Shown here piece after piece: positions 1 through 64,000 of a DNA stretch of 64,000 nucleotides. A program made the position numbers and the translations under genes. Under the pieces are notes generated by a model. It was not told where the DNA came from and did no database searches. It was given only the letters and a program-made list of their open reading frames with translations. Position 1 is the stretch's first letter. Every line of letters begins with the position of its first letter. The stretch comes from Cryomorphaceae bacterium 1068 (GTDB lineage Bacteria; Bacteroidota; Bacteroidia; Flavobacteriales_D; Cryomorphaceae): assembly GCA_027214385.1 (NCBI GenBank), contig JAPVXR010000003.1:124001-188000 (forward strand), in the 5' to 3' direction.

Positions 1-2
1 CC

Positions 3-626
3 CGCGATGAGCAATTGAAATGGAGCATTAAGGCAGGAGGGCCTCTTGGCAGCCCTGAATATACCTTTAGCTACGCCGATGCAAACTACCTTTTGCTCAC
101 CGAAATCATCGAAAGCCTCACCGATAAGCCTTTCTACACTGCTATGCGCGAGCTTTTGCGCTATGAGGAGCTTGGGCTGAACAAGACGTGGATGCCCTCG
201 CTCGAAGAAAAGCCCGAGCAGACAAAAGAATTGGCACACCAGTACGACGATGACTCCGACTGGGATTCTTACGAAGTAGATGTCTCTGCCGATTTGTACG
301 GCGGCGGTGGTATAGCTTCTACCACAAGCGACCTGTCTAATTTTGCCTATAAACTTTTCAATTATCAAGTCGTGGGAGACACCGCTACTCTTAATTTGAT
401 ATTCACCGAAATCCCCACTCAGGATACCGTACCGAGCCATTACGGTTTCGGATTGTCGAATTATGAATTTTCAGGACATAAAGCATACGCCCATACGGGG
501 TTTTGGGGAACCATGGTTTTCTACTTCCCCGAATTGGATACCTCTATCGCCGTATTTGTTTTGGAGAGCGAACAAAGTAACTTGGGAAGAAGCATAGTGG
601 ATCATATCATCGGAATGCTCGAGTAG
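3..626 (+). CDS. Serine hydrolase (beta-lactamase/PBP-like fold), C-terminal part
   Basis: The reading frame is open to the left edge, so the N-terminus with the nucleophile SxxK motif lies outside the window; about 207 codons are visible. The segment with YADANYLLL fits the YxN-type second motif of class C beta-lactamase-like serine hydrolases. The HTG followed by FWG near the end fits the KTG/HTG third motif seen in the esterase and peptidase members. These enzymes usually work in the periplasm or outside the cell as esterases, D-amino peptidases or similar. The substrate cannot be told from this fragment. A TTG at 15 is an internal leucine codon, not a start, because the frame continues upstream of it. 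Confidence 0.8.
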   Translation, partial: RDEQLKWSIKAGGPLGSPEYTFSYADANYLLLTEIIESLTDKPFYTAMRELLRYEELGLNKTWMPSLEEKPEQTKELAHQYDDDSDWDSYEVDVSADLYGGGGIASTTSDLSNFAYKLFNYQVVGDTATLNLIFTEIPTQDTVPSHYGFGLSNYEFSGHKAYAHTGFWGTMVFYFPELDTSIAVFVLESEQSNLGRSIVDHIIGMLE

Positions 627-701
627 TATCCGATCGATTCCATTATCTGTTTCCTTAGGTAAAAATTTGCCATTCGGGAGCATACGTAACCGCTGTCACA
701 T

Positions 702-729
702 TTGAATGCCATGACCTTGCCTACCTTTA
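702..729 (+). promoter_or_regulatory. Putative promoter of the peroxiredoxin gene
   Basis: TTG at 702-704, 17 bases, then TACCTTTA at 722-729, one base off the Bacteroidota -7 consensus TAnnTTTG. It lies inside the 5' extension of the peroxiredoxin frame, which argues for the ATG at 759 as the start. Confidence 0.4.
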
Positions 730-758
730 AACAGGAAAAATCCCTTAACACAAAAGCC

Positions 759-1502
759 ATGGATGAAACACAAGAATATGAAGTAGTGAGCATGCCAAGA
801 ATTGGCGATGCTGCACCGAAATTTGAAGCTGTGACCACCCAAGGAAAAATCAATTTCCCTGCTGATTACAGCGGTAGTTGGGTCATTCTTTTTAGCCACC
901 CTGCCGATTTTACTCCCGTGTGCACCTCAGAGTTTATGACCTTCGCTACGATGGAGGAGAAATTCAATGAAGCCAACTGCAAACTGGTGGGACTTTCTAT
1001 CGACGGGCTATACAGTCACATAGCTTGGTTGAGGACCATCAAGGAGAAAATAGAATACAAGGGGATGAAAGATGTGGAAGTAAACTTCCCGTTGATTGAA
1101 GACATCAAGATGGATGTAGCCAAGAAATACGGAATGATTCAGCCCAATGAAGATTCTACAAAAGCCGTAAGAGCCGTTTTTTTCATCGATCCCAAAGGAG
1201 TCATCAGAGCGATTATTTACTATCCCCTCAGTTTGGGAAGAAACTTTGACGAATTGTATCGGGTAGTTCTTGCCTTAAAGACAGCCGATGAGTTTGGGGT
1301 AGCCACCCCTGCCGATTGGCGTCCGGGCGACGATGTGATTGTGAGCCCTGCAGGTTCTTGCGGAACGGCAAAAGAAAGAATGGAAGACGGAGAACTCGAC
1401 TGCAAAGACTGGTTCTTCTGCACTAAAAAACTAAGTAAAGAAGATGTAATGAATAAGGTCTTGAAAAAAGAAGTGAAAAGACCTGAGGTGAGTTTGAATT
1501 GA
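759..1502 (+). CDS. Peroxiredoxin, Prx6-type thioredoxin peroxidase
   Basis: A thiol peroxidase that reduces hydrogen peroxide and organic peroxides in the cytoplasm. Counting from the ATG at 759 (247 residues), the peroxidatic cysteine is Cys55 in the hallmark PVCTSEF context. Further cysteines at about 201, 215 and 221 (DCKDWFFC) match the C-terminal cysteine pair of archaeal and Bacteroidota Prx6-like 2-Cys enzymes rather than true 1-Cys Prx6. The open frame extends up to a TTG at 702 and an ATG at 711. I chose 759 because a promoter-like element sits at 702-729 and because the homologous region starts shortly after. The gene is monocistronic and ends before a strong bidirectional terminator. 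Confidence 0.93.
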   Translation: MDETQEYEVVSMPRIGDAAPKFEAVTTQGKINFPADYSGSWVILFSHPADFTPVCTSEFMTFATMEEKFNEANCKLVGLSIDGLYSHIAWLRTIKEKIEYKGMKDVEVNFPLIEDIKMDVAKKYGMIQPNEDSTKAVRAVFFIDPKGVIRAIIYYPLSLGRNFDELYRVVLALKTADEFGVATPADWRPGDDVIVSPAGSCGTAKERMEDGELDCKDWFFCTKKLSKEDVMNKVLKKEVKRPEVSLN

Positions 1503-1575
1503 TGCGAGCTTACCGCAAACGTTTAAAAATTGCAGTTCACTAATTTCAATTGCCGTAAGGCATCACCTGAACTGA

Positions 1576-1609
1576 AAAAGCCCCCGCCAATACAGTGGCG
1601 GGGGCTTTT
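1576..1609. terminator. Bidirectional intrinsic terminator
   Basis: Perfect 14-base inverted repeat: AAAAGCCCCCGCCA at 1576-1589 and its complement at 1596-1609, with a 6-base loop and an A run/T run on the two sides. It sits between the convergent peroxiredoxin and lipoprotein genes and can stop transcription from both. Confidence 0.93.
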
Positions 1610-1647
1610 GTTCTCACGTACTAACTTAAAGTTTTTGCAGCTTAAGT

Positions 1648-2496
1648 TTAGTTTCTTGACAAAGTCAGGAAGTCATTATCACCTGCGCCGATGTCTTCCA
1701 GATCAATAGTCGTAGCTGATGAAGAAGCAACTACCCAATCTTCGTTCAATTCATTGAGTACTGCAGGGCCTTGGAATCCAATGGTCAATTCAATGATGCC
1801 ATTGTCGATCGTAGAAATCCATTGACCAGTTCTTGATTGTGCATTTCTCTGAGCCGTTACCGATCCGTCAGCGTTAAATGTGAAGCTAACATTGTTGTAA
1901 TCGTTTGTGTCATTCACTCCGTTATCGGTGAAGTTTGATACGCTCCAAGCACCTCCTGTAGTAAGGTTTTCATTGAATGCATCGAGCTCAGGAGAAGGCT
2001 CAACCGGTCCACCACCTGTGCAATCCGTAACTTTTGCAAAAGATAGAACACCCGGGTTATTGTTCACATCTTCAATGAAAGAAGGAGCAGTTCTGTTGAG
2101 TGCCACGATGTTCCAATCGTCAGTGAGTTCATTTAACAATGGAATGGTGCCATTAAAGTTCAAGAAGAACTTTTGAACGCCATCATCAAAACCAATAGCC
2201 CATTGTCCTGAATAGTCTTGAACACCATTTCGTGCTACAACGGTTCCGTTATTGAAAAATTCGAAAACGAAGTTGCTGTAATCTGAAGTCTCGTCTATTC
2301 CTGCTTCTACAAATTGAGTGATTTCATAGCAACTTGATCCCGATCCGGAAGCATTTTTTGGGTCACCCATCGTAGCCTCGTTAGAAGCAGTAGCAGGGGA
2401 GTCATCCGTATCTTTTTCACAAGATGTAAAAGCGATGAGCGCAAAGCACATAGCGAAGAACTGAAAAGCTGAAAGAAAATTTGTTTTTGTTTTCAT
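1648..2496 (-). CDS. Lipoprotein with two tandem lipocalin-like repeats
   Basis: 282 residues. The N-terminus has a short basic stretch, a hydrophobic core and the lipobox AFTSC, so it should be a signal peptidase II lipoprotein anchored in the periplasm or outer membrane. After a Ser/Asp-rich linker there are two repeats of about 85 residues. Both have the order [D/N]xYxxxxFxFxxxGxVxAxxxxQxxxGQW, then a variable stretch, then LNEL[TN][DE]DW. This pattern resembles small beta-barrel (lipocalin-like) lipoproteins of Bacteroidota. Function and ligand are unknown. The coding region faces the shared terminator at 1576-1609. Confidence 0.8.
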   Translation of the reverse strand: MKTKTNFLSAFQFFAMCFALIAFTSCEKDTDDSPATASNEATMGDPKNASGSGSSCYEITQFVEAGIDETSDYSNFVFEFFNNGTVVARNGVQDYSGQWAIGFDDGVQKFFLNFNGTIPLLNELTDDWNIVALNRTAPSFIEDVNNNPGVLSFAKVTDCTGGGPVEPSPELDAFNENLTTGGAWSVSNFTDNGVNDTNDYNNVSFTFNADGSVTAQRNAQSRTGQWISTIDNGIIELTIGFQGPAVLNELNEDWVVASSSATTIDLEDIGAGDNDFLTLSRN

Positions 2497-2780
2497 TTTG
2501 ATTTGTATTAGGTGAAGTGTTTTTGATTTATTGAGACAAAGGAAATATAATGGTCAGTTATGACAATCAGAAATACATCAAAAGAATTTATAATATGTAT
2601 TGACATATGTTATGTATTGTCTGGAAATATTGATAATACTTATGTTTCTATCCTTTTGCATCAAAAAAATATTTTCACTTTTCATCCCGAATAATTCTTT
2701 AGAGTCATTGTGCCGGCAAAAATTGAAGGGGATTTGCATTTCAAATTACCTGAAGTCGGAGGGGATGGTATCTATTTCAT

Positions 2781-3962
2781 TTGACTAATTTCCCAATCGG
2801 TTTGAGGGCATTGTTTGGTTTTCTATTAAGTCATTTAAGTGTAGCTATCGCTACAGCTCAAACTCCCCAAGGAGTGTGGGTGACTTCTCATGAATTAAGA
2901 GTCGGTACTTATCAGGATTTAAATATTGAGGATCAGCAAATTTTATCTGCTATGAAAAACTACCTGAGTGAAGACTCGGTCTACTCAGAAGGCGGATGGA
3001 TTTTGATGGCAGATTCAGCCAATCAGATTGAGTTTCTTTCCGACATACGCTCTAGCATGCAAAAGGCAAAACATTCCAAGGATGGCGAGATGCTCCGCTT
3101 TGAAAGGGATTCTTTTTACCTCGAGGTAATGAGTGACTCAGATCTCTTATTGACAAGGAAATTCTATGATTCCTTTTGGCATGAATATCACTTCCACAGG
3201 CTACCCGATTCTATTTTGGATAAAGAAGATTTTGAATTGGCCTTCCCAAAAACGGGTGCTCATTTGGAACTCTTCGTTTCTGATACCCTTGACAGGAACT
3301 ATCAATTGGACTTTATCGATGCGAGGCAAGTTGTCATTACAGGTACTAAGGAAGGGATGCCATACACTGTTCGTGGCACATGGCATAGCCGATGGATTGG
3401 AAATACTCTCTTTTTCTCCTTTTTCGACAATCACTTTGAGAAAATGCAGCTCTACTTTTTTTACGGAGATTCAGCCAATGCCTTGATAGGTGGCACCTAT
3501 AATAATGCCGCTCTAATGGGCACTAAACCACCGCAGCTTTATACCACTCTGGCCTCTGCAGAAAGATCTGACAATTCAGAAAAGATTAAAAAAGACATTG
3601 TCGGCACGTGGGAGGCGGTTAATGAACCGCTGTTTTACGATCCCGCCATTGAGTTCGGCTTCCTTTCTTACCAGTCTTTTGAAATCACTTTCGATGCCGA
3701 CGGGAGTTTCAGCATGTTGAAATCGGGTACTGTGCTAAAGTATGGTGATTCCATTCCTCTGGAAGAAGAGACAAGAGGCGAGTGGGAGGTAGGCCCAATG
3801 GGAAGATACATTGTATTAACTCCTAAAGATGGTACTCCTTTATACTTTTCAATTGAAAGGGTCAATGCCGAAGAGCTGATTGTATACTCCCTAATGAAAA
3901 CACTTAGTGAGTTTCCGAATTACAATGTTTTTGAAAACAGAAAGATAGAGCTTAGGAAGTAG
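2781..3962 (+). CDS. Exported protein of unknown function with C-terminal lipocalin-like region
   Basis: 393 residues. No in-frame ATG exists between the upstream stop (2751) and codon 58. A TTG at 2781 (or nearby TTGs) gives a convincing signal peptide ending in a VAIATAQ-type cleavage site, so a TTG start is the best reading. The C-terminal third, from about residue 273 (GTWEA), has the GxW...FxxDGSF...GxW layout of lipocalin-like domains. A GVW near the mature N-terminus suggests a second, more diverged copy. I do not recognise the family. It lies alone between a divergent lipoprotein gene and prmA. Confidence 0.65.
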   Translation: MTNFPIGLRALFGFLLSHLSVAIATAQTPQGVWVTSHELRVGTYQDLNIEDQQILSAMKNYLSEDSVYSEGGWILMADSANQIEFLSDIRSSMQKAKHSKDGEMLRFERDSFYLEVMSDSDLLLTRKFYDSFWHEYHFHRLPDSILDKEDFELAFPKTGAHLELFVSDTLDRNYQLDFIDARQVVITGTKEGMPYTVRGTWHSRWIGNTLFFSFFDNHFEKMQLYFFYGDSANALIGGTYNNAALMGTKPPQLYTTLASAERSDNSEKIKKDIVGTWEAVNEPLFYDPAIEFGFLSYQSFEITFDADGSFSMLKSGTVLKYGDSIPLEEETRGEWEVGPMGRYIVLTPKDGTPLYFSIERVNAEELIVYSLMKTLSEFPNYNVFENRKIELRK

Positions 3963-4103
3963 AACCTTTAACTTATGCTATATAGGGTTCTGGTTCATCA
4001 TCTAAACCATCAATACGCCTTTGTGGACAACGCTCAAACCCTTACGCAAAACCAACTCACAATTCTTCCGAACTTCGACCTTTATACCCAACGCTCCCTT
4101 TGA

Positions 4104-4928
4104 ATGAACTACTTCGTATACCGTTTTTCGTGCGATCCTTTAAAGCCCACCACCGAGATTCTTACCGCTCAGTTGGCGGGGCTCGGCTTTGAAAGCTTTA
4201 TCGATACAGAAACGGGAACGGACGCGTATGTTCCCGCTAATTCAGAATCGGAATCAGAGGTGAAAGTCTTGATCGGAACATTGGAAGGCAACGTGAGTTA
4301 CTTGCGGGAAGAAATTCCCGAGCAAAACTGGAATGCCCAATGGGAAGCCGATTATGAACCCGTTTGCGTAGAAAAGAAATTCAGAGTGCGGGCACCGTTC
4401 CATCAAGTCGATCCTTCTTTTGAGCACGACATCTTGATACAACCCCAAATGTCATTTGGTACGGGCCATCACGAAACCACTTGGCTTATGCTCAACGAGA
4501 TGGAGACCATCGAGTGGGAGGGTCGATCACTACTGGACGCGGGTAGCGGTACGGGAGTGCTGGCTATTGCCGCCCGAAAACTGGGTGCCCATCGAATTCT
4601 GGCTTATGACATTGAAGAGTGGGCCTACCAAAATACCCTGGAGAACATCGCGTTAAATAAAATGGAGATGGAGATCTTAAAAGGAGATGTCTCGGTGATC
4701 GGCCAATCTACTTTTGGCGTGGTTTTGGCCAACATCAACAAAAATGTCCTATTGAACGATATTCCGCATTTTGCCAAAGCACTCGAACCCAAAGGGTACT
4801 TATTCCTAAGCGGCTTTTTCAAAACCGATGTGGATGATTTGGTGGCTTTCGCCGAAAGGCATCATTTGACGAAAGTAGCCGTACAAACCAAGAACGATTG
4901 GGCATTAATCAAACTTATAAAATCGTAG
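4104..4928 (+). CDS. prmA: Ribosomal protein L11 methyltransferase PrmA
   Basis: A cytoplasmic SAM-dependent enzyme that methylates ribosomal protein L11. The 274-residue length fits Bacteroidota PrmA. The FGTGHHET segment (residues 118-125) is the PrmA signature preceding the SAM site. DAGSGTGVLAIAA (about 145-157) is the glycine-rich SAM motif I, and the ANINKNVLL stretch matches the post-motif NxN region that replaces NPPY. The ATG at 4104 is the first start. The next gene begins two bases after the stop, so the two are probably co-translated. Confidence 0.95.
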   Translation: MNYFVYRFSCDPLKPTTEILTAQLAGLGFESFIDTETGTDAYVPANSESESEVKVLIGTLEGNVSYLREEIPEQNWNAQWEADYEPVCVEKKFRVRAPFHQVDPSFEHDILIQPQMSFGTGHHETTWLMLNEMETIEWEGRSLLDAGSGTGVLAIAARKLGAHRILAYDIEEWAYQNTLENIALNKMEMEILKGDVSVIGQSTFGVVLANINKNVLLNDIPHFAKALEPKGYLFLSGFFKTDVDDLVAFAERHHLTKVAVQTKNDWALIKLIKS

Positions 4929-4930
4929 GT

Positions 4931-7900
4931 ATGCTGAAACGCATTTTTATCCTCACTCTATTCACAGCACTCTCCCTTCAGGGCTTTTCGCAACTTCGCG
5001 AGTTTACCCGCGAAAAGCAAGCCTTCTATGACGAGCTCGAAAAACTACTTGTAGAAGCCGACAAAAAGGAAGGCAAGGCGCTGATGGAAGAAACCTTCGG
5101 TCCCTTTTGGCTCAATGGCGACATTTACAATGATGAGCAGAAAGCGAAAATCTACGATGTGGCCGACCTCATGCTCAAGAAGCGATTGCGCCCTTTTCCA
5201 TTTTACAAGTCGTTCATTATCTCCCTCATGTCTTTTCCAGGGTCACCTCAAGAAGGTGAAGGGTTTGATACATGGGTAGAAATAGTCAAGGTTCTGGAAA
5301 ATGGCAGCAAGAAAAAGATTGAGGAGTTTCTGACGATGACGGAAGGACTCTTGACGAGCAATACCTTCTACGAATCTCCTTCTACCATTTGGAAAGGAAC
5401 GAATGCCGGGTGGCAGTTTCGACTGGAAGACAAAGAGTATTTTATCGTTTTTCCTTCTACTGATTTGATCTGTCTTTCGAAAGGAGATAGTTCGGTGATA
5501 TACGCCACCAAAGGAGTTTTTGATCAGCAAAAAGAAAAGTGGAAAGGTGAAGAAGGGAAAATCACCTGGGAGCGGGCTGCGCTGGACCCCAATGAGACTT
5601 ATGCCGTAATTCAGCAGCCTTACGAGCTCAACACACGTTCTGCTTTTTTCAAAATTGATTCCGTTCTTTTCTTCAATGGTTTCTTTCAGTATCCGCTTCT
5701 TGGTACGGTCGAAGACAAGATTCTGGCCAATGTAACTCCGGATAAAGCGACTTATCCGCAGTTTTCATCTTACGATAAGAGATTGGCTATCGAGAACATT
5801 GTAGATAAGGTAGATTACAACGGAGGATTCCGAATGGAAGGGGCCAATCTCCAAGGGTTTGGTTCCAAAAGCGAGCCTGCAACCCTCACCTTCAAAAGAG
5901 ACAATACTCCGCAGGTAGTTACCTATTCACAGTTTTACACCATCAAGCCCGATGCAGTGGCTTCCCAAGATGCTAAGGTCATCATCCTACTTAATAATGA
6001 TTCCATCGTTCACCCAAGCCTGCAGTTAAGATTCAAGAATGAAACTCGCCTGCTTACTCTGATTCGGAGCAATGAAGGGCTGAGTAAGTCTCCCTATTTC
6101 GATACCTACCACGACCTGGAGCTTTACTTTGAGGCATTCTATTGGAATATTGATGATCCGATTATTCGGATGGGAAATCTCTTCGGAAGTACGGAAACCA
6201 GAGCTGCATTTATCTCTTCCAATTTCTTTAAAAAGCAGCTTTACCATGAACTCACGGGAATGGATCGGGTAAATCCCTTATATGCCATCCGGCAATACGC
6301 TCGTAAGATCAATGACGAAACTTTTGGAGCCCAAGGACTTTGTGATGATCTGCGTTTCAGGCTGGAAAGCTATATGCCACGCCTGATTGAAATGGCAAAC
6401 AAGGGATTTATCAATTACGATATCCCTACCCAGACCATTGAGGTAAAGCAGAAGCTCTACGACTACATTGCTGCGGAGGCAGGTAATATCGACTACGATG
6501 TGTTGATGTTCAACTCTGACGTGGCTGATGGCGACAATGCGGAACTCAACTTGATCAATTTTGATTTGGTGCTCAAGGGAGTAGATCGGATTCTACTATC
6601 TGACTCTCAGCAAGTGGCCATATTTCCAAAAGACGGATTGGTCAACGTGCGGAAGAATCGAGATTTTAACCTAGGAGGGGTTATCCGCTCGGGAAAATTT
6701 GAGTTTTATGGAGAGGAATTCGCTTTCGATTACGACAAGTTTCAGATCGATTTGATCACCGTTGACTCCTGCCGACTTTACGTCGAAGACTTCAGGCCTG
6801 AATACACCAGCCTGCGCCGTGTAAAGAACGTAATTGAAGGAATCACGGGGACCATTCAAATCGATAACCCCTTCAATAAATCAGGTCTTCAAGAAGAGTT
6901 TACCGAATTCCCCATTCTCACGGCTGATAAGGAATCATTTGTTTACTACGACAATGTCAATATTCAGCAAGGGGTGTATGAAAGGAGTGAGGTGTTTTAT
7001 GAGCTTGAGCCTTTCATCTTGGATAGTTTGGACAATTTTGCTACCGAGCAGGTGGCGTTTAGTGGGCGCTTTGTTTCAGGAGGAATTTTTCCTGAACTCG
7101 ATGAGAGTCTCAAAATTCAGGAAGACTACTCTCTCGGTTTCGTGCGATCTACTCCTGCAGAAGGTTTACCGCTTTATGGCAATAAAGCAACTTTCAAGAA
7201 TGACATTGTTGTCAATTACAATGGAATTCAAGGAGACGGACAGCTGGAATACTTTACGGCTACTGCCAATTCGGAGCAATTCACCTTCTTCCCTGATAGT
7301 ACACGAGGGATTACCAATTCCTTTACGAATACTTCCGTTTCTACGGGTACTGAAATCCCCGAAGCCAATGCCACTGAGGTTGACCTCACGTACCTGCCGC
7401 TCGCTGACCAGCTGAGCGCCGAGGTAATGCGCGAGCCCATCAATATGTTCAGTGGTCAGGCTATGGCCAAAAAAGGAACGCTTGATTTAACTCCGAAAGG
7501 AATGACAGGAAGAGGAATCGTTGAGTTTTCGGGAGCAGAATTGGAGTCGGATTCCATCCGATACAATTACCAAACCTTCGATGCAGATACCTCCGACTTC
7601 CGTTTACTGGCCCTGTCTGAGGCCAATTTGGCATTTAAAACCAATAACGTAAGCGCTCATATTGACTTTGAAAATCGGGTAGGAGAGTTTAAGTCCAATG
7701 ATGAGGAAACCACGGTAGAGTTCCCTGTAAACCAGTACATCTGTTTCATGGATGAGTTCAAGTGGTTTATGGACAAAAACGACATCTCTCTCGAAACCTC
7801 TCGAGAGATGGCCTCTGACTTCGTAATCGATACCGAGCTCGATATGAGTCGTTCTAACTTTTTTAGTATTAATGAAGATCAAGACTCGCTCAACTTCATG

Positions 7901-9373
7901 TCGCCAAAGGCAATCTATGATCTTGATACATATACTATCACCGCCGATCAGATACCTTGGATCCGCGTGGCTGACGCTAAGATTACACCAGATAGTGGGC
8001 GGGTGGTTATTCGCCGAAGAGCGCAGATGGACGAATTGGAAGATGCTACCATTTTGGCAAATTTCATCACGCAATACCACACCGTACAAAGTGCCACTGT
8101 CAAAATCAATTCGAGATTCGATTACAAGGCTTCAGGTCAGTACGCTTATGTGGATGAAAACAAACTGGAACGACTCATAACGTTGGAGTCCATTGGAGTC
8201 GACACCTCCCTTCAAACGGTAGGTTCGGGTAAAATCCTATCCATCGATGAGTTTTTCTTAAGTCCTCATTTTGAATACCAAGGAACGGTGAATTTGAAGT
8301 CGAACGATAAGTTCCTCACCTTCGACGGAAGTACGAGAATCATTCACGACTGCGACAGACTGGCTCGAAACTGGATGAAGTTCAATTCCATCATTGATCC
8401 TGAGAATGTCTTAATCCCTGTAGATACACTATTGACAGATGATAGAGGAAACCCCGTTGAGGTGGGCCTAATGGCCGAGAAAGACCCTTACATCGTATAT
8501 GGAACTTTCCTTTCGGATAAAAAAGACGATACGAACGAAAGTATCGTGACCTCAAGAGGATTTTTGAAATTCAACAAAAAGGATCAGACTTACGAGGTAG
8601 CGGCTACTGACAAGCTGAATCAGAATTCCCTTCCTGGTAATTACGTCTCTCTGAAAAAGGGAAGCTGTGCATTGACCGGTCTGGGGCGATTGGATTTAGC
8701 CGATGATTTGGGGCAAGTTGGCCTTGATGCTCTGGGAGAACTCAATTACGATCCGGTTAATGATAAAGTAGTGATTAACTCATCGATAGCGCTCAACTTC
8801 TATTTTAGTAGTTCAGCCTTAGATGAGATGCTGAAATACCTCTCCACGGTTTCGGATCTCAAACCGGTAGATTTTACCAAATCGAGGTATGAGTATGCCA
8901 TTAGAGAGCTCATGGGGCTCGAAGCTTCTGACAAAGTCATCTCTGAGTTGAGCTTGAGCGGAACCATCAAAAAAGTTCCTGATGAGTTGAATAAGACCTT
9001 CTTTATTTCAGATGTTAAAATGGTTTGGGACCCTGTAATGGAGTCATTTATTTCGGAAGGAGACATCGGAATTGCTGCTATTGGTAAGGATCAACTTTTC
9101 CGTAAAGTACCGGGTAAATTTGTAGTGGAGAAAAAAGCTAGTGGAGATGTAATGCACCTTTATCTTGAAGTAAATGATGCCAATTGGTACTACTTTACGT
9201 ACAAGAGAGGAGTGCTTCAATCATACTCCGGTAGCAAGGAATTTAACGCGATTCTTCTGGAAGAAAAAGAAGACAAGCGAAAGCAAGCAGGCGACAAAAA
9301 AGAAGACAATTACCTATATATGTTGGGATCAAAAAGCAAGCGGAGTATATTCTTGGATCAATTCGCATTTTAA
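4931..9373 (+). CDS. Very large exported protein of unknown function
   Basis: 1480 residues from the ATG at 4931, which directly precedes a clear signal peptide ending LQGFSQ. The frame opens upstream at 4898, but that start lies inside prmA and lacks the signal. The mature protein is rich in predicted beta strands with repeated short patterns such as GxxxFxGxxLxSDSI and LxFK/FxLxxN, loosely like the stacked strands of OstA/LptA-type proteins. I see no lipobox and no type IX sorting domain. The last residue is Phe, as in many outer-membrane barrels, which is weak evidence only. It follows prmA by two bases and is followed 77 bases later by a giant PorE-like protein, so an envelope role is likely. 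No known family is recognised. Confidence 0.75.
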   Translation: MLKRIFILTLFTALSLQGFSQLREFTREKQAFYDELEKLLVEADKKEGKALMEETFGPFWLNGDIYNDEQKAKIYDVADLMLKKRLRPFPFYKSFIISLMSFPGSPQEGEGFDTWVEIVKVLENGSKKKIEEFLTMTEGLLTSNTFYESPSTIWKGTNAGWQFRLEDKEYFIVFPSTDLICLSKGDSSVIYATKGVFDQQKEKWKGEEGKITWERAALDPNETYAVIQQPYELNTRSAFFKIDSVLFFNGFFQYPLLGTVEDKILANVTPDKATYPQFSSYDKRLAIENIVDKVDYNGGFRMEGANLQGFGSKSEPATLTFKRDNTPQVVTYSQFYTIKPDAVASQDAKVIILLNNDSIVHPSLQLRFKNETRLLTLIRSNEGLSKSPYFDTYHDLELYFEAFYWNIDDPIIRMGNLFGSTETRAAFISSNFFKKQLYHELTGMDRVNPLYAIRQYARKINDETFGAQGLCDDLRFRLESYMPRLIEMANKGFINYDIPTQTIEVKQKLYDYIAAEAGNIDYDVLMFNSDVADGDNAELNLINFDLVLKGVDRILLSDSQQVAIFPKDGLVNVRKNRDFNLGGVIRSGKFEFYGEEFAFDYDKFQIDLITVDSCRLYVEDFRPEYTSLRRVKNVIEGITGTIQIDNPFNKSGLQEEFTEFPILTADKESFVYYDNVNIQQGVYERSEVFYELEPFILDSLDNFATEQVAFSGRFVSGGIFPELDESLKIQEDYSLGFVRSTPAEGLPLYGNKATFKNDIVVNYNGIQGDGQLEYFTATANSEQFTFFPDSTRGITNSFTNTSVSTGTEIPEANATEVDLTYLPLADQLSAEVMREPINMFSGQAMAKKGTLDLTPKGMTGRGIVEFSGAELESDSIRYNYQTFDADTSDFRLLALSEANLAFKTNNVSAHIDFENRVGEFKSNDEETTVEFPVNQYICFMDEFKWFMDKNDISLETSREMASDFVIDTELDMSRSNFFSINEDQDSLNFMSPKAIYDLDTYTITADQIPWIRVADAKITPDSGRVVIRRRAQMDELEDATILANFITQYHTVQSATVKINSRFDYKASGQYAYVDENKLERLITLESIGVDTSLQTVGSGKILSIDEFFLSPHFEYQGTVNLKSNDKFLTFDGSTRIIHDCDRLARNWMKFNSIIDPENVLIPVDTLLTDDRGNPVEVGLMAEKDPYIVYGTFLSDKKDDTNESIVTSRGFLKFNKKDQTYEVAATDKLNQNSLPGNYVSLKKGSCALTGLGRLDLADDLGQVGLDALGELNYDPVNDKVVINSSIALNFYFSSSALDEMLKYLSTVSDLKPVDFTKSRYEYAIRELMGLEASDKVISELSLSGTIKKVPDELNKTFFISDVKMVWDPVMESFISEGDIGIAAIGKDQLFRKVPGKFVVEKKASGDVMHLYLEVNDANWYYFTYKRGVLQSYSGSKEFNAILLEEKEDKRKQAGDKKEDNYLYMLGSKSKRSIFLDQFAF

Positions 9374-9450
9374 GATCAACCAAATTATTGGTTTCTTCGT
9401 TGAAACATTCGTCTGAAGCGGACGTATAGGCGATACCTTTAAACTATAAC

Positions 9451-12400
9451 TTGGCTTCAAAAATCAAATACTCCCTGTGTTTGGTGGTGATTAGCCTGAT
9501 GGCTGCTATCCACGTTAGAGCACAGTACAGTGAGCAAGACTTAATTGAAGAAGCAAACGCACTTTTTGACAAAGGTGAATTTGCTGAAGCAATGCCGCTG
9601 TACTCGCAACTTTTAAGTCTCAACCCTACAAATCCGGTTTTTAATTACAAGTACGGTGCTACGGCGCTATATGGTGATGCTGAAAAGAAAGAAGAGGCCA
9701 TCAAGTACCTCAAGTTTTCAGTTGGGAAACCCAATGTTGACGACCAAAGTTGGTACTATCTCGGTAGGGCTTATCACCTCAACTATTTGTTTCAAGATGC
9801 CATATCAGCATATGAGAAGTACAAGACCTTGGCATCTAATAGTGATCTTGAGGAGAAAGAAGTTGGCTTAAAAATTTCAATGGCCAAGAGCGGCCAGAAC
9901 CTGCTTTCGCAAATCAAAGAGATCAAGGTTCTTGATAAGAAACAATCATCTGTCGAGTCGTTTTTCAGGATTTACGATCTGAGCGATATCGGAGGTAAAA
10001 TCTTAGTAACTCCCGAAGAACTCCTTTCTTCTGAAGACAAAAAACGCAATCACCGCTCTCTGATCCACTTTAGAGGAGCGGGTACTACAATCTACTTTTC
10101 CAGTTATGGCAAGAGTGGAAAGAATGGTTTGGATATCTACCATGCAGATGTACTTCCAGATGGCTCTTACACTGATCCTGTAGCCGTTCAAGGTTCCATC
10201 AATACGCCTTACGACGAAGATTTTCCCTACCTGCATCCTGACGATAAAACCTTTTACTTTTCTTCAAAAGGTCACGGAAGTATGGGGGGCTACGATGTCT
10301 ACAAATCCGGGTTTAGTAAAGCCAGTGGAGTATTTAGCACTCCCGTCAATTTAGACTTTGCCGTCAATACTCCCGACGATGATCTGTTTTACTTGGCCGA
10401 CTCCTTAAACGAGATGGCCTATTTTGCTTCTGCACGAAGCAGTAAGCAGGGACAGCTTGATGTGTATAAAGTACTGGTTAAGAGTGCTCCAATCGATATT
10501 ACTTTGATCAAAGGTACATTCATTAATCAAATAGATCCGAGTAAGAAATTAGCAAAGATTACCACTATTGATGCTACCACTAATAAAGAGGTAGACATTC
10601 AATATACTGATCCCACTACGGGAGAATACGTGCTCAGTTTTCCAAAAGGTGGAAAGTACAAGTTCTTGGTTGAGGAAAAGAGCAGCGACAAAATTCACGC
10701 TGGTCTTGTAGATGTTCCATCTTCAGCCGGTGTGAATGCCTATCTCCAAGAAATGGAACTCATTTCATCGGTAGGTGTGGAGAAACTGATGATCAACAAC
10801 TTGTTTGATCAGACTTACGATGGCGATGTAATGGCCTTGGCTCAGAAGATGCTACGCCAACGTGCAGCGCTTGATGTCAATTTCGACCCAAATGCCGAGC
10901 CTACCGTAACAGATACACCCGACGTCGAGAAAGATCCGGCTTTGGCTTATTCTGATGCAGGATTTGGCGCGGGAATGACCAATGAAACCATTCTGGAACA
11001 AGCTGAAGCACGTGTTGAAGAACTAAAAGATAGGCAACTGCTCACGGCTCAACTGGCAGAAGGGGCAGCTCGATCTTCTGATGCATATTTTACCAATGCA
11101 CAAGACAAGGGCAATAAAGCCGAGAGTTTGGTCACCGAAGCGAATTCTGCTAGTTCTGAAAATCGAAACTCATCGATGTATAGTGCGGCATTCGCTAAAC
11201 TTGAGGCAGAAACGGCTTTGCGTAAAGCGACTAATTCTAAAAGCCTGAAGGACGAACTTTATCAAAAGGCGACTGTAGCAAAAGAGGAATATGAGGCTGA
11301 GAAAGCCCGTGTTGACTCTTTGAGAGAAGCCATCGATTCCAATGACTACGATGGTATTTACGCAGGCTTAGTAGCCGAAAGAGAAAAGAGAGAGAGCATT
11401 GACCAAATCGAAGACCGATTTGATCCCGTTCAAGATATTCGCAGAAGTGGTTTAAAATCAAACTCCGAAGCACAAAAGCTATTGGAAAAAGCTCAGAGCT
11501 TGAGAGATCAAGAGGAACAGCTTAATGCAACGCTAATTACAAGGCGGACGCAGAGCACAAAAATGAAGGGTAAAGATCTTAAGCAAGTAGAGGAAGAGAT
11601 TACCGTTCTGGAATCAGATATTGAAAGTGCCAAGCGAAGGACCGAGAGAGCCTTTAAGCAAGCTGAGGATGCTCAGATTCTAGCTGACAATGAAATTCAA
11701 GAATTTGAAATTCTCAAAGAAATTGCGGATTCCAATGATCCGACACTTGTTCCTGAGGAATCAGAGCCGGTTGTTTCTTGGTCTGATCCGGAACAAAAAC
11801 TATTGGCAGAGAGTCTAAGAGATTTGCCAATTGACAATGCGGCAATAGCGGCTTATACAAGCGAACATCCAGAGGTCTTCGATCAAATGGATTCAGAGGC
11901 TATGGCCATGAATTTCCGACGGACTTATGGTGCCGGAAATGAAACGACCGATGATGTGGCAATGATTGCTTCAAAGCAGGGTGAGTCAGAAAGCTTGATA
12001 GCCGACAATTCACAAACGGATTCTAATCAACCTGAACAGGAAGTGGCTTCATCGGAAACACCTTCTGACAGTAAGTCTAATGACATAAGTCAGAATCCGG
12101 ATTCCGAAACAAACACTATTATGGAAGGAGCAGTAGGAGCTGCTGCAGTTGTAGGAACGGGACTTCTTGGAGGAGAAAATTCTACAGAAGAAGCTGAAGT
12201 TGAAGAATCCGAAGATTTGGCAATTGAATACGACGAAAGCCTTCCTGTAGAAAAACGCATCGAAGCCGAAGAGTTGAAAATACAAGCTGCAGAAGATTGG
12301 GTTGCTATCATAGATGAGTCCATTGAACAACTTGAGAGTGGAGTAGGGGGCGAAGAAGACGTGGAGGAGCAACTTGCGGATTACAGAAAGCTGCGAGATC

Positions 12401-15400
12401 AAAAGGCATCTGAAATTGGACAAAGGCAAGAGCTCATATCTGCTTGGGAAAATGAGATTTCTGATGTGCCTACAGCTGAGGCTTTGGCTCGGGCAGGAGC
12501 TGACCTAGACACTTTGAGCCCTTCGTTTGTCGCCAGGCTAGAATCAAAAATTCCTGACTATTCTACCGAGATAAAGTCCATAAGGTCGGTAAGTGCAATT
12601 AACAGAAACTACCTTCCAACTCTCGCTGAGATAGAAATTTCAGGTCTGAGTGCTCCCGAAATGGCTGAGAAGCGAATCGAGCTCAATGAAGGTTTTATAG
12701 CAGACATTGATCAAATTCTTAATGAGGGAATCGACTCAGAAGTATCTGAAGAGGACCTTGTCGAGATGCGAAGAGTCAAAATGCTCGAACTCCGACAAGA
12801 TGAGGAGGTCATGGAAGGAAAGGCTGTTTTTGTCCCGAGATCGGAAGAAGCAAAGAGTTATGCTGAGCTGATTAAACAAGAAGAAGATATAGAAGAGATT
12901 CCAAATGAAATTGAGTCTGAAAGCGAGTATACAGAGCTTAGTCCTGCCATGGCGCAGTCGCTTCAAAATGACTATTCAAGAGAGTCTGTTTTACCGGACT
13001 ACTCTGCCTTACTAGAAGAAGCTGAGCTCACCACCAATCCACAAATAGCCCAAGCACAACGTGTGAAGGTGAAAGAAGATTTTTTAATACGACTTCAATC
13101 GGAAATATCCATCTACAAAGCTGCGGTTGACGCGGCAGAGAGCCCAGACCCTCAACTGGTTGAGAGGTATACTGAGCTACTTCGTGAAAGATCTGATATG
13201 ATTGATGAGGTCAATAGCGATAAAGCTACGTTAATGGCTTTCGAAAGTGATGAAATAGCTGATGAAGAAATTCAGATTTCAGCAGACTCTTTAATCACAG
13301 TCCTTCGTGTGAGTGCCATTTCGATTGATAACGAAACAGATCAAGCGCCGACTCAATTTGAAATTGATGAAGCAAATGAATTGGTGTCGGATCAGATAGA
13401 CGAATATGTCGCTATTCTCGATGACCCGCAAGCAAAGGTGAATCGAGATGCCGTTCAAGTGGAAATTCAAAAGCTACAAGCTTTCCAAACCGAACTGTCC
13501 GCCTCAGCGCAAGATCAAATATTAGCTGAGAATAGGTCAACACAGGAACTAACCGCGGAAAAAAGCCCAGTGGAACTGGAAGAGGACATGGCAGAGGAAT
13601 CTGACGAGACTCCTGTGAGTGAATTGACAGAAACCGGACTTGAGACATCGGCTAATGTGCCCGTGGGTGAAGCACTAACAGCGGTGGGAGGCGATGACAA
13701 AGAATCGAGCGAAATAGCGCAAAGCACGGATGAGACCGAAACTCCAATCACCGAAGCTCAACGCAAAGAATTTGAAGATATTCTCAGTATATCAGAAGGT
13801 TTTGTCATCGATTTTGATCAGAAGGCCACGGTCGTTATTAAAGATACTGACGTTGAAGAGCGGGAACTGATAGCTCTTGCACGATTAAACGATGCATTTG
13901 TTGAATCCATTGAGAACAAGGTAGATTCCCTGGAATCGATCAAATATGAGGGAGATGAGGAGTTCCAAAATGTGATTGATGAGGAAATCCTTGAGCTTCA
14001 AGCGCTCAGTGCGGATAAGCAACAAGAATCTGATCGACTGATGGCTGAGGCCGAATTGATGGAGATGGCCCAAACCAAGGCTCCTGCCATAGCGGAAGAG
14101 TCGAATACTCTTGTTGAAGACTTCGACGAGCGCATTTCAGAAATAAAAACCCCTGATTTATCTACTATTCAGTACAAATCTCTAAATGCCTCGATGATCA
14201 GAAATGGATTGAAATCAAAATCAGATTCATTGAATCAGCTGAAAAGAGAGTACGCTGATTTGACTACGGAGGCTGAACGCTCAGCTTCCTTGGCTGATAT
14301 AGAAAGAATCAATACAGAATTGACTGAGGGAATCAATCAATCAAATTTTGCAGAGATCGAATTCTACCGAAACGAGAATGAGAGAATCATTTCTCACTTG
14401 GATCCGAATGCCTCGGCAAATCGGGAAGAAATGATTGCCCTCCAGGCTAAAGCTACCGAATTAAATTCTAAAGTGACCGAGCTTGAACTGGGTGATAATA
14501 CGGATGAGCAAATGCAATTGATTGCTGAATTGGCGGAGGTTAATACTTCCCTGGGATCATTTACTCAGGCAGATACAGAAACTGATGATAGTGTCATCTT
14601 GGAAGACATGACATCGGCGCTTTTGCTACCTGAAAGTCACGAGACTCTGCCCAATAAGGCTTACCTCACGGAAATGCAATCGGTCATGGTAAGTAATATG
14701 ACTGAGGAGCGTCGGGAAGAATTGATGACTCAAGATGAGATCCTGAAAGTGAATCTCGATTTTTCAGAAACAAATTCAGTAGATGTTAAGAAAGAATTGA
14801 TCGCCGGCAATACAAAGGTTGATGCAATCGGATTGAATCTTTTGGCCGAATCTCCTGACCAACTTGACTATCTGGTCGCTATGGTGCGCGCTGATAGCCT
14901 GAAGTCGCTGGAGCGGAATAGTGCAGCCTACGCTGAAATGAAACAAAATCAAGCTATCGAAAGAAGTGCAGAAGCTGATAGACTGCTCAAAATGTTGCCT
15001 AATCAGGAAACTGATCGTGATCGTGAGAGCGTAAAAGCTCGCGCTAAGAAGCTGGAGCAAGAGGCCGAAGTTTTGTACGAAAAATCTGCAGTGGCAGCGC
15101 AACAAGCTGAGATGGCTCGAGCGAAAAGGTCCGATAATGACCAAGAACTTATTGCACTTTCAACCGATCTTTCCTTCAAGCAAAGAAGAGCGCTTGATGA
15201 TTTGCTCTTAAAGCCTGGCTATCGAATTATTCCATCTGAGGAGTCTGCCGAAGAGTTAGCTGAGGGTACTTCCACAAGGATTGTTGAAGAAACTCCAAGG
15301 GTAGAAAAAGAGATGCCTGCAGAGAAAACTGAAGTTTCCAAATCGAGTACTTCAACTAACGGCTTGGATGCACTTAAAGGTAACTGGCTGGGCATGGTTG

Positions 15401-16536
15401 AAATCATTGCTGAGAAAGATGATTTCTCTGATGTAGAAGGCTCAATGTTTGCGGAGGCACCCGTCAGCGTGTATTCAGCAGACAAACCCATTCCCGTTGA
15501 CCCCGTGATGCCTGATGGATTGATATTCCAAGTACAGGTTGGTGCTTACCGCAATCCTATACCACAAGACCTTTTCGGTCCTTATGCGCCTATAATGGGG
15601 CAGAAGCTCGACAATGGTATCACCAGGTACCGTGCAGGATTATTCAAAAAGTATAATGAAGCCATCCAAGCGAGAAACGAGATTAGAGAAAAGGGGTATA
15701 GCGATGCTTTCGTAGTGGTTTATGTAAATGGCGAAAAGCTAACCGGAGCAGAAGCACGTGATATCTTGGCTCAAGCCAAAGCCAAAGAAACCATCAGTGT
15801 TGAATTGGTTTCGGGAGTACCTACCGACGAGCCTCTTGTAGATATCTCAGAAATTGTTGAGGAAACTCCAAAGCTAAACACCGAGTACTACAATGACCCT
15901 GAAGCAGCCGAAGCTGCTCAAGTTGAAGTTATCACAGGGTTATTCTACACCGTTCAGGTGGGAGTCTACAGCAAGCCTGTAAAGCTAGATCAACTGTTTA
16001 ACCTTACTGAGCTCAACAGTGAATTGACTGGCTCTGGAGTAATCAGATATACTACAGGAAGGTTTGCTGACCTTAAGGAAGCTACCAGCCGTAAAGAACT
16101 TGCTCGAGAAAAAGGAGTTTCTGATGCATTTATTACGGCCTATTACAACGGAAAGCGTATTTCTTTAGCAGAAGCAGAAAGAGCCCTTGCAACAGAAGGA
16201 GTGGGTATTCTGGCAGATCAAGCATCTAAGACAGAAGTGGAATCAATAGAACCCAAAAATACTGCTGAAAAAGAAAACGATGAATCCTATGTGGTTATCA
16301 TGGGCACCTTTGCCAGTGATGTGCCACAAGAATTGGCAGATCTCTTTTTGGAGAATAAGTCTTGGGGCATTCGTAAGATTCAAGGGCCTGGAAATGGCGC
16401 CATTTATCTTTCGGAAGATATCGAGACCCTGGAAGACGCTAAGAAACTTCTTGAAGAGTGCAGAAAGCTCAATATTCGTTCTGCCACCATTGGTAAGATG
16501 AAAAACGGTCAAATCACTTCTGTACAAATCGATTAA
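9451..16536 (+). CDS. Giant PorE-like protein: TPR, PD40 propeller, CRD, acidic coiled coil, SPOR-like modules
   Basis: 2361 residues. The signal peptide, ending in HVRAQ, requires the TTG at 9451: no in-frame ATG exists between the upstream stop (9427) and codon 17. Domains in order: TPR-like helices (about 26-150); a PD40/WD40-like propeller (about 190-345) with repeats such as TIYFSS, TFYFSSKG and AYFASA, each followed by a DxY motif; and a carboxypeptidase-regulatory-like domain (about 353-420). Then comes a Glu-rich coiled-coil region (about 500-2000). Three SPOR-like modules start near 2025 (IFQVQVGAY), 2165 (FYTVQVGVY) and 2279 (YVVIMGTF). The first three domains match the order in T9SS protein PorE, whose C-terminus is OmpA-like. 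Here SPOR-like domains could supply peptidoglycan binding. A hydrophobic Gly/Ala patch lies near residue 890. The T9SS link is inference. Confidence 0.85.
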   Translation: MASKIKYSLCLVVISLMAAIHVRAQYSEQDLIEEANALFDKGEFAEAMPLYSQLLSLNPTNPVFNYKYGATALYGDAEKKEEAIKYLKFSVGKPNVDDQSWYYLGRAYHLNYLFQDAISAYEKYKTLASNSDLEEKEVGLKISMAKSGQNLLSQIKEIKVLDKKQSSVESFFRIYDLSDIGGKILVTPEELLSSEDKKRNHRSLIHFRGAGTTIYFSSYGKSGKNGLDIYHADVLPDGSYTDPVAVQGSINTPYDEDFPYLHPDDKTFYFSSKGHGSMGGYDVYKSGFSKASGVFSTPVNLDFAVNTPDDDLFYLADSLNEMAYFASARSSKQGQLDVYKVLVKSAPIDITLIKGTFINQIDPSKKLAKITTIDATTNKEVDIQYTDPTTGEYVLSFPKGGKYKFLVEEKSSDKIHAGLVDVPSSAGVNAYLQEMELISSVGVEKLMINNLFDQTYDGDVMALAQKMLRQRAALDVNFDPNAEPTVTDTPDVEKDPALAYSDAGFGAGMTNETILEQAEARVEELKDRQLLTAQLAEGAARSSDAYFTNAQDKGNKAESLVTEANSASSENRNSSMYSAAFAKLEAETALRKATNSKSLKDELYQKATVAKEEYEAEKARVDSLREAIDSNDYDGIYAGLVAEREKRESIDQIEDRFDPVQDIRRSGLKSNSEAQKLLEKAQSLRDQEEQLNATLITRRTQSTKMKGKDLKQVEEEITVLESDIESAKRRTERAFKQAEDAQILADNEIQEFEILKEIADSNDPTLVPEESEPVVSWSDPEQKLLAESLRDLPIDNAAIAAYTSEHPEVFDQMDSEAMAMNFRRTYGAGNETTDDVAMIASKQGESESLIADNSQTDSNQPEQEVASSETPSDSKSNDISQNPDSETNTIMEGAVGAAAVVGTGLLGGENSTEEAEVEESEDLAIEYDESLPVEKRIEAEELKIQAAEDWVAIIDESIEQLESGVGGEEDVEEQLADYRKLRDQKASEIGQRQELISAWENEISDVPTAEALARAGADLDTLSPSFVARLESKIPDYSTEIKSIRSVSAINRNYLPTLAEIEISGLSAPEMAEKRIELNEGFIADIDQILNEGIDSEVSEEDLVEMRRVKMLELRQDEEVMEGKAVFVPRSEEAKSYAELIKQEEDIEEIPNEIESESEYTELSPAMAQSLQNDYSRESVLPDYSALLEEAELTTNPQIAQAQRVKVKEDFLIRLQSEISIYKAAVDAAESPDPQLVERYTELLRERSDMIDEVNSDKATLMAFESDEIADEEIQISADSLITVLRVSAISIDNETDQAPTQFEIDEANELVSDQIDEYVAILDDPQAKVNRDAVQVEIQKLQAFQTELSASAQDQILAENRSTQELTAEKSPVELEEDMAEESDETPVSELTETGLETSANVPVGEALTAVGGDDKESSEIAQSTDETETPITEAQRKEFEDILSISEGFVIDFDQKATVVIKDTDVEERELIALARLNDAFVESIENKVDSLESIKYEGDEEFQNVIDEEILELQALSADKQQESDRLMAEAELMEMAQTKAPAIAEESNTLVEDFDERISEIKTPDLSTIQYKSLNASMIRNGLKSKSDSLNQLKREYADLTTEAERSASLADIERINTELTEGINQSNFAEIEFYRNENERIISHLDPNASANREEMIALQAKATELNSKVTELELGDNTDEQMQLIAELAEVNTSLGSFTQADTETDDSVILEDMTSALLLPESHETLPNKAYLTEMQSVMVSNMTEERREELMTQDEILKVNLDFSETNSVDVKKELIAGNTKVDAIGLNLLAESPDQLDYLVAMVRADSLKSLERNSAAYAEMKQNQAIERSAEADRLLKMLPNQETDRDRESVKARAKKLEQEAEVLYEKSAVAAQQAEMARAKRSDNDQELIALSTDLSFKQRRALDDLLLKPGYRIIPSEESAEELAEGTSTRIVEETPRVEKEMPAEKTEVSKSSTSTNGLDALKGNWLGMVEIIAEKDDFSDVEGSMFAEAPVSVYSADKPIPVDPVMPDGLIFQVQVGAYRNPIPQDLFGPYAPIMGQKLDNGITRYRAGLFKKYNEAIQARNEIREKGYSDAFVVVYVNGEKLTGAEARDILAQAKAKETISVELVSGVPTDEPLVDISEIVEETPKLNTEYYNDPEAAEAAQVEVITGLFYTVQVGVYSKPVKLDQLFNLTELNSELTGSGVIRYTTGRFADLKEATSRKELAREKGVSDAFITAYYNGKRISLAEAERALATEGVGILADQASKTEVESIEPKNTAEKENDESYVVIMGTFASDVPQELADLFLENKSWGIRKIQGPGNGAIYLSEDIETLEDAKKLLEECRKLNIRSATIGKMKNGQITSVQID

Positions 16537-16564
16537 GATTTTTAGAGCATCGGTATTGTATTTA

Positions 16565-16588
16565 TATCTTTGTATGAAATACAAAGAT
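16565..16588 (+). promoter_or_regulatory. clpS promoter -7 element within a perfect inverted repeat
   Basis: TATCTTTG at 16565-16572 is a perfect TAnnTTTG box. It overlaps a dyad: ATCTTTGTAT (16566-16575), three bases, then its exact complement (16579-16588). The dyad covers the -7 element and the expected transcription start. It could be an operator or a 5' hairpin. Confidence 0.6.
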
Positions 16589-16590
16589 CA

Positions 16591-16875
16591 ATGGTCAATA
16601 TTGACACCCTGATAGAAGAAGAATTAGATATCCTGACAAAGGAGATCACGGAAGAAACGAAGGAGATTGTTCTTTACGATGATGACTTCAACACCTTCGA
16701 TTTTGTAATCGAAAGCCTGATAAAAGTATGTCAGCATTCTGCTATTCAAGCAGAACAGTGCACCCACATTGTTCATTACAATGGTAAGTGTGGTGTAAAA
16801 AGAGGCAATATGTCCAAACTTAAGCCAATGGTATCGGCTTTACTAGAAAGGGGACTAACTGCTGAAATAATCTAA
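16591..16875 (+). CDS. clpS: ATP-dependent Clp protease adaptor ClpS
   Basis: A small cytoplasmic adaptor that delivers N-end-rule substrates to ClpAP-type proteases. 94 residues from the ATG at 16591. The LYDDDFNTFDFVIESL segment is the ClpS core that recognises the N-terminal residue, and the C-terminal HYNGKCGVKRG...LERGLTAEI matches the family end. The frame extends up to a TTG at 16570, but that lies on the promoter box, so 16591 is preferred. An out-of-frame ATG at 16574 opens a 12-codon reading frame overlapping the clpS start. The M48 protease gene begins one base after the stop, pointing to a joint proteostasis operon. Confidence 0.92.
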   Translation: MVNIDTLIEEELDILTKEITEETKEIVLYDDDFNTFDFVIESLIKVCQHSAIQAEQCTHIVHYNGKCGVKRGNMSKLKPMVSALLERGLTAEII

Positions 16876-16876
16876 G

Positions 16877-17677
16877 ATGAAAAGAAAAATCTTCTCCATT
16901 CTTGCCGTAGCAATCATTGCACAGGCATGCTCCACTGTACCCGTAACAGGGAGAAAACAACTCAAGCTCTTGCCAAGTTCTGAAATGCAAGCGATGAGTG
17001 CAACGGAGTATGATAAATTTTTAGCTCAGAATCCGCCACTCCCTGCCTCTGATCCGGAAGCTCAACGAATTAAGCAGATCGGTGCTGATATTGCTGCTGC
17101 TACAGAAAAGTACTTGAATGAAAACGGTCATGAAGGTTTGGTGTCAGATTTTGACTGGACATTTAATCTCGTGGATGATGAAACCCTCAACGCTTGGTGT
17201 ATGCCCGGTGGGAGAGTCGTGTTTTATGCAGGGATTCTTCCCGTTTGTAAAAATGACAATGGGATAGCAGCCGTTATGGGCCATGAGGTAGCACATGCGG
17301 TGGCGCGGCATGGTAATGAAAGAATGAGTCAGCAATTGGCACTCCAAGGTGCCGGCATGAGTCTTAGCGCTGTCTTGCAGGAGCAACCTGCTCTCACACA
17401 TGATTTGGCACTTCAGGCTTTTGGAATGGGATCTCAGTTTGGAGTATTGGCATACTCCAGACAGCACGAAAGCGAAGCGGATAAAATGGGTTTGATTTTT
17501 ATGGCTATTGCAGGTTACGACCCGCGCGAAGCCGTAAAAGTTTGGGAGAGAATGGCACAACTCGGTGGCCAGCAACCACCGGAATTCATGAGTACACACC
17601 CAAGCCATGAAACACGAATTGACGAGCTCAATGCCTTCATGGATGAGGCGATGAAATACTACAAACCCAGAAATTAA
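16877..17677 (+). CDS. M48 family zinc metallopeptidase, lipoprotein (LoiP/BepA-like)
   Basis: 266 residues. The lipobox IAQAC marks it as a lipoprotein, so it acts in the periplasm at the envelope. The zinc site HEVAH is at 136-140, and the third ligand is Glu200 in HESEADKMG; both are canonical for M48. GRKQL after the lipobox and the STHPS motif before ETRI near the C-terminus are typical of the M48C/LoiP group that removes damaged or misassembled envelope proteins. It follows clpS by one base, so the two are probably one transcript. No PDZ or TPR domain is attached, unlike full-length BepA. Confidence 0.93.
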   Translation: MKRKIFSILAVAIIAQACSTVPVTGRKQLKLLPSSEMQAMSATEYDKFLAQNPPLPASDPEAQRIKQIGADIAAATEKYLNENGHEGLVSDFDWTFNLVDDETLNAWCMPGGRVVFYAGILPVCKNDNGIAAVMGHEVAHAVARHGNERMSQQLALQGAGMSLSAVLQEQPALTHDLALQAFGMGSQFGVLAYSRQHESEADKMGLIFMAIAGYDPREAVKVWERMAQLGGQQPPEFMSTHPSHETRIDELNAFMDEAMKYYKPRN

Positions 17678-17696
17678 CCTTCAGCGAATTAGTAAG

Positions 17697-18377
17697 ATGA
17701 AAGATATTCTCCTCGATGAGTACTTCAAATTAGGAGTATCCGTTACCGTAGTTTTGTACGGCTTCGAATCAGGTAAGCTTCAAGTATACATTCAAAAAAT
17801 CCGTACCAATCCATATGCGAATGCATGGTCATTGCCGGGGAAATTAATCTTACCCGAGGAAAGTTTGGTTGAGGCATCGGAGGGGATTGTAATGGAAGTC
17901 ATTGGAAACAAGGATATATACCTGGAGCAGTTAAATGCGTTCGGAAAGATATATAGACATCCACTGGGAAGAGTCATTGACGTGGCCTTCTACGGGTTGA
18001 TTAATATGCCTGAGGATATTAAGGCTCAGAGAACCGATAAGGAGAACATGTGGATTCCAATTAAGGAAGTACCTCAATTGGCTTATGATCACAACGATGT
18101 TCTTAAACTCGCTTCTCAAAGGTTAAAACGCCGACTAATTAACAGGCCAATTGGCTTCAAACTGCTTCCGCAAGAGTTTACATTAACGGAATTGCAGCAG
18201 CTTTATGAAGAAATTTTAGATCGTCCGCTGGACAAAAGAAACTTCAGAAAAAAATTGACGAAACTCGATATTCTTACGGCCGAAGGTCATGAAGACACTT
18301 CTAATCCGGGACGGAAGCCAAGGTTATTTAAGTTCAATCAAGAGAAGTACCACGAGTACATGGAGCATGGGTTTTAG
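17697..18377 (+). CDS. NrtR-like transcription regulator (degenerate Nudix domain plus winged helix)
   Basis: 226 residues. The N-terminal Nudix fold has a degenerate catalytic box at GKLILPEESLVEASEGIVME. The REUxEE core reads EGIVME, so the first two acidic/basic catalytic positions are lost and hydrolase activity is unlikely. The C-terminus (FTLTELQQLYEEIL, KRNFRKKL, GRKPRLFKF) is the winged helix of NrtR/AraR-type regulators, which bind a nucleotide or sugar ligand with the Nudix part. It is 19 bases downstream of the M48 gene on the same strand. No NAD or sugar genes are nearby, so the regulon cannot be inferred from context. Confidence 0.85.
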   Translation: MKDILLDEYFKLGVSVTVVLYGFESGKLQVYIQKIRTNPYANAWSLPGKLILPEESLVEASEGIVMEVIGNKDIYLEQLNAFGKIYRHPLGRVIDVAFYGLINMPEDIKAQRTDKENMWIPIKEVPQLAYDHNDVLKLASQRLKRRLINRPIGFKLLPQEFTLTELQQLYEEILDRPLDKRNFRKKLTKLDILTAEGHEDTSNPGRKPRLFKFNQEKYHEYMEHGF

Positions 18378-18400
18378 TTCTTCTGTTGATGGAGTGGGAA

Positions 18401-19963
18401 TTAATTCTTTGCCGCTTTTTTCAATGCCTTCGGTAAATTTGATTTGAGTAGGATGAAGAAAGCTACTGAAAACAGAATAATGGTTACCCAGAATCCACCG
18501 AAGTAAATGCACAAGGCAACAACACCGGCAGCGGTGAATGCCCCAAATGCCGTTAAAAACCACCCACCGATTACGTTGACCACTCCTGCCACTCGGTAAG
18601 GTGCACTACCTTCACCCCAAGCTCGATCTGCAAGTGATGCCCCCATAGCGACCATGAATGAAACATAGGTTGTCGAAAGTGGGAGTTTTAAAGACGAAGC
18701 AAAAGCGATAAGAATACTCGCTATCATTAGGTTTACGCTGGCCCTTACCAAATCAAACGCGGGTTGTTCATTGGCACTTTGACGGAGCGAACGAAATCTC
18801 CAATTCACTATTGTCGCTGTTTTCCTAGGAACTACACCATTAAAAAAAGCCGCAAAAGAATTAGCTGAATTGACTATCCCTTTGGAAAGAATATTAGGGC
18901 GAAAACGTTCGTCTACAGCTCCTTGAGCTCCTAGGTTGACCGAAGTCTCGGTTACTTTTTTGGCTTTAGCCGAAAACCACAAGGTGAGAACCATAATGAC
19001 GCCTGCTCCATAAAGCATCAAAGGAGGCGCAGAGACTGCCTTTGAAAGAGTTGACATCATGAAATTTTCAGCGGCAACTCCTGAATCAAGCCACATAAAA
19101 TAGGATTGGTAGCCTGTGATTGGTACACCGATAAAATTGACCAAATCATTTCCTGCAAAGGCCATAGCAAGAGAAAAAGTTCCTAGTAGAACGACCAGTT
19201 TTAAGGGGTTTATCTTAAAGGTGCGCTCCAAAATAAATACAAGAATTGTAGAAGTGAGGAAGGTTGATAAAACAATGACTAAACCACTATTGCTGATGGT
19301 TTCAGCAAGTTCAGGGGTAACGAATACGGCACCTTTTATCCCTTTAACCAACATGAAGTATACGATGATGGAAATGGCAAAACCTGCGAAAAGTGCTCCA
19401 TATTTCTTGAGTCTTTTTTCAAATCTGAAGGTAAATAGTAGACGGGTAAAAAACTGAACAATAGCACCAATACTGAAGGCAACGCCGATGCTGAGAAAGA
19501 TTCCTGCAATAATTTGTGAGGCCTTTTCGTAATTGATAAGCTCCCAAATAGAAGAAGCCACGTCTGGATTTGCAGAGAGGGCCAATAACCCTGTAACTAC
19601 GGATGCTCCAAGTAGTTCAAATACAATGGAAACCGTTGTACTTGTAGGCATTCCGAGAGTATTGAATAGGTCGAGTAACAAGATGTCGGTGATCATTACA
19701 GCCATGAAAATGACCATAACATCGGCGTAGGAGAAGTACTCGGGGTTGAAGATTCCTTTTCTGGCCACTTCCATCATGCCACTGCTGAAAGAAGCCCCTA
19801 CAAAGACTCCTGCAGCAGCAATTCCTAGAATTACTCGCTTGGAGGCTACTTTGGAGCCAATAGCAGAATTTAAAAAGTTTACGGCATCGTTGCTTACGCC
19901 TACCATGAGGTCAGCTACAGCCAAAATTAACAATGCAATTACCAGAATCAGGTAATAATCCAT
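18401..19963 (-). CDS. Inorganic phosphate transporter, PiT family
   Basis: An integral inner-membrane symporter for phosphate. 520 residues with about a dozen hydrophobic segments. The two halves carry the PiT signature: VGVSNDAVNFLNSAIG near the N-terminus and FAGNDLVNFIGVPITG in the middle. GMPTSTTVS and LPLSTTYVSFMVAMGASLADR are the repeated second half-motifs. The large loop between the halves is typical of Bacteroidota PiT proteins. No phoU-like gene, which often accompanies PiT, is adjacent. The gene converges on the NrtR-like gene with 23 bases between stops. Confidence 0.92.
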   Translation of the reverse strand: MDYYLILVIALLILAVADLMVGVSNDAVNFLNSAIGSKVASKRVILGIAAAGVFVGASFSSGMMEVARKGIFNPEYFSYADVMVIFMAVMITDILLLDLFNTLGMPTSTTVSIVFELLGASVVTGLLALSANPDVASSIWELINYEKASQIIAGIFLSIGVAFSIGAIVQFFTRLLFTFRFEKRLKKYGALFAGFAISIIVYFMLVKGIKGAVFVTPELAETISNSGLVIVLSTFLTSTILVFILERTFKINPLKLVVLLGTFSLAMAFAGNDLVNFIGVPITGYQSYFMWLDSGVAAENFMMSTLSKAVSAPPLMLYGAGVIMVLTLWFSAKAKKVTETSVNLGAQGAVDERFRPNILSKGIVNSANSFAAFFNGVVPRKTATIVNWRFRSLRQSANEQPAFDLVRASVNLMIASILIAFASSLKLPLSTTYVSFMVAMGASLADRAWGEGSAPYRVAGVVNVIGGWFLTAFGAFTAAGVVALCIYFGGFWVTIILFSVAFFILLKSNLPKALKKAAKN

Positions 19964-20198
19964 TAGCAGAATCTATTCTAATGCAAGTGCATATACGTAA
20001 GCGTTTTATAGCCAAAGTCTTGACTATTTTAATGCTAAACTAGATAGCGGCTACAATTCTAATGAAAATCACAGCGCTACCGCAGTGGCGCAAGGTTAAG
20101 TAATTATTAACTCAAAGCTAATTATTCATCAGATGAATTTTTTCACACTCTACCTCAACTAGTTTAGTCTCTGAAAATGTTAATAGGAGGGAGTGGTA

Positions 20199-20229
20199 TT
20201 GACTTTGGCTGGAACCTGCTCTACCTTTG
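20199..20229 (+). promoter_or_regulatory. Promoter of the small gene at 20248
   Basis: TTG at 20199-20201, a 20-base spacer, then a perfect TACCTTTG at 20222-20229. The box covers the TTG at 20227, so the downstream ATG at 20248, 18 bases from the box, is the start. Confidence 0.65.
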
Positions 20230-20247
20230 AGTATAAAGTATGATGCT

Positions 20248-20493
20248 ATGACCATAAGTGAATTTAACTCTCTTACTTTTGACGGCAAGGCTTCCTTGTT
20301 GACTAAGTATGGAAGATACCTCGATGAAAGAAACTCACCCGAAGGGGCGAAAATATTAATTCATGATTTATTCGGTTTCTACGTAGAAGTGAGCTACCGA
20401 TTTGATCGTAAGGTTCAATATATAAGAGCTGTCAATAATATTTTCGAATCAGAAACCTATTTGGAGAGTATCAACCTACTTCACCTCAATTAA
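20248..20493 (+). CDS. Small protein of unknown function
   Basis: 81 residues, beginning MTISEFNSLTFDGKASLL. No signal peptide or membrane segment is visible, so it is probably cytoplasmic. The middle contains FYVEVSYRFDRKVQYIRAV, which reads as two antiparallel strands. The coding frame is clean, and a well-placed promoter (20199-20229) supports expression. Its 3' end overlaps the convergent BamE-like lipoprotein gene by eight bases. I do not recognise a family. Confidence 0.6.
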   Translation: MTISEFNSLTFDGKASLLTKYGRYLDERNSPEGAKILIHDLFGFYVEVSYRFDRKVQYIRAVNNIFESETYLESINLLHLN

Positions 20494-20761
20494 GGTTTGG
20501 GTCTTTAACTGTGTCGTTAATCAATATAACGACCCTCTTATCGTATATCCAGTGTTGCAGTGACATCTTAGTCATCGATTGAGCATCGAAAATCTCACCT
20601 CTATCATCGATTTCTTTGGGCTCTCCTAATACTCCGCGGAGTTCATCAGCTGACATGCCTTCATAAACGAGAGGTCTTGGCTCTTCTCTTTTTGTACTCG
20701 ACTCTGCACACGAAATGAATAAGAAAAGGGCCAGCGAGATCTTAATGGTAGATTTAAGCAT
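20486..20761 (-). CDS. Small BamE/SmpA-like lipoprotein
   Basis: 91 residues. A short signal ends in the lipobox LFISC, so it is a lipoprotein. The segment YEGMSADELRGVLGEPKEID matches the helix-turn pattern (GMs...v...lG.P) of BamE/SmpA-like folds, and the following strands (QHWIYDKRVVILI) fit as well. Most members lie in the outer membrane, but this short version cannot be assigned to the Bam complex with certainty. Its ATG overlaps the stop of the DUF349 gene by eight bases, indicating translational coupling. Confidence 0.75.
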   Translation of the reverse strand: MLKSTIKISLALFLFISCAESSTKREEPRPLVYEGMSADELRGVLGEPKEIDDRGEIFDAQSMTKMSLQHWIYDKRVVILINDTVKDPNLN

Positions 20762-22601
20762 CCCTTAGAATACTTAGCTGTTCTTTAAGCGCTTCGATTT
20801 CTTTTCTGGCTCGTTCTATTTTCTTTTCAACTTCCTCTTTCAATTTATCTGCTCCCTTCGATTTAGCGAAAAATCCCATGTTGTTTTCAAACTGAATAAT
20901 GTCGCTGTTGAGTTTTGAGATTTTATTGCGCACATGGTCCGATTCGCGTCTAAGCAATACGTCGCTCTTGTCAGACTCTTTGAGGGTTTCAATCTTTTCC
21001 TCAAGCCTGATTTTTTTACGCTCGTTGTTGTCAATATCCAGAGCTCCGTATTTTTCATCCATAAGCTCTTTGTACTTGGCGCCAACTTCATCCTTCTTGG
21101 CAAACGGCACAAAACCGATGTGTCGCCATTTTTCGCCAAAATCTTTCAGCGCAGCTATATTCTCGTTTCTCTTTCCTTTTTCGGGAGTCCAGGCAGTGAT
21201 TTCTGCTAATAGAGCCTCTTTCGCCTGAAGGTTTTCCTTTTCTCTATCACCTCTACCAGCTCTGTTTTCATTTCTTCTTTTGAAGAATTCATCACACGAC
21301 TCTCTGAATTGACGCCATAGTCTGTTTTCATCTCTTTGGTGAGCAGGACCTATTTCTTTCCATTTCTGTTGAATTTGAATCAAAGCGTGTGAAGCTTCTT
21401 TCCAATCTTCACTATCCTTCAATTCGTTAGCCTGCTTCAGCAGTGCTTGCTTGTTATCCTTGTTTTCATTCTGGACAGTTCTTAATTCTTCAAAGTGCTT
21501 TCTCTTATTCGCAAAAAAGGAGTCGCAGAGGCTCTTAAACTCTTTCCATAGTGCACTTGACTGAGCTTTCGGAACGAACCCAATCATTTTCCAATCTTTT
21601 TGAATTTGAATTAATTCATTGGATTTATCTTGCCATTTCTTGGTCGATTTAAGCTCGAGTGACTCGAGGTGTCGCACTTTTTCGAGCAACTGCTTTTTGG
21701 CTTCTAAATTTTCCTCTTGTTCTTCTCTTCTGCCGTCATAGAATTCTTGGATCTTACTGTATATGCCCCTTGTAGTCTGCCAAAACTCTCCCTTTATTTT
21801 ATTCCATTCCTCTTTAAACGTCGGGCCGATTTCGTTCCAACGGTCTTGATTCAGTCTGACCTCTACTTCCAATAAGCGAATGTCATTCTCTTCCAAAAGT
21901 TTCTTTTGATCAGCCAATACGGCATTTTTTTCATCGAGATTATGCTTTAAGTCAAGCTCTTTGAGTTCCTTGTAGATGTTGATATTGTAGAAAAATTGCT
22001 CAACATATTTATTGTAGTCTGTATTGAGCTCTCTGTAATCATCATTACTGACTTTTGGAAGTGACTTCCAATGCTCCATGATCTCATTGAATCGAGCAAA
22101 AGCTTTACCGATATTTTCTTCTTCTGCTACCAGCTCTTTCATCTCTGCCAGTATCTTTCTGGCTTCTTCTACGGTCTCTTTTTCAAGCTTAGCTTTGGAT
22201 TCTCTGATCTGCTTCAGCTTTTCTTTGAATTTATCCGAAAGCTCTTGCAGCTCTTTTCTTATTTCCGAAAGCCCTTCAGAATCTTCGCTAATGACGGTTT
22301 CGGTTGTTTCCACATCGGATGCCTTAGTTACTTCCTCCTTGGGAACTTCAGTGGATTCAATCGTTTCGGTAGTTTGTTCAGGAGCATTCGTATCTTCTTC
22401 TACTGTCGCTTCAGCTACATTATCCGCTGGGGATACTGCGTTATTCTCTTCAGCATCAGAACCTTCTTCATGTACGGAAGCTATTCCGTGATCAAGAAGG
22501 TTTTGAAGTTGTGATTTAAGTTCGTTAAACTCTTTTTTGTTGGCTAGCACATCATCAGAACTGGCCAATTCTTTCAGACGGGTGAGGATTTCGGATTTCA
22601 T
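20754..22601 (-). CDS. DUF349 repeat protein
   Basis: 615 residues from the ATG at 22601; the frame extends to 22628, but the MKSEILTRL start is more natural. The N-terminal 110 residues are acidic and low in complexity. From about residue 190 onward there are about five helical DUF349 repeats, recognisable by W...IG.v....s..LW..F...CD.FF and similar strings (for example WKEIGPAHQRDENRLWRQF). No signal peptide is visible, so the protein is probably cytoplasmic. DUF349 proteins are widespread in Bacteroidota and largely uncharacterised. The gene overlaps the downstream lipoprotein gene by eight bases. Confidence 0.9.
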   Translation of the reverse strand: MKSEILTRLKELASSDDVLANKKEFNELKSQLQNLLDHGIASVHEEGSDAEENNAVSPADNVAEATVEEDTNAPEQTTETIESTEVPKEEVTKASDVETTETVISEDSEGLSEIRKELQELSDKFKEKLKQIRESKAKLEKETVEEARKILAEMKELVAEEENIGKAFARFNEIMEHWKSLPKVSNDDYRELNTDYNKYVEQFFYNINIYKELKELDLKHNLDEKNAVLADQKKLLEENDIRLLEVEVRLNQDRWNEIGPTFKEEWNKIKGEFWQTTRGIYSKIQEFYDGRREEQEENLEAKKQLLEKVRHLESLELKSTKKWQDKSNELIQIQKDWKMIGFVPKAQSSALWKEFKSLCDSFFANKRKHFEELRTVQNENKDNKQALLKQANELKDSEDWKEASHALIQIQQKWKEIGPAHQRDENRLWRQFRESCDEFFKRRNENRAGRGDREKENLQAKEALLAEITAWTPEKGKRNENIAALKDFGEKWRHIGFVPFAKKDEVGAKYKELMDEKYGALDIDNNERKKIRLEEKIETLKESDKSDVLLRRESDHVRNKISKLNSDIIQFENNMGFFAKSKGADKLKEEVEKKIERARKEIEALKEQLSILRDA

Positions 22602-22717
22602 ATTAATTGATCTTTTCTCGATTACCAATTTAGGGAATTAACCAACAGATTCAGGAGTTTTCAACCCAAACCTTGAATGAAATGTGAAAAACAATAGCGA
22701 TTTAGCAGTACGAATGG

Positions 22718-24904
22718 CTAAAACTTGATTCCAACTACGGAGACATCGTCAATTTGCTCATGAGCTCCTTTCCAATTTTCGAAAGCCTTTTCATAGATAA
22801 ATGATTGAGCTTGCATGCTGTACTTGTAGTTGGAACTGATAAGCTCCGATAAGCGTTTTTTCAGAAACTTTTTGTCCTCAGGGCCACCAAACTGGTCTGC
22901 AAATCCATCACTGGCCAAGAAAATCGAGTCTCCTTTAGTGATTTTGAATTGCTGATTCTGAAATTTTCTGTCAATAATATGGTGCTTTCCACCAATGGGT
23001 TGTCTGTCTCCTTTCACGGTGTTGAGCTTACCATTCATCCAGTAGATGTCTTGGTAAGCTCCTGCAAAAGTGATGGTCAATTCGGGGATATTGATCTTAA
23101 CAATACTCACATCCATTCCATCACTTGATTCTCCATCCGTTTTTTGACGAAGTGTTTTGATTACCTCCTTGTTCAATTCTTCCAAAATAAGAGCAGGATC
23201 TGTAATTTCTTCTCCTTCCACGATTTCATTGAGCAAACTATGGCCGATTATCGACATCATGGCACCGGGAACCCCATGACCTGTGCAATCGGCCAGTGCA
23301 AGTAAGTATTCTTCCTGCGGCTTGATTTCGTGCAACCAAACAAAATCTCCGCTGACAATATCCTTGGGTCGATAAATTAGAAAAGAGTCCGTAAAATATT
23401 TTCTGATGTGATCCTCACCGGGGATTATGGCATCTTGAATGCGCTTTGCATAATTGATGCTGTCTGTGATGTTTAGATTGTGCTTTTCAATCATTGAAGC
23501 GCGATCGCGATAAGCCTTCTCGGCAAGTTTTACTTCCGTAATATCTTCTGCGTATACATTCACATAGTCTTTTCCACAGACGGGGTGGAAGCGAAGGCTA
23601 TAGATTCTGTGATTCGATTCGAGATTGAGTTTTTGCTCCTGCTCGAGATCCGATGCAAGTCTGATCGTATTGAGAATTGAAGGTTTTTTAAGGAGTCCAT
23701 CTACTCGTGAGCCCCACTGACTGAGTAGCTCTTTTCCGGGGTCATTTGCAAATAGAACTTCTCCTGTTTTAGAAAAGCGCATCAATGCATTGGTGTTCTC
23801 TCTTGCAAAGTTGGCTAGTTTCGAAATTTCTTTTTCAGCTCTCTTAAGTTTCGTGATATCAGCGTCTACAAAAAGAAGATTGTCAACTTCTCCATACTCA
23901 TTGAGAATGGGGGTAATAGTCGTACTTGCCCAGAAGGCGCGCTTGTTTTCGTCGTAAGATTTCGTTTCGTAAATGTGTTTCTTCTTCGTCCGATTGACTA
24001 TTTCGATGGCATCCTTGATTTGGGGATAGCGACTCACTTCTGCCAACTCACGACCAATGAAGTCATTTAATTCTTCAACACTATAGTTGTTCGTCTTTTT
24101 CGCTTTTTGATTTAGCCATTCGATCTTTCCGTTTTGATCGGTTAGGAGTATCAGTGTTTCACTTTTTCCCATTACGAATGAAAGTCTTTCCAGCTCTTTG
24201 TTTCTCTCCTCAGCCAAGGCGGCGTAATCTTTAAGTTTTCTCTTTGCATGGACTTCATGGCGTAGAATTCTATTGAGATACTTGCTTCCAATGATGCCTA
24301 AGAAGACAATCATTGCCAAAGCCATCCCTAACCTTTGCATCAGCTTATACCTAGCCGTTGAGAGCTTTGCACTAATATTTTCCTCTACAAAGAGGTAACC
24401 CCGATAACCTGTCAATTGCTCAAAAATGATCGGGTAGGCGAAGAGAAGACTTTCTTCAGTGCTCGCCGCGCTAATGTCTTGTTCAAATCGCTCTCGGGTA
24501 GTGGATTCGAAAAACGAATGAATTTTCTGATTGGATTTTTCTATTGAAACAATATCTCCTGAAGAGATAATTTCCTTTTGACCATCATGATTTCGAATCA
24601 AAACCAGAGATACACCTTGCTCCAGTTCGTTCAGTCTATTCGTGCTGGTCAATAAGTCCTGCAGCTTAGATCGTATAAGTTGTTGATGCTCTTCTGAGGA
24701 TCCAATGGAACGGCCTATTTCCAAAGCCTCTATGAAATGAGCCTGAGTTTTGATGATGGTCTTTAAACGATTCATCTCCGCTTTCTCAAAGCCGTTAATG
24801 GTATCGTAGTAAGAAACGATAGCAAAAAACCCGGTGAGTACAATCATTACGCCCAGAATGAGCATAAAAATTTTGAACGTAATTTTTGAGATCAAGTGAG
24901 ACAT
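22718..24904 (-). CDS. Membrane-bound sensor with PAS domains and PP2C (SpoIIE-type) phosphatase domain
   Basis: 728 residues. A transmembrane helix near 10-30 and a second near 185-207 flank a periplasmic sensor segment of about 150 residues. Inside the cell there are one or two PAS domains (about 240-360 and 365-460). A linker with SINYAKRIQDAIIP follows, then the PP2C/SpoIIE phosphatase domain. The phosphatase has the expected SGDF, DCTGHGVPGA and LASDGFADQFG motifs that bind the two metals. Such proteins act as input modules for partner-switching or other serine phosphorylation pathways. No anti-sigma kinase or STAS protein is encoded nearby, so its target is unknown. Confidence 0.92.
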   Translation of the reverse strand: MSHLISKITFKIFMLILGVMIVLTGFFAIVSYYDTINGFEKAEMNRLKTIIKTQAHFIEALEIGRSIGSSEEHQQLIRSKLQDLLTSTNRLNELEQGVSLVLIRNHDGQKEIISSGDIVSIEKSNQKIHSFFESTTRERFEQDISAASTEESLLFAYPIIFEQLTGYRGYLFVEENISAKLSTARYKLMQRLGMALAMIVFLGIIGSKYLNRILRHEVHAKRKLKDYAALAEERNKELERLSFVMGKSETLILLTDQNGKIEWLNQKAKKTNNYSVEELNDFIGRELAEVSRYPQIKDAIEIVNRTKKKHIYETKSYDENKRAFWASTTITPILNEYGEVDNLLFVDADITKLKRAEKEISKLANFARENTNALMRFSKTGEVLFANDPGKELLSQWGSRVDGLLKKPSILNTIRLASDLEQEQKLNLESNHRIYSLRFHPVCGKDYVNVYAEDITEVKLAEKAYRDRASMIEKHNLNITDSINYAKRIQDAIIPGEDHIRKYFTDSFLIYRPKDIVSGDFVWLHEIKPQEEYLLALADCTGHGVPGAMMSIIGHSLLNEIVEGEEITDPALILEELNKEVIKTLRQKTDGESSDGMDVSIVKINIPELTITFAGAYQDIYWMNGKLNTVKGDRQPIGGKHHIIDRKFQNQQFKITKGDSIFLASDGFADQFGGPEDKKFLKKRLSELISSNYKYSMQAQSFIYEKAFENWKGAHEQIDDVSVVGIKF

Positions 24905-24990
24905 AAAGGGGATGTCAGAACCTGTAGTACGTAAGGTACCCCAAAAGGTTTGCTCTAGCGTATAACTAAAATATGTCGAGTCTTGACCTC

Positions 24991-25770
24991 CTACCTTTGG
25001 CCTGCTTTGAATGCAGAAATAGCATTTCGTGTAAACTCACTTAATACCAACTTACCGCTCATTGCGGCGCGTTCTTCAAGAAGTTCATCCCAATGTTCCG
25101 TTCCTGACCAGAAGTTATTCTTTAATGCTTCCATGGCTTCGGGATTGCTTTTGGCTAATTTCTGAGCGAGTCCCTCAACGTGGCCGTCCATTTCCTCGGT
25201 AGATTCAAAGACTTGGGCAAACAACCCGTGGCTTTCCGCCCAGTCGGCCGTTCGCCAACTTGATGCGTCAACTGCCAATTGTGACATGACTGAAATGCCT
25301 AGCTTTCGCTGGACGGCAGGCCCGACTACGAAAGGCCCGATGCCGATGGCCAATTCACTAAGCTTGACAGAAGCGAATTTGGTTGCAAAACAATAATCTA
25401 CCGATGAAGCCAGGCCAACCCCTCCGCCTACTGTTTTTCCCTGAACACGCCCGATGACGAATTTGGGAGCTTTACGCATTGCGTTGATTACTCTGGCAAA
25501 ACCCATAAAAAACTCCTTTCCAACTTCTTCATTATTTATGGACATCAACTCGTCAAAACTAGCCCCTGCGCAGAACGCACGGTCTCCACTCGATTTTATA
25601 ACGATTACATGAATTTCATTGTCATTTCCTGCTTCCGCAATGGTATCTGCAAGCAATTTGAGTATGACTCCAGGTAGGGAATTGCTGGCAGGATGAAAGA
25701 ACTCGATGGTTCCAATTCCATCATTTTTTGTGAGAGTAACGTTTCCGTTTGGGAAATCAGTTGAATTCAT
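24991..25770 (-). CDS. Enoyl-CoA hydratase/isomerase family protein
   Basis: 259 residues of the crotonase fold, cytoplasmic. The oxyanion hole segments are DRAFCAGASFDEL (about 64-76) and VQGKTVGGGVGLASSVDYCFA (about 106-128). The acidic residue of LAIGIGPFVVGPA lies where hydratases and isomerases place their catalytic groups, though only one clear Glu is visible. It lies 50 bases downstream of paaZ on the same strand. A role in the CoA-thioester steps of aromatic acid or branched-chain degradation is therefore plausible; the exact substrate is not determined. Confidence 0.85.
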   Translation of the reverse strand: MNSTDFPNGNVTLTKNDGIGTIEFFHPASNSLPGVILKLLADTIAEAGNDNEIHVIVIKSSGDRAFCAGASFDELMSINNEEVGKEFFMGFARVINAMRKAPKFVIGRVQGKTVGGGVGLASSVDYCFATKFASVKLSELAIGIGPFVVGPAVQRKLGISVMSQLAVDASSWRTADWAESHGLFAQVFESTEEMDGHVEGLAQKLAKSNPEAMEALKNNFWSGTEHWDELLEERAAMSGKLVLSEFTRNAISAFKAGQR

Positions 25771-25788
25771 TTGGGATGTTTTTAATTA

Positions 25789-25801
25789 GATCAAGTTGAT
25801 C
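25789..25801. repeat. 13-base palindrome between paaZ and the enoyl-CoA hydratase gene
   Basis: GATCAA-G-TTGATC, perfect 6-base arms, in the 50-base gap between the two genes. It could be an operator or a small RNA hairpin. No T run follows it. Confidence 0.35.
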
Positions 25802-25820
25802 GCGTAAAATGATGACGGGA

Positions 25821-27866
25821 TTATTCCTGATTCTTCTTCTTGACCATAGTAAGTATCGTCGCAATGGCCACAGTCTCACCTTCATCGTCGTAAACGTCAA
25901 CCAAAAATTTCACAATTCCTTTTGCGATGTCCTCTTCACTTTTCTTTTCCTGTTCTATTTTTTCTTTAACCGTAAGCTTTACGCCGATTGTCATTCCGGG
26001 GTAGACAGGTTTGGTGAATCGACATTCCTCGATTCCGTAGTTCAATAGCACAGGACCCTTTTTGGCTTCAACAAACAATCCGGCAGCTTTACTCAAGACG
26101 AAATATCCATGAGCGACTCTCTGCTCGAAGATGGTGCCCTCCAGTGAAGTGGCGTCCACGTGTGCGTAAAAATTGTCGCCGCTAACATTGGCAAAATTCG
26201 TGATGTCAGCCTCAGTAACCGTATGCTTCGCGGTAATTACCGTATCGCCAACTACTAAATCCTCAAAGTGCTTTCGGAAGACATGCACTTCCGTTTCGTT
26301 TTGTTTACCACCAACCTGGTATTGGTTGGTAATTCTCGTGAGAGTGGTAGGAGAGCCTTGAATAGACGTTCGCTGCATGTAATGGAAAACTCCTCGTTTT
26401 CCGCCCATTTCTTCACCACCACCTGCTCTCCCCGGGCCACCGTGAGTGAGCATAGGCATTGGCGAACCGTGCCCAGTGCTTTCTTTGGCACAGTCGCGGT
26501 TTAGCACCAATATTCTTCCGTGGTGACTGGCCGCACCCAAAACAAAATTCTTTGCGATATTGTCGTCGTAAGTGGCTAAAGAGCAAACCAAAGAGCCCTT
26601 ACCCATCTTCGTGATTTCGATGGCCTCGTCGAGTGTTTTGTAGGGGAGGAGCGTACTCACAGGACCAAATGCTTCCACTTCGTGGGTCGCATGATTGTTG
26701 AATGGATCATTGTTCAAGAGAACGATTGGAGAAATGAAAGCACCATTGTCGGTTCCATCGCCTTGAGCCTTCACCTTGTCCATGTTTCCATAAACCAATT
26801 CTGAGCTTTCGAGAAGCTTCTCTATTTGGTCGCGCACTTCGCGGACTTGCTCTTGTCCCGCAAGGGCGCCCATTCTTACTCCTTCAATCTGAGGGTCGCC
26901 AATTGTCGTTTTCGCCAAGCGATTGGCTAAGGCAATCTGTACGTCTTCTATTCTATCTTCGGGAACGATCACCCTCCGTATAGCCGTGCATTTCTGTCCG
27001 CACTTCACCGTCATCTCTCGCTGCACTTCTTTGATGAAAAGATCAAATTCTGGGCTTCCCGGCTCCACATCAAGTCCCAGCACGCTCGAATTAAGCGAGT
27101 CCGCCTCCATATTAAAAGGTACGGCTTCGTCTACGATGCGCTTGTTTGACTTGAGCATCTTTCCCGTTACGGCAGATCCCGTAAAAGTGACCACATCTTG
27201 AGATTCTACGTGGTCTATAATTCCTCTTGCCGATCCGCAGATCAGTTGAAGTGCGCCTTCCGGCAATATTTTCGATGCGATAATTTCGCGAACGACCAAT
27301 TCCGTAAGGTAGGAGGTAACGGTGGCAGGCTTTACCACAGCAGGCACTCCTGCCAAAAAGTTGACGGCCACTTTTTCGAGCATTCCCCATACCGGGAAAT
27401 TGAAAGCATTAATATGAACGGCTACTCCTTCTTTGGGCACCATGATGTGATGACCTATGAAAGTCCCGCCTTTTGACATGGGAGCCGCTTCACCGTCCAC
27501 ATAGAACGGTTCATTGGGGAATTGTCTCCTTAGGCTGGCATAGGCGAACAAGTTTCCAATTCCTCCTTCAATATCGATCCAGCTGTCCATCTTCGTCGCT
27601 CCGGTGAGGTAAGAAAGTTCGTAGAACTTTTCCTTCATCGAAAAGAGGTGGAGAGCCAATGCTTTGAGCATAAGCCCGCGCTCTTGAAAAGTCATTTTGC
27701 GCAAAGCGGGATTTCCAACCTTGCGTCCGTATTGAAGAATATCGCCAAAGTCCAATCCGGAACTATCGGCAACTGCTACTTCAGATCCATTGATGGCGTT
27801 GTAGAGCATCTTGCCTTCCCCGTCGCCCGGAGTCCATTTTCCTAAAACGTAATTTTCGAGTCTCAT
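25821..27866 (-). CDS. paaZ: PaaZ: oxepin-CoA hydrolase / 3-oxo-5,6-dehydrosuberyl-CoA semialdehyde dehydrogenase
   Basis: A bifunctional enzyme of the phenylacetyl-CoA pathway that opens the oxepin-CoA ring and oxidises the resulting aldehyde. 681 residues, the normal PaaZ length. The N-terminal 520 residues are an aldehyde dehydrogenase with FTGSAVTG (NAD-binding region) and catalytic Cys293 in KCGQKCTAIRR, matching Cys295 of the E. coli enzyme. The C-terminal 150 residues are a MaoC hydratase domain with DNFYAHVD and RVAHGYF. The rest of the paa pathway (epoxidase paaABCDE, paaK) is not in this window. The gene is followed by an enoyl-CoA hydratase gene. Confidence 0.95.
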   Translation of the reverse strand: MRLENYVLGKWTPGDGEGKMLYNAINGSEVAVADSSGLDFGDILQYGRKVGNPALRKMTFQERGLMLKALALHLFSMKEKFYELSYLTGATKMDSWIDIEGGIGNLFAYASLRRQFPNEPFYVDGEAAPMSKGGTFIGHHIMVPKEGVAVHINAFNFPVWGMLEKVAVNFLAGVPAVVKPATVTSYLTELVVREIIASKILPEGALQLICGSARGIIDHVESQDVVTFTGSAVTGKMLKSNKRIVDEAVPFNMEADSLNSSVLGLDVEPGSPEFDLFIKEVQREMTVKCGQKCTAIRRVIVPEDRIEDVQIALANRLAKTTIGDPQIEGVRMGALAGQEQVREVRDQIEKLLESSELVYGNMDKVKAQGDGTDNGAFISPIVLLNNDPFNNHATHEVEAFGPVSTLLPYKTLDEAIEITKMGKGSLVCSLATYDDNIAKNFVLGAASHHGRILVLNRDCAKESTGHGSPMPMLTHGGPGRAGGGEEMGGKRGVFHYMQRTSIQGSPTTLTRITNQYQVGGKQNETEVHVFRKHFEDLVVGDTVITAKHTVTEADITNFANVSGDNFYAHVDATSLEGTIFEQRVAHGYFVLSKAAGLFVEAKKGPVLLNYGIEECRFTKPVYPGMTIGVKLTVKEKIEQEKKSEEDIAKGIVKFLVDVYDDEGETVAIATILTMVKKKNQE

Positions 27867-28016
27867 TATAGGTGGTGATTTGAGGCCACGAAAATAGGGA
27901 TTTTAAAGAGAGTGTTGGCTGAACGAGAGCAAAGACTTCCCAATGTCATTAACAAAAATTGAAGCTTGATAGCGTCATTTCAGTTTGGAAAATGAAAACT
28001 CATAATCGGAGGAATG

Positions 28017-29228
28017 CTATTCTATGAGCTCCGTTTCTACCTTCACATCACTCTCAGTAAGCGTTCTATGCACAGGGCATTTATTGGCGATTTCCAGCAG
28101 TCTCCGTCTTTGCTCAGCATCCAAATCTCCTTCAATGGAGATACGTCGTTTGAACACTTCCACCTTGCTCTTTTTCCCTTCAGGGTTTGCGCTGTCCTCC
28201 ACGTGCATCTTGCTGTTTCTTAGCGATACGGTTACCTTTTCTAAAGGCCATGATTTGCGCTCAGCGTACATTTTAAGTGTCATTGCTGTGCAAGTTCCCA
28301 ATGAGGCATTGAGCAATTGATAGGGTGTAGGGCCCATGTTGTTTCCACCAACTTCCTCAGGTTCATCTGCCAGGAAAACATGATCTCCCGCAGAGATTTC
28401 AGTAGTGAATCCATCAGACCCTAGTTGAACCAGCACATCTTCTGAGGGCTCTTTCTTCTCAATCTCAAGCGGTAAGTAGCGACTCACCCAAGCACCAATC
28501 ATTTTAGCAGCGTATGAGGCGTCATTCTTGTCGGTGAGTAAGTGATTAGCACCATCTAACGTGATAAAGCTTTTTGGGTGGCGCGCAGACATATAGATTT
28601 CTGCGGCGTTGTCAATACTTACAATTTGATCTTGCGGAGAATGCAATATCAACAAGGCCTTTTTGAGTTTTGGAAGTAAGGCGGCCGTTTTTTGACTCTC
28701 AACATCTCGAATGAATTGCACACCGATATTAAATGGTCTTCCGCCAATATTGACCTCCGAAATGTTCTTCTGTTCAATCTCTTCTCGGCTTTCTTCAAAA
28801 TGATGCAGCACATGTTCTGCTTCAGAAGGAGCACCGATTGTGCATACCGCATCGATTGACTCTATTCGTTTTGCGGCATGAAGTACTGCTGTTCCTCCCA
28901 GTGAATGGCCAATTAAGAGTTTAGGCGCTTTGTAGTTTTCGGCCAAAAATTCAGCCGCAGATTCAAGATCGGAAATGTTTGACGTGAAATCCGTCTCACC
29001 GAATTCACCTTCGCTCATACCCAATCCGGTAAAGTCAAACCGAAGAACCCCAACACCGTATTGAGTGAGCTCACGAGATATGTAGGTGGCCGCTCGAGCA
29101 TTTTTTCCACAGGTAAAGCAATGGGCAAAGACTGCAAAGTATTGCGGCGGTTTGGTAATTGGAAGTTCAAGTTTGGCGCTTAGGGTCAAACCTTCTTTAT
29201 TTTTAAATTCGATCTTTTTTGATTTCAA
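28017..29228 (-). CDS. Bifunctional alpha/beta hydrolase - OsmC protein
   Basis: About 403 residues from a TTG at 29228. The frame extends to a GTG at 29273, but that start would lie upstream of a TACCTTCG promoter-like box (29251-29258, minus strand). The N-terminal 250 residues are an alpha/beta hydrolase: HCFTCGKN (oxyanion region), GHSLGG (nucleophile Ser), an SPQDQIV Asp and a GANHLL His. The C-terminal 140 residues are an OsmC/Ohr-like domain with its two redox cysteines in LGTCTA and NKCPVH, expected to reduce organic hydroperoxides. The fusion is known across Bacteroidota and Proteobacteria; its natural substrate is not. It diverges from the penicillin acylase gene across a short shared promoter region. 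Confidence 0.9.
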   Translation of the reverse strand: MKSKKIEFKNKEGLTLSAKLELPITKPPQYFAVFAHCFTCGKNARAATYISRELTQYGVGVLRFDFTGLGMSEGEFGETDFTSNISDLESAAEFLAENYKAPKLLIGHSLGGTAVLHAAKRIESIDAVCTIGAPSEAEHVLHHFEESREEIEQKNISEVNIGGRPFNIGVQFIRDVESQKTAALLPKLKKALLILHSPQDQIVSIDNAAEIYMSARHPKSFITLDGANHLLTDKNDASYAAKMIGAWVSRYLPLEIEKKEPSEDVLVQLGSDGFTTEISAGDHVFLADEPEEVGGNNMGPTPYQLLNASLGTCTAMTLKMYAERKSWPLEKVTVSLRNSKMHVEDSANPEGKKSKVEVFKRRISIEGDLDAEQRRRLLEIANKCPVHRTLTESDVKVETELIE

Positions 29229-29250
29229 AGCCTTTTCAATTGAGTTGATT

Positions 29251-29299
29251 CGAAGGTAAAACTTTAAATGCACCGACTTGGTCGGGAGTTATACCTTTG
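29251..29299. promoter_or_regulatory. Divergent promoter region with central dyad
   Basis: A minus-strand TACCTTCG (29258-29251) faces the OsmC-fusion gene and a plus-strand TACCTTTG (29292-29299) faces the acylase gene. Between them lies a dyad CCGAC-TTG-GTCGG at 29273-29285, close to the midpoint. Both open frames extend back into this region but must start inside it. Confidence 0.5.
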
Positions 29300-29325
29300 G
29301 GGATTATTACTATTTCAAAGAGCGC

Positions 29326-31743
29326 ATGGGTAAATTATTAAAGTACTTCTTGTTAACCGCCTTAGCGGTAATACTAATCTTTTGGGTCTTCATACAGAGC
29401 CACCAGCCTGTGCTGAAGGGGAAGCTTGACATCGCCACACTTGAAGCGCCTGTTGAAGTTTACTTCGATGAGTATGGTATTCCCCATATCTATGCTGATA
29501 ATGCCGAAGATGCTTACCGTGCTTTTGGTTACGTGCACGCTCAAGACAGGCTTCTTCAAATGGATTTGATGAGACGAGCGGGTGGAGGCCGACTCTCAGA
29601 AATCATTGGCCCCGATATGAAAGAAGCCGATATGTTCTTCCGAACCTTAGGGACCAATCGACAAGCCGTAAAAGATGCAGCCAAATTTGATGAACTTCCG
29701 GAGAAAGTGAGATCCATTACTGTTGCTTACCTCGAAGGGGTAAATTCATTCATACAGACAGGGAAACACCCGCTGGAGTATAAGTTGCTTCGCGTCGAGC
29801 CCGATACATTTACGGTTGAAGATGTGTATTGCATTTCGGCTTACATGGCCTACAGCTTTGCGTATGCTTTGAGAACAGACCCTTTGGTACAAGACATTTC
29901 TACCAGTCTGGGACCCGATTACTTAAGGTCGTTGGATTTGGCGGTAACGGTTGACCTCTTGCCAGTGGATACTACACGTTCGGATACCTTGGTTACCGAC
30001 TCAATCACACCAAGGCCGAGTTTGAGTATGACACGACCCCATTTACCCGATATGCTTCCTATCCCGACTTTGCAGGGGAGTAATAGTTGGGCAATAGGTC
30101 CGTCGCGCACCCTTTCGGGAAAGGTGATGCTCGCAAATGACACACACATCAAATATTCTGCACCGGCCGTTTGGTATGAAGCCCACATAGAATATCCGGG
30201 TTTTGGTTTCTACGGAAATTTTATCGCAGGTGTGCCGATCGCACTAGTCGGTCATAGTCGAAATCACGCTTGGGGCCTCACTATGTTTGAAGACGATGAT
30301 TCAGATTTCTTCTTCGAGCGATTCTCAGAACCTGATAGCAGCTACACTGATTACCGCGATAGCTTGAATGCGCCCGTTAGGAAATTCAAAGAGACGCTTT
30401 CCATCAAAGGAGAACCTGACACGTCATTCACGGTTTACGAAACGGTACACGGTGTACTGGTAAATGATATTCTTCCCATAGAACAGGACCGTCCCGTGTC
30501 CATGTATTGGAATTATACCAATATGGATAACCAGCTATTGGAAGCTTTCTACAGATTGAATCGAGCGGACAATATTGCTGAATTCAAGAAAGGGGTAGAG
30601 ATGATTACAACTGTGGGCTTGAATATTACCTACGGTGATGCATCAGGAAATATAGCACACTGGTCTGCAAGTAAACTCTTGATCAGACCTGATTCGGTAG
30701 ACGGAAAACACTTTGCCGAAGGCTATTCACCCAATGCCAACTACAAAGGCTTCTACGACTTTGAGGATAATCCACAAGTTGAAGAACCGTTTGTAGGTTT
30801 TGTTCATTCGGCTAATCAATTTCATGATTCAACGTCAGGTATTTTATACCCTGGCTATTACGCGCCAAACACGCGAGCCAATCGAATTGAGGAGTTAATG
30901 AAACTTCAAACAACGGCGACTGTCGAAAGCATCCAAAACATGACCCTCGACAACGTATCGACCACCGAAGCAGATATCGCTCACGAAATAGCCAGAGTTA
31001 TTCGTCGATCGAACGAAGTACTCACCGACCTTGAAGAAATGGCGCTCGAGGAAATTGAAGTATGGTTGGGCTCTCATGATTTGGAAGACGTTGAGCCTAC
31101 CATATACTACAAGACCCTTTACTATGTGTTGAAAAACTCGATGGAAGATGAAATGGGCGATGAGAAATTTCAAAAACTATTTAAGACGCATCTACTCAAG
31201 CGCAGCTATCCAGCACTAATGGTAAATGACGAGTCGCCATGGTGGGACGATCTGCAAACAGTTGGTCTTACTGAAACAAGAGAAATAATTTTCATTAAAT
31301 CTTTCAAGAAGGCGGTGATGGAAATCAACGAAGAGCTGGGAAGCGATATTGCCACTTGGCAATGGCAGAGAGTCCACTTTATTGAGCATCCTCATCCGTT
31401 TTCAGATATTTCTGTTCTAAAACAGTTTTTCCATATCGGTCCATTTCCTGCTCCGGGCGGAAATGAGACTATTAATAATGCCTCTTTCATATTTAATGGA
31501 AATGGCACTTACACTGCTCATTACGGCCCTGCAATGCGTATCGTCATCGATTTTGCAGATATCGAAAATGCTACTTCGATTTTACCAACGGGTAACAGCG
31601 GTAATGTAATGAGTCCGTATTACAGCGACCAGGCAGAGATGTATGTAAGAGGAGAATTCCGAAAAATGAAAATGAATAAGGCTGAAATCAAGAAATCAAA
31701 TAATCTCTTGATGCTGCTACCTCCTGAAAAAGAGGAGGAATGA
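29326..31743 (+). CDS. Penicillin acylase family protein (Ntn hydrolase)
   Basis: An exported or membrane-anchored N-terminal-nucleophile amidase; members cleave acyl groups from beta-lactams, acyl-homoserine lactones or other amides. 805 residues from the ATG at 29326, followed by a hydrophobic segment (LLKYFLLTALAVILIFWVF) that can act as signal anchor. The alpha chain contains DxYGIPHIYADNxEDAYRAFGYVHAQDRL. The autoproteolysis site precedes Ser252 in GSNSWAIGPSRT, which becomes the beta-chain nucleophile. The TTG at 29278 lies on the promoter region and is rejected as start. The T9SS type B gene follows after 31 bases and may be co-transcribed. Confidence 0.93.
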   Translation: MGKLLKYFLLTALAVILIFWVFIQSHQPVLKGKLDIATLEAPVEVYFDEYGIPHIYADNAEDAYRAFGYVHAQDRLLQMDLMRRAGGGRLSEIIGPDMKEADMFFRTLGTNRQAVKDAAKFDELPEKVRSITVAYLEGVNSFIQTGKHPLEYKLLRVEPDTFTVEDVYCISAYMAYSFAYALRTDPLVQDISTSLGPDYLRSLDLAVTVDLLPVDTTRSDTLVTDSITPRPSLSMTRPHLPDMLPIPTLQGSNSWAIGPSRTLSGKVMLANDTHIKYSAPAVWYEAHIEYPGFGFYGNFIAGVPIALVGHSRNHAWGLTMFEDDDSDFFFERFSEPDSSYTDYRDSLNAPVRKFKETLSIKGEPDTSFTVYETVHGVLVNDILPIEQDRPVSMYWNYTNMDNQLLEAFYRLNRADNIAEFKKGVEMITTVGLNITYGDASGNIAHWSASKLLIRPDSVDGKHFAEGYSPNANYKGFYDFEDNPQVEEPFVGFVHSANQFHDSTSGILYPGYYAPNTRANRIEELMKLQTTATVESIQNMTLDNVSTTEADIAHEIARVIRRSNEVLTDLEEMALEEIEVWLGSHDLEDVEPTIYYKTLYYVLKNSMEDEMGDEKFQKLFKTHLLKRSYPALMVNDESPWWDDLQTVGLTETREIIFIKSFKKAVMEINEELGSDIATWQWQRVHFIEHPHPFSDISVLKQFFHIGPFPAPGGNETINNASFIFNGNGTYTAHYGPAMRIVIDFADIENATSILPTGNSGNVMSPYYSDQAEMYVRGEFRKMKMNKAEIKKSNNLLMLLPPEKEEE

Positions 31744-31774
31744 TGTAACAAAAAGAGACTTTACGGGGTAAAAT

Positions 31775-34453
31775 ATGGCTAAAACCAACCCCTTGGCTAG
31801 TATAAGAATTCTTCTTGCTTTCTTTCTATTGCCCATTTGCGCTTCAGCACAACTGCAGGTAGATTTAAGCGATAATCCTCAATCAATTGTTCAAAACCAA
31901 CTTCTTGGTGAAGGAGTTGATCTCATTGATGTTTCCTTCAATGGGCAATCAGGAACCGCTACAAACCCTCAGATAGGAACCTTTTCAAATGGCTGGGAAG
32001 CTATTGGTATTTCCGATGGAATCATTATCGCTACAGGTCAAGCTACCATTGCTGAAGGACCCAATGATTTACCGACAGCCTACGAGGCAATAGAGGAGGA
32101 CGATGAACTTACGGAGGATGTCGACTTGGCTGAATTAATGGGGGCTTCGGCTGAAATAAACGATGCCGCAGTACTCGAATTTGATTTTGTAGCTAGCGGA
32201 GATACCTTAAGATTTTCTTACGTTTTTGCCAGCGAGGAGTACAATGAGCACACCTGTTCACCGTATAATGACGCTTTTGGCTTTTTCATTTCCGGACCGG
32301 GGATTACCGGTGACGGTACATTTACCAACAACGCCATTAATGTCGCCAAGATTCCCGAAAGAGATGTACCCGTGGCTATCAATACCGTAAATCGAGGGAT
32401 TCCCGGAACATACGGTAGCATGGCCATTTGCAATGGCGCTGACATCAATTGGCAAGAAAACAGCCAATACTTTGTGGACAATGAGTCAAATACGTCTTTA
32501 AATACCACCCAATTTGATGGATTTACAACAGTATTTACAGTAGAAGTTCCAGTTGAATGTGGTGGAACCTACCACATTAAAATGGCTATTGCTGATGCCG
32601 TTGATGGTAAAAACGATTCTGCCGTATTTATCAAATCGGGCAGTTTTGCCAGTCAAGCTCCACTCGAAGTTGATTATGAGGTTTTAAATCCTGTAAACAG
32701 CCAGGCAATAGAGGGTTGTAGTAGCTATGCGTTCAAGTTGGTTAGAAATGACAGCACGAATACTAAAGTGGTCTACTTAAAAAGCGAGATGGCTTTTGCC
32801 AATCCCGAAGTTTTTCCTGATTTCCCGGATAGCCTGGTCTTTTATCCACAACAAGGATACTTGAATTGGGAACTTCCCATCCATCATGATGGTGTTTTTG
32901 ATGGAGAAAGGATCATAGACATTTCTTTTCTTCAGCCTGAAGTTTGTGGCTTGGACACTGCCGAAACGAGTTTAGCACTTTCATTCACGGACGCACCACC
33001 CATTGATATTTCTTATCAGGATTCTTTAATAGTTACTTGTGATGAAGTAGGTTTGGTAGATATTCAAGTCATTGGCGGTATACCGCCATACAGCATTGAA
33101 TGGGAGGAAAATTATTCAGGTTACCAATTTGAATTAAACGGTCAAGAGCCGCTTACAATCCAAGCGATGATAACCGATCAGTGCGATTTAAATCAGGAGG
33201 ATGTTTCGATCATTTACGAGCCTATTCAATATGATGCTTTGGAAGTCGTACTTCCCGAAATGATCTCTATCAATTGCTTGGAGCCACTGCTTCTAGAGCC
33301 TTGGATTATAGGTGGAAGGGGTGATTATTCCTATCGATGGATATTTGAAGATAATATGATCTCAGAATCTAGTGAGCTGGAAGTTCAATCGCCTGAAGAG
33401 GGACAATTATCTCTTATTGTGAATGACGGCTGTGTAGCCGCAGATACTGTTATGACCACGTTGGAGTTACTCCAAAACCCTGTTTCTGCCGAAATCGGTG
33501 AAGATTTTCAGGGATTCTGCAATGAGGAAGTCACAATTGTTCCGCAGGTTGAGGGTGGATTTGGAGCGCTGACTTTCAAATGGAAAAGAAATTTCGCACT
33601 TCAGAGCAGCGCTCAAAGCTTCACTTTCACACCAATATCCTCCAGTATTGTTAGTCTTCAAGTTATTGACGAATGCGGGCAACAGGCTTTTGACACCTTA
33701 AACATATTTGTTGACCATGATCCCATTCAAATAGGAATGCCTTCTGATACAATGATTTGTGAAGGAAGGAGACTGGTATTTACACCTGAGGTTTACGGTG
33801 GAGTGGGAGAGTACGATTACTTTTGGATAGAGCGTGAGAGCGATACTCTGCCGCTTAATATCATACCAAGAAGAGATGAGACATACACTTTAAGGGTGAC
33901 CGATGAATGCCTTAAGACGGCAGAAGAAAGCATGAATGTTTCCCTTGTTGCGGTTGAGGCAGAATTTGAATTTGACTATGATTCTGACTCTCGACCCATA
34001 ATGAACCTTTCTGCAGATGGCTTGAATTATTTCTGGGTACTCCCGGGCGGTGAAACAAGCACACTTTTTGAGCCAATATTTCAGCCTGACGTCGATCAAG
34101 ACCAATTGGTCTCACTCGAAGTGACCCATCCGGTGGGCTGTTCAGATTCGAAGATTGATTTCTACGAGCCGCCTCTCAATGTCTTCGTTCCGAGTGCATT
34201 CACTCCTGATGGTGATGGTCTCAACGATATTTTCAAGGCAGAAGGCACTTTCATCAATGAATTTGAACTTTGGGTTTTTGACCGATGGGGGAACGTGGTC
34301 TTCCACTCGAAAAGCCCTAAAAAGGGTTGGGATGGCTCTGATCCAAAAGCAGACTTTGCAGCACAAAATCTAGTGTACAATTATCGAGTGTTGGCCAAAG
34401 GATTCAACTCTCAAATCATTGATAAAAAGGGTAGTGTAACGGTAGTGCGTTGA
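31775..34453 (+). CDS. T9SS type B sorting domain protein with choice-of-anchor L domain
   Basis: 892 residues. Signal peptide ends ICASAQ. Residues about 30-290 form the choice-of-anchor L domain (GISDGIIIATGQ, FSYVFASEEYNE, DAFGFFISGPG). Several Ig/PKD-like modules follow, each starting near a Cys and containing GGxPPY or GGxGxY-type turns. The last 90 residues are the gliding-motility-associated C-terminal domain (VFVPSAFTPDGDGLND, FDRWGNVVF, GWDG), the type B signal for export through the type IX system. The product should be a secreted or surface-attached adhesin-like protein. Its stop abuts that of the convergent FAD oxidoreductase gene. Confidence 0.93.
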   Translation: MAKTNPLASIRILLAFFLLPICASAQLQVDLSDNPQSIVQNQLLGEGVDLIDVSFNGQSGTATNPQIGTFSNGWEAIGISDGIIIATGQATIAEGPNDLPTAYEAIEEDDELTEDVDLAELMGASAEINDAAVLEFDFVASGDTLRFSYVFASEEYNEHTCSPYNDAFGFFISGPGITGDGTFTNNAINVAKIPERDVPVAINTVNRGIPGTYGSMAICNGADINWQENSQYFVDNESNTSLNTTQFDGFTTVFTVEVPVECGGTYHIKMAIADAVDGKNDSAVFIKSGSFASQAPLEVDYEVLNPVNSQAIEGCSSYAFKLVRNDSTNTKVVYLKSEMAFANPEVFPDFPDSLVFYPQQGYLNWELPIHHDGVFDGERIIDISFLQPEVCGLDTAETSLALSFTDAPPIDISYQDSLIVTCDEVGLVDIQVIGGIPPYSIEWEENYSGYQFELNGQEPLTIQAMITDQCDLNQEDVSIIYEPIQYDALEVVLPEMISINCLEPLLLEPWIIGGRGDYSYRWIFEDNMISESSELEVQSPEEGQLSLIVNDGCVAADTVMTTLELLQNPVSAEIGEDFQGFCNEEVTIVPQVEGGFGALTFKWKRNFALQSSAQSFTFTPISSSIVSLQVIDECGQQAFDTLNIFVDHDPIQIGMPSDTMICEGRRLVFTPEVYGGVGEYDYFWIERESDTLPLNIIPRRDETYTLRVTDECLKTAEESMNVSLVAVEAEFEFDYDSDSRPIMNLSADGLNYFWVLPGGETSTLFEPIFQPDVDQDQLVSLEVTHPVGCSDSKIDFYEPPLNVFVPSAFTPDGDGLNDIFKAEGTFINEFELWVFDRWGNVVFHSKSPKKGWDGSDPKADFAAQNLVYNYRVLAKGFNSQIIDKKGSVTVVR

Positions 34454-35581
34454 TTAATCGATCAAGTCGACTAAAGATTTACTAACAGAAGAAGCGAGCG
34501 CAACACCCATTCCTCCGAATCTAACGGCACAATAGACTCGATCATTGAGCTTTTTGGCAATGTATTTCTTTGAACTCCCCATTCCCATTGTTCCCGACCA
34601 ACGCATATCAATCTTAAACTCTTGCTCAGGGAGGATGACTTCTCTCAGAATTTTTTCAAGGTGATCCTGAATAATAGCTGTGGTTCCTTCTTGATCAGTT
34701 TGCTCGCATTCTTTTGCCAGATGTCTGCCACCGCCTAATAAGACCCTCCCGTCAATGTCTCGGAAATAGTCATATCCGCGATCATGATGGAAACTGCCAC
34801 TCCACTTTAAGTTTTTTATAGGGCTGGTTATCAAAACTTGAGCTCTACATGGTTCAACTTCAGCTTCGGGAAGGAGTTGTTTCGCAAAACCGTTAGTCGC
34901 CACGATGGTTCTTTTACTTAATATCTCGCCGATATTGGTATCCAAAACGCATTTGGATGCGGAAGAGTCCAAAGCTTTTACTTCGATCCCATTAAAAATC
35001 TCTACACCTGATTCTCTGGCCAGCGAAACCAGATTCTTCATCATTAACCCTGTATCGACGGTTCCTTCTAGTTCATTGACAATCATATTGTCTACATCCG
35101 AAAACCCAAAACTTTCTATTAGATTGGAACTATCTTTAAAAGCTTGCTTGCGAATGCATTGTACTAGTTCGGCATTGATGTAGCTCAGGCTACCCAGACA
35201 TTCCCTGTAGATTTCTTCATTGCCTTTCCTGAAAACCTCAAAACCTCCGGTTGGCTTATAATCCAGTTGATCGTCACTTAATAATTCTCTCAGCAAATTG
35301 AGCCCTTCATATCTTTTTGCTACGAGATCAAACACTTCATTCTCGTGCATGGTAGTCAAATCATCGAGAATCTCCGAGACACTTCCGAAACAGGCAAAGC
35401 CCGCATTCCTAGTGCTGGCGCCAGATGGCAGGACACCTCTTTCTAAGATTGCTACCTTCCAATTCGGAAATTTTCTTTTCAAGAATATTCCGGTAGTTAA
35501 ACCCGTTATACCTGAACCAATAATCAATGTGTCCCAATGATGAATGAAATGCTTGGTTTCCCAGTAACTATAATGCTTCAT
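34454..35581 (-). CDS. FAD-dependent oxidoreductase, DAO family
   Basis: 375 residues, cytoplasmic. The N-terminal dinucleotide-binding motif is LIIGSGITGLTTGIFL, followed by the acidic residue in ILERG. SGASTRNAGFACFG matches the D-amino-acid oxidase/glycine oxidase-like FAD-binding step. The C-terminal half has the substrate-binding sheet and a final GGMGVALASSVS motif that contacts FAD. Members oxidise amino acids, sarcosine or related amines; the substrate cannot be named here. It diverges from the giant TPR gene over a 68-base gap containing a perfect palindrome. Confidence 0.9.
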   Translation of the reverse strand: MKHYSYWETKHFIHHWDTLIIGSGITGLTTGIFLKRKFPNWKVAILERGVLPSGASTRNAGFACFGSVSEILDDLTTMHENEVFDLVAKRYEGLNLLRELLSDDQLDYKPTGGFEVFRKGNEEIYRECLGSLSYINAELVQCIRKQAFKDSSNLIESFGFSDVDNMIVNELEGTVDTGLMMKNLVSLARESGVEIFNGIEVKALDSSASKCVLDTNIGEILSKRTIVATNGFAKQLLPEAEVEPCRAQVLITSPIKNLKWSGSFHHDRGYDYFRDIDGRVLLGGGRHLAKECEQTDQEGTTAIIQDHLEKILREVILPEQEFKIDMRWSGTMGMGSSKKYIAKKLNDRVYCAVRFGGMGVALASSVSKSLVDLID

Positions 35582-35620
35582 TTCTCGTTAACACAGTTAA
35601 ACGTTAAAGGCACTAAAGAA

Positions 35621-35635
35621 CGAAGAAATTCTTCG
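35621..35635. promoter_or_regulatory. Perfect 15-base palindrome in a divergent intergenic gap
   Basis: CGAAGAA-A-TTCTTCG, seven-base arms, between the FAD oxidoreductase gene (minus) and the giant TPR gene (plus). Three GTTAA copies precede it at 35587-35610. It is a possible operator for either gene. Confidence 0.45.
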
Positions 35636-35649
35636 ATATTTGTGCCAAA

Positions 35650-38600
35650 TTGAAGCACCTGCAAGGGCTATTTGTGACAAGTCTTATTCAAACTTTCCGT
35701 ACTTGCCTGATAGGCATGTTTTTCTTGTTGGTGATGCCTCTCGGTATTTTCGCCCAGGACGACCTGAATATTCACGGGGTAGTCTCTGATGCGATGACAT
35801 CTTCAAAGCTTGGAGATGTAAAAGTTACAGTAAAGAAAGACGGCAGCGTTCACGACAGTTTTACTACTCGTGCTAATGGTAAATATGAGTTCTATCTGGA
35901 CTGCGGTGCAGATTATGAGTTCATTTTCAAGAAAGACGGATACGTCGATCGGTCCATCAAGATCAACTCAAAAGGAGTTCCGGAAGAAATCATCGGTGCA
36001 GGTATAATCATGCCTACGGACATGAGTATGTATGAGATCACTGAGGCCATGGAGGGTGCCGACTTAAGCGTTTTTGACAAACCCATTGGAAAAGCTTCCT
36101 ACGATCCGGCGCAGGCCGATCTGATTTGGGATTTTGCCTACACGAATCAAGTAAAAAGCGATATTTTCAAATTTATTCGCGACGTAGAAAAGAAGCAAAA
36201 GGAACTTGAAAAGGAAGCCACTGCAGAGGAGAAAGCTGCCATGGAGCTCGAAGAGAAATTCAACGAGTTCGTTAAGAAAGGTGATGATGCCATGGCTGCC
36301 GTTGATTATGAAGATGCGGTTCTCAACTATCAAGCTGCACTGGACTTAAAGCCTGGTGATGGCGCTGTTCAAGCCAAATTAGGCGATGCTCAGACGAAGT
36401 GGAATGATCAAAAAGCTCAACAGAAACTCGATGCTGATTACTCAGCGGCTTTGGATGCCGGTGATAGCTTCATGAGAACTGAAGAGTACGAAAACGCCGT
36501 CGAAAATTACAAAGAAGCTCTTGAACTTCGACCTGAAGAAAGCTATCCCAAAGATCAAATTGCCGAGGCAGAAAGAATTATTGAAGAACTCGCAGCCGCC
36601 ATGGCCAACCAAGAGCAATTCAATAAGTTGATGGCCGAAGCTGATGGTTTTTCTGATGAAGAGAAGTTTGTTGAAGCGATAGCCAAGTACGAAGAGGCAT
36701 TGGTCGTTATTCCGGGCAATAGCGAAGCTGAGAGTAAACTTGCGAAGGCGCAGGATGCATTGGCAAATATTGAAGAGAATGCAGCAAAGAAGGCTCAGTA
36801 TGAAGAGCTAATTGCGTCGGCTGATGCAGCTTTTAAGGCTGACAAATACGAAGAAGCAAAATCCACTTACGAAGAAGCGTCGGATGTTCTTCCCGACGAA
36901 GCTTATCCAAAAACTCAGATTGAGGCATGTGATGCTAAATTGAGCGCTTTAGCGGATGCCGCTGAAAAGAAAGAGGCATTTGACGAGCTGGTTGCCGAGG
37001 GAGACGAGGCTATGACTGGCACGGACTATGAGAAGGCGGTAGGGAAGTATGAAGAAGCATTGGGGTTGATTCCAGGAGAGGAGTCCGCAGTTTCTAAATT
37101 GGCAGAAGCCAAAGGTCTTCTTGGCGAATTGTTGGCTGAGAAGGAAAAGCAAGAAAACTATGATGCAATGATCAAGGAAGCCGACGATGCCTTCTCTGAT
37201 GAATCATATGATTTAGCGAAAACTAAATACCAAGAAGCCAAGCAGCTTATTCCTGAGCAAACATATCCATTGGATCAGATTGTAAAAATTGATGCAATTC
37301 TAGCTGAATTGGCCGGTGAGAAAGCTGCTCAAGAAGCATATGATTCTGCGATGGCAGCGGGAGCCAGCTCAATGGAGTCAGAAGACTATTCATCTGCAGT
37401 CGGACATTTTCAAGATGCCTTGGTAGCTATTCCCGATGATAAGGATGCCACCAAAGAATTGGCAAGTGCGAATGAAGCTCTTGCCGAGCAGCAGGCAGGG
37501 ATGGCTCTAAAAGAACAATACAACACATTGATTTCATCGGCAGATTCAAAATTTGACGCTGCTAACTGGACTGAGGCCATCGCTGATTACGAAGCAGCAT
37601 TGGCCGTTCTAAAAGATGAACCGTACCCACAAGAAAGGATAGAAGAGGCGAATGCAAATATTGAAAAAGAGAAATCTGAGGCAGAAGCGGCGGAATTGCA
37701 AGCGGCTTTTGATGCTTTAGTTGCAGAAGGTGACAATGCCCTTGGAGTGGAAGATTTTGATACGTCAATTCAGAAATACGAAGAGGCTTTGAAACTAATG
37801 GAAAGCCCTGAGGTAGAGGCTAAACTTGCCGAGGCAGAAGAAGCCAAAAAGGCATATATGGCTGCTCAAGGATTGCAAGAACAGTATGATGATGCCCTCG
37901 CCAAGGCAGATGAGAAATTCCAAGCACAAGATTGGGAAAAGTCGATCGAACTATACGAGGCAGCGAGTGCTTTAAAGCCTGAAGAGGATTATCCCGTTGA
38001 CCAATTGGCTCTTGCCACAGAAGAAATTAATGCTGCTGAAGCAGCAGCACAGGCCGAGCTTCAAGCTCAGTTTGATGGCTTGGTTGCCGAGGGAGACAAA
38101 GCTTTAGAAGATAATTCGTTTGACTCGGCCATTGCGAATTTCCAAGAGGCATTGACTATCTTGGAAAGTGCAGAGGTAGAAAATAAAATAGCGAATGCTG
38201 AAAAACTCAGGGAGGAATTTAAAAAGCAACAGAGCATAGGAGAGCAATACGATGAAGCCATTGCAAGTGCCGATGCGCTATTTGCCGAAAAGGCATGGTT
38301 GGAAGCTAAATCAAGCTACAAGGCTGCTTTAGAAATAAAACAGGATGAGCAGTACCCAAAAGATCGAATAGCTCTCATAGAAGAAACCATCGTTGCCGAA
38401 GAAGCAGCTCGACAAGCCGAGCTTCAAGCTGATTTTGATGCGCTGGTAGCATTGGGTGATAAGCTGTTGGAAGAAAAGTCGTTCGATCCCTCCATTGAAA
38501 AGTACGAAGAGGCTTTGGCCATAATGGAAAGTACGGAAGTAGAAGATAAAATAGCTAATGCCCGGAAACTTAAGGATGAATTCAAGGAGCAACAGAGCAT

Positions 38601-41094
38601 AGGCGAACAATATGATGAAGCCATCGCAAGTGCCGATGCTTTATTTGCAGAAAAGGCATGGTTGGAGGCAAAATCAAGCTACGAGGCTGCATCTGAAATT
38701 AAGCCTGACGAGCAATATCCGAAAGACCGCATAGCCCTGATCGATGAGTCTATTGCAGCTGAAGAAGCTGAGAGACAAGCAGAGTTTGACGCATTTGTGG
38801 CAGCTGGAGATAATTTCGTTGTTAACAAATCTTTTGATGAAGGAATTGCACAATATGAGCTGGCACTAGAAGTAATGGAGAGTGCGGAAGTAGAAGAAAA
38901 AATGGCAGCGGCTCAATCTGCGCGAAATCAATTTGAAGACGCTCAGGCCAAACAAAAGCGTTATGAGGAAACCATTGCCGAAGCGGATGTTGATTTTGGT
39001 CAAGAGAACTGGGATGCCGCAAGATCTTTGTACGAAACTGCCGGAGAGATTCTACCCGATGAGTCTTATCCGAAAGATCAAATTTCATTGATCGAGCAAA
39101 AGATTGCTGAGGCCGATGAGGCTGCTATAGCTGCTTTACAAGCCGAAAGAGAGGCTCGTGTAAATGCGCTGGTGGCGGAGGGAGATGCGAGTTTCGGGCA
39201 GAGTGAATTCGCTACTGCGATTGGTAAATTTGAGGAGGCTTTGAAGATTTTACCCGAAAGGGAAGATGTTGGTGAAAAGCTAAGTGAAGCTGAAGCGGCA
39301 TTGTTGGCTAAACAAGAATCTGAAGCGCTGGAGCAAGCCTATATTGAAGCTATTGATGTAGGGAATAGTTCTTTTGACAAACAACAATGGGAGAGTGCTT
39401 TAGCTGGTTATGAAGCGGCTCTAGAGATTAAACCAAATGAAGCATATCCGAAGGAGCGTATTGATGAAATAAATCTGAAGTTGGATGCTGTTGCTGAGGC
39501 CGAAAGGTTGGAACGCGAGGCTGAGCTTAAAAAGGACTTTGACAAACTGATTGCGGCAGGGGACAAACAATTCAATAAGACTAAGTTTGAGAATGCGTTG
39601 GAAGAGTACCAATTGGCTTTGAACTTGCTTCCTGATAATGAGTTGGCTAGGCAAAAGGTTAAAGCTGCTCAAGAAGCACTGGGAGAGCTTGAGGCAGATA
39701 GAGCTGCCATGAATAACTACAATGCTGCCATCGATGAGGCGGATGATCTTTTTAAAGGAGAGAGCTACGAAATGGCTAGACTGAAGTATAGCGATGCATC
39801 AGACATTATGCCCAATGAGGAGTATCCGAAAAACAAGATGGTTGAGATTGACTTGATTTTGGAAAAGCAACGCTTAAAGGAGTTAGCTAATGAAAAAGAT
39901 GCACTGGACCGCGCTTATCAGGCTGCCATCGATAAAGGTGACGGGGCCTTTGCTTCCAATAGTTTTGATGAAGCCAGAGCAGGTTACAATGAGGCTCTGA
40001 AGTTAAAACCCGACGAGACATACCCAAAAGGTCAGCTGGAACGAATTGATTTAAAAATTGAAGAGGCGGCAAATGCAGAACGCGAGAGGGAGCGCTTAGC
40101 TTCGTTGGAAGAAGAGCGAAGGTTGGCGCGTGAGAAGAGGCGTGAAGAATTGAATCGAGTGAATACCGATTCTGAAGACCAGGCAGAGCAATTTATGCGG
40201 GAGGCTAGAGAAGCTGAAGAAAACGAGCGCTACGAGCGAATCAAGAAAATGAAAATTCGGGAGGAGGATAATCTCGTTCAGTATGAAGATCAATCTGCTG
40301 AAGTACGAATGGCAAACTACCTGAGCTTTGAGGCTTATCGTAGAAAGTTTGCTGATCAGTATAAAGAACCTATTGAAGTTCAGGAATCCAAAGTCGGTAA
40401 TTCGGTTAAGTACAAAAATGCACTTTTAGGTGCGGCAAGTCGACCGAGCGAAATGGATAAGGTGAGAAATGACGATCAGTACGCTGAAATCATGTCTCTT
40501 GAAGAAGAGATAGCCAGATGGAAGGCAGAAATGAGTGCAGCCGAAGACAAGCTGATACGCCAAGAGTACCAAAAATCGACAGAAGTATTGGCTGATGTTG
40601 AGTCAAAATCGTCAATGAGCTACAACGAGAGAGTGACAGCCAATAAGGAGTTTCAAGAGAGAACTGAAGAACGATATAGAGAAAGCGAACAGTTGGCTGA
40701 GCAAAGAAGAGAGAAGGCTGCAGAGTTGCGCAAACAAAGTGGTGAATACAATGATTATATCGCAGATTTGAACGAGAAGAGCATTGTGAATGCCAAGCAG
40801 AATAAGCAGGAGCTGACAGATCGCTACGCGGGTAGAGGTTCGAGCTCCACCATCTCAAGTGATGTGTACCGTTCTGAATTGGCTGAGAATTATCCGCAAG
40901 GAGTGACCGAGGAGAGCTCGACTCTTGGAAATAAAGTCATTATCACTCGGATTGTGGTGAGCGGAAAGAAAGGTGATGAGTACAAAAAAGTAGTAGATAA
41001 AGCGGGTGAATACTATTTCAAAAATGGACTCTCCATTTCAGAGAATACATGGAATCGAGAAACTATTGACGCCTTCAATAAAAGCAAAGATTAA
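35650..41094 (+). CDS. Giant exported TPR-repeat protein with N-terminal CRD
   Basis: 1814 residues. A signal peptide ending GIFAQ is only complete if translation starts at the TTG at 35650; no in-frame ATG lies upstream. Residues about 36-115 form a carboxypeptidase-regulatory-like domain (IHGVVSDAMTSS, TRANGKYEFYLDCG). Residues about 204-1483 are ten double units of about 120 residues plus one half unit, each half being a TPR-like helix pair; 11 second halves carry a YP[KLQV]xQI-type signature. The C-terminal 300 residues are charged coiled coil, then a compact end domain (NKVIITRIVVSGKKGDEYKK). Such proteins occur with gliding/T9SS components in Bacteroidota, but no function is assigned. 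A cold-shock-like gene follows six bases after the stop codon begins. Confidence 0.85.
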   Translation: MKHLQGLFVTSLIQTFRTCLIGMFFLLVMPLGIFAQDDLNIHGVVSDAMTSSKLGDVKVTVKKDGSVHDSFTTRANGKYEFYLDCGADYEFIFKKDGYVDRSIKINSKGVPEEIIGAGIIMPTDMSMYEITEAMEGADLSVFDKPIGKASYDPAQADLIWDFAYTNQVKSDIFKFIRDVEKKQKELEKEATAEEKAAMELEEKFNEFVKKGDDAMAAVDYEDAVLNYQAALDLKPGDGAVQAKLGDAQTKWNDQKAQQKLDADYSAALDAGDSFMRTEEYENAVENYKEALELRPEESYPKDQIAEAERIIEELAAAMANQEQFNKLMAEADGFSDEEKFVEAIAKYEEALVVIPGNSEAESKLAKAQDALANIEENAAKKAQYEELIASADAAFKADKYEEAKSTYEEASDVLPDEAYPKTQIEACDAKLSALADAAEKKEAFDELVAEGDEAMTGTDYEKAVGKYEEALGLIPGEESAVSKLAEAKGLLGELLAEKEKQENYDAMIKEADDAFSDESYDLAKTKYQEAKQLIPEQTYPLDQIVKIDAILAELAGEKAAQEAYDSAMAAGASSMESEDYSSAVGHFQDALVAIPDDKDATKELASANEALAEQQAGMALKEQYNTLISSADSKFDAANWTEAIADYEAALAVLKDEPYPQERIEEANANIEKEKSEAEAAELQAAFDALVAEGDNALGVEDFDTSIQKYEEALKLMESPEVEAKLAEAEEAKKAYMAAQGLQEQYDDALAKADEKFQAQDWEKSIELYEAASALKPEEDYPVDQLALATEEINAAEAAAQAELQAQFDGLVAEGDKALEDNSFDSAIANFQEALTILESAEVENKIANAEKLREEFKKQQSIGEQYDEAIASADALFAEKAWLEAKSSYKAALEIKQDEQYPKDRIALIEETIVAEEAARQAELQADFDALVALGDKLLEEKSFDPSIEKYEEALAIMESTEVEDKIANARKLKDEFKEQQSIGEQYDEAIASADALFAEKAWLEAKSSYEAASEIKPDEQYPKDRIALIDESIAAEEAERQAEFDAFVAAGDNFVVNKSFDEGIAQYELALEVMESAEVEEKMAAAQSARNQFEDAQAKQKRYEETIAEADVDFGQENWDAARSLYETAGEILPDESYPKDQISLIEQKIAEADEAAIAALQAEREARVNALVAEGDASFGQSEFATAIGKFEEALKILPEREDVGEKLSEAEAALLAKQESEALEQAYIEAIDVGNSSFDKQQWESALAGYEAALEIKPNEAYPKERIDEINLKLDAVAEAERLEREAELKKDFDKLIAAGDKQFNKTKFENALEEYQLALNLLPDNELARQKVKAAQEALGELEADRAAMNNYNAAIDEADDLFKGESYEMARLKYSDASDIMPNEEYPKNKMVEIDLILEKQRLKELANEKDALDRAYQAAIDKGDGAFASNSFDEARAGYNEALKLKPDETYPKGQLERIDLKIEEAANAERERERLASLEEERRLAREKRREELNRVNTDSEDQAEQFMREAREAEENERYERIKKMKIREEDNLVQYEDQSAEVRMANYLSFEAYRRKFADQYKEPIEVQESKVGNSVKYKNALLGAASRPSEMDKVRNDDQYAEIMSLEEEIARWKAEMSAAEDKLIRQEYQKSTEVLADVESKSSMSYNERVTANKEFQERTEERYRESEQLAEQRREKAAELRKQSGEYNDYIADLNEKSIVNAKQNKQELTDRYAGRGSSSTISSDVYRSELAENYPQGVTEESSTLGNKVIITRIVVSGKKGDEYKKVVDKAGEYYFKNGLSISENTWNRETIDAFNKSKD
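36259..40098 (+). repeat. Tandem coding repeats, about 120 codons per unit
   Basis: Ten double units plus a final half unit inside the giant TPR gene. Units six and seven are nearly identical in DNA from about 38226 and 38586 (offset 360 bases), pointing to a recent duplication. Other units share only the protein pattern. Confidence 0.8.
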
Positions 41095-41099
41095 ATCGG

Positions 41100-41318
41100 A
41101 TGGAAAAGAGCGAAGAGCAGGAGGGTACGGTTAAGTTTTACATCGATGAGAAGCTTTTTGGCTTCCTTACTGATGACAACACAGGAGAGGAGATTTACAT
41201 TCCTGTATCAGGTCTGATCGATGAAATTAAAAAGGGTTCCAAAGTCTATTACACTCCATCAGAAGGAAAAAAAGGAGTAGAGGCAATAGATGTAAAGATC
41301 AGAAAGGGTAAACGCTAA
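41100..41318 (+). CDS. Small cold-shock-domain-like protein
   Basis: 72 residues, cytoplasmic. The sequence EGTVKFYIDEKLFGFLTDDNTGEEIYIPVSGL follows the cold-shock fold, where GTVKFF..KGFGFI.......VFVH is usual. RNP1 reads KLFGFL and RNP2 reads IYIP, so two aromatic or basic RNA-contact residues are changed. The rest (IKKGSKVYYTPSEGKKGVEAIDV) matches strands 4 and 5. It starts five bases after the giant TPR gene, suggesting one transcript. Nucleic-acid binding is likely but weaker than in CspA. Confidence 0.8.
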   Translation: MEKSEEQEGTVKFYIDEKLFGFLTDDNTGEEIYIPVSGLIDEIKKGSKVYYTPSEGKKGVEAIDVKIRKGKR

Positions 41319-41320
41319 TT

Positions 41321-42778
41321 TTACTCTGCGTCTTTATCTTCCTTGGTAGCTTCTTTAAATCTTTGCAAGAAATCTCCTATCTGTTCTACACCGATATCCT
41401 TTGCTCGTATAATTCTTTCCTCATCCAAAACGAATATTTTAGGGGTAGAGAAGATGTCAAAAGTCTCTTGAAACTTCAAGCTCTCGTAGTTGGTTTTCCC
41501 GGTAGTGATTAAGCGAGTAGCAAAATCGGCACTTTCAAAGGCCAGTTGTGGTATGGCCACATTGTAAAAACTCATCTCATTTTTTTTTATGAATTTATTC
41601 CACTTGTTGCTGTTGTCAGAACTTACGGCGAAAACGGCTAAATCATCCCCTTCATATGTATTGAAAAACTCAACGAGTTTTGGAGTTTCCTTCTTACAAT
41701 GACCACAGTCGGGATCGTAGAAAAACAGAACAACGTATTTCGTTTTTATGTCTCTGTAAATGCTGATCCAATTCTCTCCTGTCGTATCGGCTAATGTCAG
41801 GTTGGGCGATTTCTGCCCGATAAGCGTCTTTCTTTTGGAATCGGCCTTTTCGATAATGGTTTTTAGTTTTTCCTCATCCATCCAGTGAGCCATTCCCGTC
41901 TTGTAGTATTTGTCAACCATGTGAACAAATACCTCATCCAGCCCCATAATCTTTGACGTTTCAAAGTTATAGGTGGTGTAATGAACCGTGTATTTGAAAA
42001 CTTCCGAATTGGGGTCTAATTTCTCAATTAAATCATCTATTGCGGGCATTAGCGTATCCGGTGTTTGAATGACCGTTTTATTCAAGAATGTTACCAGCTT
42101 GGTATGGTAAATAGGAGTTCTGACGATTCGATCGTCGGTCAAGTCAATATTATCGAAGTAGTGATTCTTAAACCAATAATAGCCCGCTTCTCGGTCTTCT
42201 CTCAATTCTTCAGGCACTTCAGGATCAATGGACATATAAATCTCATCTGCTGCAAATTTATTGGGGTACTTCTCCTTTATGGATTTTTGATAATCCATCA
42301 CTTCAGTATTCAGCTCGCTATATTTTTCTTTTACTTTCTCGGCAACTTTCGGATTGTCTTTGTTTTCCTCCATCTCGGCTATCAATTTCTCACGCTGTTC
42401 TTTTTTTGCAGTTAAATAGTTGAGATACCCGTACATGATTTTATTGTTCTCAGATTCCAGAACTTCCATGTTTCCCGTCAGATCAGAGGTATCTGATTTC
42501 ATGTGTATGTTTTCTCCGTCTGCTATTACTAGTTCGAAAAATTTTGGTCCGGGAGCTACAACGGCGTACTTTCCTTGTGCTTCATCTGCAACAGCTCTAA
42601 AAGAACACTTGCCTTGAATATCAGTATATGCTGTGTCAGCATAATAGAGCTTTTCACCGTAGTAGTTTGCCAAGTAAATAACCGTATCCTCAGCTCCAAC
42701 TATTTGGAATTTATAGGCATCATCTTGAGCCAGGGCTACATTTCCGATGAGTAATAGAAAGAACAGTAAATGCTTCAT
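41321..42778 (-). CDS. TlpA-like thiol-disulfide oxidoreductase with large N-terminal domain
   Basis: 485 residues from the ATG at 42778, which starts a clear signal peptide (LLFFLLLIGNVALAQ); the longer frame to 42895 runs into prfC and has no signal. An N-terminal beta domain (about 20-110) is like the DUF4369 domain of Bacteroidota TlpA proteins. A helical middle follows. The C-terminal thioredoxin fold (about 345-485) has the redox motif CGHC and the cis-Pro strand STPKIFVLD. It acts in the periplasm, reducing or isomerising cysteines, for example in cytochrome maturation. It lies 43 bases downstream of prfC on the same strand. Confidence 0.9.
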   Translation of the reverse strand: MKHLLFFLLLIGNVALAQDDAYKFQIVGAEDTVIYLANYYGEKLYYADTAYTDIQGKCSFRAVADEAQGKYAVVAPGPKFFELVIADGENIHMKSDTSDLTGNMEVLESENNKIMYGYLNYLTAKKEQREKLIAEMEENKDNPKVAEKVKEKYSELNTEVMDYQKSIKEKYPNKFAADEIYMSIDPEVPEELREDREAGYYWFKNHYFDNIDLTDDRIVRTPIYHTKLVTFLNKTVIQTPDTLMPAIDDLIEKLDPNSEVFKYTVHYTTYNFETSKIMGLDEVFVHMVDKYYKTGMAHWMDEEKLKTIIEKADSKRKTLIGQKSPNLTLADTTGENWISIYRDIKTKYVVLFFYDPDCGHCKKETPKLVEFFNTYEGDDLAVFAVSSDNSNKWNKFIKKNEMSFYNVAIPQLAFESADFATRLITTGKTNYESLKFQETFDIFSTPKIFVLDEERIIRAKDIGVEQIGDFLQRFKEATKEDKDAE

Positions 42779-42821
42779 GTTTAATTTCAATTTTTCAGGA
42801 TTAACCAATAACCATGCTAAA

Positions 42822-44423
42822 TCAAGAAGCCATTGCTTCTTTTTTGAATTCACTCGTATAATGAAAATTAATTTCAGGATAGTTTTGTTGTTCAAGTTTC
42901 AGAATCCACGCGCTTGGCGCCAAGAACACGTCATTTCCGTCTTTATCCTTTACAATGTCGCTAGCCTTTATTCGAATGAATTCATTTAGTTTTTCTTCGT
43001 TATCAGAAGTCAACCAGCAAGCCTTGTAATAGTTCATTCCACGAAATTCGCACTTCGCTCCGTATTCGTGTTCCAATCTGTATTTGATTACGTCAAACTG
43101 AAGTTCGCCAACGGTTCCGATGATTTTCTTGCTCCCCATCTCTCTAACAAAAAGCTGGGCAACACCTTCATCAGTAAGCTGTCTTACACCTTTTTCGAGT
43201 TGCTTGGTCTTCATGGGATCTTTGTTTTCCAACTCCTTAAATATTTCAGGAGAAAAACTGGGGATACCTTTGAAGCTCATCACTTCACCTTCAGTTAACG
43301 TGTCGCCAATCTTGAAGTTGCCCGTGTCGTAGAGGCCGATTACATCACCGGGGTAGGCTTCCTCAATGGTACTCTTTTCACTGGCCATAAAGCTCGACGG
43401 ATTCGAGAATTTTATATTCTTGTCCAGCCTTACATGATGAAAGAATGTGTTTCTTTCAAATTTGCCGGAGCAAACCCGCAAGAATGCAATTCTATCTCGG
43501 TGCTTAGGGTCGAGGTTTGCGTGAATTTTAAACACAAAACCGCTGAATTTTTCTTCTAATGGTTCTACTTCTCTTTTATCTGTTGAGCGAGCCAAGGGTT
43601 GTGGCGCTACATCAATAAATGTCTCCAGAAGTTCTTTCACCCCGAAGTTGTTCAGTGCACTTCCAAAAAAGACGGGTGCTAAATCTCCTTTGAGATAGGT
43701 TTCGCGTTCGAAAGGCTCGTAAACCCCGTCAATCATTTCTACTTCTTCTCGCAAAGTATCGGCAGGCTCGGTGCCGATGATATCGTCAAGTTGCTCTGAG
43801 TCCAAATCTTTAATTTCGACTGTATCTGAAGCTATCTTGGTTTTATTGACAGAGAATAACTTGAGGTTTTTATTGTACAAGTCGAATACGCCCTGGAACG
43901 TGGGGCCTATTCCGATGGGCCAACTCAAAGGGCGTACATTTATGGATAGCTTTGCTTCGAGCTCATCCAAAAGATCAAACGGGTCCTTACCATCGCGGTC
44001 CATTTTATTCACAAAAATAATTACAGGTGTATTTCGCATTCGACACACTTCCATGAGTCTTTCTGTTTGCGCCTCAACACCTTTTTGACAGTCGATTACC
44101 AAGATTACACTGTCTACAGCCGTCAGTGTTCTGTAAGTATCCTCAGCAAAATCCTTGTGACCGGGAGTGTCAAGAATATTGACCTGCATCCCATTGTAAT
44201 TGAATCCCATTACGGAGGTAGCAACGGATATTCCTCTTTGACGCTCTATTTCCATAAAATCGGAAGTAGCAGTCTTTTTGATTTTATTGGACTTAACAGC
44301 ACCTGCAGTCTGAATGGCACCTCCGAAAAGGAGGAATTTCTCAGTCAGGGTTGTTTTGCCCGCATCAGGGTGAGATATGATGGCAAAGGTCTTTCGGGTG
44401 GAAAGTGCTTCTTTTAGTTTCAT
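42822..44423 (-). CDS. prfC: Peptide chain release factor 3
   Basis: A GTPase that recycles RF1/RF2 from the ribosome after termination. 533 residues from the ATG at 44423, the usual RF3 length. G1 is [10 protein letters not shown]2 lies in the [10 protein letters not shown] region, G3 is DTPGHKDF and G4 is NKMDRDG. The C-terminal domains II and III ([22 protein letters not shown]) match RF3 rather than EF-G. The frame extends to 44465, but the MKLKEAL start fits family members. A TAATTTTG box (44449-44442) lies 18 bases before this ATG. Confidence 0.96.
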
Positions 44424-44441
44424 AAGAATCCTATTCGGCCG

Positions 44442-44449
44442 CAAAATTA
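44442..44449 (-). promoter_or_regulatory. prfC promoter -7 element
   Basis: Perfect TAATTTTG on the minus strand, 18 bases before the prfC ATG. No clear TTG -33 element is visible. Confidence 0.5.
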
Positions 44450-44479
44450 ATGATTCTAGAGCCATACTTGTTCGTTTAT

Positions 44480-44487
44480 TAGTTTTG
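44480..44487 (+). promoter_or_regulatory. -7 element of the sugar dehydrogenase gene
   Basis: Perfect TAGTTTTG, 19 bases before the ATG at 44507, divergent from the prfC element. No well-spaced TTG is present upstream. Confidence 0.5.
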
Positions 44488-44506
44488 TAAAAAAATTCAA
44501 CCTGTT

Positions 44507-46192
44507 ATGACAAAATTTTCCATCACTGCATTTACTCTAATGTTCTCATTTGCTTGCTTCTCGCAAAGCGGAGAAGTTTCTCAGCTATCTTCAAATGAGC
44601 TTAAATACCAATCTGGTGAAGATGATAACACCGAAAATGGAACGGAGGGTTCAGGTAATTTTTCAATCGACGAGGAAACCATCTTAACTGAAATATCCTC
44701 TGCTACAACGATTACTCATGCGGGGGATGAGAGAATATTCGCTACAGAACAGTCGGGTCAAATCAGAATTTTTTATCGGGATGGATCCGTTGAAGACGAG
44801 CCTTTCATGGATATTGAAGATAGGGTTACTTCCGGCGGTGAAAGAGGCCTTCTAGGTTTGGCATTCGCTCCGGATTTTTGTGAGTCTGGTCGCTTTTACG
44901 TGAATTATACTGCTCAGGATGGTGGACTGGTTACGCGCATATCACGTTTTACAATTGATTCAGAAAATCCTGCCTTTGGTGATCCGAATTCTGAAGAAAT
45001 TCTGATTCAGTTTAATCAAGATTTTAACAATCACAACGGAGGACATATTGAGTTTGGCTCCAATGGGCTACTTTATATAGCAACAGGCGATGGCGGATCG
45101 GGTAATGACCCAAACAATAGATCTCAAGATATTACATCTTATTTGGGCAAAATGCTTCGCATCGATGTGAGCCCAGAAACGGGTTATGAGATTCCTTCTG
45201 ATAATCCATACATATTTGATGACTTCGGCCAAGATGAGATATGGTCTTTTGGTTTAAGAAATCCTTGGAAGTTCGCTTTTGATAGGGAAACAGGCAATAT
45301 GTACATCGCAGATGTCGGTCAAAACGCATTCGAAGAAGTGAATTTCGAACCCGTTGATGCTGAGGGAGGCATCAATTACGGATGGCGCTGTTATGAAGGT
45401 AATGCTGATAATATTTTATCGGGCTGTACAGCTTCAGATTATGTCTTTCCAATATTAGATTATCCTCATACAGGAGGGAATTGTTCTGTAACAGGAGGAA
45501 GAATTTATCGTGGCCCTTCGTTTGAATCTTTTGACGGATGGTACTTCTACACAGATTTATGTTCAGGACAATTTTGGGCTGTAGTTCAAAATGGAGAGGT
45601 AACTGAAATTCAAGAGTTCGGAACAATAGGACAAAGCTTTGTTTCCACTTTCGGCGAGGATGTCTGGGGAGAAGTATATTTTTCAAATAGCAATGGTATT
45701 CACCGCCTTATTGATCCGGAAGATGAGTTGGTAGACCCTATAGTTCAATCAGGCAGTGTGCTTACTTCAACATTGGATGGTGCTTCATATGAGTGGTTTT
45801 TAGATGGTGAGCAGGTAGGTAGTGCTGCTCAGCTGGAATTAACCGAAGTTGGAGAATATACATTAGTGATAACCAGTGAAAACGGCTGTCAAGTTGAGTC
45901 CACCATTGAGGTTACTTCATTAAGTAACCGTGACTATTCCATTGCAAGAAACCCATTGACTGTTTTCCCGAACCCTGCTAAAGAATCAGTTATGATTGAT
46001 TTTGAAAGCTACAGTCTGGACGCACATTCATTAGCGATTTACTCCATTGATGGGAGATTGATTCGAGTGGAGCGGGTAAACACAAACCGTTTGGAATTGA
46101 ATTTGAACAAGTACACAAAAGGTGCATATATTCTAAATTTACTAGATGTTTACGGCAATTCCATCGCTCAATCCAAGCTTATCAAGCAATAG
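44507..46192 (+). CDS. PQQ-dependent sugar dehydrogenase-like propeller with T9SS type A sorting domain
   Basis: 561 residues. Signal peptide ends ACFSQ. Residues about 55-400 form a six-bladed propeller of the soluble aldose sugar dehydrogenase/HHIP-like family: GLLGLAFAPDF, NHNGGHIEFGSNGLLYIATGDGG, IWSFGLRNPWKFAFD and ADVGQNAFEEVN. A short Ig-like segment follows. The last 80 residues are the type A T9SS sorting domain (LTVFPNPAKESVMIDF ... YTKGAYILNLLD). The enzyme should act at the cell surface or outside, oxidising sugars with PQQ; cofactor synthesis genes are not in the window. A strong terminator follows. Confidence 0.9.
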   Translation: MTKFSITAFTLMFSFACFSQSGEVSQLSSNELKYQSGEDDNTENGTEGSGNFSIDEETILTEISSATTITHAGDERIFATEQSGQIRIFYRDGSVEDEPFMDIEDRVTSGGERGLLGLAFAPDFCESGRFYVNYTAQDGGLVTRISRFTIDSENPAFGDPNSEEILIQFNQDFNNHNGGHIEFGSNGLLYIATGDGGSGNDPNNRSQDITSYLGKMLRIDVSPETGYEIPSDNPYIFDDFGQDEIWSFGLRNPWKFAFDRETGNMYIADVGQNAFEEVNFEPVDAEGGINYGWRCYEGNADNILSGCTASDYVFPILDYPHTGGNCSVTGGRIYRGPSFESFDGWYFYTDLCSGQFWAVVQNGEVTEIQEFGTIGQSFVSTFGEDVWGEVYFSNSNGIHRLIDPEDELVDPIVQSGSVLTSTLDGASYEWFLDGEQVGSAAQLELTEVGEYTLVITSENGCQVESTIEVTSLSNRDYSIARNPLTVFPNPAKESVMIDFESYSLDAHSLAIYSIDGRLIRVERVNTNRLELNLNKYTKGAYILNLLDVYGNSIAQSKLIKQ

Positions 46193-46204
46193 CCATATGA
46201 ATTG

Positions 46205-46250
46205 AAATAAAATGGAGTCGTGATTCACGGCATCCATTTTATTTTTTTTT
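46205..46250 (+). terminator. Intrinsic terminator after the sugar dehydrogenase gene
   Basis: AAATAAAATGGA (46205-46216) pairs perfectly with 46233-46244, with an inner CGTGA/TCACG hairpin, and is followed by a run of nine T. Confidence 0.9.
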
Positions 46251-46403
46251 CGTCAGTTGAACGAGAAAGAAGAGAAAGAGTATCTATAAGGAAGTAGATG
46301 TGGAAAACTCTTGATTCTTTGGTGCTTGTGCGTCCCCTAAGTTTTCATCTTTGGTCGCGTGAGCTCAACCATTACCAATGATTGACCTGTTAATACTGAT
46401 GCA

Positions 46404-49394
46404 ATGAGTAGCCGTACAAATGTAAATCCTTATTTTCACGGAATTAATTCAAATATTTGGCGCTTAATTTTCACACAAAGTGAACGTTTTTTCAATTCTA
46501 TGAGGACTGTTGGGTTTCTTACAATCGCGTTTTTACTGTTATTCACACTTGGTGCTTCAACGTCTGGAAGTGCCCAGATTTATGAAGAAGACTTTGGCGA
46601 TGATCCATTTGGATGTGGGGGACAAGGTACCTTAGCAAATGGTTTTGATCCGGGCCAAGGTGCTTGGAATGTTACTCAAGTTGGAACAAATGGTCCAATT
46701 GCGAATAGATGGTATATTAGTAACTCTGCGGTCGGCAATGGTTTTTTAGGAGGTTGTGTAGATGACTGCTTCTTCGGAGGTCAACGAACACTTCATATTG
46801 GTAATGCCAGCGGGAATGTGGATTCAGGTGCCTTCTATGATGAGCCGGGAAATGGATTTCCTTTTTTGACGGCAACTCGAGCTGAATCTCCCGTAATTGA
46901 TTGTTCAGGTTCATTTACTAATACAGTAACTGTCCGTTTTGCGCACAACTCTTTGAATATCGCCGATTTTGCTCGAATAGAATACTTCGACGGGGTTAAT
47001 TGGAATACGTTACAAAACTTCACCAATTCAGGCCTGTGCTTCGGTGGTCCCAATCTGATTTGGGATGAAGTTACCATTCCTTTACCCGCCTCTGCTAATA
47101 ATAACGCAAATGTGCGCATTGGTTTTACTTGGTTCAATGATGATAGTGAAATAGGGGCAGGTCTAAGAGCTTCTGTAGCTGTAGATTTTGTTCGTGTTGA
47201 TGCAGGTCCACCTCCGAGTGCGCCGGCTCCCGCGTTTTCTGTGTTGGATGGAAATACTGATTTCTGCGAGCTCTCTTGCATCACCTTTATTAGTGAAACT
47301 GTTTTTGATCCTTTTTCTACAGGTGCAGGTTCTGCGACCTATGCTTGGGAGTTTGAAGGAGCTGTTCCAGCTACAAGTGCTCTGCAAAATCCATCGAATA
47401 TATGCTATAACGAGCCCGGAACATACGATGTAACTCTTACAGTCACTGATAATATAGGAACCGGGGGGCCGCTTATTCAAAACGGATATATCACGGTGCA
47501 GGATTGTGGTCCGACTATCGTTGTTGAAATTGATAATGCTACGCCATGCTCAGGAGAAGAATGTGTGAATTTAACATCTGATAACTCAATTGGTGATATC
47601 AATCCGGCTACTTGGCAATGGATCTTTACCAGTGCAAGTGGTCTGGATATTGTGAGTTCAAACCAAGCCAATCCGACCAATATTTGCCTTAACGAGATTG
47701 GTTTTTATGATGTCTCGGTTTCTGTTTCCAATTTTGCGGGTATTCCGGAAGTAGTAGAATTGCCAAACTATATTGAAGTGTTGGATTGTACAGGTCCTGA
47801 AATTGCCTTCTCAGTTTCTCAACAAGTGTTCTGCGTAGGAACTTGTGTCCAGTTTACTGATGAATCTACTTCAAGCAGTCCAATAACCGCATGGAACTGG
47901 ACACTTCCGGGAGGGCAAGCTGTCGGTGAAACAGAGCCGGGTATCTCTACCCAACAAAATCCCGAAGTGTGTTATGATATCCCGGGTTCATATTGGGCAG
48001 TATTGTCGGCTACCGATGCTCAAGGGCCAACAGCAAGACCTGATAGCATCCTGATTACCGTTGATCCTTGCACAGGTCCTATTGTGGCAGACTTTGGTGC
48101 TTCAGATACATTGATATGCGCAGGGGATTGTGTTGATTTCCAAAATCAATCATTAGGGTTTCAAACGGACTACACATGGATTTTTGGTGGTATCAATCAA
48201 ACATCGACTGAAGCAAATCCTCAGGTGATTTGTTATGAGTCGCCTGGTTCTTATGATGTCACTTTGATTGTAGAGAATGGAATTGACATCCCTGAACAGA
48301 TTATCAAGACGGACTTCATCGTTGTAGAAAATTGCATCAATCCTCCTGTACCAAGAATTTCGGTGAGTCAAGATACCATCTGTGCGGGAAAATGTGTTGA
48401 TTTCTTCGACGAAAGTACCGGATTGGGAAGCGAATTCTTCGAGCATGAATGGACTTTTGCTGGTGCAGTGGAAGGGAGTGAAACGTCTACAGATGCGAAC
48501 CCTTCTCAAATTTGCTACAACAACCCGGGAACATACGATGTAGTGCTAAAAGTGAAAAGACTGAGTGTTCCTGATAGTGCTACTCAAGTCTTTACTGATG
48601 TGGTAACCGTTGTCAATACTCCTGAGTGTCGCCCAACTATTATCCCTAACATTCCTGACACTATTTGTGCAGGAGATTGTGCCTTCTTTTCTGCAGACTT
48701 TATCGATGCAGATTCTGTGCGATGGACCTTCACGGGAGGTACTCCTGAAACGAGTACAGCTTTCGAACCTGGCCTGGTATGCTTTCCGGAAGTTGGAGAC
48801 TTCTTGATTGTACTTCAAGCCTACAATGAGTCGGGTGAAGCACCTCCTGTGATTCAAACGATTTTCGCCGGTGAGCGCCCTCCATTGAATGCAGGACCGG
48901 ATATTACCATCAATTCAGGAGCAGTTGTAGAACTTACAGCTAGCCTTGGAGGTCAAGTGCCGAATGGAACATTCTTATGGCAACCTTTTGATCAAGTAGA
49001 CAACTTTAGGGCACAAACAGTGCAGATATCACCTGAAGAAACGACAGCATTTATTGTCTATTATGATCAAGATAGCTCTTGTACTGCCATCGATACTGTA
49101 AATGTTACGGTGAATTTTGTAGCTGCTATTGGAGTGCCGAATTCATTCTCACCCAATGGTGACGGAAGAAATGATGTACTTCGAGTATTGGGGCAAGGCA
49201 TAACACGAATGGAATTCAAAATATTCAATCGATACGGTCAACTGGTTTTTGAAACGACAAATCAAAATGAAGGTTGGGACGGATTACACAACGAAAAAGA
49301 ACTAAACGCAGGCACATTTGTGTACACACTTGAGGTAACCTTCGCAGAGGGTAATCGTGAGGTATATACCGGTGATGTAAATCTTGTTCGATAA
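46404..49394 (+). CDS. Secreted PKD-repeat protein with T9SS type B sorting domain
   Basis: 996 residues from 46404. An internal ATG at 46500 also gives a good signal peptide (MRTVGFLTIAFLLLFTLGAS) and may be the true start. After a jelly-roll-like N-terminal region (about 55-275) come six PKD-like modules of about 95 residues. Each has a Cys pair at its start (for example FCELSC, ICAGDC) and a third Cys in ANPxxICYNxPGTYDV. The C-terminal 85 residues are the gliding-motility-associated domain (GVPNSFSPNGDGRND, FNRYGQLVF, GWDG), the type B signal. A PorP/SprF gene follows after eight bases, the usual pairing for type B cargo. Confidence 0.93.
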   Translation: MSSRTNVNPYFHGINSNIWRLIFTQSERFFNSMRTVGFLTIAFLLLFTLGASTSGSAQIYEEDFGDDPFGCGGQGTLANGFDPGQGAWNVTQVGTNGPIANRWYISNSAVGNGFLGGCVDDCFFGGQRTLHIGNASGNVDSGAFYDEPGNGFPFLTATRAESPVIDCSGSFTNTVTVRFAHNSLNIADFARIEYFDGVNWNTLQNFTNSGLCFGGPNLIWDEVTIPLPASANNNANVRIGFTWFNDDSEIGAGLRASVAVDFVRVDAGPPPSAPAPAFSVLDGNTDFCELSCITFISETVFDPFSTGAGSATYAWEFEGAVPATSALQNPSNICYNEPGTYDVTLTVTDNIGTGGPLIQNGYITVQDCGPTIVVEIDNATPCSGEECVNLTSDNSIGDINPATWQWIFTSASGLDIVSSNQANPTNICLNEIGFYDVSVSVSNFAGIPEVVELPNYIEVLDCTGPEIAFSVSQQVFCVGTCVQFTDESTSSSPITAWNWTLPGGQAVGETEPGISTQQNPEVCYDIPGSYWAVLSATDAQGPTARPDSILITVDPCTGPIVADFGASDTLICAGDCVDFQNQSLGFQTDYTWIFGGINQTSTEANPQVICYESPGSYDVTLIVENGIDIPEQIIKTDFIVVENCINPPVPRISVSQDTICAGKCVDFFDESTGLGSEFFEHEWTFAGAVEGSETSTDANPSQICYNNPGTYDVVLKVKRLSVPDSATQVFTDVVTVVNTPECRPTIIPNIPDTICAGDCAFFSADFIDADSVRWTFTGGTPETSTAFEPGLVCFPEVGDFLIVLQAYNESGEAPPVIQTIFAGERPPLNAGPDITINSGAVVELTASLGGQVPNGTFLWQPFDQVDNFRAQTVQISPEETTAFIVYYDQDSSCTAIDTVNVTVNFVAAIGVPNSFSPNGDGRNDVLRVLGQGITRMEFKIFNRYGQLVFETTNQNEGWDGLHNEKELNAGTFVYTLEVTFAEGNREVYTGDVNLVR

Positions 49395-49402
49395 ATCAGC
49401 TT

Positions 49403-50455
49403 ATGAGAAAAACGGCTCTGACACTTGCTTTTTTCACCGCGCTTCTGACTTCGCAGGCTCAGCAGGACTTCCATTATTCACAGTTTTTTGCTTCGCCAAT
49501 TACTTATAATCCAGCGAATACAGGAGCTTTCGAAGATGATATTCGTGGGACTTTGAACTATCGCAGCCAGTACGGCTCGGTGGCGGAGCCCTACAAAACC
49601 TTCGGTTTATCGGTAGATGCTCCGATAAAAATATCCAATGATGCCTACGACCAAAACTTTCTGGGTGTTGGTTTAACTGTGGTTAATGATAATGCAGGAA
49701 CAATCGATTTCAACCAATTACATATTGCAGGTTCTGCAGCTTACGCGATAGATTTGGGTGGAACCGAGCAAAATCCTCATTACATCTCTTTGGGATTGCA
49801 GGTGGCCTTTATTCAGCGATCCATGAATTTTACTAATTCAACATGGGAAACGCAATGGACTGGTACTAATTTCAATCAATCTACATCCAGTGGTGAGGCT
49901 TATGTCGGAGACTTGACTGAATCGAATGTTTCGTTAGGTGGTGGAATCTCTTGGTTTAATGCTTTCAGTGACAATGCACGAATACTCGCAGGAGCAGCTG
50001 TCCTAAATGCCAATACGCCATCTATGGAATTATTAGGCCAACAAAATGATCTTCTTAGAAAGTACACCGGTCACGTGAGTTTGGCCGTCGCACCTGAAAC
50101 TCAAAGCGTAATTTATTATCCAAATGTGTTCGTAATGTTTCAAGGTCCAAATCGAATTATCGATGTAGGTTCTGAAATTGAGTTTTCTCTTTGGGAGCGA
50201 ACTGAGTTTACTGATCATAGAAATAACCTTTCTATGAATTTAGGTGCATATTACCGTGTGCAAGACGCCATTTATTTTATCGGTCGTGTTAATTACTATG
50301 ACCTCTCTCTGGGTGTTAGCTATGACTTCACCGCCTCTCAATTATCAGAAAATAACAATGGACAAGGAGGAGTAGAGTTGGTGATCGGTTATCGAACCAC
50401 CTTTAACGGGCCTGGCACCAATCGTCAGAAATTGATCAGAAGCAAAGGACTCTAA
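49403..50455 (+). CDS. Type IX secretion system protein, PorP/SprF family
   Basis: 350 residues; an outer-membrane beta-barrel protein. Signal peptide ends TSQAQ. The mature N-terminus QDFHYSQFFASPITYNPANTGAF is the family hallmark, and the C-terminal VGLxYDF-like strands (ISLGLQVAF, LGVSYDF, VELVIGYRT) fit a 14-stranded barrel. SprF-like proteins handle or anchor type B cargo such as SprB. The gene starts eight bases after the PKD cargo gene, so this pair is very likely co-expressed and functionally matched. Confidence 0.94.
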   Translation: MRKTALTLAFFTALLTSQAQQDFHYSQFFASPITYNPANTGAFEDDIRGTLNYRSQYGSVAEPYKTFGLSVDAPIKISNDAYDQNFLGVGLTVVNDNAGTIDFNQLHIAGSAAYAIDLGGTEQNPHYISLGLQVAFIQRSMNFTNSTWETQWTGTNFNQSTSSGEAYVGDLTESNVSLGGGISWFNAFSDNARILAGAAVLNANTPSMELLGQQNDLLRKYTGHVSLAVAPETQSVIYYPNVFVMFQGPNRIIDVGSEIEFSLWERTEFTDHRNNLSMNLGAYYRVQDAIYFIGRVNYYDLSLGVSYDFTASQLSENNNGQGGVELVIGYRTTFNGPGTNRQKLIRSKGL

Positions 50456-50457
50456 TA

Positions 50458-50973
50458 TTAGATTCGCTTCATTTGCGATTTGATCATTTTTACCTGATCG
50501 TCCAAGAGATTTCTGGTATCAAGCTTTTTAACCTCTGCCAGCAAGTTAATAGCTTCTCTCTTCTTTCTTTTCATTACAGCAATTCCAGCTAAGTTTAGCT
50601 TAGCAACAGCTTGATCTGTTTTCATTCTTAAACCAAGCGAAAGTGCTTTACGGAAATATCTTTCAGACTTAGTAGCCCCTCTGGATTGAGCTTCAATCAT
50701 GCCCATGAGGTAGTAGTAATATGCTTCTTGAGAATTCATCAACTGATCGGGCTGCTTGATCTTAGCCAATGTCTTCTCAGCCTTATCAAATTTCCCTCGT
50801 CGAACATGGAGAAACGCTAGTAAGATCAGTTCGTGCCTGAAAAGGAAAAGAACTACCAATCCTGCCAGCAGTATGAAAAGAATTCCATTTCCGATATTGC
50901 CAATGGTAAATTGATAGATACTCCAGGCTAAGGCCAAGGCAATTAGAACGTATTTAATTATTTTATTGATCAT
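50458..50973 (-). CDS. Small membrane protein with TPR-like helices
   Basis: 171 residues. Two hydrophobic helices at about 7-23 and 28-52 anchor it in the inner membrane. The cytoplasmic remainder has TPR-like pairs (GKFDKAEKTLAKI, SQEAYYYYLMGMIEAQSRG, KSERYFRKALSLGL). Related proteins are common in Flavobacteria, without a known role. The stop lies two bases from the PorP/SprF stop. A perfect TACCTTTG box on the minus strand (51025-51018) lies 44 bases upstream of its ATG. Confidence 0.7.
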   Translation of the reverse strand: MINKIIKYVLIALALAWSIYQFTIGNIGNGILFILLAGLVVLFLFRHELILLAFLHVRRGKFDKAEKTLAKIKQPDQLMNSQEAYYYYLMGMIEAQSRGATKSERYFRKALSLGLRMKTDQAVAKLNLAGIAVMKRKKREAINLLAEVKKLDTRNLLDDQVKMIKSQMKRI

Positions 50974-51017
50974 ACTTTCCTTTAATTAGTAAGCTAACAG
51001 ACTCCGTTTGAGGCCTG

Positions 51018-51025
51018 CAAAGGTA
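51018..51025 (-). promoter_or_regulatory. -7 element of the small TPR membrane protein gene
   Basis: Perfect TACCTTTG on the minus strand; no clear -33 TTG. It lies back to back with the ECF-type promoter of the sigma operon. Confidence 0.45.
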
Positions 51026-51072
51026 GTTAGCTTTCATTGATTAACGAGGGAGAGGAATAAAAAAAGGATGTT

Positions 51073-51098
51073 TGTAACAAAGTCATTGATGAATCGTC
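51073..51098 (+). promoter_or_regulatory. Putative ECF-sigma-dependent promoter
   Basis: TGTAAC (51073-51078), 16 bases, then CGTC (51095-51098). This matches the general ECF pattern of an AAC-containing -35 and a CGT-containing -10. It lies 29 bases before the ATG at 51128, the first gene of the sigma/DUF4252 operon, so autoregulation is likely. Confidence 0.55.
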
Positions 51099-51127
51099 TC
51101 TGTTTTGAAATCCAAAAACAAACTAAC

Positions 51128-51886
51128 ATGAAGAAGCAAATTTATACCCTCATTGGCTTGATTATGATGGCCTTTTCAACATCTGCTCAAACAGATGTAA
51201 TTTCCTCTTACTTCTCAGAATACGAAGGAAGAGAAGACGTAACTGCGGTGATGCTTTCGGGTAAAGCTTTTGAATTGGTAGGTCAAATCGATGTAGAAGA
51301 GGAAGACCTGAAAGAATACAAAGAGATGGCTTCTCAGATCACAGGGCTCAGAGTAATTGTGGACGAAAATGACCCTTCGGCAATGCAAACGGCTAAAGAG
51401 GCCTTAAAAAGGCTACCGTCGAATTTTGAAGAATTAATCACGGTTAAGGAAAAAGATACTCGGTTCAAACTACTCATCGACGAAGAAGGAGGAGTAGTAA
51501 GAGAGTTAGTCGGTATAGTAGGTAGTGAGAATACTTTTGCCATTATGAGTCTTGTTGGAAATATGAAAATGAGCGATGTAGGGCAGATGACACAGCAACT
51601 GGCTAAGGCCAGCTCATCGGCTTTTTCAGGTTTGGAAGGCATGACATCGGATATTAAGGTATTTCCAAACCCGGTGAATAAAAATGGAGAACTGAACGTG
51701 AACTTCTCTGAAGATTTGACCTCATCTCAAGTTCGCATATTCAACTCTTCAGGAGTCGAAGTAAAAGCGTTCAAAGCTCAATCAGGCATGAATTCCATCA
51801 ACGTTTCAGGACTTGAAAAAGGTGTTTATGTGATCAGAGCCGATAAAGGAGATAAAGAAGTTTCAGGAAAGTTCATCATTCAGTAG
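51128..51886 (+). CDS. DUF4252 protein with T9SS type A sorting domain
   Basis: 252 residues from the ATG at 51128, which begins the signal peptide (ending FSTSAQ). The in-frame ATG at 51068 lies upstream of the promoter and is rejected. The DUF4252 domain (about 22-165) is clearly homologous to the product of 52972: both begin D-x-I-x-x-YFS and contain the ITGLRVI/LTGIRII strand. The last 75 residues are a T9SS sorting domain (IKVFPNPVN, VRIFNSSGVEVK, LEKGVYVIRA), so the protein should reach the cell surface. Such a fusion is unusual; DUF4252 proteins are normally short. The sigma factor gene follows after 24 bases. Confidence 0.85.
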   Translation: MKKQIYTLIGLIMMAFSTSAQTDVISSYFSEYEGREDVTAVMLSGKAFELVGQIDVEEEDLKEYKEMASQITGLRVIVDENDPSAMQTAKEALKRLPSNFEELITVKEKDTRFKLLIDEEGGVVRELVGIVGSENTFAIMSLVGNMKMSDVGQMTQQLAKASSSAFSGLEGMTSDIKVFPNPVNKNGELNVNFSEDLTSSQVRIFNSSGVEVKAFKAQSGMNSINVSGLEKGVYVIRADKGDKEVSGKFIIQ

Positions 51887-51910
51887 AACTGACCGAACCA
51901 AAGCTTACCG

Positions 51911-52423
51911 ATGCAGAAAGGCGATTTTCAGAAAGATGTATTTGTCCACCGCAATAAAATGTATCGGTTTGCCTTGTCCTACCTTAAGAATGAAGAAGAA
52001 GCTAAGGATGTTGTACAAGAGGTTCTAATGAAGTTATGGGAGACTCGATCGGATCTGGAGAATGTAAATAATCTCGAAGCTTGGTGTATGACCCTGACCA
52101 GAAATAAATCACTTGATGCGTTAAAGAGGGCAGGAAGGAAACGAAATGAGAAGCTTGAGATTCATCACGAACCTGCACATGCTACCAATCATAGCCCATT
52201 GCAGGTGGTCACCGAAAAGGAGTCGATCGAAAATGTAAAGAAGATAACTGATGAACTACCTGAAAAACAAAAAACCGCATTCACATTGCGCGAAATACAA
52301 GGGTTTAGTTATTTGGAAATATGCGATATAATGGAAATAAGCATGAGTCAGGTTAAAGTGAGCATTTTTCGCGCACGAAACACCATAAAAGACGAATTAA
52401 AAAAACGCTATAGTTATGAGTGA
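51911..52423 (+). CDS. ECF RNA polymerase sigma factor
   Basis: 170 residues, cytoplasmic. Region 2 (MYRFALSYLKNEEEAKDVVQEVLMKLWE) and region 4 (LPEKQKTAFTLREIQGFSYLEICDIMEISMSQVKVSIFRAR) are intact, and no region 3 is present, which defines the ECF group. The last codons overlap the anti-sigma gene by eight bases. The operon context suggests that it responds to an envelope signal through the downstream membrane protein. Confidence 0.95.
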   Translation: MQKGDFQKDVFVHRNKMYRFALSYLKNEEEAKDVVQEVLMKLWETRSDLENVNNLEAWCMTLTRNKSLDALKRAGRKRNEKLEIHHEPAHATNHSPLQVVTEKESIENVKKITDELPEKQKTAFTLREIQGFSYLEICDIMEISMSQVKVSIFRARNTIKDELKKRYSYE

Positions 52424-52979
52424 TTTTAGGCTAAAACAACTCGAAGAGAAATACTGGAAGGGCGAAACGTCTCTTGAAGAAGAGAGAGAACTGAAGTCGG
52501 CTGCTATTGAAGGTTGTGAAGATTTGTCGCCTGAATTCAGTGAGCTTATGGCCGCTATCAGCGATGAAGCCGATAAGTCAGATGTCCAACTTGATGATTC
52601 TTTCGAATCAGATTTTTGGGAAGCAGTTGAGGAAAAGAATGATCCGAAAATAGTTAGAGGGAGATTTACTCCTCTTGAATTTGTGCGATACGCAGCAGCC
52701 GCAGTCGTTCTTCTCTGCTTTAGTTTTGCCATTTGGTATGCTGTGGGAGATACCGATCAAGCCGCTGTAGTGGCCTCAGTCCAGCAAGAGGAGCAGTTTG
52801 AATCTCCTGAGAAAGCTTTCGAGGAGGCCAAGCAAGCCCTATCCTTTGCTTCATCCAAATTAAATAAGGCAAAAAAGCCTGTTCAGAATATTGAAAAGTT
52901 TCACCAAGCTACGCTAAGTGTAGCTGGTGTGAGTTACAACAAGACAGTAAAAGATTCAACAAATGAAAGCGATGAATAA
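52416..52979 (+). CDS. Membrane anti-sigma factor-like protein
   Basis: 187 residues. The N-terminal cytoplasmic part (about 1-85) begins RLKQLEEKYWKGETSLEEERELK, a helix typical of Bacteroidota anti-sigma proteins. One transmembrane helix follows (about 88-110, AAAAVVLLCFSFAIWYAV). A periplasmic tail of about 75 residues contains FEEAKQALSFASSKLNKA, also seen in ECF-linked membrane proteins of this phylum. Its start overlaps the sigma gene and its stop overlaps the next DUF4252 gene, so stoichiometric expression is expected. The assignment rests on topology and position. Confidence 0.85.
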   Translation: MSDFRLKQLEEKYWKGETSLEEERELKSAAIEGCEDLSPEFSELMAAISDEADKSDVQLDDSFESDFWEAVEEKNDPKIVRGRFTPLEFVRYAAAAVVLLCFSFAIWYAVGDTDQAAVVASVQQEEQFESPEKAFEEAKQALSFASSKLNKAKKPVQNIEKFHQATLSVAGVSYNKTVKDSTNESDE

Positions 52980-53496
52980 AAAGCTAATTCTTTCCGTTGC
53001 GACGGTAGCCATGACCTTTTCAGTGATGGCTCAGGATGCTATAGATCGATACTTCTCGAAATACGCCGATGATCCTGAGTTTACATCCATTACGATAAGT
53101 AGCAAGATGTTCGGTCTTTTTTCGAATATTGAAACTGACGACCCTGATAATAAAGAGGTTCTTGATGCTATGAAAGATCTCACGGGGATAAGAATTATCT
53201 CAAGTGATGATTCTGAATCAAACGTTGATTATCAGGCGGCCATTAAGGTGATCGGTAAGGAATATGAAATGCTGATGAGCGTGGACGATAAGGACGAAAA
53301 GGTTCGATTTTTCGTGCGAGAAGAGTCAGGACAAATTGCCGAATTGTTTATGATTGTCGGAGGTAAAGGAAATCTCTTCTTAATGAGCATTTCGGGAATT
53401 ATCGACTTGGAAAAAATTTCCAAGATTTCTAAGAACATGGATATCGGAGGTATGAACTACCTCGAGAGCTTAGATGAAGATAAGAAGACCAATTAG
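52972..53496 (+). CDS. DUF4252 protein, exported
   Basis: 174 residues from the ATG at 52972; an ATG at 52963 is an alternative. Both overlap the anti-sigma stop. A signal peptide ends FSVMAQ with no lipobox, so the mature protein is probably free in the periplasm. It is the canonical DUF4252 length. DAIDRYFSKY, DLTGIRII, FFVREESGQIAELFMIVGG and the final IDLEKIS align with the T9SS-tagged paralog at 51128. No enzymatic residues stand out. It overlaps the next gene by 23 bases. Confidence 0.88.
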   Translation: MNKKLILSVATVAMTFSVMAQDAIDRYFSKYADDPEFTSITISSKMFGLFSNIETDDPDNKEVLDAMKDLTGIRIISSDDSESNVDYQAAIKVIGKEYEMLMSVDDKDEKVRFFVREESGQIAELFMIVGGKGNLFLMSISGIIDLEKISKISKNMDIGGMNYLESLDEDKKTN

Positions 53497-54079
53497 TATT
53501 TCTTTGTTTCTCATCTTGCTCATAGGAGCAAGTTGCACGCAAGTCAATCCTCCCAGCAAAACCCTGGATGAGTACGTAGAACGTCCGGAAGTAGATCAGG
53601 AAGTTGTCGGACTCTATTTCTATCCAACGACCGTGCGAATGCTGGATAAGTTCATTAGCAATGGAGAGGGGGGAATGCTGGAAGGAGTAAAGGAGGGAAG
53701 ACTGTTCTATACAAATTCAGACTCGATCGACATTCTCCGGAGAGATATGAAAGAATTGAGATCGGGTCTTGAATCTGAAGGTTTCGAGCTCTTGGCAGAA
53801 TTCAGATCCGGTGATACGAAATCCATCGCCTACATCAGAGATTTGTCAATCGATCGTTACGTGGTAATGATAGGAGGTGCTGATGTGACAACAATGCTCG
53901 TTGAGTTGAAAGGCGAGATTTCAATAGAAACTATTCAGGGACTTTCAGATTTGAATTCAAATAAAGTAATGTCTCTTTTGAACATCACTGATACTGACAA
54001 AGAGGAGATTGTGAATGAGTCAGAAGAGAAGGATGAATCTGATACCTTGAGCACTGAAACAATAAAAGTCGAGAATTGA
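53474..54079 (+). CDS. DUF4252-like lipoprotein
   Basis: 201 residues. The lipobox LIGASC after a basic N-terminus marks a lipoprotein. The body is a diverged DUF4252: LYFYPTTVRML, then a helix rich in charged residues, then FRSGDTKSIAYIRDLSIDRYVVMIGG and ISIETIQGLSD match the second half of its two neighbours. The C-terminal 30 residues are acidic and low in complexity. The gene overlaps the upstream DUF4252 gene by 23 bases and the ABC ATPase gene by four, so it sits in the middle of a tightly coupled operon. Confidence 0.85.
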   Translation: MKIRRPISISLFLILLIGASCTQVNPPSKTLDEYVERPEVDQEVVGLYFYPTTVRMLDKFISNGEGGMLEGVKEGRLFYTNSDSIDILRRDMKELRSGLESEGFELLAEFRSGDTKSIAYIRDLSIDRYVVMIGGADVTTMLVELKGEISIETIQGLSDLNSNKVMSLLNITDTDKEEIVNESEEKDESDTLSTETIKVEN

Positions 54080-54978
54080 CATCTGTACTTAATATAACAG
54101 GCCTTACCAAAAAGTTTGGTCGTCTGACTGCTGTGGACAACTTGGAACTTAATGTTCCAAAAGGTTCTGTCTTCGGTATTCTCGGGCCAAACGGCAGCGG
54201 AAAATCAACTACCTTAGGAATGGTTCTAGGAGTTGTTAATCCCACGTCGGGCTCCTACGATTGGTTTGAAGGAGAGCAAGGACATCAGGTTCGTAAGAAA
54301 ATCGGAGCAATTTTGGAAGCACCGTGCTTTTATCATTATCTCTCAGCTGCTGAAAATCTAAAGGTCGCCGCGGCCATCAAAGAAACATCGGAAAGCCGCA
54401 TAAACGAAGTTCTCGATAGGGTAGGCCTCCTTTCCAGGAAAGACGATCCCTTCCGATCCTTCTCGCTTGGGATGAAACAGCGTTTGGCCATAGGTTCCGC
54501 ATTACTTTCTGATCCTGAGGTAATGATTTTGGACGAACCGACGAATGGTTTGGATCCGCAGGGGATTGCTGAAATCCGTAATCTAATAATTGACTTAGCC
54601 AATGAAGGGCGAACCATCATTACCGCGAGCCATATGCTTTCTGAAGTACAGCGAATCTGCACCGATTTCGCAGTGCTCAAATCGGGTAAGAAGATATACC
54701 AAGGCAAAGTCAACGAACTCGACCAAGAGAAAGCCAGGTACGAAATATGGGCAGAGGATGAACCTGCTTTGACCGCAGCTCTAGTTAGTGGAGAGTTTAT
54801 TTCGTCACATCGTAAAGAAGGTGATGCATTTGTCGTAATGCTTGATAATACTAAAAATGCGTCTGACCTCAACGCTTACCTCATAGAGAAAGGTGTCGTG
54901 CTGAATAGGCTCGTTCCACAAGCAAACTCACTCGAAAAAAGATTTTTGGAAATTCTAAAAGCAGAAGACCATGCTTAG
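54076..54978 (+). CDS. ABC transporter ATP-binding protein
   Basis: 300 residues, cytoplasmic face of the inner membrane. Walker A is GPNGSGKST (about 35-43), the signature is FSLGMKQRLAIG, Walker B is VMILDEP and the switch His is in TASHML. The C-terminal 90 residues are the extension of the DrrA/CcmA-like exporter group. The start is a TTG whose last two bases lie in the stop of the preceding lipoprotein gene (TTGA), which supports the non-ATG start. The permease gene overlaps the 3' end by eight bases. Confidence 0.94.
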   Translation: MTSVLNITGLTKKFGRLTAVDNLELNVPKGSVFGILGPNGSGKSTTLGMVLGVVNPTSGSYDWFEGEQGHQVRKKIGAILEAPCFYHYLSAAENLKVAAAIKETSESRINEVLDRVGLLSRKDDPFRSFSLGMKQRLAIGSALLSDPEVMILDEPTNGLDPQGIAEIRNLIIDLANEGRTIITASHMLSEVQRICTDFAVLKSGKKIYQGKVNELDQEKARYEIWAEDEPALTAALVSGEFISSHRKEGDAFVVMLDNTKNASDLNAYLIEKGVVLNRLVPQANSLEKRFLEILKAEDHA

Positions 54979-55768
54979 GTTGGTAAGGATTGAATACCTC
55001 AAGTTGAAGTCGAACAAGGCTCTCTGGATACTTTTAGGACTCTACTTTGTTGCTATTTCAGCAACTGTAATAGGATTAGGAGCATTCTTGGATTATCTGA
55101 CAAGAGAAGGATTGGATTTCAGAGGGATTAACCCTTCTCTTTTTCCCATCTATGACTGGGAAGATATTTGGCACAACTTGGCCTATATCGCTTACTATTT
55201 TTCGGTATTCCCTGCTTTTCTTTTAATCATCTCGATCTGCAATGAGTTTTCATTCAAAACTCATCGACAGAATATAATTGACGGGCTCTCTAGAACGGAG
55301 TTCTTCTTATCAAAGCTCAGTTTTGCCGCTTTTCTGGCCATTGCTTCAGCAATTGCCCTGTTTGTCTTGGGACTAATTTTAGGGGTCGCTCACTCAGAAT
55401 CGGGTATGGAAGCCTTTGGGAATACCCTGATATTTATTCCAGGGCACGCTTTGGAACTATTCTTTACTTTCTTATTTGCTATGCTTCTTGCACTACTGAT
55501 ACGTCGGTCAGGAATCACAATTGTAGTTTTCCTTATCTATATTTTCATTGAGTGGATTGTCAGCATATACGTAGGTGAAAATCATCCGGCATTCAGGTTT
55601 CTCGTTCCTTTGGATACAATGTCCTCAATTGTAAGAGTGCCTTTCTCGAAGTACATTCTAATGGAGACACCTGATTTCATTTCATGGCAAGATGTCCTCA
55701 AAGCTAGTGCATGGGGCAGTGTGATTACTTTTTTGATCTTCTTGATTTTGAAGAAAAAAGACTTCTAG
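54971..55768 (+). CDS. ABC transporter permease, ABC-2 type
   Basis: 265 residues with six predicted transmembrane segments (starting near 15, 66, 110, 148, 180 and 240) and a short loop between the first two. FSFKTHRQNIIDGLSRTEFFLSK is the coupling-helix region typical of ABC-2 permeases, which export drugs, peptides or lipids or alter the membrane. It overlaps the ATPase gene by eight bases and forms the last gene of the sigma/DUF4252 operon. Substrate unknown. The 3' end overlaps the convergent DUF2452 gene by four bases. Confidence 0.9.
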   Translation: MLRLVRIEYLKLKSNKALWILLGLYFVAISATVIGLGAFLDYLTREGLDFRGINPSLFPIYDWEDIWHNLAYIAYYFSVFPAFLLIISICNEFSFKTHRQNIIDGLSRTEFFLSKLSFAAFLAIASAIALFVLGLILGVAHSESGMEAFGNTLIFIPGHALELFFTFLFAMLLALLIRRSGITIVVFLIYIFIEWIVSIYVGENHPAFRFLVPLDTMSSIVRVPFSKYILMETPDFISWQDVLKASAWGSVITFLIFLILKKKDF

Positions 55769-56220
55769 AGTTCTTCTCGCGTTACCTCCCAAGTACGATC
55801 GGCTAAGAGCCGAACGGAAGCAACGAAGTGCTTGAACGGCGGCTTTTTGCCCCATTCTTCAGGAGAAACCATGGAGAGCACAAATGCATCTTCTTCACGG
55901 GCGTACAGGTGATACTCTGAACCTACGATCGGATCAAAATTCATATCCGCCAGGTAAACAGCCTTCGACACCTCCACACGGTTTTTCAATTTCTCCGCTT
56001 GTTTCGCAAGAAGTGCAATTTGCTCTTGAATTTGCTGGAGCTGCATATTACTTTGCTCTTCCATGGCTTTCATCGAGCGACTCTTTATCACACCTTTTTC
56101 GGTAGGGGTGAAGGCAGGGCTACCTACATGATGCGGATAAGGAATCAATCCGGGATTTTCGGTGATCTTATCAGGGTCAATCGGATTGACGAAGTCTTTT
56201 TGGCTATTGTCTTGTGACAT
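55765..56220 (-). CDS. DUF2452 domain protein
   Basis: 151 residues from the ATG at 56220, whose A is shared with the TGA stop of the upstream gene (TGATG). The sequence FVNPIDPDKITENPGLIPYPHHVGSPAFTP is typical of DUF2452. A central coiled coil (SMKAMEEQSNMQLQQIQEQI) and a C-terminal part with YHLYAREEDAFVLSMVSPEEW follow. No signal peptide; probably cytoplasmic. Function unknown. Confidence 0.85.
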   Translation of the reverse strand: MSQDNSQKDFVNPIDPDKITENPGLIPYPHHVGSPAFTPTEKGVIKSRSMKAMEEQSNMQLQQIQEQIALLAKQAEKLKNRVEVSKAVYLADMNFDPIVGSEYHLYAREEDAFVLSMVSPEEWGKKPPFKHFVASVRLLADRTWEVTREEL

Positions 56221-56858
56221 CAATTAAATGATAGTTTCTTCAGATGGGCAAAGGTAGTGTCAAATTTTGCAATGATAGGGCCTGTCAATCCGCGACTCTC
56301 GAGATATTCGCGATGAACTCTTAAGAGGCGATCATAGTCTTGACGACCAACCAACTTGGCTATGGCCATCGCCCTGAATCGGTGCAAGTAGCTGTGATTG
56401 TTCCACTTAGCTGCCTTGGTAGGGTGATCATTGTACAACCTATCAAGGTTAGCCAAGTGCTTGTAATGATTGAGGAAGTCAAATCCCTTGTGATCCATGA
56501 AATCAATGGCCATATCGCCTATCGTTGTCATATCATTCAATTCCTTAGACGGAAGAGAAGAGGCTAACCGAGAATCGAGCTGATTCCAATTCAAAAGGAG
56601 CGAGTAACTAGAATTTCGAAAATAATCTTCTAAACCGAAGGTATTGGTCAAAGTAAGTTCTATCAAATCATGTCTAAGACCAACGAAGAATTTGACATAA
56701 GCCATTTTTTCGTCTCCCGAAATGGTGGCTACAAATACGGAACTGCCAAAACGGGTTTGTCTCTCGTAAACGAGAGGTTGCTTCTCCATGTATTTCTTAT
56801 GGTGGAAATAGGGGTGGAGATGTTGACTTAAAACTTCTTTTGCTTGCGCTAAATTCAT
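56220..56858 (-). CDS. Protein of unknown function coupled to DUF2452
   Basis: 212 residues from the ATG at 56858; an ATG at 56873 would add five residues. No signal peptide or membrane helix. The N-terminal half alternates strands (FGSSVFVATISGDEKMAYVKFFVG), and the C-terminal half is helical with many aromatic and His residues (FDFLNHYKHLANLDRLYND). I do not recognise a family. Its stop overlaps the DUF2452 start by one base, so the two are translated together and may form a complex. Confidence 0.65.
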   Translation of the reverse strand: MNLAQAKEVLSQHLHPYFHHKKYMEKQPLVYERQTRFGSSVFVATISGDEKMAYVKFFVGLRHDLIELTLTNTFGLEDYFRNSSYSLLLNWNQLDSRLASSLPSKELNDMTTIGDMAIDFMDHKGFDFLNHYKHLANLDRLYNDHPTKAAKWNNHSYLHRFRAMAIAKLVGRQDYDRLLRVHREYLESRGLTGPIIAKFDTTFAHLKKLSFN

Positions 56859-56897
56859 TACCAACCACAACATCCGCTTATGTCAAATGTTCAGCGA

Positions 56898-57041
56898 TAC
56901 ATATGTAACAAGTCTGAGCAGAGATTGATTACATATGTGTACGAAGTTGTTGATTTCATGCCTATTTTTGTGTGAAGTTGTAACAAGTTTTCGAAGGCTT
57001 TTGATCGGTTTTATATATTACTGATTACTAGACATTAATGT
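56898..57041. promoter_or_regulatory. Palindrome-rich AT-rich region upstream of the XRE gene
   Basis: TACATATGTA (56898-56907) and a second ACATATGT core (56931-56938), 32 bases apart, about three helical turns. ACATTAATGT (57032-57041) is a further palindrome. A perfect -7 box TATTTTTG lies at 56963-56970. These are candidate operators for the XRE regulator. Confidence 0.4.
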
Positions 57042-57113
57042 GCGTTCTATTTAAAATTATATTTAAACAAAATACTGTAATGGTGCCAAGAATGGTAAGG
57101 GGTCATTTGCGTT

Positions 57114-57515
57114 ATGGGTAAAAAAAATGATACAGATGTACAAATGAATTTAGCTGATAGAATTAAGACAATAATCACGGTTAACAATTTAACCACTTCG
57201 TCATTTGCTGATAAGATTGGTGTCCAGCGGTCGGGCGTTTCTCACATTCTCAATGGTCGTAATCGACCATCGATGGACTTTCTTCTGAAAGTAGTTGAAG
57301 CCTTTCCGCGGGTAGATGCCGGCTGGCTGTTGACAGGGAAATCGCCGGAGAAACCCTCAACTCAAATGAGTCAAGCGCCAAAGGAGGGGGGGAAGCCATC
57401 AAATCCTGTTTTAGAAGCATTAAATTCCAATTCATCCAAAGAAAGATCCATCGAAAAGATTGTCATATTTTACTCAGACCATACCTTTGAGACTTACAAT
57501 CCCAGTTCTCAATGA
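57114..57515 (+). CDS. XRE-family helix-turn-helix regulator
   Basis: 133 residues. The HTH lies at about 11-66: LADRIKTIITVNNLTTSSFADKIGVQRSGVSHILNGRNRPS, with the recognition helix at QRSGVSHIL. VDAGWLLTGK after it is typical of Bacteroidota XRE proteins, as is the C-terminal IEKIVIFYSDHTFETYNPS, which may bind a partner. The ATG at 57114 is first; an ATG at 57144 is possible. It overlaps the HAD phosphatase gene by four bases (ATGA) and has palindromes upstream, suggesting autoregulation. Confidence 0.9.
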   Translation: MGKKNDTDVQMNLADRIKTIITVNNLTTSSFADKIGVQRSGVSHILNGRNRPSMDFLLKVVEAFPRVDAGWLLTGKSPEKPSTQMSQAPKEGGKPSNPVLEALNSNSSKERSIEKIVIFYSDHTFETYNPSSQ

Positions 57516-58000
57516 AAAAGGCCATTTTTTTAGACCGCGACGGAGTAATCAACCACGACCCGGGAGATTATACCACCTCAATTACTGAATTCACTATTCT
57601 ACCAGATGTAATACCTACTCTAGTGAAATGGTCTGACCAAGGCTATGTCATCATTGTGATAACCAATCAAGGCGGAATTGCCAAGGAGCGCTATACCTTA
57701 GAGGATTTCTATGAGATAGATGAGTACATGCAAGCGAAATTTTTGGAGGCAGGTGTCGCATACCTGGATACTTATTTCTGCCCTCATCATGATGCTATTA
57801 GCCACTGTCTTTGCCGCAAGCCTCACTCGGGAATGATTGAAAAGGCCATTGCGAGATATGGTGTTAACCCTGATCAATCCTTGATGATCGGAGATAAATG
57901 GCGTGATCTTGAAGCTGCGGAAGGAGCTGGTGTCAAAGGGATTAAGATAGATGTCAATCAATCATTGCAAACGATAGATTTAACAAAGCTCTCAAACTAG
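57512..58000 (+). CDS. HAD-IIIA phosphatase, GmhB/histidinol-phosphatase-like
   Basis: 162 residues, cytoplasmic. HAD motif I is FLDRDGVIN with the nucleophile Asp, motif II is ITNQGG, and motif IV is MIGDKWRDLEAA. The cysteine/histidine cluster CPHHDAISHCLCRKP is the zinc-binding loop of D-glycero-manno-heptose-1,7-bisphosphate 7-phosphatase and the HisB-N group. The substrate could be a heptose or another sugar phosphate. The gene overlaps the XRE gene by four bases. Confidence 0.88.
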   Translation: MKKAIFLDRDGVINHDPGDYTTSITEFTILPDVIPTLVKWSDQGYVIIVITNQGGIAKERYTLEDFYEIDEYMQAKFLEAGVAYLDTYFCPHHDAISHCLCRKPHSGMIEKAIARYGVNPDQSLMIGDKWRDLEAAEGAGVKGIKIDVNQSLQTIDLTKLSN

Positions 58001-58018
58001 CGTTGTACATTCACAGCA

Positions 58019-58729
58019 GTGCGATACCTCCTCTATAGCGAATTTCTTTTTCAATCCTCGTCCAAAGCTTTTGAGGCTTTCAAGAATATTGGCCGAGGCT
58101 CAGACCTTTTTTCAGCTCCAGGCCTTTTGCAAACAAAAATGATGGGGACGGGTAGTGGCAAAGGATTTAGCATTTGGCCCAATTTTAAGCGGTATGCGAT
58201 CTTGTCTTTTTTCGAATCAGAGCAAAGCGCAAAGGACTTTTTGATCGAAAATCAGAAATACAATTGGTATTTGTCCAGTGCTGACCAGCACATGCAGGCT
58301 CTTTTGATTCCATTCAAGGGACATGGATCTTGGGCGGGGGAAGTGCCCTTCGATTATGACAACAGTGTACTCACTGATTCAGAGCCTCTGGCGGTCATTA
58401 CAAGAGCTACCATTCGCACAAAGGCCTTGCCCGATTTCTGGAGAAACGTTCCGAAAGTTTCGTCATTCATGCATTCCGCACCTGCACTTCATCAAATTGG
58501 AATAGGTGAATACCCCATTTTCATGCAGGCAACGTTTAGCATATGGGAGAACCTGAAGAGCTTGAAAGAAACGGCCTACACAAATACTCCCCACGCAGAA
58601 GTAGTAAAGAAAACAAGGGAAAGAAATTGGTATAAGGAGGAGCTATTCGCTGAGTTCGCCATACGACGAATTTCTATGAAGGGAGAAAATTTTGAACAAT
58701 TGATGAACTTAAATATCAGTCCTTTTTAA
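58019..58729 (+). CDS. Spheroidene monooxygenase (CrtA)-like protein
   Basis: 236 residues from a GTG at 58019. The order of motifs fits CrtA-like proteins: [36 protein letters not shown], a WYLSS segment, and the second half [23 protein letters not shown]. Most Bacteroidota members are annotated only by similarity, and carotenoid oxidation is not proven. No other carotenoid genes are in the window. It follows the HAD gene by 18 bases, so XRE, HAD and this gene may form one operon. Its 3' end overlaps the convergent msrB gene. Confidence 0.75.
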
Positions 58730-59198
58730 AGTCCAGACTTACCGAGTTAATGCAATAACGTAATCCCGTGGGTTTTGGCCCATCTTCGAAGACATGGCCC
58801 AAATGTCCTCCACACTGCCCACAAACAACCTCAGTTCGAACCATCCCGTAGCTTCGATCTGCAATCTCAACAACGTTTGTGTCTCCGACAAAGGTGTAAA
58901 AGCTTGGCCATCCGGTACCTGATTTAAATTTTGTCTTTGAATCAAAAAGTGGGAATGCACAGGCGGCGCAGATATAAGTTCCTTCTTCTTTGTTGTCCAA
59001 TAAATCTCCCGTAAACGCTCGTTCTGTTCCTTTTTGACGAAGAACCTCATACTCTTGAGGAGTCAGCAGTTCCTTCCACTCTTCGTCCGTTTTGGATACT
59101 TCATAGTGTTCATGCTCAGATTCTGTAGTCTCTGCATTTTGGCTGCAAGCTGTAAGCGCAAAAAGGAGTGAGCTAATGATGATGAAATAGTGTTTCAT
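58716..59198 (-). CDS. msrB: Peptide-methionine (R)-S-oxide reductase MsrB, extracytoplasmic lipoprotein
   Basis: 160 residues from the ATG at 59198; the longer frame to 59252 has no signal. A lipobox FALTAC suggests a lipoprotein, so this MsrB repairs oxidised methionine in envelope proteins. Zinc is held by CAAC and CGQC. The catalytic residue is the Cys of [11 protein letters not shown], and GTGWPSF and GGHLGHVF are family motifs. It overlaps the CrtA-like gene by 14 bases at the 3' end. An electron donor such as a TlpA-like protein would be needed in the periplasm. Confidence 0.93.
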
Positions 59199-59610
59199 TT
59201 TTTTGCTTTGAATTATTAACGCTTGAGAGGGGGCTTTTGGTTTTGTCATCAAGCATATTTGTTGTCAACCCGACAAGAATGATGATTTCACAATAGTTGG
59301 TTTTTCCTTGAATCACAACCGTAATCGCATCCTGAAAAGTGCTTTTCCCGATATCATGTGACAATTATCTTTCTATCATTTTATCTGGAGTTAGATGTCA
59401 GTTGAAATTATTGATTTGTAATACCAATGAGTCATCTGTCTTGTAAACACCTGTTAGTAAAGGAGTTTTGGTGATTACTGAATAGTACTGTTGGTATTTT
59501 TCTGATAACCCCATCACTAGGGGATTTCATATTACCCAAATTTGCACGAATTTTGTCAAACATTCTCTACTACTTAACGTAAGGTAAAATTCATTAGATC
59601 AACTTGTATC
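59199..59610. other. 412-base intergenic region
   Basis: AT-rich gap between divergent msrB and the T9SS propeller gene. I see a small GAAAAG-TG-CTTTTC dyad at 59334-59347 but no perfect TAnnTTTG box, no conserved RNA structure and no convincing open frame. Promoters for both genes must lie here. Confidence 0.5.
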
Positions 59611-61305
59611 ATGAAAAAATATTTACTCCTCGCAGTCTTTTTTACTTTTCTATTGAATTCTGGTTTTAGTCAAGATCCTTTGGTTTCCGTAGGGAGCCAG
59701 TCTGCAATTGGCAGTACCTTGATTGATAATGCAGTGCATACTGTTATCGACTCTGAAGGAAATCGAATCGTTTATGGGACTTTTAGTGAAGAGATTGACT
59801 TCGACCAGGGAGTTACGGAATTCATTGTTGAACCGCTTGGTTCTCCCGATATTTTTCTGGCCTCTTATAGCGCTGACGGAAGCTTAAATTGGGCTTTTAA
59901 CCTTGGTCGTATAGGATTGAACGATGGTATGACGGCTCATGGGTTGGGAGTAGATTCTGAGAATAATGTGATCATATCAGGTGGTTTTTCGCTTACAGTA
60001 GATTTTGACCCTTCTACACTTACTAGCAACTTGACTGCAGTTCAAGGGCAGGATGGATTCGTTGCCAAATATGATCCTATGGCTCAGCTTGTTTGGGTAA
60101 AGCAGTTTGGTGGTACAGGTTCTGATTTGATTTCAGCTATGGCAATTGATGATCAGGACAACAAACTGATTGGTGTTCGATTTGGAGGTGAAATTGATCT
60201 TGATCCATCCGAAGAAGGTGAAAATTTGGTCACTCCTGTTGGTGGGCTGGACGCTGCAGTAGTAAAGTTGGATGCTGACGGAAATTTTGATTGGTCATAC
60301 CTGGTTGCTCCGGATGTAAACAATGAAGCGGTATCAGCTTTGGCGGTCAATGCCAATGGCGATGTTGCTATGGGAGCATTGGTAAAAGGAGTCACAACGG
60401 GTATCCCTGTGCAAAGCATGCTCGCCGGGGTTCTTAACTCAGACGGGACGGAACAATGGTCTTATGATTTCCAAAATCAGGGTCAAGCAAACGCCATATC
60501 CCACATTTCCTTTTCTGAAGATGAAGCAAACATTTACTTGGGAGGTCGTATTCAGGAAGATACGGACTTTGACCCTTCAGTAAATGAAGAAATCATTTCC
60601 CCCCTTTTTGCAGACCCATTTATTTCAAAGCACTCTACGGCAGATGGAAGTCTGGCGTGGGCCAAATATGTTGAGTCAAGCTCTACGGCTGATCATTGCG
60701 CAGGAGTTCATGAGAACAACGGTGTAGTTTTTCTGGCAGGTTCATTTGATGTATTGGCAACGTTTGTTCCAGGCGATTTTGGTACGCAAATCCCATCGAA
60801 CGGAGCATCTGACGTTTTTGTATCCGTTTATGAAGCTGAGTCCGGAGATTTTGTTGATGCTGAAACATTTGGTGGTGTTGGAGGAGAGCGAGCAAACGAC
60901 GCTTTTTTTGCCGGAGCTGAAGGAATGGTAATCGTTGGTCAGTTTAGCTCATCTTTGGGTTTGGTAGAAGGAGAGGTGATAGATGCCGAGGGTTTTGAAG
61001 ATGCCTTCTTTGCAGAGTTTTCATATGCCTTCGATTTGAGTGCGGGCATTGAATTAAGCGACAAGAACATTAATCTCTATCCCGTTCCTGCTATTGATCA
61101 GGTATTTGTTCAGCTAAAAGACATAACTGGTAATTCGGTGGAGATCAAGGTTATCAATATTATCGGCCAAACGATATTTGAAGGGGAATACAATGATCCA
61201 ACCCAGAAGATCAAACTAGACATCAGTAATCTGAATCAAGGAGTTTACCTGGTTGAGATTAGAGTAAATGGTTCATCTATTACAAAACGCCTGATCAAAC
61301 AATGA
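59611..61305 (+). CDS. Secreted beta-propeller protein with T9SS type A sorting domain
   Basis: 564 residues. Signal peptide ends NSGFSQ. Repeats of about 50-60 residues contain FDPS...D.F..KY...G.L.W.K.FGG.GSD, for example VDFDPSTLTSN, QLVWVKQFGGTGSD and DFDPSVNEE. This is the SBBP/seven-bladed-propeller type common in Bacteroidota surface proteins. The last 85 residues are the type A sorting domain (INLYPVPAIDQVFVQL ... LNQGVYLVEIR). The ligand is unknown. Its stop overlaps the next gene by four bases, an unusual tight link for a T9SS cargo gene. Confidence 0.9.
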   Translation: MKKYLLLAVFFTFLLNSGFSQDPLVSVGSQSAIGSTLIDNAVHTVIDSEGNRIVYGTFSEEIDFDQGVTEFIVEPLGSPDIFLASYSADGSLNWAFNLGRIGLNDGMTAHGLGVDSENNVIISGGFSLTVDFDPSTLTSNLTAVQGQDGFVAKYDPMAQLVWVKQFGGTGSDLISAMAIDDQDNKLIGVRFGGEIDLDPSEEGENLVTPVGGLDAAVVKLDADGNFDWSYLVAPDVNNEAVSALAVNANGDVAMGALVKGVTTGIPVQSMLAGVLNSDGTEQWSYDFQNQGQANAISHISFSEDEANIYLGGRIQEDTDFDPSVNEEIISPLFADPFISKHSTADGSLAWAKYVESSSTADHCAGVHENNGVVFLAGSFDVLATFVPGDFGTQIPSNGASDVFVSVYEAESGDFVDAETFGGVGGERANDAFFAGAEGMVIVGQFSSSLGLVEGEVIDAEGFEDAFFAEFSYAFDLSAGIELSDKNINLYPVPAIDQVFVQLKDITGNSVEIKVINIIGQTIFEGEYNDPTQKIKLDISNLNQGVYLVEIRVNGSSITKRLIKQ

Positions 61306-61838
61306 CAGAGAGCGAAGCTCGAATGGTCTTGGGTGTGAAGACATCCGCAGATAAAGAAGACATTGTAGAAGCATATGAGGAAGCCGTTTTCGAACAGGCT
61401 TCCTTTTTTATGCGTCGGGTTTTCATTCCGAAGCTGGCGAAGGCCCGTATAGCGAGGCTAGAGAAGATTGATCTTGCCTCGAAATCACTTGGCCTAGATG
61501 TGAGGGAAAAGGATCATTCCATCCTCATTGACTTTAGCTCAGTCAAAGGTCATCAAGAAGTCTTGGAAGCATACAATCAAAGTGAAACTCAAATTAAGTT
61601 GGGTCTGGCAAATACTTCAAGCTCTGCTGAAGCTATAAATCTTTATGAGTCTTGGGTTCATTTGTTTAAAGCCTACACGGAAAGGTTTATTTCTTTTTGC
61701 GAGATACCCCAAAAGGATACTCTCGGCGTGAGGCTTACTGAGGCGCCTATTTTCGTGGAGTACAGAAATTCCTCTCAAGAGCAGAAGAAGCAATTGATTA
61801 GTATGGAGTGTGCTCGATTAATCAAGCTAAAAAACTAG
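61302..61838 (+). CDS. Unknown protein with degenerate J-domain-like N-terminus
   Basis: 178 residues, cytoplasmic. Residues 4-64 read like a J-domain: EARMVLGVKTSADKEDI (helix I and loop), VEAYEEAVFEQASFF (helix II) and LAKARIARLEKIDLASKSLG (helix III). The essential HPD motif is absent; the loop reads MRRVFIP instead. The remaining 110 residues are mostly helical and unrecognised. It overlaps the T9SS propeller gene by four bases (ATGA) and ends convergently with smpB. It may act as a J-like scaffold without Hsp70 stimulation, or the similarity may be fortuitous. Confidence 0.65.
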   Translation: MTESEARMVLGVKTSADKEDIVEAYEEAVFEQASFFMRRVFIPKLAKARIARLEKIDLASKSLGLDVREKDHSILIDFSSVKGHQEVLEAYNQSETQIKLGLANTSSSAEAINLYESWVHLFKAYTERFISFCEIPQKDTLGVRLTEAPIFVEYRNSSQEQKKQLISMECARLIKLKN

Positions 61839-62293
61839 ACTTTCAGCGCTCGATCCATAGCGCGTTTGTCTTGTTTGTCTTTGAGGTCGTGCCGCTTATC
61901 GTGCTGTTTTTTACCTCTTGCCAAAGATATCTTCACCTTGGCATATCCCGAACCTGCAATAAAAACTTTCAGCGGTACAATGGTCAACCCTTTGTTTTTC
62001 ATCGCCTTTTCCAGTTTTTCAATTTCTTTCTTGTTCAGTAAGAGTTTTCTATCGCGAGTAGGGGATATCGGATTGTTGTAGCTCGCCGGTTCGTAAGGAG
62101 AAATGTGCATGGACTTGATCCATAGCTCATGCTTCCGCAGAAAACAGTAGGCTTCAGAAATACTGGCTTTACCCGCACGAACGCTTTTTATTTCGGGACC
62201 CGTGAGTTGAATTCCTGCATCGTACTTGTCGATAAGCTCGTACTCGTAGCTCGCTTTTTTATTTTTAATGTTTACTTCTTTGGGTGAAGCCAT
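61835..62293 (-). CDS. smpB: SsrA-binding protein SmpB
   Basis: 152 residues, the usual size. It binds tmRNA and brings it to stalled ribosomes. Family motifs are clear: YELIDKYDAGIQLTGPEIKSVRAGKASI, HISPYEPAS, RDRKLLLNKKEI, and the basic C-terminal tail GKKQHDKRHDLKDKQDKRAMDRA that enters the mRNA channel. A TAAATTTG box on the minus strand (62305-62298) ends only four bases before the ATG, suggesting a leaderless transcript. No tmRNA gene is visible in the window. Confidence 0.96.
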   Translation of the reverse strand: MASPKEVNIKNKKASYEYELIDKYDAGIQLTGPEIKSVRAGKASISEAYCFLRKHELWIKSMHISPYEPASYNNPISPTRDRKLLLNKKEIEKLEKAMKNKGLTIVPLKVFIAGSGYAKVKISLARGKKQHDKRHDLKDKQDKRAMDRALKV

Positions 62294-62297
62294 GCTG

Positions 62298-62305
62298 CAA
62301 ATTTA
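62298..62305 (-). promoter_or_regulatory. smpB promoter -7 element, nearly leaderless
   Basis: Perfect TAAATTTG on the minus strand, four bases from the smpB ATG. A TTG lies 24 bases upstream (62332-62330), slightly longer than the usual spacing. Confidence 0.5.
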
Positions 62306-62315
62306 AGCCAAATAA

Positions 62316-62349
62316 AAAAGCCGCCCTCCCAATAGAGAGGACGACTTTT
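62316..62349 (-). terminator. Intrinsic terminator of the superoxide dismutase gene
   Basis: 13-base arms at 62316-62328 and 62337-62349. In the minus-strand RNA all positions pair (two G-U), followed by a T run; in the plus-strand RNA two C-A mismatches occur, so it serves the minus-strand gene. Confidence 0.85.
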
Positions 62350-62365
62350 CGTTTGCGGTATTTTA

Positions 62366-62977
62366 TTATCCTTTGAGTGCTTCGTAGTTTTCGGCTACTT
62401 GCTTCCAGTTGATTACATTCCAAAAAGCTGAAATATAGTCAGGTCGTCTGTTTTGGTAATTCAGGTAATAGGCGTGCTCCCAAACGTCAAGTCCGAGAAT
62501 AGGCGTACCCTTCTTGTCCGTTACAGGCATCAAGTTGTTGTCTTGATTTGGAGTGTGCGTCACGTGAAGCTTTCCGTCTTCACCAAAGATTACCCATGCC
62601 CAGCCGGAACCAAACTGCGTGGCAGCAGCATTGTTAAAAGACTCTTTAAGTTTATCCATTCCACCGAGGTCAGTGTCTATTGCACTGGCCAATGATCCTG
62701 TCGGATTTCCTCCGCCATCAGGGCTCATAACTTTCCAGAAAAGGGAATGGTTATAAAATCCCCCTCCGTTATTTCTGATTCCCGCACCTAGCTTGTCGGC
62801 ATGGGCCAATAATTCCTCAATGGTTTTGTTTGCGTGTTCAGTACCTTCAATAGCTGCATTCAATTTTGAAGTATATCCGGCATGGTGTTTATCGTGGTGG
62901 ATTTCCATAGTGCGTGCATCAATGTGCGGTTCGAGTGCATCAAAAGCGTATGGTAAATCAGGTAATTGAAATGACAT
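62366..62977 (-). CDS. Superoxide dismutase, Fe/Mn family
   Basis: 203 residues, typical length. It disproportionates superoxide in the cytoplasm. Metal ligands are His27 (MEIHHDKHH), the His of NHSLFWKVM, and the Asp and His of [23 protein letters not shown] after the second ligand and QFGSGWAWV are standard for the family. Iron or manganese use cannot be decided from sequence alone. Its own terminator follows at 62316-62349, and a TACTTTTG box on the minus strand (63019-63012) lies 34 bases upstream of the ATG. Confidence 0.96.
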
Positions 62978-63011
62978 GTGTTGTATTTTTTTAGGTTTGT
63001 AATTGAACAGT

Positions 63012-63019
63012 CAAAAGTA
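63012..63019 (-). promoter_or_regulatory. Superoxide dismutase promoter -7 element
   Basis: Perfect TACTTTTG on the minus strand, 34 bases before the ATG at 62977. No clear -33 TTG. Confidence 0.5.
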
Positions 63020-63165
63020 GAATTAGTTCCTGGAAAGACCTCATTTTTCGGATAGAGTGTGCTTATTGAGCGATAGACTCAATTCCATGGATTGACTATC
63101 AAAGCATGAATTGCATTGAATTTTGACTAAGAGTAATTAGAATGAAATCAGATAGCTCTCTGAAG

Positions 63166-63195
63166 TTGAATATGAGAATTTACAGCGTACTTTTG
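63166..63195 (+). promoter_or_regulatory. pyrD promoter
   Basis: TTG at 63166-63168, a 19-base spacer and a perfect TACTTTTG at 63188-63195: the best full match to the Bacteroidota promoter in the window. The box ends five bases before the ATG. Confidence 0.7.
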
Positions 63196-63200
63196 CCGCG

Positions 63201-64000
63201 ATGTACAAATCTATTCTTCGAAAGACTCTTTTTAAACTGAGTGCCGAGCAGGCGCACAATTTTTCATTCGGATTTCTGAAAGTCATCTTTCAATTGCCGA
63301 TGGTGAAAAGCCTGTTTTACGGGGCTTTCAATGTCAATCACCCATCGCTGGAGCGCGAAGTGTTCGGAATTAAATTCAAAAACCCTGTGGGGCTGGCAGC
63401 TGGTTTCGACAAGAATGCCAAGCTCTTCAATGAGTTTTCTTTCATGGGATTCGGTTTTGTGGAAATCGGTACGGTTACCCCAAAACCTCAGGCAGGAAAT
63501 CCAAAACCAAGGCTCTTCCGATTGCCGGAAGATCAAGGATTGATCAATCGAATGGGCTTCAACAATGATGGGGTAAAAAAGATTGTCCGTCGACTTAAAA
63601 CCCGCTACAGCACTGTGATCATTGGCGGTAATATAGGGAAGAACAAAGTCACTCCAAACGAAAATGCTTTAGACGATTACCTGTTCCTCCTCAATGAATT
63701 GTATGATGTGGTAGATTACTTTACGGTAAATGTCTCCTCACCAAATACGCCTGGCTTGAGGGAGCTCCAAGAAAAGGAGCCACTCACCAAGCTTTTAAGA
63801 GCGCTCAAAGAAGAAGCTGCTGCAAAGCCTGTCAATAAGCCCATCTTGCTCAAGATTGCTCCCGATCTTACCGATTCGCAACTCGACGATATTGTTGAGA
63901 TTGTATCCGAAACCAAAGTAGATGGAATCATCGCTACCAACACAACTATCGACCGATCTGGATTGAAAACATCCGAAATGGAAGTAGAAGAAATCGGAGC
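63201..64000 (+). CDS. pyrD: Dihydroorotate dehydrogenase (quinone), class 2, 3' truncated by window end
   Basis: Oxidises dihydroorotate to orotate in pyrimidine synthesis and passes electrons to quinone at the inner membrane. 266 codons are visible and the gene runs past the right edge. The N-terminal helical extension ([22 protein letters not shown]) is the membrane-associating part that defines class 2. [12 protein letters not shown] and [26 protein letters not shown] are FMN and signature motifs. [10 protein letters not shown], and the catalytic Ser of [14 protein letters not shown], are present. The promoter suggests a leaderless or very short-leader mRNA. Confidence 0.96.

Follow-up and report, generated by a model that had tools for sequence, protein, structure and literature searches.

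The open reading frame at 9451 to 16536 on the forward strand of the window (the whole stretch of 64,000 nucleotides that was analysed) encodes a 2361-residue protein that is a SPOR-ended relative of PorE, with an architecture that is conserved across many families and so far has no name. Judging from the sequences, what would be new is the combination, in many families, of a head of the PorE superfamily with an exchanged wall anchor, set behind a spacer that is giant and varies in length. We give a little better than even odds (roughly 55%) to the reading that this protein acts in the periplasm as a tether, linking peptide-free (septal) glycan to a partner on the side of the outer membrane. 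The gene, its parts and its neighbours lie in the window as follows.

4104 to 4928, forward strand: prmA, a conserved syntenic neighbour.
4931 to 9373, forward strand: upstream neighbour of 1480 aa, predicted to be LptA/C/D-like and mostly beta (synteny, AF2, fold searches).
9451 to 16536, forward strand: whole gene for the TPR/PD40/CRD-helical-SPOR protein, 2361 aa (single open frame; homologues).
9451 to 9525, forward strand: signal-peptide-like N-terminus, residues 1 to 25 (judged from the sequence by eye; without a lipobox).
9541 to 9840, forward strand: TPR repeats, residues 31 to 130 (Pfam TPR models).
10048 to 10485, forward strand: PD40 blades matching PorE blades 3 to 5, about residues 200 to 345 (profiles; the blade numbering is our reading).
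10495 to 10785, forward strand: probable CRD-like domain, about residues 349 to 445 (CarboxypepD_reg in 17 of 57 homologues; conserved columns).
10843 to 15405, forward strand: acidic helical spacer, residues 465 to 1985, of a length that varies in homologues (composition, periodicity, AF2 of the second half).
15517 to 15765, forward strand: SPOR module 1, residues 2023 to 2105 (profile, AF2; main glycan-contact residues present).
15937 to 16188, forward strand: SPOR module 2, residues 2163 to 2246 (Gln, aromatic and first Arg kept; second Arg replaced).
16285 to 16527, forward strand: SPOR-fold module 3, residues 2279 to 2359 (AF2, structural alignment; Ile replaces the key Gln).
16570 to 16875, forward strand: clpS, a conserved downstream neighbour.
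16877 to 17677, forward strand: M48 peptidase gene, often next after clpS (best NCBIfam match BepA, under the cut-off).

The frame at 9451 to 16536 is real, as the sequence-only reading of this DNA had it, and uninterrupted across all 2361 codons; we infer that TTG is the start codon. No enzyme domain was found in the protein by the Pfam scan, and a crude lipobox pattern matched none of the 72 full-length long-protein rows, the wrong stretch having been scanned in at least one of them (L084). Two alignments, each of the window and those 56 of 80 named loci whose frame was full-length, had a mean column identity of 45% for the N-terminal part and 13% for the C-terminal 1200 residues, and the invariant columns of the latter were all within the SPOR part. 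The conserved parts of the long family are the head and the SPOR modules.

Several Pfam TPR models matched residues 31 to 130, under their cut-offs in the scan of the whole protein, and TPR_2 and TPR_14 exceeded theirs once the N-terminus was scanned alone. PD40 matched residues 249 to 284 above the Pfam cut-off (E = 7.9e-7). Among the 57 aligned N-termini, PD40 was matched by 54, TPR_14 by 41 and CarboxypepD_reg by 17 (E ≤ 0.1; best E for CarboxypepD_reg, 3.1e-6), and the window's own row was not among the 17 at this threshold. Alignment of the head by hhalign with a profile of 15 of the 29 PorE-type proteins (probability 99.9, E = 1.1e-36) spanned the TPR and the late blades and stopped short of the CRD, and the PorE columns that we read as blades 1 and 2 had no counterpart in the head. 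Of the earlier claim that TPR, PD40 and CRD follow one another as in PorE, the TPR, the PD40 and the order therefore stood and the CRD is less sure, but the first two PorE blades are without a match. With these two blades unmatched, the surface by which PorE meets its partner may be missing.

All 57 heads matched both the CHU_0125_OmpA and the PorE models (E ≤ 0.001). The best NCBIfam match of the window's head was CHU_0125 (NF053607; 87.9 bits for the whole protein, 104.1 for the N-terminus, far below the cut-off of 620), ahead of PorE (NF052230; 74.8 and 76.2 bits, likewise far below the cut-off of 600). The 600-bit cut-off was reached in none of 20 related genomes, in which the best score was 533.7 bits, and is thus strict for this clade. 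No Pfam match to an OmpA domain was obtained in the 2361-residue protein at E ≤ 1, and the OmpA peptidoglycan-binding motif LSX2RAX2V was present in 0 of 72 long proteins; a looser form of the motif was present in 25 of 29 PorE-type proteins. In a tree of 51 rows, the 15 long rows (the window and 14 homologues chosen by hand) stood together beyond a branch with 100/100 support and a length of 1.22, and on its other side were 20 PorE-type, 9 lipoprotein-type and 7 other own-genome rows.

The PorE model matched 28 places in the genome, the long gene included. A search for a separate OmpA-type porE, proposed with the sequence-only reading, yielded a full-length candidate elsewhere in the same genome (L037, G000:C8:138031-139959), which scored 530 bits, under the 600-bit cut-off, and for which PorE was the best of its NCBIfam matches. 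The second-best match to the PorE model was a CHU_0125-type lipoprotein relative, also in this genome (L038, on G000:C1). Inspected by eye, the best match (L037) showed no lipobox and the CHU_0125-like protein (L038) had one. Since the C8 candidate shows none either, the absence of a lipobox cannot separate the long protein from PorE, and the PorE homologues of F. johnsoniae are, in the available part of PMC7192894, reportedly not predicted lipoproteins. We rejected PorE as a label for the long protein (76 against 600 bits, no OmpA domain, a clade of its own and a separate PorE candidate). On this comparison of sequences, the head belongs to the PorE/CHU_0125 superfamily and the long protein is not PorE.

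The spacer (residues 465 to 1985) contained 22.8% D+E, with a net charge of −196, and its helical periodicity at 3.5 was 1.31, versus 0.87 ± 0.13 in local shuffles; by these measures it is made of amphipathic helices. In the AF2 model of residues 1162 to 2361 (57 aligned sequences; pTM 0.37), residues 1162 to 1985 formed separate helices of 4 to 52 residues with breaks and low-confidence gaps. What had been described as an acidic coiled coil of 1500 residues is indeed acidic, helical and about 1500 residues long, but in the modelled half it consists of many helices, none longer than 52 residues, and one continuous coiled coil was unsupported there. A simple anchor word allowed the spacer to be measured in 31 of 72 rows, where its length was 949 to 2269 residues, with a median of 1409. 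In two genomes of 2.3 to 2.4 Mb (L228 and L229), the entire frames were only 1156 and 1195 aa; these short members had a clear head (196 and 186 bits) and one clear SPOR-like module (24 and 17 bits), with a second below 5 bits. This range and the shortened members indicate that reach is variable and that the head and the anchor are the parts kept.

In the Pfam scan of the whole protein, the match to SPOR (PF05036) was weak (E = 0.061, 14.1 bits); the excised stretch of two modules passed the gathering cut-off of 21 (E = 3.3e-6, 27.8 bits), and SPOR was matched at E ≤ 1 by all 19 aligned homologues. Of 21 candidate stretches with modules, 19 (all but L056 and L060) went into a SPOR-pair profile. 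AF2 predicted three compact SPOR-like modules with block-mean pLDDT of 82 to 97, except for two edge blocks of module 3 (65 and 77), and the structure prediction that had been proposed for the C-terminal region (modelled as residues 1162 to 2361) thus favored SPOR-like folding of the modules. With VIA, module 3 was aligned to the SPOR domain of RlpA (6i05; Z 8.3, rmsd 2.4 Å, 72 of 76 residues aligned) and to CwlC (1x60; Z 8.1, 76 of 79 aligned), Z values that are barely above the level reached by chance arrangements. These SPOR entries cover module 3 only, so modules 1 and 2 rest on the profile and on predicted secondary structure. Foldseek with the model of the C-terminal 1200 residues returned nothing at E ≤ 0.001, and in a profile search of solved structures the sole match was CwlC 1x60 (E = 0.016).

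In RlpA, glycan is held by Q270, F274, R302, R309 and R311 and by the backbone of residues such as A273 and N276, as given in the available part of PMC6895207. We mapped these contacts, R302 excepted, by motif position onto modules 1 and 2 of 19 proteins. The equivalent of Q270 was Gln and the position of F274 aromatic in 38 of 38 copies, and the R309 position was Arg in 35 of 38; Arg was present at the R311 position in only 10 of 38 copies (0 of 19 in module 2), Asn at the N276 position in 13 of 38 and Ala at the A273 position in 22 of 38. In module 3, the conserved Gln position is occupied by I2283, and this module may have a structural role only. The earlier claim of three SPOR-like modules is therefore upheld by the profile and by the predicted fold, but the third lacks the key glycan-contact Gln. 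The profile and the predicted fold also bear out that the wall anchor differs from that of PorE, SPOR standing in place of OmpA behind a long spacer. By profile, the 72 full-length rows had two modules in 37, three in 33 and four in 2, counts that are too low since the profile detects just two in the window protein.

The modules could also be read as those of a division-specific scaffold, in which SPOR directs the protein to the septum and the TPR/propeller head recruits wall hydrolases or regulators, with no role as a tether. The main glycan contacts are kept in the SPOR modules, the TPR and propeller are generic docking modules, and the part of PMC6895207 available describes an enrichment of denuded glycan in the septal ring, all of which would suit a scaffold. 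However, no amidase, LytM or fts family was found among the 10 neighbouring ORFs scanned (702 to 22628), and the relatives of the head are outer-membrane/wall tethers. We consider a scaffold of this kind rather unlikely, and prefer the periplasmic tether.

In the scan of named genomes, the best 80 of 413 confirmed loci were all in MAGs with Bacteroidota-type titles, mostly of Flavobacteriales; they included Crocinitomicaceae, Vicingaceae, Cryomorphaceae and Fluviicola, and a few were titled Chryseobacterium or Chitinophaga. A full-length frame (1699 to 3197 aa) was present in 56 of these best 80. Among 197 genomes sampled from the window's class (Bacteroidia, to judge by these titles), the long gene was counted in 80: 78 with a SPOR-pair score of at least 154 bits, six of which had frames shorter than 1000 aa that were probably clipped by contig ends, and two with lower scores (G014 and G024). 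At E ≤ 1e-8, the SPOR-pair profile matched 148 of the 197, many of them through ordinary SPOR frames. Class frames of about 750 to 780 aa (e.g., G077:C12, G166:C10 and G130:C12) matched most of this profile. In the window's own order, 188 of 245 genomes matched at E ≤ 1e-30, the long frame not being verified one by one, a figure that bounds the true number neither from above nor from below, because some shorter paralogues are included and diverged members missed. In a phylum-wide draw, 3 of 198 genomes matched at E ≤ 1e-25, all from the own order; this draw says little about other classes, because the 20 listed non-matching rows were all of the own class. None of the sampled members of families f46, f50 and f63 scored as a carrier, though most have SprA; one might speculate that absence from such groups is a reason why the family is unnamed.

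The sequence-only reading had suggested a linker between the type IX secretion system (T9SS) and the cell wall. In such a linker, SPOR would take over from the OmpA anchor, and the head would bind either to the PorK/N ring or to a PorP-like barrel. PorE has been proposed as a bridge between PorP and peptidoglycan (PMC9143113, in the part available). The head is distantly related to PorE, the genome has SprA and 14 PorP/SprF-family genes, and SprA was present in 79 of 80 class carriers of the long gene. However, SprA was also present in 112 of 117 genomes without the long gene (Fisher P = 0.40), which shows that type IX secretion does not need it, and the only long-gene class genome without SprA was a 95%-complete draft (G114). 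With SprA near-universal (191 of 197 genomes in the class, 243 of 245 in the order), co-occurrence is uninformative as evidence of a T9SS tie. The separate full-length PorE candidate, the clade formed by the long rows, the distance of 33 kb from the long gene to the closest PorP/SprF-family gene and the absence of T9SS genes among the family-matched immediate neighbours all count against the linker as well. The present data give no T9SS tie; the linker is thus unsupported, and we regard it as improbable.

By coordinates, five PorE-paralogue loci (C1, C2, C10, C11 and C17) adjoin a PorP/SprF-family gene. The window itself holds, at 46404 to 50455 on the forward strand, a gene for a PKD-repeat protein with a type B T9SS sorting domain and a PorP/SprF-family gene directly after it, likely a substrate-shuttle pair. 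A Choice-of-anchor L domain protein with a T9SS type B sorting domain is encoded at 31775 to 34453 (forward strand), adjoined by a gene for a penicillin-amidase-family acylase at 29278 to 31743. The 1814-residue protein at 35650 to 41094 (forward strand) has a CRD-like start (under the cut-off), many TPR matches and a weak match to Amuc_1098, and belongs to no clear family.

The surroundings of the long gene were conserved. Among named loci that had both a full-length frame and sufficient flanking sequence, clpS followed it in 41 of 50, an M48 peptidase gene was downstream in 28 of 44 and the 1480-residue neighbour upstream in 34 of 51, and prmA was seen in 15 of the 20 loci L047 to L066. For the upstream neighbour, no Pfam match at E ≤ 0.01 and no NCBIfam match at E ≤ 0.1 was obtained, and a profile search of solved structures gave nothing convincing (best E, 0.39). 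AF2 predicted its residues 281 to 1480 to be largely beta, interspersed with short helical stretches (pLDDT 86.7, pTM 0.49). With this model, the best Foldseek matches were LptD and ApoB (1e-5; TM-scores near 0.1), and the first 18 VIA rows (Z 7.7 to 10.2) covered three parts of the model; the titles of 17 name Lpt complexes or their components, and the remaining one, 4q35, we take to be LptD. If the model is right, the neighbour is possibly a giant periplasmic LPS/lipid bridge.

The neighbour of the window was aligned with 36 further neighbour frames, each 1000 aa or longer. We found the neighbour family in 167 of 197 class genomes, namely, 79 of 80 long-gene carriers and 88 of 117 non-carriers (Fisher P = 1e-6, uncorrected for ancestry). 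In the 79 class genomes with both, the two genes were at most 20 kb apart in 32, on different contigs in 43 and more than 20 kb apart on one contig in 4. At 16 neighbour loci in genomes without the long gene, prmA was present in 9 and clpS in 4, and a PlsY-like ORF adjoined the neighbour in 7 (by resemblance; confirmed by Pfam in L182); in one genome with both genes, PlsY (L198, by Pfam) sits between them. This looks like a housekeeping block that either gained the long gene by insertion or once had it and lost it.

The long protein might be a functional partner of this neighbour, holding a lipid bridge near the growing wall. The adjacency in 32 of the 79 class genomes and in the 34 named loci, the presence of the neighbour in all but one of the carriers and its LptD/C/A-like predicted fold are consistent with a partnership; yet the neighbour is as well found in the 88 genomes without the long gene, a PlsY-like ORF stands in the place of the latter at 7 of the 16 loci, the genes are separated by contigs or by more than 20 kb in 43 and 4 of the 79, respectively, and shared absence may come from ancestry. 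We give this partnership a slim chance. It is very improbable that the long SPOR protein and the LptA/C/D-like neighbour form an uncharacterised envelope system by which a lipid-carrying bridge across the periplasm is kept at the denuded septal wall; were this so, outer-membrane supply would be coupled to constriction.

The preferred reading, that of a periplasmic tether, takes export, an outer-membrane-side partner, glycan binding, septal location and tethering from the domains. The long protein would be exported by Sec and be soluble in the periplasm, where the TPR-propeller-CRD head would dock on a putative outer-membrane-side partner; since no lipobox or anchor was seen, contact with the outer membrane rests on this partner. 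The acidic helical arm would be a flexible spacer, and SPOR modules 1 and 2 would hold peptide-free (denuded) glycan, so that the outer membrane would be tied to newly remodelled wall. By analogy, the protein would do what Pal/CHU_0125 or PorE does, but through a different wall anchor. Counting for a tether are the SPOR profile matches and predicted fold, the Gln, aromatic and first Arg contacts kept in modules 1 and 2, and the kinship of the head with PorE and CHU_0125; counting against it are the RlpA contact positions that are not kept, the PorE blades without a match, the pTM of 0.37 for the C-terminal model and the ability of SPOR proteins to work in division without an outer-membrane tie. 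In function, the nearest parallel to the head is CHU_0125, which is Pal-like; its deletion weakens the outer membrane and leads to the release of six times more vesicles (PMC5891637, in the part available). If the SPOR modules bind as they do elsewhere, the long family would be a tether directed to division sites.

In one open library, we found no description of the long SPOR-ended family and no papers linking SPOR with T9SS PorE, with PD40 or a coiled coil in Bacteroidetes or with Flavobacteri-, and the only matches to these combinations concerned type II secretion. The outer-membrane-to-wall tethers in the literature found were PorE and the Pal-like proteins, and the long family would be a separate tether. 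Its existence as a common unnamed family with SPOR modules instead means that the PorE-type head is not bound to OmpA anchors.

The protein resembles PorE (PG1058 of Porphyromonas gingivalis), as described in the available parts of PMC7192894 and PMC5053529, in the order of TPR, PD40 and CRD (the CRD being less sure here) and in having a C-terminal domain of a peptidoglycan-binding kind. PorE of P. gingivalis has five blades and an OmpA_C domain, is a lipoprotein and holds its domains within residues 25 to 668 (same sources and parts), whereas in the long protein the first two blades are without a match, no OmpA motif and no lipobox were found, and a helical spacer of 1500 aa leads to SPOR modules, in a clade of its own. 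PorE homologues with N- or C-terminal extensions are mentioned in the part of PMC5053529 available, where only proteins with all four PorE domains were taken into the homologue set. As to the CHU_0125 family (NF053607), the model is named OmpA-like, and CHU_0125 is a putative peptidoglycan-associated lipoprotein in the available part of PMC5891637. With RlpA and CwlC, the long protein shares the SPOR profile and fold and, in modules 1 and 2, the main glycan-contact residues; RlpA and CwlC are wall-lytic enzymes, whereas here the SPOR modules stand at the end of a very long chain that starts with a PorE-type head.
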